A DNA stretch of 28,476 nucleotides, from IMG/VR virus record IMGVR_UViG_3300034062_000645, positions 1-28,476 of that record, one strand, 5' to 3'. The stretch is from a virus. The notes beneath the pieces are model-generated. The model was not told the origin of the DNA. It made no database searches and saw nothing but the letters and a program-made list of their open reading frames with translations. Below, one piece after another: positions 1-28,476 of the stretch. The translations under genes were made by a program, and so were the position numbers. The stretch's first letter is position 1, and each line of letters opens with the position of its first letter.

Positions 1-983
1 TTGCAAATGATGGTGTGCTGACCAACACAACTGCCGGGGCATTCACGGTTAACCTGCCAGCGTCTCCATCCAATGGAGATCAGGTCATCGTTGCTGATGC
101 GGCGGGTACTTGGGGGACAAACAACCTCACCGTAGGGCGCAATGGAAACAACATAGCTGATGTGGCGCAGGACTTGGTTTGCGACATCAGCGGGGCGTCT
201 GTTCAGTTTGTCTACAACAGTTCTGGTACAGCAAGCTGGGAAGTGTTTGCACAGATTGGCGGCAATGGCGGCACGGCTGTCACGCTGACCGGGACACAGA
301 CTCTCACCAACAAGACGCTGACAGCCCCGGTATTGACTGCACCTGTCCTTGGTACACCAGCAAGCGGGACGCTGACCAATGCAACGGGACTGCCTCTGAC
401 TACTGGCGTAACGGGTAACTTGCCGGTTACTAATTTAAACAGCGGCACATCTGCCTCGGCTTCTACATTCTGGCGTGGCGATGCTTCTTGGGCCGCTATT
501 TCTGCTGGCTTTACGCTTGGCACCCCGGTAGCTACAACCTCTGGCACAAGCATTGACTTTACGGGGATTCCAGCGGGTGTTAAGCAAATCATAATTTCAT
601 TTGTTGGCGTTTCCACAAACGGAACATCTAATAAACTGCTTCAAATAGGTGATTCTGGCGGAATTGAGACTACAGGATATACGAGCAATTCTCATGTTTT
701 TAACGGCGCAACCATCGGTTTCTCCACAGCCGCATCGGGCTATGCTATTCAATCTATTGTTGCTTCGCAGCAGTTGAATGGCAGCATTACTTTAACTCTT
801 GAAAATTCATCGGCATTTACGTGGGCTGGAACTGGATTGTTATGTGACACTGTTGCTGGCGACATAACTTTTACTACAGCGGGAACCAAATCACTCTCAG
901 CGGTGCTTGATCGTGTTCGTCTTACAACTAGCGGTGGAACAGATACATTTGACGCTGGACAAATCAACATTGCGTACATTTAA
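1..983 (+). CDS. Phage tail fibre-like protein, 5' partial
   Basis: This is the C-terminal part of a fibre-type virion protein, probably involved in receptor binding or the fibre shaft. The reading frame is open to the window edge (codons from base 3), so the GTG at 15 is unlikely to be the true start and about 326 residues are visible. The sequence is rich in Thr, Gly, Ser and Asn with almost no charged residues, typical of beta-structured fibres. It contains the phage-fibre motif [13 protein letters not shown], a tandem TAPVL/LGTP stretch and a GDASWA-type spacer, followed by a C-terminal domain of roughly 150 residues that may be the host-contact part. A fibre-assembly chaperone gene follows after 9 nt, which supports the call. 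The 3' half (from about 580) looks more AT-rich than the 5' half, as expected for exchanged receptor-binding domains. The exact receptor and fibre class cannot be told. Confidence 0.75.
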
Positions 984-992
984 GGAATCATC

Positions 993-1289
993 ATGCACAC
1001 CATACAAGCAAATGTAAGCACTGGCGAGATTGTTCAGATTCCCTATACGGCTGAAGAGCAAGCCGAATACGATACAAAGAAGGCAGCGTGGGATGCTGGC
1101 GCTAACGACCGCAAAGCCGCAGAGGTTAGGGCAGAGCGCAGCGCAAAACTAGCTGCAACGGACTGGACTCAGGGTGCTGATACGCCCCAAGCCACTAAAG
1201 ATAAATATGCCCCATACCGCCAAGCACTGCGCGATGTACCAGCACAAGCAGGGTTCCCAAACACTGTCGTTTGGCCCACTCAGGAGTAA
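993..1289 (+). CDS. Phage tail fibre assembly chaperone (APC family-like)
   Basis: This 98-aa protein probably acts as a cytoplasmic chaperone that helps fold or attach the tail fibre and is not itself a virion part. The C-terminus carries the family signature: a TDWTQGADTP segment followed by YRQALRDVPAQAGFP and a final VWP. That pattern is known from the phage tail assembly chaperone family (Pfam Phage_tail_APC). The middle is a charged, Ala-rich helix (KKAAWDAGANDRKAAEVRAE). ATG at 993 is preceded by a GGAA Shine-Dalgarno-like sequence just behind the fibre stop codon. A second, diverged member of the family lies at 3827-4306. Family assignment is firm; which fibre it serves is inferred from adjacency. 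Confidence 0.8.
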   Translation: MHTIQANVSTGEIVQIPYTAEEQAEYDTKKAAWDAGANDRKAAEVRAERSAKLAATDWTQGADTPQATKDKYAPYRQALRDVPAQAGFPNTVVWPTQE

Positions 1290-1292
1290 GCC

Positions 1293-1868
1293 ATGACAAC
1301 CCTATCTGACATCATCACGCCAACCAACCTTGTCACGGCAACGGGAACCCAGACGCTGACCAACAAGACCATTGCTTTTGGTAGCAACACCCTGTCTGAT
1401 GTGGCAAGTCTATCTACGGCCCAGACCTTTACAGGTACTCAGACATTCAGCGGTACATCAGCTACCCTTGCGATGATTTTGAACGACACGGCAGAGGTGG
1501 CAACAGTCTCAGCAACAGCGGCTACAGGCACGATCAACTACGATGTCACCACCCAGTCTGTCCAGTATTACACTAGCAACGCATCAGCCAACTGGACTGT
1601 CAACTTCAGGGCGTCCAGCGGCACATCGTTGAACACTGCCATGACTACGGGGCAGTCTGTGACTGTGGCTTTCTTGGTCACGCAAGGCTCGACTGCCTAT
1701 TACAACAATGTGGTTCAGGTAGATGGCACAACAGTGACTCCCAAGTATCAAGGCGGCACAGCACCAGCGGCTGGTAACGCAAGTTCGGTCGACGTCTATA
1801 TGTACACCATCGTGAAGACGGGCAGTGCGGCATTCACTGTCTTTGCCTCGCAGACCAAGTTTGCATAA
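1293..1868 (+). CDS. Short phage tail fibre/appendage-like protein
   Basis: This 191-aa protein is low in charge and rich in Thr, Ala and Ser, and looks like a virion appendage. Its N-terminal part shares the GTQTLTNKT motif with the upstream fibre and has tandem TFTGTQTFSGTSAT repeats. The remainder looks like an all-beta domain with alternating hydrophobic and polar residues. GGAG lies seven bases before ATG 1293, and the gene is 3 nt from its neighbour. Proteins of this form commonly sit beside fibre genes in environmental phages. It could be a fibre tip, a trimerisation piece or a decoration protein, and I cannot decide which. No enzyme motif is visible. Confidence 0.6.
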   Translation: MTTLSDIITPTNLVTATGTQTLTNKTIAFGSNTLSDVASLSTAQTFTGTQTFSGTSATLAMILNDTAEVATVSATAATGTINYDVTTQSVQYYTSNASANWTVNFRASSGTSLNTAMTTGQSVTVAFLVTQGSTAYYNNVVQVDGTTVTPKYQGGTAPAAGNASSVDVYMYTIVKTGSAAFTVFASQTKFA

Positions 1869-1876
1869 GGACTGAT

Positions 1877-3817
1877 ATGCCATTAGTACAAACAAGGGGT
1901 GCGGCATCAGCCCAAGGCTTTGGTGAGTTTGCACAGGCGACTGTTGCCAACTACATTGAGGACGTGTTCAGCACGTTTCTTTATACGGGTACAGGTGCTA
2001 CGCAAACCATCATCAATAATATTGACCTGTCTGGTAAGGGTGGATTGACTTGGAGTAAAGATAGAAGTGCGGCAAGAACAAATAGTTTAATTGACACTGT
2101 GCGAGGGGCAACATTTGAAATAACCAGTGATGACGCAGGACAGCAGACAACGGAATCAAATGGTTTAAATCAATTTAATAGTAATGGGTATAGGATAGGC
2201 CCGGCAAATAATGTCAATGCTTCTGGTGAAAACTTTGTCTCGTGGACATTCCGAGAGCAAGCAAAATTTTTTGATGTTTTGACGTATACGGGGACAGGAG
2301 TTAACAGAACTATTGCCCACAATCTCGGCTCAGTGCCGGGTTGTATTATGGTCAAGCGAACAACTACGTATGGTTATGATTGGGCTGTCTACCATCGCAG
2401 TCTTGCCAATACCGAATACCTTGTTTTAAACAGCACAGCCGCCAAAGCTACAGGCGCAACATGGTGGAACAGCACAACCCCTACAAGCACAGTCTTCAGC
2501 GTAGGCACTGACGCAAGTGTTAACGCATCAGGCGCAACATACGTAGCCTACCTCTTTGCCCATGACGCAGGCGGCTTTGGCCTGACGGGTACGGACAATG
2601 TGATTTCGTGTGGGTCGTTTACTACTGATGGCAGTGGTAACGCTACGGTGAGCCTTGGGTATGAACCGCAGTTATTCATGCGAAAGAATATAGCTTCTGG
2701 ACAATGGACAGTGTTTGACAATATGCGAGCAATGCCAGCGACAGTAAATACAGCATCATATTTATTCTGGAGTAATGCTGCCGCAGAGTCCGCAAATGAA
2801 AATGGCCCACTGCCAACGGCTGTAGGAGTTTCTTTAACTGGTTTTGCGGCAAGTGAAACCTACATCTACATAGCCATACGCCGTGGCCCGATGAAAGTGC
2901 CTACGCTGGGGACGAGTGTTTATAAAGGCACTACATACTCAGGAACAGGTTCAATTGCAACAATATCAGGAGTTGGTTTTTCACCTGACATGGTTATGAC
3001 AAAACCAAGGTCGCCTGATTATGGATATTACGGCACAGACTATGACCGCCTTAGAGGTGTAAATCAACGGCTTTCTATGAACACAACAGCTGCTGAAAAT
3101 ACAGTTTCTGGTGTTAGTGCTTTCAATATGGATGGTTATTCTTTAGGTATTGATGGAAATTTAAATAGCTCGGCAGTCATTTATGTAAGTTGGAGTTTTC
3201 GCCGCGCCCCCGGCTTCTTTGATGAGGTTTGCTATACGGGGACGGGAGCTGCTGGTCTTACAGTGGCGCATAATTTAACGGTAGTACCTGAGCTGATGAT
3301 TGTAAAAGGTCGTAGCATTGCTGAGGAGTGGAATGTTTATTTTGGTAATAATACAAATTATCTAAAATTAAACAGAACTGATGTACCTCAAACCTCCACA
3401 ACAAGGTGGAATGACACAAGTCCTACTTCTTCTGTTTTTTCGCTTGGTACATCTAATTGGGTAAATGGTTCTGGCTCTACATATGTAGCCTACCTCTTCG
3501 CAACCTGTGCTGGTGTGTCCAAAGTGTTTTCATATACAGGCAACGGCTCATCACAGACAATTAACTGTGGCTTCACAGGCGGGTCAAGATTCGTAATGAT
3601 TAAGCGTACAGACTCAACTGGTGATTGGTACGTCTGGGACAGCGCAAGGGGAATTGTGGCAGGGAATGATCCACACCTCAGCCTTAATTCAACAGCCGCT
3701 GAAGTCACGACAGACGACAGCGTGGATACTGACAACACAGGGTTTATTGTTAATCAGGTATCAGCAACAGACGTTAACGTAACTTCTGCAACCTACATTG
3801 GACTCGCAATCGCATAA
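1877..3817 (+). CDS. Modular repeat tail/appendage protein (DUF7483-like repeats)
   Basis: This 646-aa protein is built mostly of about six copies of a 90-100-residue beta module. Each copy starts with YTGTG or a variant (near residues 36, 136, 233, 349, 455 and 555), continues with an HNLG..P..MIVKR-type strand, then YL.LN.TAA, WN.T.PTS..FS.G, and ends in a strand such as YVAYLFA, YVSWSF or YIYIAIR. This resembles the repeat annotated as DUF7483 in phage structural proteins. Residues 1-35 (LVQTRGAASAQGFGEFA) probably attach it to the particle. AGGA precedes ATG 1877, and a chaperone gene follows at 3827. Modules 1, 4 and 5 look visibly more AT-rich than the others, suggesting mosaic exchange. 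A role in surface or receptor binding is inferred. Confidence 0.65.
   Translation: MPLVQTRGAASAQGFGEFAQATVANYIEDVFSTFLYTGTGATQTIINNIDLSGKGGLTWSKDRSAARTNSLIDTVRGATFEITSDDAGQQTTESNGLNQFNSNGYRIGPANNVNASGENFVSWTFREQAKFFDVLTYTGTGVNRTIAHNLGSVPGCIMVKRTTTYGYDWAVYHRSLANTEYLVLNSTAAKATGATWWNSTTPTSTVFSVGTDASVNASGATYVAYLFAHDAGGFGLTGTDNVISCGSFTTDGSGNATVSLGYEPQLFMRKNIASGQWTVFDNMRAMPATVNTASYLFWSNAAAESANENGPLPTAVGVSLTGFAASETYIYIAIRRGPMKVPTLGTSVYKGTTYSGTGSIATISGVGFSPDMVMTKPRSPDYGYYGTDYDRLRGVNQRLSMNTTAAENTVSGVSAFNMDGYSLGIDGNLNSSAVIYVSWSFRRAPGFFDEVCYTGTGAAGLTVAHNLTVVPELMIVKGRSIAEEWNVYFGNNTNYLKLNRTDVPQTSTTRWNDTSPTSSVFSLGTSNWVNGSGSTYVAYLFATCAGVSKVFSYTGNGSSQTINCGFTGGSRFVMIKRTDSTGDWYVWDSARGIVAGNDPHLSLNSTAAEVTTDDSVDTDNTGFIVNQVSATDVNVTSATYIGLAIA
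1980..3817 (+). repeat. Approximately six diverged protein-level module repeats
   Basis: Degenerate repeats of about 285-310 nt begin at TATACGGG(G/T)ACAGG-type sequences encoding YTGTG. Copies 2 and 5 are most alike, both reading YTGTG, then HNL, then NxSGxTYVAYLFA. The repeat is clear in the protein but weak in DNA, so the duplications are old or the modules were acquired separately. Boundaries are approximate. Confidence 0.6.
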
Positions 3818-3826
3818 GGACACATC

Positions 3827-4306
3827 ATGCAAATCAGAACAAATGACGGTCAGGTAATGTACGAGGCAGAGTTTCGTGCATACCAAAAAGCCAATGGTGG
3901 CCCAGCGTGGGACACAACGACAACCGAGGTCTTGACAGCACTAGGCGCTGATGTAGTCTTTGAAGGCCCACAAGCCTCTGGCGGGACGGTCTACCAGTAC
4001 AGCCAAGCGGCTGGTGTTGAGCAGATTGATGGCAAGTGGTACACCAAGTACATCCTCGGCCCTGTTTTCACCGACACAGCAGACTCAACTGCTGCCGAGC
4101 AAGAGGCTGCTTACAAGGCCAGCAAGGACGCAGAGCAAGCCAAGGCGATACGCACCAGCCGGGATGACAAGCTGACTGAGACTGATTGGCGGTTTCGCAG
4201 TGATATGACACCTTCACAGGCGTGGAAAGATTACTGCCAAGCCTTGCGAGACATCCCAGCACAGGCTGGATTTCCTTGGACCATAACTTGGCCTGACGCA
4301 CCATGA
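3827..4306 (+). CDS. Phage tail fibre assembly chaperone, second copy
   Basis: This 159-aa protein is paralogous at its C-terminus to the 98-aa protein at 993. It has TETDWRFRSDMTPSQAWKDY followed by CQALRDIPAQAGFP and a terminal WPDAP, which is the APC-type signature. It carries an extra N-terminal domain of about 75 residues (VMYEAEFRAYQK, TTTEVLTALGADVVFEGPQA), absent from the shorter copy, that may recognise a different fibre. A charged helix rich in Ala, Lys and Glu joins the two parts. AGGA precedes ATG 3827. The stop codon overlaps the next start as ATGA, linking the fibre block to the lysis block. Presumably it serves the 646-aa modular protein directly upstream. Confidence 0.75.
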   Translation: MQIRTNDGQVMYEAEFRAYQKANGGPAWDTTTTEVLTALGADVVFEGPQASGGTVYQYSQAAGVEQIDGKWYTKYILGPVFTDTADSTAAEQEAAYKASKDAEQAKAIRTSRDDKLTETDWRFRSDMTPSQAWKDYCQALRDIPAQAGFPWTITWPDAP

Positions 4307-4473
4307 GTGAAATAGACATCCGATTGACGAGCCACGAGGCCGTTTGTGCTGAGAGGTATGCACAGATCAATGCGCGGCTCAAAAGGCTTGAGGGCGTGAT
4401 TATGAAGACCACGGGTGTCTTGATTGTTTCCATGTCCGCTATCGTTTACGCCTCTTTGACATTTGGGCGATGA
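4303..4473 (+). CDS. Small tail-anchored membrane protein, XhlA-like topology
   Basis: This 56-aa ORF begins at an ATG that overlaps the preceding stop as ATGA. Residues 1-34 are charged and helical (HEAVCAERYAQINARLKRLE, heptad-like). Residues 36-52 form one hydrophobic segment (TTGVLIVSMSAIVYASL), and the end is short and basic (FGR). A cytoplasmic helix followed by a C-terminal TM is the layout of XhlA-type lysis accessory proteins, though short. It opens a run of membrane protein genes that ends in holin and lysozyme, so a role in lysis timing or as an accessory holin is likely but not proven. It has a single cysteine. The gene is easily lost to a length cutoff. Confidence 0.6.
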   Translation: MSEIDIRLTSHEAVCAERYAQINARLKRLEGVIMKTTGVLIVSMSAIVYASLTFGR

Positions 4474-4474
4474 T

Positions 4475-4627
4475 GTGGATTTATTTGAAGTCCTATCCAA
4501 AGCATGGCCGATCCTGCTGGCGCTGATCACCCTGATTATCGTCTTGGCAAAGTTGGATTTGCGCGTGGCGGTACTGGAAGAGAAGATCAAGGCTTTATTT
4601 GAAATGTGGAATAGGCGGGACAAATGA
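4475..4627 (+). CDS. Small single-TM membrane protein with charged coiled-coil tail
   Basis: This 50-aa ORF starts with GTG at 4475, one base after the previous stop, and its stop overlaps the next gene as ATGA at 4624. No in-frame ATG exists upstream of the GTG. Residues 11-25 are strongly hydrophobic (WPILLALITLIIVLA). The rest is a charged amphipathic helix (RVAVLEEKIKALFEMWNRRDK). The topology is N-terminal anchor plus helix, the reverse of its 56-aa neighbour. The tight coupling on both sides argues that it is translated. It could be a small holin, an antiholin or a stunted inner-membrane spanin (the helix is too short for a normal Rz). No homologue is recognised with confidence. Confidence 0.55.
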   Translation: MDLFEVLSKAWPILLALITLIIVLAKLDLRVAVLEEKIKALFEMWNRRDK

Positions 4628-5082
4628 TTGACCTTACCAAAGCCATTGGAGCAGTCGCAGCCAGCATTGCAGCCATTGGCGGCGGGTACACGTTGGCAGA
4701 CAAGTTTGGGTGGTTTGACCGAGCTATCCTTGAGTGGTCACCAGAGCATTTTAAAATTGTGGCAGCGGCGGGGCAACCTATCAATGTGACAGTGGCCCGG
4801 ATCAAAAAGCGGGATGACTGCTCCGTGGAGAGTTTTACCCCCAGCATCCGTGACGCCGCAGGTATGGTGCATGAGGCAACGACTACGGCGAGCAAGTTCA
4901 GCGGCCCAGCAGGGCCAACAATTGACACGTTCACGTACCAACTCACGATGGTGAGAAAAGAGAAGATTGCGCCGGGTTCAGCTACATTGCTGGCAACGAT
5001 CAAGTACAAATGCCCGGAGGGTGAGCGTGTGGTTCAGTACCCCCGCCATGCAAACCTGAGTTTTGACCTAAAGGACAAATGA
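4624..5082 (+). CDS. Membrane-anchored lysis-cassette protein of unknown function
   Basis: This 152-aa protein has an N-terminal hydrophobic segment at about residues 7-24 (Ala/Gly-rich, reading AIGAVAASIAAIGGGYTLAD). A soluble, predominantly beta domain follows. Two cysteines, C66 (RDDCSVESF) and C130 (KYKCPEGE), could form a disulfide if the domain is periplasmic. There is no lipobox and no catalytic motif. Start ATG 4624 is coupled to the upstream gene by ATGA, and the end is coupled likewise to the holin-like gene. The position inside the lysis block suggests a role in envelope disruption or lysis regulation, for example in place of the Rz/Rz1 pair that I do not find. This is inference only. 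Confidence 0.5.
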   Translation: MIDLTKAIGAVAASIAAIGGGYTLADKFGWFDRAILEWSPEHFKIVAAAGQPINVTVARIKKRDDCSVESFTPSIRDAAGMVHEATTTASKFSGPAGPTIDTFTYQLTMVRKEKIAPGSATLLATIKYKCPEGERVVQYPRHANLSFDLKDK

Positions 5083-5567
5083 TGCTAACCCTACTCTCAT
5101 CGCTATTTGGTTTCCTTGCTGGCGGCTTGCCCAAGGTGCTTGGTTTTTTCCAAGACCGCGCAGACAAGACCCACGAACTCACGATGGCAAGGCTCCAGAC
5201 AGAGCGCGAACTGGAACTCCGCAAAGCTGGCTTTGAAGTCATGCAGCGGGTGGAGGAGATCAAGTTTGAGGGGCAGATGGTTGAAGCTGCATCAGCCGAG
5301 CGCAGCGCCCTGTACGCGCACGACATAGCCATTGGTCAAGGTGCAAGCCAGTGGGTGATCAATCTGCGGGCGGGCGTAAGGCCCAACATCACTTACGGTA
5401 TGTTCCTCCTGCTGGTGTTTGTTGAGGTGGCTGGATTTGCTTATGCATGGCATCACGCCGTAGATTTTCAGATCATGCTGAATAACCTTTGGGACGATGA
5501 AACGCAAACTATCTGGACGTTGATCATCAGTTTCTGGTTTGGAAGCCAAGCGTTCAGCAAGAAATGA
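5079..5567 (+). CDS. Holin, three-TM family (GTA_holin_3TM-like)
   Basis: This 162-aa protein probably forms the inner-membrane hole that releases or activates the endolysin. A first hydrophobic segment spans residues 3-23 (LTLLSSLFGFLAGGLPKVLG). A charged coiled coil occupies about 28-65, and two C-terminal TMs lie at about 104-124 and 143-158. The order and the motifs RAGVRPNITY, NLWDDETQTIW and SFWFGSQAFSKK match the three-TM holin family found in gene transfer agents and many proteobacterial phages. The lysozyme gene begins inside its stop codon (ATGA at 5564), which is the expected holin-endolysin order. Start ATG 5079 overlaps the preceding stop codon; a second ATG follows immediately. 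Confidence 0.8.
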   Translation: MMLTLLSSLFGFLAGGLPKVLGFFQDRADKTHELTMARLQTERELELRKAGFEVMQRVEEIKFEGQMVEAASAERSALYAHDIAIGQGASQWVINLRAGVRPNITYGMFLLLVFVEVAGFAYAWHHAVDFQIMLNNLWDDETQTIWTLIISFWFGSQAFSKK

Positions 5568-6040
5568 AAGTCTCTCAACGGTGCAAAGAGATGATCAAGC
5601 ACCATGAGGGGGTGCGATTTAAACCGTACCGCTGCCCAGCGCGGCTCTGGACTGTAGGAGTAGGCCATGTTTTATACCCCGATCAAGGTCGTTTACCTCT
5701 GGATCAAAGAGACGCTTACCCGCTTAAAGCGGAAGATAACCGCGTATTTTCAGGAGCCGAAGTAGATGGAATCCTTGGTGCTGATCTCCAGCGATTTGAA
5801 GTTGGGGTCGCCAAACTTTTTCCTGTGGTTCTTACCCAAGGCCAAAACGACGCTCTTGTCAGCTTTGCTTTTAATCTCGGTCTGGGCGGCGTACAGCGAT
5901 CAACCCTCCGTCAGAAGGTTCTTCGGGGAGAGGTTGAAGCGGCGGCAGACGAGTTCTTGAAGTTTACACGGGGCGGGGGTAAAATCCTACCGGGGCTAGT
6001 CAAGCGCAGAAACGACGAACGCGCTCTGTTCCTATCTTAG
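5564..6040 (+). CDS. Endolysin: GH24 lysozyme (N-acetylmuramidase)
   Basis: This 158-aa enzyme cleaves the MurNAc-GlcNAc bonds of peptidoglycan at the end of infection. The GH24 signature is complete: catalytic E15 in KHHEGVRFKPY, C24 eight residues on, and T30 in LWTVGVGH. That is the E-8-C-5-T variant of the T4 lysozyme E-D-T triad, seen in P21-type R endolysins. The C-terminal half carries DALVSFAFNLG and GLVKRRNDERALF, also typical of the family. No signal peptide or SAR anchor is present, so it should depend on the upstream holin to reach the wall. Its length matches phage lysozymes. Start ATG 5564 overlaps the holin stop. Confidence 0.92.
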   Translation: MKVSQRCKEMIKHHEGVRFKPYRCPARLWTVGVGHVLYPDQGRLPLDQRDAYPLKAEDNRVFSGAEVDGILGADLQRFEVGVAKLFPVVLTQGQNDALVSFAFNLGLGGVQRSTLRQKVLRGEVEAAADEFLKFTRGGGKILPGLVKRRNDERALFLS

Positions 6041-6049
6041 GATTGATCC

Positions 6050-8152
6050 ATGCCACTACAGAAAATTCAGCTCAAGCCGGGTGTAAACAGGGAAGGAACT
6101 CGTTACGCTAGAGAGGGCGGCTACTACGAGTCGGATAACGTCCGGTTTCGGCAAGGTACACCTGAAAAGATAGGCGGCTGGGTACGCATATCTGCTAACA
6201 CGTTCTTGGGCGTCTGCCGTTCCCTGTGGAACTGGGTCACCTTTAGTTACCAGAACCTGATTGGGGTTGGCACAAACCTCAAGTTCTACATACTTAATGG
6301 CGGTACTTACTACGACATCACCCCTACCCAGACTGTCCACACGCTAACCAACCCGTTTGCCACAGTCAACGGCTCAACTACGGTCACAGTCACGGACGCC
6401 ACGGGCGGTTACATCAACAATGATTTCGTGACGTTTACAGGTGCTACCGCAGTAGGTGGCATAACGATCTCTGGCGAGTATCAGATAGCCTATTCCGTTG
6501 GTACGACCTACACCATTACCGCAGCATCTGCGGCAACGTCTACAACTACAGGTGGCGGCACGGTCTATGCTGTTTATCAAATCAATACTGGCCCTGCTTA
6601 CGCTGTACCGTTGGTGGGCTGGGGTTCTGGCACTTGGGGTTCTGGTACTTGGGGCAACAGCGCCACTTCTTCGGACGCTATGCGGATATGGAACCAATTT
6701 AACTTTGGTGAAGACCTGATCTACGGCCCGAGGGGTGGGCCACTGTACTACTGGGATGCCACTATCGGCTACCAAGCGGCTACAGTTACCATGACAATTG
6801 CCAACCCCTGCGTTGTCACTTCTACTACTGTCCTTCCTGATCTGACAGCCATTGTGTTTGAAACCACTGGCGCACTGCCAACAGGTCTGCTGGTAGGCAC
6901 AACCTATTACACCCGGTTTGTGTCGTCTACCACATTCAACCTGTCGCTGACCCCCACAGGGGCGCTCATCATCACTACGGGCAGTCAGTCGGGTACGCAC
7001 ACGGTATCCCAGCGTGGAGTACTGGTATCACAGCTAAATGGGGCAAGCAGTGTTCCACTGACTCAAATAGCGTTCCTTGTCTCTGACGCAAGCCGTTTTG
7101 TGCTTTGCTTTGGAACCAACGACATTGGATCAACGTCAGTCAATCCACTCCTAATCCGGTGGTCTGACCAAGAAAGTGTTGTGGAGTGGTCGCCAGCAAT
7201 TACCAATCAGGCAGGTAGCATCACCCTGTCCCACGGCTCTACCATCGTGACAGCTATCCAGAGCAAGCAAGAGATTGTGGTGTTTACAGATGCTGCCCTT
7301 TATTCCCTTCAGTACCTTGGCCCACCGTATGTCTGGGGGTCACAGTTGTTGGCTGACAACACCTCTATTGCTGGCCCCAATGCGGTGGCTTTGGCAGCAG
7401 GGATTATTTATTGGATGGGCGTAGACAAGTTCTACAAGTACGACGGACGGCTGCAAACGCTCAACTGCGACTTGCTCAGGTATGTCTACAACGACATTGA
7501 TCGGAGCCAGTTTGAACAAGTATATGCAGCCACCAATGAAGGTTTCAGTGAAGTATGGTGGTTCTACCCCAGTAACGGTTCTACGACCAACGACAGCTAT
7601 GTGGTTTTCAACTACATAGAGAATGTCTGGTACTACGGCACTATGGCACGAACTGCATGGTTGGATAGCGGTCTTCAAGACTACCCGCTTGCAGCGACAT
7701 ACAACAACAATCTTGTCCAGCACGAACTGGGAGTAGATGACGGAACAACCGCCACGCTTGCTCCAATCAACGCATTCATCACCTCGTCCCAGTTTGATAT
7801 TGGCGACGGGCACGACTTTGCATTTGTCTGGAGGATGCTGCCAGACTTGACCTTTAATGGCTCCACTGACGGGACAACGCCTAGCTTGACCATGCAGCTT
7901 CTGCCTTTGCAAAACTCTGGCTCTGGTTTTAACAACCCCAAGTCAGTCGGTGGAACTAGCAGCAGCGCAGAGGGTACAGTCACAGCAACCCAGACCTACC
8001 CCATTGACCTAGACACTTACAACGGGCAGTTGAATATCCGGGTCAGGGCACGGCAGATGGCGATGAAGATCAGTTCCAACACCCTTGGCACTCAATGGCA
8101 GCTAGGCGCTCCAAGAATTGACATCCGCCAAGACGGCAGACGAGGCGGGTAA
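6050..8152 (+). CDS. Tail/DNA-stabilisation-like virion protein
   Basis: This 700-aa structural protein begins IQLKPGVNREGTRYAREGGY and continues with NVRFRQGTPEKIGGW. That N-terminal signature recurs in environmental podovirus proteins usually annotated as tail or packaged-DNA stabilisation (P22 gp10-like) proteins. The body has many beta strands and aromatic-rich blades (GVDKFYKYDGRLQTL, SEVWWFYP, YVVFNYIENVWYYG), suggesting a propeller-like tail hub or nozzle. Two small Thr-rich beta domains appear to be inserted at about residues 98-178 (NDFVTFTGATAVGGITISGE) and 243-320 (ETTGALPTGLLVGTTYYTRF). AGGA precedes ATG 6050. The C-terminal RIDIRQDGRRGG is basic. The structural assignment is fair; the exact position in the tail is inferred. 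Confidence 0.65.
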   Translation: MPLQKIQLKPGVNREGTRYAREGGYYESDNVRFRQGTPEKIGGWVRISANTFLGVCRSLWNWVTFSYQNLIGVGTNLKFYILNGGTYYDITPTQTVHTLTNPFATVNGSTTVTVTDATGGYINNDFVTFTGATAVGGITISGEYQIAYSVGTTYTITAASAATSTTTGGGTVYAVYQINTGPAYAVPLVGWGSGTWGSGTWGNSATSSDAMRIWNQFNFGEDLIYGPRGGPLYYWDATIGYQAATVTMTIANPCVVTSTTVLPDLTAIVFETTGALPTGLLVGTTYYTRFVSSTTFNLSLTPTGALIITTGSQSGTHTVSQRGVLVSQLNGASSVPLTQIAFLVSDASRFVLCFGTNDIGSTSVNPLLIRWSDQESVVEWSPAITNQAGSITLSHGSTIVTAIQSKQEIVVFTDAALYSLQYLGPPYVWGSQLLADNTSIAGPNAVALAAGIIYWMGVDKFYKYDGRLQTLNCDLLRYVYNDIDRSQFEQVYAATNEGFSEVWWFYPSNGSTTNDSYVVFNYIENVWYYGTMARTAWLDSGLQDYPLAATYNNNLVQHELGVDDGTTATLAPINAFITSSQFDIGDGHDFAFVWRMLPDLTFNGSTDGTTPSLTMQLLPLQNSGSGFNNPKSVGGTSSSAEGTVTATQTYPIDLDTYNGQLNIRVRARQMAMKISSNTLGTQWQLGAPRIDIRQDGRRGG

Positions 8153-8469
8153 TGGCACAAAAGAACGTAGTAGCCCCCCGGCTACCTAGCCCCCCGCAGG
8201 AGTATGACCCTGTTTACATGAACCAATTGTTGAGTTTGTTGCGGCTGTACTTCAACCAACTGGACAACGCTGGGCCAATGGCCGGGTCTACACAAACTAA
8301 CGGAACCGATGTAGTATCGGGCTTGAGCTTTTTTCCTACGTCTGGCACTTCCCCCAGCTTGCCGACGGATGCTGACTTCGCCAATTTAAGGATTGGGGAC
8401 GTTTACCGAGACACCACTACGGGTGCAACCATCAACAGCCAAGTGCTTAGAATAAAGACCGCATTATGA
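8152..8469 (+). CDS. Small phage structural-type protein, unknown
   Basis: This 105-aa protein is not assignable to a named family. It opens with a Pro-rich stretch (APRLPSPPQEYDPVY) leading into an amphipathic helix (MNQLLSLLRLYFNQLD). It ends with a short beta-type segment (NLRIGDVYRDTTTGATIN). The start overlaps the preceding stop as TAATG, and the end overlaps the next start as ATGA, so it is translated as part of the virion block. Small proteins of this shape occur between the stabilisation-like protein and the internal proteins in related phages. It may be a tail completion or adaptor part, but nothing in the sequence proves that. Confidence 0.55.
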   Translation: MAQKNVVAPRLPSPPQEYDPVYMNQLLSLLRLYFNQLDNAGPMAGSTQTNGTDVVSGLSFFPTSGTSPSLPTDADFANLRIGDVYRDTTTGATINSQVLRIKTAL

Positions 8470-9575
8470 GCCTCAGAAACGACCCCAACTATTTCCCCCA
8501 ACCCGATGTACCCACTAACGGTAACTACGGTAGTAATTTTGGCAAAGAACAGATGTACTACGGCTACTCGCCTAGTTCTGCAGCTATTGATGCAGCTAAT
8601 GCGGCGGCTGGAGAAAAAACCTACAGTAGCGGAAAGTACGTGTACAACCCAGCAACGGGTCAATACACATGGGTCCCCGCTGGTGCCGCTACTCCGACCC
8701 CGACAACTCCGACAACCCCAGTAACCACGCTAGAACCTCCCGGTGGTGCAGAGAACGGGCAAAGTCCGGGTCCGGGCGGCGGATACGGTATTCCCGGCGC
8801 TACTAACATCAATGGCGTTAGTGGACCAACTACGGGTTTAGCTTCGCTTGCAAATAGCGCAGCAGCTAGGCTCGGTAATATGAGCATAGACCCCATTACG
8901 GGGCAACAAAAACCCGGACTTTACGGTAGTGCGCTACGAGGCATCTCAGATGCACTTGCCAGAAACGTAGACCCAAGTTTTAGTCACGAGGGGCGTACAG
9001 GTCGTGGCGTAGGTTCCGTTGACATTGACGGCAAAACAGTTGATAAGACCGACTTAGGTTCTTTCAATATCGGGCCCACCGGTTTGACCGCAATAGACGC
9101 CCCCACGGCAGCGGAATCCCAAGCCCGTGCAGATGCTGTTTCAGGTGCTACGGCTGCTCCCATTGGCCCTGATAGTGGCCCATCAAGTGGTGCTGAAAGT
9201 GGTAGTGGTTATGGGGAGGGTCTTGGGGCAGGCTACGACAAAGCTAATGGCGGTGTAGTTGGGCGTTTTGCTCACGGTGGTCTAGGCTCCCTCGGCGGTT
9301 ACTCAGACGGTGGCAGGCTGCTGCGTGGGCCGGGTGATGGGGTGTCAGATAGCATCCCGGCAACTATTGGTAGAGCAAAAAAACCTGCGCGACTTGCCGA
9401 CGGGGAATTTGTGGTTCCTGCGCGTATCGTGTCCGAGCTAGGCAATGGGTCAACTGAAGCGGGTGCGCGTAAGCTGTATGCCATGCTTGCTCGTATTCAG
9501 GCAGGACGTAAAAAGTCTGTTGGTAGGGGCAAAGTAGCCGTTAACTCACGCATGGATAAACACCTGCCAGCATGA
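8466..9575 (+). CDS. Virion-type protein with GPGDGVSDSIPA / DGEFVVPA motif
   Basis: This 369-aa protein is rich in Gly, Pro, Ser and Thr and is probably largely disordered over residues 60-280. The conserved part is C-terminal: a Gly-rich run (GRFAHGGLGSLGGYSDGG), then GPGDGVSDSIPATIG from about residue 287, then ADGEFVVPARIVSELGNGST at about 311-330 and a basic helix. This module recurs at the ends of many phage tail and internal virion proteins and in some tape-measure proteins, but its role is unknown to me. Residues 65-95 are a Pro/Thr tract (TPTPTTPTTPVTTLEPPGG). Both ends overlap neighbours by ATGA. A virion location is inferred from context and motif. Confidence 0.55.
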   Translation: MSLRNDPNYFPQPDVPTNGNYGSNFGKEQMYYGYSPSSAAIDAANAAAGEKTYSSGKYVYNPATGQYTWVPAGAATPTPTTPTTPVTTLEPPGGAENGQSPGPGGGYGIPGATNINGVSGPTTGLASLANSAAARLGNMSIDPITGQQKPGLYGSALRGISDALARNVDPSFSHEGRTGRGVGSVDIDGKTVDKTDLGSFNIGPTGLTAIDAPTAAESQARADAVSGATAAPIGPDSGPSSGAESGSGYGEGLGAGYDKANGGVVGRFAHGGLGSLGGYSDGGRLLRGPGDGVSDSIPATIGRAKKPARLADGEFVVPARIVSELGNGSTEAGARKLYAMLARIQAGRKKSVGRGKVAVNSRMDKHLPA

Positions 9576-9979
9576 AAATACAGTATGTCGCCTCAGAGTG
9601 GGTGAACTATACTTGGGACAAGGTTGAGGGGTTTATATCCGATGCGTTGGCTCATTCCAATGGGGACTACACAGTAACGCATGCTAAGGTATTCGTAACC
9701 CAAGGTAAGTGGGCACTGATCGTCGCGGTTGATGATTCTGGTGTTATCCACGGTGCAGCGACAGTTGAGTTTTTCAATCGCCCTAATGATCGGGTTGCAT
9801 TTATTACCGCTATAGGCGGTAAGCTAGTAAGCAATGAGGATACGTTTGAGCAACTACGGGCCTATGCAAGGTCTATGGGTGCTACGGCTATCGAAGGTGC
9901 TGCTAGGGAATCAATTGCTAGGCTGTGGCAACGCTACGGCTTTAAAGAAAAATACCGTATTGTTGGGGTAAAGCTATGA
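9572..9979 (+). CDS. GNAT-fold acetyltransferase-like protein, probably degenerate
   Basis: This 135-aa protein has the overall layout of a GNAT domain. An N-terminal helix is followed by strands (WALIVAVDDSGVIHGAATVEF), a central strand AFITAIGGK, then the typical ending EQLRAYARSMGATAIEGAAR and IARLWQRYGFKEKYRIVGVKL. The usual acetyl-CoA loop (Q/RxxGxG/A) is not visible after the central strand, where GGKLVSNEDT stands instead. Catalysis is therefore doubtful and a structural role is possible. GNAT-like small proteins are commonly found just before the internal virion proteins of podoviruses. ATGA overlaps on both sides. A second GNAT domain, with an intact loop, is embedded in the giant protein downstream. 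Confidence 0.65.
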   Translation: MKIQYVASEWVNYTWDKVEGFISDALAHSNGDYTVTHAKVFVTQGKWALIVAVDDSGVIHGAATVEFFNRPNDRVAFITAIGGKLVSNEDTFEQLRAYARSMGATAIEGAARESIARLWQRYGFKEKYRIVGVKL

Positions 9980-12900
9980 ATATTTTGGACCTGAAACGCA
10001 AGCTGATGCCGTTGAACGGCTTTATGGGCGGCGGTTCCCCTGCTTCTTCAAGTGGCACATCGACTACGGGTTTACCCGACTGGGCTAAAGGCTATGCGCA
10101 AGACACGTTAGCCAAACAAGCCGCGCTTGCAGCCCGACCCTACGAAGCCTATGGGGCTAACCGTATTCAAGGTTTTGACCCCATGCAGGTACAAGCGCAG
10201 GACCAAGCTGCGAACATGAAAACCTCCCCCCTTACAGCGCAAGCGGCGGGTATAGCTGGGGACATCGCTAATAAAGCCAAATCGGCCTCTTATTCTCCGA
10301 GTGAATTTGGCAGTCAGTTTTCTGCGCCAAATCCATATGGGGCTAGCGCGTTTAGCAATCAGTTTTCTGCACCAGATAAATATACATCTAGCAACTTTGA
10401 CTACAACCAAGTTAATTCTCCAACCCTTACTGCCTATCAAATGCAAGGGCCAGCGGATGTGTTCGGCCAAAAAACTTCTGCTGCCCAGTTGCAAAAGGCT
10501 CCCGAAGTCTCCGCTGCCCAGTTGCAAGGACCCGAGCGTACAAGTTTTGAACGCGCTGAGGCCGAACGAATCCAAGCGTTGCCCTTGCGCGATTTGCAAA
10601 TGCAGGCTGCAGGGGATATTTCAGCAGAACGTATCGGCACAAATAGTTTTACCCAACCCGGCACTGCCGATGCCTACATGTCACCGTACATGCAGAGTGT
10701 CGTCGATATACAAAAGCGAGAGGCTGCACGGCAATCGGGGATTCAAGGAACGCAGCAGCAAGCACAGGCTGCTCAAGCGGGGGCTTTTGGCGGTTCGCGG
10801 GACGCTATCATGCGTGCAGAGCGGGAGCGAAATCTTGCTCAACAGATGGGGGATATACAAGCTACGGGGTCACAAGCAGGTTTTCAAAACGCACAGCAAC
10901 AGTTCAATGCAGAGCAAGCAGCACGACTTCAGGCAGCACAGGCTAACCAACAAACAGGTCTTACTGCTGCGCAGGCAAATCAAGGGGTTCAGCAACAAGC
11001 GGGACTTCAAAACCTAAGCGCTGGACTGCAGACGCAAGGGCTTCAAGCGCAAACAGGGCTTCAAGCCCAGCAATCTAATCAGCAGACCGGGCTGCAGGCG
11101 TTGTTAGCAAATCAACAAGCTGGTATGCAAACGGGGCAGTTCAATTCTCAGATGGGCTACAACACCAATCTGCAAAATGCTCAGTTGGCGCAACAAGCGG
11201 CACTGTCAAACCAATCGCTAAAAGGGCAGTATGGTCTGCAGCAAGGGCAGTTTAACCAAGCCGCATCAATGCAAGACGCTCAGTTGGCGCAACAAGCGGC
11301 ACTGGCAAACCAGCAAGCCGGTTTGACCGTAGGACAACAAAATCTCGCGGCTAACCTACAAACACAGCAGCTTGGTTCTGGACAAAGTATGCAGGCACAA
11401 CTTGCCAATCAGCAGGCGGGTTTAACTGCGCAACAAGCAGCGGAGCAGTCTAGGCAGTTTGGTGCTAATCAAGGTATGACTAGCGCTCAGATGGCCGCTC
11501 AGTACGGACTAGCTGGGCAACAAGCAGCGGAGCAGTCTAAGCAGTTTGGTGCTAATCAAGGTATGACTAGCGCTCAGATGGCCGCTCAGTACGGACTAGC
11601 TGGGCAGCAAGCAGCGGAGCAGTCTAAGCAGTTTGGTGCAAACTACGGCATGCAAGGACTTCAGACAGGTCTGACTGCCTCAGGGCAGTTGGGTGGTTTG
11701 GGTGCACAGCAGTTCCAGCAAGGTATGGATGTCAATCAGTTACAAGCTGCCTACGGTGCGCAGAAACAAGCTATGGGGCAGCAGGGGCTGAATCAAGCGT
11801 ACCAAGACTATCAGAACCAGCGGGAGTACCCGCAGCAACAGTTGAGCAACATGGCTAACATGATGCGTGGCCTTCCGATTGGCAGCACCACTAATTACAC
11901 CGGCACTCAAAATCCGGGTTCACCATCGTTTGGTCAGATGTTAGGTTCCGCAGGCTCTGCTGCTTGGGGTCTGAAACAATTCTTTGCTGATGGCGGTAGT
12001 GTTGATAGCCAACAGAACATTGAGTCCATCGTATCCAAGTTGTCAGATCAACAGTTGACTCAGGCTGAAGAAGCGGCGAAAGCCCGTGGGGATCAAGAGC
12101 AACTGCAGGCCATTCAAATGGAGAAAGCTGCCCGTGCCTCTATGCAGCGTGGTCTTGGCGCTATGCCCGTAAACATGGACGAGATGCTGCCGACTGAACA
12201 GAGCATGGCCCGTGGCGGCATCGTTGCTTTTAATGGGGCCAGCGGTAGCGATGTTTCTGGGGGTGATGGCGAAGAAGATGAAACTAATGCTCCCGCCCAA
12301 GGTCCGGGCAATCCGGTGGTGTACAACGAAGCACTCCAAAACCAACTGGCGCAAATAAAGGCTCTTGCTGGCTTTAAGTACAAGTCTATGGACCCGGAAG
12401 AGTACGACCGACGTATTGAAGCTCGGAGGGCTTCTTTGCTCAAAGGGGCTGGAGAAACCCCCTACGCAGGTATGCGTGAAGACGTTAAGCGCATGGAAGA
12501 AGACAGCGCCAAGAATCTAAAGGAGGGTAGGGGCCTAGCGGCACTCCAAGCTGCTGCAGCTATGCTCGAAGGCAATAGTTTTTCCCGTGCTGTGGGGGCA
12601 GGGGTTAGTACGTTTGCTGGTGCTTATAGTGCAGCAGCTAAAGCTAGCCGAGCAGAAAAAGATGCGCGGCAACGGAAGTTGGAAAACATTGCTGATGCCG
12701 AGCGCAAAGAAAGAATGGGTCTCAATACAGCCGCTATTGCCGCTGCAGATCAAGCGCGGAAAGACCACCAAGACGAACAAAAAGCCGGAGCTGAAAAAAT
12801 TAAGAATATGGGCGTGCTGTATAGCGGACTTGCTCGCTCTGCTAAACCCGGTGCTGTTAAAGCCCCAACACCTCCTAAGGCTGCTGAATTGGCTATCCAG

Positions 12901-13401
12901 TCTGCGGTTAAGACTCGTATGGCTAGAGAGAAGCCAAAGGGGGATGAGACTCCTGAGATGATGCAGGACCGAATTACTTCCGAAGAGTCTAATCGTGTGT
13001 TAGCCATGCAGCAGCAGAGGCAGATTTTTAGCATGGCGGATATAGGTGGGACAAGTGCCGCGCTCAAAGGTGAGTCACAGGACACCACTAAACAAAAATA
13101 CGCTAGCGAAGCAGCGGCTAAAGCACGAAAAGACGTATCAATAACTATACCGTTTATAAATGCTTCCGACCCAGTTAGAGCACAGATGTTGGCGGACGCA
13201 GAAAGTAAAGCGTACGCTGGTTACAACTTGAAACCCCCCCAAACCACCCCTGCTCTCGCTGCCCCCGCTAAAGCTGCCGCTGCTCCTGCTAAAACTGTGC
13301 CAGCTTCTCAAATCCCTGCGGGGACTACGTTTGGAAAAGCTGTACCCGGAAAAGGAACTGAAGTTCTCAAGGATGGTAAAGTTATAGGCTACGCAAACTA
13401 A
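9976..13401 (+). CDS. Large Gln/Ala-rich repeat protein, likely internal virion protein
   Basis: This 1141-aa protein starts with a Gly/Ser linker and LPDWAKGYAQDTLAKQAALA. The middle (about residues 250-640) is an extreme Gln/Ala/Asn-rich repeat region with units such as NQQAGL, AQLAQQAAL and QAAEQSKQFGANQGMTSAQM, likely forming long helices or coiled coils. Residues 670-680 (FADGGSVDSQQN) and 744-752 (MARGGIVAF) carry a Gly-rich motif frequent in virion-internal proteins of environmental phages. Charged helices follow, and the C-terminus is Ala/Pro-rich with a short KDGKVIGYAN end. It sits between a GNAT-like gene and the giant polyvalent gene. An internal or ejected virion protein is the best reading; a fibrous or tape-like role is the alternative. 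Confidence 0.6.
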   Translation: MNILDLKRKLMPLNGFMGGGSPASSSGTSTTGLPDWAKGYAQDTLAKQAALAARPYEAYGANRIQGFDPMQVQAQDQAANMKTSPLTAQAAGIAGDIANKAKSASYSPSEFGSQFSAPNPYGASAFSNQFSAPDKYTSSNFDYNQVNSPTLTAYQMQGPADVFGQKTSAAQLQKAPEVSAAQLQGPERTSFERAEAERIQALPLRDLQMQAAGDISAERIGTNSFTQPGTADAYMSPYMQSVVDIQKREAARQSGIQGTQQQAQAAQAGAFGGSRDAIMRAERERNLAQQMGDIQATGSQAGFQNAQQQFNAEQAARLQAAQANQQTGLTAAQANQGVQQQAGLQNLSAGLQTQGLQAQTGLQAQQSNQQTGLQALLANQQAGMQTGQFNSQMGYNTNLQNAQLAQQAALSNQSLKGQYGLQQGQFNQAASMQDAQLAQQAALANQQAGLTVGQQNLAANLQTQQLGSGQSMQAQLANQQAGLTAQQAAEQSRQFGANQGMTSAQMAAQYGLAGQQAAEQSKQFGANQGMTSAQMAAQYGLAGQQAAEQSKQFGANYGMQGLQTGLTASGQLGGLGAQQFQQGMDVNQLQAAYGAQKQAMGQQGLNQAYQDYQNQREYPQQQLSNMANMMRGLPIGSTTNYTGTQNPGSPSFGQMLGSAGSAAWGLKQFFADGGSVDSQQNIESIVSKLSDQQLTQAEEAAKARGDQEQLQAIQMEKAARASMQRGLGAMPVNMDEMLPTEQSMARGGIVAFNGASGSDVSGGDGEEDETNAPAQGPGNPVVYNEALQNQLAQIKALAGFKYKSMDPEEYDRRIEARRASLLKGAGETPYAGMREDVKRMEEDSAKNLKEGRGLAALQAAAAMLEGNSFSRAVGAGVSTFAGAYSAAAKASRAEKDARQRKLENIADAERKERMGLNTAAIAAADQARKDHQDEQKAGAEKIKNMGVLYSGLARSAKPGAVKAPTPPKAAELAIQSAVKTRMAREKPKGDETPEMMQDRITSEESNRVLAMQQQRQIFSMADIGGTSAALKGESQDTTKQKYASEAAAKARKDVSITIPFINASDPVRAQMLADAESKAYAGYNLKPPQTTPALAAPAKAAAAPAKTVPASQIPAGTTFGKAVPGKGTEVLKDGKVIGYAN
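11434..11640 (+). repeat. 87-bp tandem repeat, about 2.4 copies
   Basis: Copies start at 11434, 11521 and 11608 (the last is partial). Each begins CAAGCAGCGGAGCAGTCTA and encodes 29 residues starting QAAEQSKQFGANQGM and ending QYGLAGQ. The two full copies differ at very few bases (for example TCTAGG versus TCTAAG, and the final Gln codon CAA versus CAG), so the duplication is recent. The repeat keeps the reading frame and extends the Gln/Ala-rich region. Confidence 0.9.
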
Positions 13402-13412
13402 CTAGGTACGGT

Positions 13413-16400
13413 ATGGCTCAGAAATTCACTTCTTTTACGCCGCTAGAAGAAGCAGCGCCTACATTTACCACGTTTACACCCATAGAGGAGCCAGAAACAG
13501 GGAGAGCGCAGGGCTTATCTGCGCTCTTCCCATCCGTTATGCGTGGTGGTCGGGGCCTTGTGTCTCTGGGTGGTGATGTACTTCCAGCTATGGTCGGCAA
13601 AGCATTTGGCGCAAACGAGTACGCCACAAAGCAAATGCAGGAGGCTGCGGCTTACAATAAAGAAACCGAAGAGCGTTATCCCGCCGCTGTTGGCTCGTAC
13701 AAAAACGTCAAGGACATTGGTACTGGGTTTACTTACGTAGTTGAAGCCGTAGGCGAAGCTATCCCGTCGCTCATCCCGAGTTTGTTTACTGGTGGCGTTG
13801 CGGGCATAGCAGGACGCAGTGCAGTGGCTGCTGCTAAACTGGCTGCAGAAAAAGCTGCTGTGGCCCAAGCGGCCAAGGGTGCTACCGCAGAGGTAGTAAA
13901 AGACGCTGCCATGAAGGCGGGCGTGGCTGCGGCTAACAAGGTAGCCCTAAAGTACCAAGCGGTTGGTGCTGTCGCTGGCTCCGCTGCCCAGAACGTACCT
14001 GATGTTTTCCAGAACATCTACGAGAAGACCGGCAAGATGGACTTGGGTACCGCCATTGTGGCGGGCGGGTTTAATGCTGCGCTGGATGCAGTGCTGCCCG
14101 TTATGCTGCTGCGCAAAGCTAATATAGGGGGCATACCGTCGGAGGCAATTGCTGCAGCTTGGTACAAGCGCATGGGTAAGGGCGCGGCGGTGGGGTTTGC
14201 AACCGAGGGTGGTACCGAGGCTGTTCAGGAGATGTCGAGTGCTGCGGCTGAAAAGTTTGTAGACAACAACCTCAACTTCTTCACCGAGAAAAACTTTGAG
14301 CGGTTTATTGATGCGGGCCTAAAAGGCGGCATCGGTGGTGGGGCTATTACAAGTGCTACAGATGTCGTAACCGGTAAAGGGCCGGAGAAAAAAACTCCTG
14401 AGCCAAAAGGCTTTACCTCGTTCACACCGATTACTCCTGCTACCACACCCACCACACCCACTGAAAAACAACAGGCTCGGCAGGATGCAGTTGCGCAGCG
14501 TGCACAGCAGCTTGAGGAGCAGAGCGGTATTACCGCTGATGATGCTGTCCGTATTGCCGAGGATGACATTGCCGCCGAGGAAGCCAAGATTGCTGGGTTG
14601 ACTGCATTCAATGCACCGAAGGTTGAGCAGGCTGTTAGTGGCGCGGAGATGGAACGAGAGTCGCCAGTAAAGATTCGTGCTACTGAGCTTATTGACGCGG
14701 GGATGGACCCCCAGACTGCGTACGCAACAGCCCAGCAGCAAGTGCAGGAGGGGGTAGAAAACGATGTCCTCGCAGGAGAAGAAGGTGCCAGAGATGTTAC
14801 AGGACCTAAACTTACAACAAGTAGAAAGCGCACTGCAGTGGTTAGCAAACCCATTGCAAGAGCCCCCGCCGCAGGACCTGCAGCACCTACAGGAGTTGGA
14901 GTGGTTCCTCCTGCAGAGGATGTTGGACTCTCTGATGTGGGAGAAACGACTCAACCCGCTGCAGTAGCTGAAGCCCCCACGGAACAAACCGACGACACTG
15001 CATTTGTACCCCCTGCCGACGCAGTAGCAACGGAACCCAAACCCGCAGCAGCGCCAAAGGTAGCTAAGGTATCAAAAGCAGCCAAGGAAATGCCGCCCCA
15101 GTTGGTTGATTTAACTGTAGCCCAAGCCGCGACTGACCCTGCGGAGATGCAAAAGCACCTTGCCGACATAAAAGCAGAGTACGATACGTTTCTAAGTACA
15201 AACGGTAGCCGCCCCAAAAAAGATACAGACAGGCGCGTGCGCTTTGATGCGCTTAACACTGCGTTCCGAGAACTGAAGGCAAAGTTAGAGCCAGCGGTTG
15301 CCGAAGCCCCAGTAGCCGAAGCCCCAGTAGCCGAAGCCCCAGTAGCCGAAGCCCCAGTAGCCGAAGCCCCAGTAGCCGAAGCCCCGGTAGCCGAAGCCCC
15401 AGTAGCCGAAGCCCCAGTAGCCGAAGCCCCGGTAGTTGAAACCACCACTGCCCCCGCAGAGAAAAAACAACCTGTGGTGTACGAAAAGGGTGCATACATA
15501 CCACCGGATGAAAAAGGTGGAGACCCTAGAGCATCGGCAGGATTTAAGGTACTAGACGAAGATAACGATCTTTCGGAGAACCTAGCTGGTGCTACGCTCA
15601 TAACCGGTATGAACACCGCAAGTAGAAATGCTGGCGATGGGTCTAGGCTGCTTAAAAGCATCACCGATTGGGCCGACAATAACGGCACAACACTGGCACT
15701 TGTACCCGCTGCGTCTCCCGATGCTGAGCTAGGCGGGTTGTCCCAAGAACAGTTGAAAGACTGGTATGCGCGGAATGGGTTTGAGGACCGCGCAGATTAC
15801 ATGGTGCGGGAACCCGCTGGCAAAAAAGCCGAAGCCCCAGTAGCCGAAGCCCCAGTAGCCGAAGCCCCAGTAGCCGAAGCCCCAGTAGTTGAAGCTCCAG
15901 TAGCCAAAGCCAAAAAACCTGATAGCTGGGCGGATTTTGTAGACGACATATCAAAAGAAGTTGACCGAGAGCTTGCTATTGAGCAACCAGAGTACGAGGG
16001 GTATGAGCGTGAACTGCATCTCAGTAAGAGTGCGTATACGCAAGCTAAGGGCACGTCCACAATTACCCCCTTACTCAATGCTGAGCTTGCAGAGGAGCGA
16101 CAAAAGCGCCGTGCGCGGTTAGAGACTTCAGCCGAAGCGTACAAAAAAGAAAAATCGGAACGGGCCACCAAAAGAGAAATTGCAGAAGCTGCGGAAACAA
16201 AACCCACCGAAGAAACTAAAAAGCGGGCTGGTGCGGTGGATGTTGTGGAGAGATCATTAGAGATTGTTGGTGCTCTCCAAGAAGTAGCTGGGTCTACAAG
16301 TTTTCCTGTGGGCACAAGAACAAACGCAAGGAAGTACTTAGCTGAAATTGCTCGGGCTAACAGCGAAAACGAAGCCCCAGAAGGCAGCTTGGAACCAGCG

Positions 16401-19400
16401 TTCCTTTTCCTAACAGACCTAGCCAGCAAACCCCGGTTCATAAGAACTGGCAGTAACAAGTCGCTTCCGTCTATTGGCAAGGCAAAGGTTCAGTCGATAG
16501 TAGACCTAGTGGCTTCCCGGTGGGGTAATGCTCCTACTGTGGTGATTGCGGACAACATCAACGATGCAGTGGTGCCCGCTGAGCTACAAAAAGCCGACGC
16601 GGACGCCAAAGCTAAGGGGGCTACTGGTGTACCTGCCGGTGTGTTCTACAAAGGTAATGTCTACATCTTTGCTGACCAGATGAAAACGGCAGAGGAAACA
16701 GTACGCACTCTTCTGCACGAATCCCTTGGGCACTATGGCTTGCGCGGTACATTCGGGGAAGACCTGAAACCAATCTTGCAGCTTGTGGCAAAGAACTTCA
16801 AGACGGAAATGGATGCGCTAGCCACAAAATACGGCCTTGATCTTAGTGTTGAGAAAGACGTACTAGAGGCTGCGGAAGAGGTTCTGGCTAACCTAGCACA
16901 GACAAAGCCAACTGTGGGTGTGGTGCAACGGGCGATTGCTGCAGTGCGCAGGTTCCTCCGCAAGATTGGCGTGGACGTAAAGCTGTCTAACAAAGACCTG
17001 ATCGCCAACTACATCATGCCCGCCCGTGCCTTTGTTGAGAACCGGCGCATTGAACGTGCGATTGGTGGGAAACCGGGATTTAGCCGTACCACCGAAGAAG
17101 CAGAGAACCTGACTCCAGAGCAATCCAAGGTGTTGGAGGATACTGTACGTACTCAGGAAGAAATTGATAAGGCTGTAGCTAAAGCAAAGTTCAAGTTCGA
17201 GGAGTCTGCCAAGGCGCAGAAAGCAGCCAAGGGTGTGTCGGTCTTGCAGATGGCTACGAACCCCCGCAAAGTCATTCCAGCGATGCGGGACCTGTGGAAA
17301 CGCGCTACGTCAGCGCAACGCAACCTGCTTGTAAAAATCCCACCGACCAGCTTCTTGACGGATTGGGTTGGCAATGCTGTGCCTGAGCTTCAGAATACGT
17401 ACAAGCTGATGCAGCGTATGGGTGGCATGACTGAACAACTACTGAACGCTGCGGGTGAACTGACTACCGAAGTACAGCGAGCATTTCAAGCAGACCCAAC
17501 CCTACGCGGCAAGCTGGACGAGCTAACGTCTGTGGCTACGCTGGCAGAGGTGGACCCCGGAATGATTGATACCGCTGAGCGCAGTAATGTACTGGACAAA
17601 GCGTGGAAAGACTTGGGGTCAGAAGGTCAGCGCGTGTACAAGCGTATTCGGGATCACTTCGATGTGCTGTCCAAGTACCTGTCCAAGTTGTTGGACGATC
17701 AGGTCAACTCGCTGAGCATTGATGCGGAAGCCAAAGCCAACATCATGAAGAAGATCAGGGCTACTTTCGAGAAAGGTAGTCGGATCAACCCCTACTTCCC
17801 ACTGGTGCGGGAAGGTGACTTTTGGTTGTCTATGGGCTCTGGCGAAACCCGTACGTTCTTCATGGCTGAGACGGCAGCGGAGCGGGATAGAGCGGCCCGA
17901 GAGTTTGCTACGGAGAAGATCAAACGAGGTGCTAATGAGTCAGAGGCAGCGTTCGAGAAGCGCGTTGACGAGAAGCTGGATGAACTTGAGAAAGACCGTG
18001 AGTTTGAGATGGGGGATGACATTTCGTCCCTACGTTCAAAAACGTACTCTCAAGGCGAGGGCAAAATGCTCACCGGGGTGTTTGACGCAATTGACAGCAC
18101 AAACTTCACCGACCCTGAAGCTGCCGGTATTCTAAAAGACGCTATCTACCAGACCTTTCTGGAGACCATGCCTGATCAGATTTTCCGCAAGCAGTTCATA
18201 CACCGTAAGGGGGTCGCTGGTTTCCGGGTCGATGTGCTGCAGAACACGGCGCATCTATCTGCGCGTATGGCTACTCAGCTTGCCCGAATCAAATACTCCC
18301 CACTGCTCCGCAATTCGCTGTCGGCAGCAAAAGACTCTATCCGGGGTCGCCGAGCGTTCGAGCCGTTCGTAGCCGAGATGGCGTCACGGGTGGACTCTGC
18401 TCTTGCGCCTAAGGCAAAATCGGTAGGCGCAGCCGTGGCTGGTGGTCTTAACAAGGCGGCGTTCATCTACTACCTTAGCGGTGCGTCCTCCGCATTGCTG
18501 CAGCCTCTGAGCCTTTTCCAGACTGGTATGCCGGTGCTGGCTCGTTACGGTGCATTCAAAGCTACCCGCGAGATGGGGCGAATGCTCAAGGTGTGGTCGC
18601 AGTTTGGTGTGTACAAAACCAATGCCGATGGGTCTAAATCTTGGGTTGCCCCGTCGATACTGAACGCTAAGGACACAACCGCGATAGAACGCAAGGCGTA
18701 CCGGGCAGCGGCAGAGCTAGGGCTATTTACCTCTACACAGGCTTCCTCCGTGTTTGAGTACAAGGCTACGCCGACCGACGAACTGAAAGGCCCCAAAGAG
18801 AAACTTGCTCGGGGTACTGTGGATGCCCTAGTGCTTGGTGGTTTGATGAACTCGTCAGAGCGTATGTCCCGCGAGGCTATGTTCATGACCTCGTTCCGAC
18901 TCAATATGGAGCAGCATGGGGACTTTACCCGTGCGGTCAGTCAAGCAACGTACGACACCAACGAAGCCTTGGGTGACTACGGCGAGAGCAATCGCCCTGC
19001 ATTCATGAAGAACTCGGTGGGCAAGGTGCTGACTCAGTTCATGATGTATCCCCTGCACGTAACGATGTTCCTACTCAAGAACTTTAAGGAGATGGTCAAG
19101 CCCATGAATGGCCGGTCTCGCGCAGAGGCTAGCTACAAGTTCTTTGGCACCTTGGGCACTACGTATGTTCTGGCAGGTGCTACTGGCTTGCCTATGTTCA
19201 GCACTGTCATGGGACTACTCGGCGCAGCATGGGAAGAGTTGAAGGACGACGATTGGGATGAGGACATGCGGGCTCTGGGCTTTGAGGCATGGTTTACGAG
19301 CAAGTGGCTGCATGACCAACTAGGAGAAACCAAAATTGGTGATGTCTCGCTGTCAGACTTGTTGTTGCGCGGCCCTGTCAATGCGTTTACTGGAGTAGAC

Positions 19401-20075
19401 ATAGCTGGCCGCACCGGCATGAACAACCTCTGGACTCGTGAGAGCAAGGAGGAAAAAACCATCCGCGAAAGCGCTACAGCTTTTGCACTGGAGAAAGCTG
19501 GCCCTGCGGCAAACATGATTTTGTCTGTGGCTGATGGTGTTGACGCCGCTATGCAGGGGGATTACGCTAAGGCTGTTAAGAAGTGGGCACCTGCTGGCTT
19601 CCGAAACTTTATCAATGCACATGAGCTTGCTACAGAAGGTGCAAAGGATAACAAGGGTGCGCAAATAATGACCACGGATGCGTTTAGCACGGGTGAACTC
19701 ATAGCGCAGACGATAGGCTTCCGGTCTGACCTACTTGCGAATACGCAGTACACGGCGTTCAAAGTTATCGGGGCTCAACAGAAGATAGCCAACGAGCAGA
19801 TCAAACTCCTTGAGAATCTAGATAGGGAGTTCCGAAACAATAACGCTGCTGGGTACAGTAAGCAGTTTAACAAGATAGCCGACTTCAACAGGCGCTACCC
19901 TAGCTTTGCAATGGATTTGGATCAGATAGGTAACTCGCTTGAGGCGCGTATGGAGCGCCGTGGCACCGCGTACATGGGTGTTGTGCCAACCGAGAAGAAC
20001 CTAGTATTGTTGGATGCGTTGAGGCATTCCGGTCGACGGGTGGCAGAAGCTGAACGCAAAGGCAGAGAGCCATAA
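13413..20075 (+). CDS. Giant polyvalent virion protein: GNAT, HExxGH metallopeptidase, PLxRFG-like
   Basis: This 2220-aa multidomain protein is probably packaged and injected with the DNA. In order: FT(S/T)FTP motifs at 5-10, 18-23 and 334-339; Ala-rich hydrophobic helices at about 105-310; low-complexity linker; APVAE array at about 627-676; GNAT domain at about 685-805 with acetyl-CoA loop R738-x-x-G741-x-G743 and ending DWYARNGFED; second APVAE array to about 833. A metallopeptidase-like domain follows with H1102-E1103-S-L-G-H1107 and candidate third ligand E1155 or E1156. Next come YFPLVREGDFWL (1461-1472), which resembles the PLxRFG signature of polyvalent proteins, and a long helical C-terminus with membrane-active stretches (about 1680-1720 and 1910-1940). 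The domains are visible; function during host entry is inferred from known polyvalent proteins. Confidence 0.75.
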   Translation: MAQKFTSFTPLEEAAPTFTTFTPIEEPETGRAQGLSALFPSVMRGGRGLVSLGGDVLPAMVGKAFGANEYATKQMQEAAAYNKETEERYPAAVGSYKNVKDIGTGFTYVVEAVGEAIPSLIPSLFTGGVAGIAGRSAVAAAKLAAEKAAVAQAAKGATAEVVKDAAMKAGVAAANKVALKYQAVGAVAGSAAQNVPDVFQNIYEKTGKMDLGTAIVAGGFNAALDAVLPVMLLRKANIGGIPSEAIAAAWYKRMGKGAAVGFATEGGTEAVQEMSSAAAEKFVDNNLNFFTEKNFERFIDAGLKGGIGGGAITSATDVVTGKGPEKKTPEPKGFTSFTPITPATTPTTPTEKQQARQDAVAQRAQQLEEQSGITADDAVRIAEDDIAAEEAKIAGLTAFNAPKVEQAVSGAEMERESPVKIRATELIDAGMDPQTAYATAQQQVQEGVENDVLAGEEGARDVTGPKLTTSRKRTAVVSKPIARAPAAGPAAPTGVGVVPPAEDVGLSDVGETTQPAAVAEAPTEQTDDTAFVPPADAVATEPKPAAAPKVAKVSKAAKEMPPQLVDLTVAQAATDPAEMQKHLADIKAEYDTFLSTNGSRPKKDTDRRVRFDALNTAFRELKAKLEPAVAEAPVAEAPVAEAPVAEAPVAEAPVAEAPVAEAPVAEAPVAEAPVVETTTAPAEKKQPVVYEKGAYIPPDEKGGDPRASAGFKVLDEDNDLSENLAGATLITGMNTASRNAGDGSRLLKSITDWADNNGTTLALVPAASPDAELGGLSQEQLKDWYARNGFEDRADYMVREPAGKKAEAPVAEAPVAEAPVAEAPVVEAPVAKAKKPDSWADFVDDISKEVDRELAIEQPEYEGYERELHLSKSAYTQAKGTSTITPLLNAELAEERQKRRARLETSAEAYKKEKSERATKREIAEAAETKPTEETKKRAGAVDVVERSLEIVGALQEVAGSTSFPVGTRTNARKYLAEIARANSENEAPEGSLEPAFLFLTDLASKPRFIRTGSNKSLPSIGKAKVQSIVDLVASRWGNAPTVVIADNINDAVVPAELQKADADAKAKGATGVPAGVFYKGNVYIFADQMKTAEETVRTLLHESLGHYGLRGTFGEDLKPILQLVAKNFKTEMDALATKYGLDLSVEKDVLEAAEEVLANLAQTKPTVGVVQRAIAAVRRFLRKIGVDVKLSNKDLIANYIMPARAFVENRRIERAIGGKPGFSRTTEEAENLTPEQSKVLEDTVRTQEEIDKAVAKAKFKFEESAKAQKAAKGVSVLQMATNPRKVIPAMRDLWKRATSAQRNLLVKIPPTSFLTDWVGNAVPELQNTYKLMQRMGGMTEQLLNAAGELTTEVQRAFQADPTLRGKLDELTSVATLAEVDPGMIDTAERSNVLDKAWKDLGSEGQRVYKRIRDHFDVLSKYLSKLLDDQVNSLSIDAEAKANIMKKIRATFEKGSRINPYFPLVREGDFWLSMGSGETRTFFMAETAAERDRAAREFATEKIKRGANESEAAFEKRVDEKLDELEKDREFEMGDDISSLRSKTYSQGEGKMLTGVFDAIDSTNFTDPEAAGILKDAIYQTFLETMPDQIFRKQFIHRKGVAGFRVDVLQNTAHLSARMATQLARIKYSPLLRNSLSAAKDSIRGRRAFEPFVAEMASRVDSALAPKAKSVGAAVAGGLNKAAFIYYLSGASSALLQPLSLFQTGMPVLARYGAFKATREMGRMLKVWSQFGVYKTNADGSKSWVAPSILNAKDTTAIERKAYRAAAELGLFTSTQASSVFEYKATPTDELKGPKEKLARGTVDALVLGGLMNSSERMSREAMFMTSFRLNMEQHGDFTRAVSQATYDTNEALGDYGESNRPAFMKNSVGKVLTQFMMYPLHVTMFLLKNFKEMVKPMNGRSRAEASYKFFGTLGTTYVLAGATGLPMFSTVMGLLGAAWEELKDDDWDEDMRALGFEAWFTSKWLHDQLGETKIGDVSLSDLLLRGPVNAFTGVDIAGRTGMNNLWTRESKEEKTIRESATAFALEKAGPAANMILSVADGVDAAMQGDYAKAVKKWAPAGFRNFINAHELATEGAKDNKGAQIMTTDAFSTGELIAQTIGFRSDLLANTQYTAFKVIGAQQKIANEQIKLLENLDREFRNNNAAGYSKQFNKIADFNRRYPSFAMDLDQIGNSLEARMERRGTAYMGVVPTEKNLVLLDALRHSGRRVAEAERKGREP
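15291..15440 (+). repeat. 15-bp minisatellite array 1 (APVAE codons)
   Basis: About ten tandem units of CCAGTAGCCGAAGCC (15 nt, encoding PVAEA). The first unit varies (PAVAEA) and the last becomes PVVE. Most units are identical in DNA; one or two have CCGGTAG. A number divisible by three keeps every copy in frame, giving an extended, acidic, proline-spaced linker just before the embedded GNAT domain. Confidence 0.95.
15829..15912 (+). repeat. 15-bp minisatellite array 2 (APVAE codons)
   Basis: Five to six units of the same 15-nt element found at 15291-15440, ending in variants PVVEA and PVAKA. It lies just behind the embedded GNAT domain, so identical repeats in the same orientation bracket that domain at a distance of about 390 nt. 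Confidence 0.92.
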
Positions 20076-20100
20076 AAAAACCCCCGGTGAAGACCGGGGG
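20074..20100 (-). terminator. Intrinsic terminator for the minus-strand replication operon
   Basis: A perfect 8-bp stem, CCCCCGGT (20081-20088) and ACCGGGGG (20093-20100), encloses a GAAG loop. On the minus strand the stem is followed by seven T residues (plus-strand A run 20074-20080), which is the classic intrinsic terminator. On the plus strand no T run follows, so plus-strand termination here would be weaker. The T-tract touches the TAA (20073-20075) of the giant plus-strand gene. A second small hairpin, GGCGG/CCGCC at 20104-20118, lies directly before it in the minus direction. Confidence 0.85.
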
Positions 20101-20103
20101 TAA

Positions 20104-20118
20104 GGCGGGGTTGCCGCC
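20104..20118. other. Small GC hairpin in the convergent intergenic gap
   Basis: GGCGG (20104-20108) pairs with CCGCC (20114-20118) around a GGTTG loop. On the minus strand it immediately precedes the main terminator and could make a tandem hairpin. The rest of the gap (20119-20153) shows only a purine-rich run and no gene. Confidence 0.45.
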
Positions 20119-20153
20119 AAGGAGAGAGGGCACCAACAAAAGCCTAGTGTACA

Positions 20154-20348
20154 TCAAACCCTCCAGATGCGCAGCCCTTTTATGCCATCTTCGATTACAA
20201 CTTTTATCACGACATCCATCTTCAGTCGCTCGGTTACGGTGAGTACAGATTTCTTGGCTGCGCGGTGGTCGATGCAGGGCACAAAGAATGAGTACCCCTT
20301 ACGAAACTTTGACCAGTCAATCTGATACGAGACTGTCTCTATCTTCAT
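20154..20348 (-). CDS. Small protein at operon end, unknown
   Basis: This 64-aa ORF is the last gene of the minus-strand operon, ending just ahead of the terminator. With ATG at 20348 it begins MKIETVSYQIDWSKFRKGYS. A start five codons upstream (20363) is also open. It overlaps the end of the PrimPol-helicase gene by 32 nt in another frame, suggesting translational coupling; no clear ribosome binding site is seen. The sequence is basic with alternating beta-type pattern near the C-terminus (MDVVIKVVIEDGIKGLRIWRV). The run FFVPCIDHRAAKKSVLTV has a single Cys and a His but no known motif. Composition and position favour a real gene. Function is unknown; a small replication accessory or DNA-binding protein is one possibility. 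Confidence 0.55.
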   Translation of the reverse strand: MKIETVSYQIDWSKFRKGYSFFVPCIDHRAAKKSVLTVTERLKMDVVIKVVIEDGIKGLRIWRV

Positions 20349-23166
20349 TTGCCAACAGTGCATCTACTTGCAGGAACTCGGAGTTGGATGCGTTGAACTT
20401 GAGGACACGCACTGCGGGTGATACGACCTTCATCCCCTTTGACATCCGCTTATTTGTGGCTTCCATGAACACCTTTGTTTCGGTCAACTTGATCAGCAGG
20501 GTCCTGTAGTTCACTTGCCGTTCTACGCAGAAGTCCTTGAACTTCTTAGCGGAAATGTACAGGTGCTTGGTATCTGGCTCGTAGCGTATCAGTAGCTCCC
20601 CACGTGGCTCTAGGCTAGGCATAGATACCAAGTTGCTTCGAGCATCCACTTCGCCATTGACCACCAGCGTGTTGAGGATGTGCGAGTTTATGAACTCACC
20701 GAGTGCAGATGCCGGGTTAATAGCAGTAGGTGGCTTCACCTCATGGCGCATTTCAGACAACATACCTTTGAGCCATGCGTACACACCGGCCATGTCATAG
20801 TCGTGTAAGCCAAGGTTTCTTGCGATCAACCCACCAGCGATGTTGCACGCTGCCTGTGCTGACCAGTAACGCTCTCGACTAGTGAACTGCACCTCCTTGT
20901 CGATGCGGGCCTGAACCTTCTTAACTAGCTCCTTGGCCTCCTCCAAGTTGTTGACCAGCCAGCTTATGTATATCTCACCTGCATGGCCGTAGTTCTCATT
21001 GAGTTGGTGGTCAAACATCTCCTTACCTACAGCCACACCAATCACGTTGTTGGGCTCAATCTTGTACTCCATCAAGCGCACAGACTCACCATCGGGCGAG
21101 TTCTTGAGCAGCGACAGCTTCTCGTGAAAGCTGGCGTTAGCCGACGCTAGTGTCATGTTTTTCCATGAGGTGTTGTTAAGGCGCAGTGCGTTGGTTGAGC
21201 CCGTCATACGGTTCTTACCTCGACCATGACTGATACCGTACGCAAAGTCCGAGAAGTCTGCGGGGCGCATGTTGGTAATCTCGTCTACGGTATTGGGCAG
21301 GTTGTTCATTACGCCTAGCTGCTGCATCTTTGCGTTAAACGTGTCCTTCTCAATTGCCATCAACTCCTTGGGTTGGCCGTACACGCTATTGCACATACGC
21401 AAGATGGTGGACTTACCAGAGCCAGCCTCTTCATGGATCACGTTGAGTATTGCCCCGTCCAAACCAGTAAACGGCATGAGCGGTGAGCCGAATGCTGTGA
21501 GTGCTGCAAACGCATGGGGCTCCATACCGGGCCGAGCGTATAGATTGAACACTTCCTTCCATTTATCAAAAGTACCCTTGGGGTGAATCTTCTCCGCAAA
21601 AAATTCTGTGGCTGTTGTCGGCGGGCTGTAGAACACCCCGTCTTTAGTGATCTCTCGGTCACCCATGATGAACTTGCTGTCACCCTCTACCCATCCGAAT
21701 TGTGTTCTCATAATGTCTGCTTTCTTTGAATACTGTAGGTTCTTAATGAACGTGACCACGTACACGGCCAAGTTCTCATACTGCTTGTGGTGTGCCATTA
21801 CACCTTGTTGGGCTAGTGCCTTACGCAACTCATCCTTGGACGATATAGCTGCTGTTGATATTGCAAACTCTCTAACGCCGTCATGCGGTAGGTGTAGGCG
21901 AAACAGAATAACTTCCCCCGCTTGAGGGTCCCGCATGCGCTTCACCACGTACAAGTCGTGCTCATAGACCATCTCAGGGTCTGCTTCATCGTCTATCGGC
22001 TTCCTGTAGACACCACCGTTCTTACCTCGGAAAAATGGAAACGGATACTCAGGTATGGTTACAGTCTCCACCCCCTCCTCGGTCTCTACGGCCACCTCGT
22101 TGTCGGCGTCATCGGCCTCCTCTATCTCAACACCAAGCACGATGGGGGACTTGATCTTCCCCTTATGCTGGCAGTCGGTGCACCCTGCCGGGTTTAACTT
22201 CTCAAACGTAGCACAGCGGTGTGGACCTCCATGCTTCACGATCTGCTCCACCTTGCGCTCTACCTCGTCAGGGTCATAGCCCGGATGATTGCTCGATAGC
22301 TTGTGTGCTGCCTTGTCCTTGTCAATGCAAAATGCGGCGATGGATAACGCTGACCTCCACAATGGCTCGTCTACATCTGCTTGGTGCTCAAAGCAGTGTA
22401 GTAGCTGGTTACAGCCCGTGCCGTTAGCCGACTTCATCATGATGGTCTTGAACCGCTTGATCTTGTTGCCCATCAGAGCTTCCATCATGGGGCTCATAGC
22501 ACGGGGGATAAAATCAGGCCGCTCTTCCTTGGGCTCTGCTGCCCCTAGTATCTCTTTCAGTTGTGCGTACTCTATACGTGCACTGCGTTCGTTGATCACC
22601 TCTACGGGTTGTGGCTCGCTCTGCTTGAAGTTGAACGTGCCGGGTATGCGCAATATGCGCGATGCTTCAAACACCGACGGGTCCACGATGAAACTCTGCT
22701 CGACGCAAAGCTCTCGGAGTCGTTCGGCGAGTGGTTCCCATTCTGCACGGGAGACCGTCTCTTTAAGTAGCCAGTAGGCGTGAATCCCATAACCGGAACT
22801 CACTAGGATAGGTCTTGGTAGGCCAACGGTTATGCAGAACTTTTGAAACTCGCTAAGCCCTGTTGCTTGGTCGATGTAACCCTTGATAACGCCCTTCTCA
22901 TCCGGTGCTGCCTTCGTGGGGCCGCAGTCGATATCCATCCATAGTGCGCGGAAGTACGTGGCGTTGGCGTGCGTGCGGTTGTTCAGGGGGCCGTATTTGG
23001 CGCAACCAAAATACGCATCCACACCCTTGGCTACAAACTGCCCGGCTATGGTATCAAGTTCTTCTCTAGTATCTACAAACTTCTGGTCTGGGTACCGCCC
23101 AATCCCCATCACACAGTAGCGCCCTTCTACGGGTAGCACCGCATCGAGTAGGTCAAAGTCGGACAT
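20317..23166 (-). CDS. PrimPol-helicase fusion (AEP primase plus DUF927-like ATPase)
   Basis: This 949-aa replication enzyme likely primes and unwinds phage DNA. The N-terminal third fits an archaeo-eukaryotic primase/PrimPol domain: D78-x-D80 in LWMDIDCG, the SGYGIHAYW motif with H129, D162 in FIVDPSVFEASR, then RILRIPGTFN. A Cys/His cluster at about 316-337 (PHRCATFEKLNPAGCTDCQH) may bind zinc. The C-terminal half holds an ATPase: Walker A GSGKST (582-587) in IHEEAGSGKSTILRM, Walker B-type D628-E629 in NTVDEITNM, and a later LASANASFHEKL sensor-like stretch, as in DUF927-type helicases. No Shine-Dalgarno is evident before ATG 23166, so coupling to the HTH gene 10 nt upstream is likely. It would replace a T7-type primase-helicase here. 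Confidence 0.8.
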   Translation of the reverse strand: MSDFDLLDAVLPVEGRYCVMGIGRYPDQKFVDTREELDTIAGQFVAKGVDAYFGCAKYGPLNNRTHANATYFRALWMDIDCGPTKAAPDEKGVIKGYIDQATGLSEFQKFCITVGLPRPILVSSGYGIHAYWLLKETVSRAEWEPLAERLRELCVEQSFIVDPSVFEASRILRIPGTFNFKQSEPQPVEVINERSARIEYAQLKEILGAAEPKEERPDFIPRAMSPMMEALMGNKIKRFKTIMMKSANGTGCNQLLHCFEHQADVDEPLWRSALSIAAFCIDKDKAAHKLSSNHPGYDPDEVERKVEQIVKHGGPHRCATFEKLNPAGCTDCQHKGKIKSPIVLGVEIEEADDADNEVAVETEEGVETVTIPEYPFPFFRGKNGGVYRKPIDDEADPEMVYEHDLYVVKRMRDPQAGEVILFRLHLPHDGVREFAISTAAISSKDELRKALAQQGVMAHHKQYENLAVYVVTFIKNLQYSKKADIMRTQFGWVEGDSKFIMGDREITKDGVFYSPPTTATEFFAEKIHPKGTFDKWKEVFNLYARPGMEPHAFAALTAFGSPLMPFTGLDGAILNVIHEEAGSGKSTILRMCNSVYGQPKELMAIEKDTFNAKMQQLGVMNNLPNTVDEITNMRPADFSDFAYGISHGRGKNRMTGSTNALRLNNTSWKNMTLASANASFHEKLSLLKNSPDGESVRLMEYKIEPNNVIGVAVGKEMFDHQLNENYGHAGEIYISWLVNNLEEAKELVKKVQARIDKEVQFTSRERYWSAQAACNIAGGLIARNLGLHDYDMAGVYAWLKGMLSEMRHEVKPPTAINPASALGEFINSHILNTLVVNGEVDARSNLVSMPSLEPRGELLIRYEPDTKHLYISAKKFKDFCVERQVNYRTLLIKLTETKVFMEATNKRMSKGMKVVSPAVRVLKFNASNSEFLQVDALLANEDRDSLVSD

Positions 23167-23176
23167 GGTTGTCGAG

Positions 23177-23416
23177 TTACTTGCGGTTTCTGAGTGCGTG
23201 CAGATACTTGTTGATCTTGGCGGTGTGGCTAGCGCTGGGAGTCACTGACCCCCAGAACCAGTTGTAGACGGTGGCCCGACTTACGCCGAGCCTGTCCGCT
23301 ACTTCACTGACCGAGATGCCGAGCTTTATGCAACGACTACCCAGATACACGCCACGCGAACTAACGTCTGCATTGTTGTTTGCATCGACTAGCCGCTGGC
23401 TGTATCCGTAGCTCAT
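23177..23416 (-). CDS. Small HTH DNA-binding protein, probable regulator
   Basis: This 79-aa protein has a clear helix-turn-helix at residues 33-56 (GISVSEVADRLGVSRATVYN plus WFWG). The second helix SRATVYNW is typical of recognition helices in Xre/Cro or resolvase-type HTH domains. The N-terminal 30 residues lack a known fold; the C-terminus is basic (KINKYLHALRNRK). A good GGAG ribosome site precedes ATG 23416. It lies directly before the PrimPol gene. Possible roles are repressor of the early operon, for example at the dyad near 24838, or an origin-binding protein that recruits the PrimPol-helicase. The sequence does not decide between them. Confidence 0.75.
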   Translation of the reverse strand: MSYGYSQRLVDANNNADVSSRGVYLGSRCIKLGISVSEVADRLGVSRATVYNWFWGSVTPSASHTAKINKYLHALRNRK

Positions 23417-23419
23417 AGA

Positions 23420-24370
23420 TTACTCCTCATCACTCCATGCAGCGAGCACGGAGTTCAAGTCGCGCTTAGCCGCAGGGGCTGGGACTTCCACCTTCTTGCT
23501 CTCTCGCTTGACCGGCTCAGCGACCTCCTCGGGCAATACCACAACATTTTCAAGTAAATCACCCGCGCCAACCGTAAAGGCAATCTTCACAGCCTTAGGG
23601 GCTGGCGCTACTGCCTTCGGTGCTTCCAGTTTGGTAACCCCGTCTGTCTGCGCTTGGAACGGCGTCATAGTCACCAGCTTCTGCACCTCGGGGGTGTTGC
23701 CCACCTTGGTAATCACATCGTAGTGGTGGCGCTTGATGTGCTCTACAGCAGTGAACAGAATCGACTGGTTGTCGTTGTTTTCATTGAAGCTCAGCTTGGT
23801 GATATACCAATCAAGACTCTTGCCGTTGTTGCCCAGATACTTGACGTAGCTCTCAAATACGTGCTCAGTAGCAGATGGGCTCTCACCGAACAAAGACTTG
23901 GACGCCAAGTTCATCTGATAGACCTCACCCTCAAGTGCGGTGCCAAAGTCATCTTCCAACAGCACGGCGATGCGGCGGGAGTATCGGCAAGCCTTCGAGT
24001 TACCCATGCCTGAACCTTTGATGTTCTGGGGGCATGAGTCGCAGCGGTCAGCCTGTCTGTTCACAGACCCAGCGTCGGGGACATTGCCGTCGTTGGAGAA
24101 GCAATCGGGAGGAACTGGCTTAGCGTCGGGGGTCCACTGCGCTGCGTAAAAGATGCGCCCGACCTTGGGGGATGAGTTGACGATGATGACGTTCAGGTCA
24201 CCCTTGATCTTGCCCATCTCCTTGCCGCTGATCTCCTTGCGGAAGATGCCGTTCTTAGGCACGATACGCTTCGTGCCCGCGCTGCCCATGAGGGACTTGG
24301 TAAGCTCGCTGATGCCCGAGGCTTGCAGGAAGTCGGGAAGGTCTTGGTCAATAACTGTAATGTTGCTCAT
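23420..24370 (-). CDS. Zn-finger protein with acidic C-tail, candidate ssDNA-binding protein
   Basis: This 316-aa protein is conserved in style with phage replication-operon proteins I have seen described only as hypothetical or ssDNA-binding. Four cysteines, C90 (PPDCFSNDG), C110 and C113 (CDSCPQNIKGSG) and C128 (KACRYSRR), look like a zinc site inside a mainly beta core that could be an OB fold. The C-terminal third is a low-complexity Ala/Pro/Lys/Val/Glu linker that ends in an acidic tail (VLAAWSDEE), as SSB proteins do to recruit partners. The position beside PrimPol, helicase and polymerase fits an SSB, the T7 gp2.5 slot. The Zn site and tail are visible; the function is inference. Start ATG 24370 has only a weak ribosome site. 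Confidence 0.5.
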   Translation of the reverse strand: MSNITVIDQDLPDFLQASGISELTKSLMGSAGTKRIVPKNGIFRKEISGKEMGKIKGDLNVIIVNSSPKVGRIFYAAQWTPDAKPVPPDCFSNDGNVPDAGSVNRQADRCDSCPQNIKGSGMGNSKACRYSRRIAVLLEDDFGTALEGEVYQMNLASKSLFGESPSATEHVFESYVKYLGNNGKSLDWYITKLSFNENNDNQSILFTAVEHIKRHHYDVITKVGNTPEVQKLVTMTPFQAQTDGVTKLEAPKAVAPAPKAVKIAFTVGAGDLLENVVVLPEEVAEPVKRESKKVEVPAPAAKRDLNSVLAAWSDEE

Positions 24371-24379
24371 TTGATTCTT

Positions 24380-24802
24380 TCAGGGTTTTGGGCGTCTAAC
24401 TACCACGGTGTACTCACTCTCGACATTCAGGCCCATAGGCAGAAGGTCAGGATTCTCAACGAGAAAGTCTTTCATGTTTGTCTGATGAAGTCGTTTCTCT
24501 AACAGGCCAAATGCACCTTGCTCCTTGATGAAGGTGTACATCGAATCCCAATCGTTCGTCCAGTACCGTGACTTGACCGAGCGAATGATTGTGCCGTGTT
24601 GGGTTTTGATGCTGCTTGCATTCAGGTCTTTGCACGCATCGAGCATGTTGGCTTCCAGCATGTCCATCTGTTCTTGTAGAACAGAGTCCTGCGTAGTGAA
24701 CTCCGCTTTAAGCGTAGTCCGGGCGTCACGAATCTTGATGTAGACGTTCGCCAACATGTCTAAATTTGGGGAACTCTTACCCTCTGAAGTTTCTTCAGTC
24801 AT
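24380..24802 (-). CDS. Helical early-operon protein, unknown
   Basis: This 140-aa protein is first in line after the promoter at 24854-24881, with a strong AGGAG six bases before ATG 24802. Residues 15-65 form a long charged helix (MLANVYIKIRDARTTLKAEF, then LQEQMDMLEANMLDACKDL). The second half has a compact motif: TQHGTIIRSVKSRYWTNDWD, then FGLLEKRLHQTNMKDFL and NVESEYTVVVRRPKP. The plan of coiled coil plus small beta-alpha domain is reminiscent of Gp157- or Gam-like phage proteins, but I cannot claim membership. Being promoter-proximal and next to the putative SSB suggests an early function in replication or recombination. Confidence 0.6.
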   Translation of the reverse strand: MTEETSEGKSSPNLDMLANVYIKIRDARTTLKAEFTTQDSVLQEQMDMLEANMLDACKDLNASSIKTQHGTIIRSVKSRYWTNDWDSMYTFIKEQGAFGLLEKRLHQTNMKDFLVENPDLLPMGLNVESEYTVVVRRPKP

Positions 24803-24829
24803 CTAATACTCCTAATGGTTAATGAAGGT

Positions 24830-24846
24830 GTAGGCTACCTGCCTAC
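24830..24846. promoter_or_regulatory. 6-bp inverted repeat at predicted transcription start
   Basis: GTAGGC (24830-24835) and GCCTAC (24841-24846) are perfect inverted repeats around a 5-nt centre. The dyad starts where transcription from the minus-strand promoter should begin (about 24847). It could be an operator for a dimeric HTH protein or a 5' stem-loop on the transcript. No T run follows on the minus strand, so it is not a terminator. Confidence 0.55.
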
Positions 24847-24853
24847 GGAACTG

Positions 24854-24881
24854 ACTATATCACAGGATTGTACATTGTCAA
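24854..24881 (-). promoter_or_regulatory. Sigma70-type promoter with extended -10
   Basis: Reading the minus strand: perfect -35 TTGACA (24881-24876), 16-nt spacer, -10 TATAGT (24859-24854) preceded by TG one base away (TGaTATAGT), which is an extended -10. It sits in one of the only two gaps over 70 nt in the window, and its -35 box overlaps the stop codon of the SNF2-type helicase gene. It should drive the promoter-distal half of the replication operon (24802 down to 20154) using host RNA polymerase. Confidence 0.8.
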
Positions 24882-26266
24882 ACGATTTCGGAAGAAATTT
24901 CTTGGCGGTACAGGTCAATGATTTTTTGGTGGTTGCCGATGTTGTTGCGCAACAAGGAGTAGACCTTGGCTTCCACTGGGCTCCCTGAGATATGTACGAT
25001 GGTCATGTTGTTCTTCTGGCCGGGTCGGTCAATACGTGCGTTGGCTTGCAGGTATGTCTCTACGCTGGTGCAGGGAGCGTACCAGATGATGGTGTCGGCG
25101 GCGGTTAGGGTTAACCCGTGGGATGCAGCTTGGGGCTGGATGATGAGCACCTTTGGGTCCAACCGCTCTTGGAAGCTCTTAACGATGTCGCTGCGCTGGT
25201 TCAGGCTGACGGAACCGTTGATGACCTCGCACGTGATGTGTTGATTTTCGAGGTGCTTTTTTAACAGGTCGATAGTATGTGTAAACGGAACGAACACAAG
25301 GACTTTGTTGCTCGTCTCGTCGATGATCTCCTGCACTACGTTAAGCCGGTTGCTGACATCGAACTCTATTACCTCGTGGGCATCTGTGTACACCGACCCG
25401 CATGAAATCTGCAGCAGCTTACTGACCTGCACGGCGGCGTTGACTGCGGTGATCTCTTCCCCTGCGGCCTCGATGAGCATCTGCTTTCGCAGGATGTTGT
25501 AGAACTTCTGCTGCTGTGCGCTGAGCGGTGCGTCTCTGTCTATGAAGGTAACCGGAGGTAGATCAAGGCACTGGGCTTTCTCGAATCGTATTGCTGGCTG
25601 CAGTATCTTGTGCACCGTAGCTTGTGCGTTCGGCTTAGGCAACCAACGGTACATGCTCACCTTGGTCATCACCGTATCTTTGAACTGCCCAAAGAACGGC
25701 GACACTGCTGTGGGGTTGATCAGCTTAGCTAGGCCGTAGGCGTCGGCGGGAGATTGTGCTGCTGGCGTACCAGTAAGCATCCACAGCCCTTTGATGACCT
25801 TGTTGAGGTCCCGCAGTGCTTTCCATCTGTCCGTCTGTGCATTCTTATACGCCGACGCTTCATCAACGACGATGAGGTCAAACCCACCAGCCAGCAGTTC
25901 CTTTTTGACAACCGCAACCCCATCAAAGTTGATCACGACAAACTCAGCACCGCTGTTGATGATCTCCTTGCGCTTTGCTGCGCTACCGTGGGCAACGGCG
26001 ACGGTCCTATGGATTGCAAACTTGAACAGGTCGTTCTGCCATGCAGCACGCATGATGGATAGGGGGCATATCACTAACACCCGTCTAACTGCTCTGACAC
26101 TCATTAAGTAGTCAACCGCCCATATGACTGATGCAGTCTTGCCGGTACCCTGCTCGTTGAAGCAGAACGCCTTGCGGTTGGAAATCAAAAACTCTGATGT
26201 GACCTTTTGGTGGTCGAACGGCTCAAACCCATGTGGTCGGGGCCACTCATATTCTGATAGATTCAT
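24878..26266 (-). CDS. SNF2-type superfamily 2 DNA helicase/translocase
   Basis: This 462-aa protein is an ATP-dependent DNA translocase. Visible motifs: Q-like FEPFDHQ, Walker A EQGTGKT (G40-T44), Ia VLVICPLSIMRAAW, DEAS box (D135-S138, motif II), TGTP (165-168, motif III), VLVFVPF (IV), then LIIQPQAASHGLTLTAAD (V) and QANARIDRPGQKN (407-419, motif VI with the SNF2-typical R-x-D-R-x-G-Q). The length is about minimal for a two-lobe core with no accessory domain. Such phage helicases are thought to act in replication restart or recombination, and the nuclease genes directly upstream fit that. Start ATG 26266 overlaps the HNH stop (ATGA). Confidence 0.88.
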   Translation of the reverse strand: MNLSEYEWPRPHGFEPFDHQKVTSEFLISNRKAFCFNEQGTGKTASVIWAVDYLMSVRAVRRVLVICPLSIMRAAWQNDLFKFAIHRTVAVAHGSAAKRKEIINSGAEFVVINFDGVAVVKKELLAGGFDLIVVDEASAYKNAQTDRWKALRDLNKVIKGLWMLTGTPAAQSPADAYGLAKLINPTAVSPFFGQFKDTVMTKVSMYRWLPKPNAQATVHKILQPAIRFEKAQCLDLPPVTFIDRDAPLSAQQQKFYNILRKQMLIEAAGEEITAVNAAVQVSKLLQISCGSVYTDAHEVIEFDVSNRLNVVQEIIDETSNKVLVFVPFTHTIDLLKKHLENQHITCEVINGSVSLNQRSDIVKSFQERLDPKVLIIQPQAASHGLTLTAADTIIWYAPCTSVETYLQANARIDRPGQKNNMTIVHISGSPVEAKVYSLLRNNIGNHQKIIDLYRQEISSEIV

Positions 26267-26541
26267 TTTTTCTTTGGCTTGTTGACCTTGACGGTATGGT
26301 CTGAGTTGCGTGTAAAGGAACGGTTGTCACTCGGCGACTTCAGCTTCAGGTTGCTCGGCGCGTTGGTGCCGCCTTTGCTCAGGGGAGTTACATGGTCGAT
26401 GTCCTTACCTGCGCGGTCAACACCCTTAGCGTCCATCTCGTTTCGCGCACGCTGTCGATCCATCCGCGCAGGCAGTTCGCCCCGCTCAACTTGCTGCTGG
26501 TACTCTTTTTTGTACGGGCGTTTTTTGTTTACGTAAGGCAT
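26263..26541 (-). CDS. Small HNH-type endonuclease domain protein
   Basis: This 92-aa basic protein has a compact HNH core: KDIDHVTPLSKGGTNAPSNL followed by KLKSPSDNRSF. The DH pair and the spaced Asn residues form the expected beta-beta-alpha metal site. There are no flanking CxxC zinc pairs, so it belongs to a zinc-less HNH subtype. The N-terminal 40 residues are very basic (KKRPYKKEYQQQ, PARMDRQRARNE) and would bind DNA. AGGA precedes ATG 26541. It is an operon member with 2-4 nt spacing, which argues for a phage DNA-processing role rather than a recently inserted homing endonuclease. Target DNA is unknown. Confidence 0.75.
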   Translation of the reverse strand: MPYVNKKRPYKKEYQQQVERGELPARMDRQRARNEMDAKGVDRAGKDIDHVTPLSKGGTNAPSNLKLKSPSDNRSFTRNSDHTVKVNKPKKK

Positions 26542-26543
26542 GG

Positions 26544-26792
26544 TTAGTCCTTTGTGATTGCTGATATTTTGTCATTTTCCCACAGGGGTTTGCGGCCATC
26601 TTCTTCAATTGAACGCAGCATCTTACCGACTGCTACGCTAATCTCCAACATCATGGCTGATTTATGTTGAGCAAAATGCGCTTCTATGGACTTGTCCACA
26701 ACCTTGCGCACAACAACGGCCAGTATTTCAGTCACTCGGCGCTTCAATTCGTTTTCAAGAATGAGAGCGGTATCGGTTTCTTCGTTGGTCAT
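26544..26792 (-). CDS. Small helical protein, unknown
   Basis: I take ATG 26792 as the start because AGGAG (26803-26799) lies six bases before it, directly behind the nuclease stop; the frame stays open further upstream to 26840 without a ribosome site. The 82-aa product begins MTNEETDTALILENELKRRV and is almost wholly helical and heptad-like (ILAVVVRKVVDKSIEAHFAQ), with a short tail. It has no cysteine and no enzymatic motif. It may be an oligomeric adaptor or inhibitor in the replication/recombination operon. Similar short helical proteins are common between phage nuclease genes, but I recognise no family. Confidence 0.6.
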   Translation of the reverse strand: MTNEETDTALILENELKRRVTEILAVVVRKVVDKSIEAHFAQHKSAMMLEISVAVGKMLRSIEEDGRKPLWENDKISAITKD

Positions 26793-26794
26793 TT

Positions 26795-27469
26795 TTAACT
26801 CCTGTTGTACTCGCAGTCCTTGACTGCACAAAATTTGCATAGTGGCCCACTAACGGGGTTCCACACTCCACTCTTTATTGCTGCTTCGATACGCGCAACG
26901 TCTGCTGCAGACTTGTCCATGTAGGTGTCCTTGAACTCGACGAACTGCTCGGCTTTGACGAACTCTTTACTCACTATAAAAAGGAGAGCGGACTTGACCC
27001 TCTTGATCTCCGGGTACTTCGCAAACAGGCCACAGGCTACAAGGTCCAGTTGCTTTTTGTCCGCATATCTCGCATTCTTGCTTGTCTTGTAGTCCACTGA
27101 GTGGGCCACTCCTGTCGTCCGATTGATAATCACCAGATCGGCTATTCCATGCCACCAGACATTCGGTGCATGGAAGTCACAAGCCTTCAGGTCTTTGGTC
27201 AGGCCCAGCCTCACTTCGCATAGCTTCTCGCCGGGGATTGCGTTGAGCGTGTCCAGCACACCTTGCATGTACTCAAACTGCGGGGGGATTGGTGTGCCCT
27301 TGCCGATGTAGTCCTCGGCCACAGTGTGTGCAGCCTTACCGTATAGCGTAGCCGTTGTGTCCGGGTCACGTACGGCGTCCGGGGCAACCTTAGCGTGGTA
27401 GTACTTGCGTGGGCACTGCTGGAAGGTCTTCAGCGAACTGAACGACCAGACGATGGGTTTAGAGTTCAT
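26795..27469 (-). CDS. Cas4/RecB-like PD-(D/E)XK exonuclease with Fe-S cysteines
   Basis: This 224-aa nuclease begins with SFSSLKTFQQCPRKYYHAKV, the RecB/Cas4 opening with C19. GKAAH gives H48, E85 stands in a CEVRL strand, GIADLV gives D111, and D126-Y-K128 in VDYKTSK forms the catalytic PD-(D/E)XK core, followed by motif QLDLVACG with Q140. C211, C214 and C219 (CKFCAVKDC) together with C19 are the four ligands expected for the 4Fe-4S cluster of Cas4/AddB-type nucleases. Length is normal for solo Cas4-like phage exonucleases. No cas genes or CRISPR array are present, so it probably trims DNA ends for recombination. The gene is coupled to the upstream nuclease by ATGA. Confidence 0.85.
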   Translation of the reverse strand: MNSKPIVWSFSSLKTFQQCPRKYYHAKVAPDAVRDPDTTATLYGKAAHTVAEDYIGKGTPIPPQFEYMQGVLDTLNAIPGEKLCEVRLGLTKDLKACDFHAPNVWWHGIADLVIINRTTGVAHSVDYKTSKNARYADKKQLDLVACGLFAKYPEIKRVKSALLFIVSKEFVKAEQFVEFKDTYMDKSAADVARIEAAIKSGVWNPVSGPLCKFCAVKDCEYNRS

Positions 27470-28149
27470 GTAGCCCCACTCTGCCCATGCTCAAACCTTG
27501 CAGACCGTGCAGCGGCGTATGCGTCCACTACAGTTGGGTAGTGCATATGGGTGTGTACTTGCCTTGTGTCTATGTCCCAATCCTCGTCGCTGGAATCTAA
27601 ACCATGAATCGGGTCTACATCTAGAAGTGAGGCTAGGTGAGATTGCTTAACAACCTCAAAACCGTAAGGCGTAAAGGAGCCATAGCTCTTTACAAGCCCT
27701 TTGTAGTGTTGGAGGATGGGGTGAAAATATATCTTGCTGCTTGATGGTTCGGGTATTTCGGAAAGCAGTAGTAGTCCTATATTTTTACCAATCGAGTCAC
27801 TAAAGTTGGGCAGTATTCCTCCGAAATCGTGCATCTCGGCGTGTTTTTCCCAGTCTTTCTTGAGCGCGTTTGTATCGCCTTTGACTTCTACAAAAATCCC
27901 CTCTTCTCCGTATCTGCGCGGTAGGAAGAAGTCGGGAAGATACCGTACTATTTTGGAACCATACTGTTCTGATCCGGGGTCAGCGTTAGCAATGGGGGCA
28001 TCCTCGTCGTATATTTCCTTTTGGTACCCTTCGTCTTCGTACTTCCAAGGTATGCCAAGAGTGTCAAAGAACACAGCCCACCTAGCTTCCAGTCTTGACC
28101 GGAAGTGGTAACCCTTGTAAAAAGTTTCAATAGCCTTAACAGTCTCCAT
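27466..28149 (-). CDS. T7 endonuclease I-like nuclease (probable junction-resolving)
   Basis: I choose ATG 28149 because GGAG (28159-28156) lies six bases upstream; the longest frame begins at a GTG (28173) without a ribosome site. Numbering from 28149: FRSRLEARWAVFFDTLGIPW with E21, YLPDFFLP with D73, and IFVEVKGD with E88-x-K90. This E...PDF...ExK order is that of T7 endonuclease I and related PD-(D/E)XK junction resolvases. The C-terminal half (GFEVVKQSHLASLLD, HTHMHYP) is not conserved in a way I recognise. Parts of the gene (about 27600-27800) look more AT-rich than neighbours. It overlaps the polymerase stop by 14 nt. Resolving branched replication DNA is the probable role. Confidence 0.65.
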   Translation of the reverse strand: METVKAIETFYKGYHFRSRLEARWAVFFDTLGIPWKYEDEGYQKEIYDEDAPIANADPGSEQYGSKIVRYLPDFFLPRRYGEEGIFVEVKGDTNALKKDWEKHAEMHDFGGILPNFSDSIGKNIGLLLLSEIPEPSSSKIYFHPILQHYKGLVKSYGSFTPYGFEVVKQSHLASLLDVDPIHGLDSSDEDWDIDTRQVHTHMHYPTVVDAYAAARSARFEHGQSGAT

Positions 28150-28476
28150 AACTATCTCCATATCCTGATTCACAGTTGAGGGGTAGCTCCATTGCCCATA
28201 TGGGACGGAGCCGCATGCACAGTTCGACGTATTCCTTAGCTATCTCGGCCTCGGCTTTGGGTGCAATGACTGCAATCGCATCGTGCACCGTCATGACCAC
28301 ACGGTACTTCTTTGCGATCCTTAGCATCTGCTCACCTATGATGATGCGGGCAAGTGCTTGGCATACGTTCTCGATTACCTTACCACCGTATATGCGGTTA
28401 GGGATAACTGCTTTGCCCTTCTTGGTGTCGTACACAACCTCAACCTTGCCAGTCTTCTCGTCCTCACGTATGCGCA
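28136..28476 (-). CDS. Family A DNA polymerase (DNA Pol I-like), C-terminal end only
   Basis: Only the last 113 or so residues lie in the window; the gene continues past the edge and the frame is open to base 28476, so the GTG near 28435 is not a real start. The segment matches the palm/fingers end of Pol I-type polymerases: a helix with YGGKVIENVCQALARIIIGEQM, then motif C in VVMTVHDAIAV, then a short helical tail ending in CESGYGDSYGDC. In the usual family A motif C the residues are VHDE; here the Glu is Ala (HDA), which some phage polymerases also show. It is upstream of the nucleases and, with the PrimPol-helicase, forms the replisome. Confidence 0.85.
   Translation of the reverse strand, partial: RIREDEKTGKVEVVYDTKKGKAVIPNRIYGGKVIENVCQALARIIIGEQMLRIAKKYRVVMTVHDAIAVIAPKAEAEIAKEYVELCMRLRPIWAMELPLNCESGYGDSYGDC

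Follow-up and report, generated by a model that had tools for sequence, protein, structure and literature searches.

Polyvalent proteins, a class described in 2017 by Iyer et al. (PMC5512222), are large multidomain chains presumed to travel inside the virus particle and to enter the cell with its DNA. That work already lists GNATs next to ARTs, HEXXXH zincins and LPD39 among their parts. The HEXXXH zincin motif was described there as well; the experimental lead for these zincins, as summarised by the same authors, is the processing of their own protein, exemplified by P1 DdrB, and action of some of them on host proteins is allowed. Among giant phage proteins, P1 DarB is a very large head-packaged protein whose first 30 residues are enough to direct it to the capsid (PMC9024508), and a DarB-like giant protein (gp69) was found in the virion of JC1 with 51 peptides (PMC9144972). 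The acetyltransferase AcrVA5 acetylates Cas12a and inactivates it (PMC9114340, PMC10799925), and a protein with an AcrVA5-like fold and no detectable sequence similarity was shown to inhibit Cas12a too.

Here we analysed a 28,476-bp virus record (the window, i.e. the whole stretch of DNA studied), which encodes a 2220-aa protein that is a further member of this class. With the polyvalent proteins of PMC5512222 it shares a large multidomain chain, a GNAT, an HEXXXH zincin-type domain, a weak LPD39-like stretch and, in sister proteins, an ART, but the methylase-helicase pair was not found in it by Pfam and PHROGs. In the sections of that paper covered here we found no description of its exact domain mix, its empty ART slot or its repeated terminal motif.

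A giant gene in a late operon of virion genes

13413..20075, + strand: CDS of the 2220-aa polyvalent (PLxRFG-type) protein; open frame, relatives under purifying selection
6050..8152, + strand: virion structural protein (phrog_3287, PHROG match), same late operon as the giant gene
9572..9979, + strand: 135-aa protein with a GNAT-like reading lacking the RxxGxG loop; positional match to a small acyltransferase gene of cultured phages
9976..13401, + strand: 1141-aa repetitive protein rich in Gln and Ala, immediately upstream of the giant gene, noted by position only
20080..20101, - strand: terminator-like hairpin between convergent operons, from the sequence

The ORF at 13413-20075 starts with ATG and runs uninterrupted for 2220 aa, and identical or near-identical copies are carried by other IMG/VR contigs. 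Against near relatives, dN/dS was 0.04-0.19 in all modules of the protein; synonymous changes thus dominate, marking the ORF as a real gene. It belongs to a right-going series of late genes encoding tail-fibre proteins, a tail-fibre assembly protein, an endolysin (5564-6040), the virion structural protein and the 1141-aa protein, and a left-going block comprises primase/helicase, helicase and exonuclease genes. The giant gene is therefore found in the company of virion genes (virion structural, tail fibre and endolysin), and its chain holds more than one unrelated activity (GNAT, zincin-type, PLxRFG), as in polyvalent proteins.

Gene order around the giant gene is broadly similar in cultured phages. 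Several cultured relatives have lysis genes directly downstream of it, unlike the window, where the endolysin and neighbouring small genes (4624-6040) lie upstream. The preliminary description called the genome lytic-looking; a 28-kb fragment gives little basis for that judgement, and integrases are present in several of the cultured relatives examined. A 646-aa tail-fibre/virion protein at 1877-3817 strongly matches DUF7483 (7e-104) in two stretches. Upstream of their giant gene, at a place similar to 9572-9979, cultured phages carry a small gene annotated as an acyltransferase (phrog_4470); homology of the 135-aa protein to these acyltransferases was undetectable, and this assignment was dropped. 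The 1141-aa protein has no family match in Pfam or PHROGs and is, by its position, a possible partner of the giant protein. In three relatives (L019, L023 and L029; L-numbers label the relatives' loci), this upstream neighbour diverges more than the giant protein itself.

An embedded AcrVA5-like acetyltransferase

15459..15827, + strand: minimal GNAT acetyltransferase cassette, AcrVA5-like (aa 683-805); alignment, AlphaFold model, PDB profile and fold matches
15300..15435, + strand: 15-bp direct (tandem) repeats for an AEAPV linker that precedes the GNAT, from the sequence
15828..15911, + strand: 15-bp direct (tandem) repeats for an AEAPV linker that follows the GNAT, from the sequence

Flanked by these linkers, aa 683-805 contain both the acetyl-CoA loop R738-N-A-G741-D-G743 (RNAGDG) and a WY(784/785)ARNGF motif, with G741, L747, D755, W784, Y785, R787, N788, G789 and F790 invariant in 18 relatives. 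This bears out the embedded acetyltransferase with an intact acetyl-CoA loop that a preliminary description of the locus had proposed; the GNAT fold at 685-805, on which that proposal depended, was recovered in an AlphaFold model (pLDDT 77, pTM 0.68) that matches PDB GNATs in a fold search. The cassette so combines the two marks of the GNAT superfamily, the R/QxxGxG/A acetyl-CoA loop and the GNAT fold. Pfam GNAT models scored below cut-off in embedded relatives and above it in a solo relative (L036), and a GNAT scan of genome contigs found no relative.

When a broad family profile of 18 rows (A4) was compared with the PDB, the sole significant match was AcrVA5 (6IUF, E 1.9e-5), the next GNAT being at 0.19. 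The same entry ranked top in the fold search (1.2e-4; runner-up 2.3e-3) and again came first, at a non-significant E of 0.43, with a close-family profile of the five nearest rows (A1). AcrVA5 is a minimal GNAT like the window's cassette, with about 19% identity between them, but AcrVA5 is small and stands alone (its chain in 6IUF has 96 residues), whereas the window GNAT is embedded in a giant chain. The literature searched yielded no joint mention of AcrVA5 and ‘polyvalent’. Resting on profile and model comparisons, the likeness may be taken as a lead, a pointer to function.

A zincin-type domain with a conserved glutamate pair

16482..17063, + strand: HExxxH zincin-type domain (aa 1024-1217); phrog_14770 at 1e-30, predicted topology
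16716..16733, + strand: HESLGH with H1102, E1103 and H1107; both His and the Glu conserved in 12/12 aligned relatives
16875..16880, + strand: Glu pair E1155/E1156, candidate third metal ligand; A-E-E invariant in 12/12 aligned relatives

The zinc-peptidase-like motif noted earlier, with a Glu pair 48-49 residues after H1107, proved to be conserved, and HESLGH (1102-1107) is of the HExxxH and not the HExxH form. E1155/E1156 are kept as far out as Vibrio phage proteins, whose identity is low. The predicted topology of aa 1024-1217 (helix, strand, helix, two strands, the HExxxH helix and a later helix with the Glu pair) fits a zincin; the HExxxH and a downstream helix Glu, following a three-stranded sheet, are the features of the HEXXXH-type polyvalent zincins. 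A PDB sequence search with the domain returned no match, and a fold search with a 1200-aa model (aa 1021-2220; pLDDT 60, poor outside the zincin) returned no significant PDB match, solved zincins included.

A constant PLxRFG C-terminus shared with giants of cultured phages

17295..17747, + strand: LPD39-like region (aa 1295-1445); below the Pfam cut-off here, above it in several relatives
17790..19991, + strand: PLxRFG domain (aa 1460-2193, NCBIfam NF032893); profile match, PHROG ‘DarB-like antirestriction’ family
17799..17816, + strand: the PLxRFG motif itself, PLVREG in the window (aa 1463-1468), by alignment

NF032893 matched aa 1460-2193 with an E of 6e-97 and 325.7 bits against a cut-off of 100. 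The PLxRFG-like segment reported in the preliminary description was thus real, but the range given for it, 1380-1620, needed correction, as the domain lies mostly downstream. Pfam recovered LPD39 alone, below cut-off (25.8 bits against 27; 27.5-71.4 in several relatives), plus an Extensin match that falls on the AEAPV repeats and was discarded as spurious. The PLxRFG region gave a poor predicted model without a fold match in the PDB.

This C-terminal domain of ~740 aa is shared with the PLxRFG (NF032893, ‘tail-700’) giants of Skulduggery, Parlo, SopranoGao, POI1126 and other cultured phages. As in the window, a GNAT of this family precedes the PLxRFG domain closely in the giants of Skulduggery and Parlo, and a match to this family was also found inside the PLxRFG protein of ZX1. 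Unlike the window protein, these giants are mostly 3000-5000 aa long and bear methylase, helicase or transglycosylase annotations; the best matches are only 22-28% identical to it. The preliminary description had regarded the order of effectors as special. This was not upheld: many relatives, some of them from cultured phages, have this GNAT family and these zincin types too, and such domains are among those listed in PMC5512222.

The PHROG label ‘DarB-like antirestriction’ arises from the shared C-terminus. No adenine methylase and SNF2 helicase domains, the hallmark of DarB, were detected in the window protein by Pfam, PHROGs or NCBIfam; P1 DarB, likewise very large and packaged in the head with an N-terminal capsid-targeting signal (PMC9024508), is comparable in type, but it is a methylase-helicase that matched neither PLxRFG nor GNAT nor zincin and shows no apparent tandem motif at its N-terminus. 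Neither JC1 gp69 nor P1 DarB significantly matched the PLxRFG profile, so both are parallels of type and not close homologues, and JC1 gp69 was rejected as a direct homologue.

Enzyme modules behave as exchangeable cassettes

13530..14402, + strand: Ala-rich helical module at the N-terminus (aa 40-330), swapped among backbones; identity comparisons with L029 and L048
17079..17087, + strand: FSR junction (aa 1223-1225), an empty ART slot; relatives carry ART-PolyVal here between FSR (or FMR)/FSR copies

A total of 277 related stretches were retrieved from IMG/VR and the best 80 kept. Among these best 80 of 277, the C-terminus is constant and the front variable, with GNAT, ART, GHKL and HExxxH/HExxH modules in varied mixes. 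The N-terminal module of L029 is 64% identical to that of the window and its C-terminus 27%, while L048 has a C-terminus 71% identical and no detected N-terminal module. The window's GNAT is 65-70% identical to those of proteins whose C-termini are 22-40% identical, and in L031 the relation is reversed (GNAT 44% versus C-terminus 57%). An AU test of the GNAT against the backbone clade gave p=0.068 on a short alignment, by which the backbone clade was not formally rejected; this is suggestive of GNAT exchange, strong constraint on the GNAT being the alternative. Exchange of the N-terminal module and of the ART is independent of this test. At the level of sequence, these comparisons show the enzyme modules as cassettes swapped among relatives. 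As to the Ala-rich membrane-type helices described earlier, the Ala-rich helical module (aa 40-330) stands, and its membrane type is weakly supported, three hydropathy peaks exceeding 1.2 along the protein (at 116, 215 and 1919).

An ART-PolyVal domain (PF18760) occurs in L005 (there below the PF18760 cut-off), L006, L044, L045, L047 and L048, exactly between the zincin and the C-terminus and bordered by FSR (or FMR) at one end and FSR at the other. In the window, L004, L008, L042 and L046 the ART is absent and a single FSR/FMR is left. A general role for FSR, as protease or border motif, was considered and rejected as a rule, since within the subfamily it is almost confined to the surroundings of the ART slot. 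The cassettes of L005, L006, L044 and L047 have near-identical first and last stretches and very different cores and lengths, as if substrate specificity were exchanged within fixed ends. A GHKL-type ATPase module is found in L009, L031 and many other relatives among the best 80 of 277. In L009 (aa ~1235-1420) and L031 (aa ~1270-1460), this GHKL (Hsp90/TopoVI-like) ATPase is followed by a second HExxH motif (HELAH), inside PLxRFG giants.

A repeated motif at the protein termini

13425..13451, + strand: tag copy 1, FTSFTPLEE (aa 5-13); tandem motif, p=0.003, 300 shuffles
13464..13490, + strand: tag copy 2, FTTFTPIEE (aa 18-26); tandem motif
14412..14435, + strand: internal tag copy, FTSFTPIT (aa 334-341), where the N-terminal module ends, from the sequence

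The protein starts with MAQK-FTSFTPLEE-AAPT-FTTFTPIEE, a tandem motif whose p of 0.003 is the minimum possible with 300 shuffles. Significant tandem 8-mer matches (p<0.01 by shuffling) were obtained for 29 of 53 distinct complete N-termini of relatives, with ~0.5 expected and 24 lacking a significant doublet; a few of the 29 are of low complexity and near relatives share motifs, so that the independent cases are fewer. The motifs are diverse, e.g. GPWDQY, APWEQ, NPFAKF, NFFEQF, KEFTLEEA, WTPPADA and GRDLSAEL. None of 10 giant proteins of cultured phages tested had a tandem N-terminal motif at p<0.01.

In L019 (ORF 6853-14400), L023 (6727-14421) and L029 (7036-14418) the motif also lies at or near the C-terminal end, as ENPFAKFAQ* in L019 and as GPWNKYK.. 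and GPWNKYKAAQ* (GPWxxY) in L023 and L029, respectively. Although the C-terminal regions of these three share 81% identity, the class of the motif switches at both ends together. The same motifs were not found in other genes of the relatives' loci examined, leaving a cargo tag shared across genes unsupported. In our analysis, a loading or docking tag would be the simplest reading of the terminal motif and is the leading guess, favoured because P1 DarB has its capsid-targeting signal within the first 30 residues.

A putative virion-loaded carrier and its alternatives

The observed domains, with intact-looking GNAT and metal motifs, the purifying selection, the module exchange and the repeated motif are best read together as a polyvalent effector carrier that is loaded into the virion and whose payloads can be swapped, a reading we hold to be probable, if only just. 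Accordingly described in its putative course, the giant protein would be made late in infection together with head and tail proteins, loaded into the particle by the aromatic N-terminal motif copies, and enter the cell with the DNA at infection, with the PLxRFG domain possibly serving as the constant carrier or translocation part; delivery at entry we infer from gene order and from the virion presence of the more distant same-type proteins of JC1 and P1. The HExxxH zincin would then cut a chain, most likely its own, releasing the modules joined by AEAPV and Pro-rich linkers, and the minimal GNAT, once freed, may acetylate a protein of the host, most probably one that works against the phage early on. 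The payload would be tuned by cassette exchange, as suggested by the ART slot, empty here and filled in sisters.

The preliminary description rightly recognised a polyvalent protein carrying a GNAT, a zincin-type and a PLxRFG domain, to which the neighbourhood of virion genes can be added, but took both enzymes as host-directed, with the GNAT acetylating and the zincin cleaving different host proteins at entry. This we think unlikely: both active-site motifs do look intact and conserved and host targets are allowed for some polyvalent zincins, yet the lead from P1 DdrB is self-processing (PMC5512222 for both points), and zincin-type motifs are retained by almost every relative whose front is full-length, regardless of payload, so that housekeeping processing fits better than a target-specific effector. 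Overall, self-processing appears at least as likely as host cleavage.

That the window protein is mainly a structural ejection protein, like those of T7 and P22, its enzyme-like domains being passengers or relics, would agree with the constancy of the PLxRFG domain and with the late-operon position, but is rather improbable given that the GNAT and zincin catalytic residues are invariant in distant relatives, that dN/dS stays low against near ones in every module and that modules are exchanged intact; the low-confidence model, weak evidence in this respect, gave no structural match to ejection proteins. Least probable to us is a non-virion protein acting late inside the cell, e.g. against superinfecting phages. 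Packaging of a 2220-aa protein is not readable from sequence alone, which leaves room for it, but the gene order with virion proteins and the same-type giant proteins in the virions of JC1 and P1 point to the virion-loaded carrier instead.

A bolder extension of the carrier reading, in which the giants are interchangeable delivery vehicles, the aromatic motif a phage-specific loading tag and the AcrVA5-like GNAT a ready-made anti-defence enzyme, seems to us doubtful as a whole. In it, the motif copies, N-terminal, within linkers and in some proteins at the extreme C-terminus, would dock the giants in the particle, and the GNAT brought in by the virion would disable CRISPR or another immune protein before phage gene expression. 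If virion-borne AcrVA5-type acetyltransferases exist, immunity could be blocked at entry and not after inhibitor synthesis, and the GNAT domain described here is a directly testable candidate for such a virion-borne anti-immunity acetyltransferase. The terminal motif, with its class-switching at both ends of close relatives, may in turn offer a route to the loader of giant effectors.
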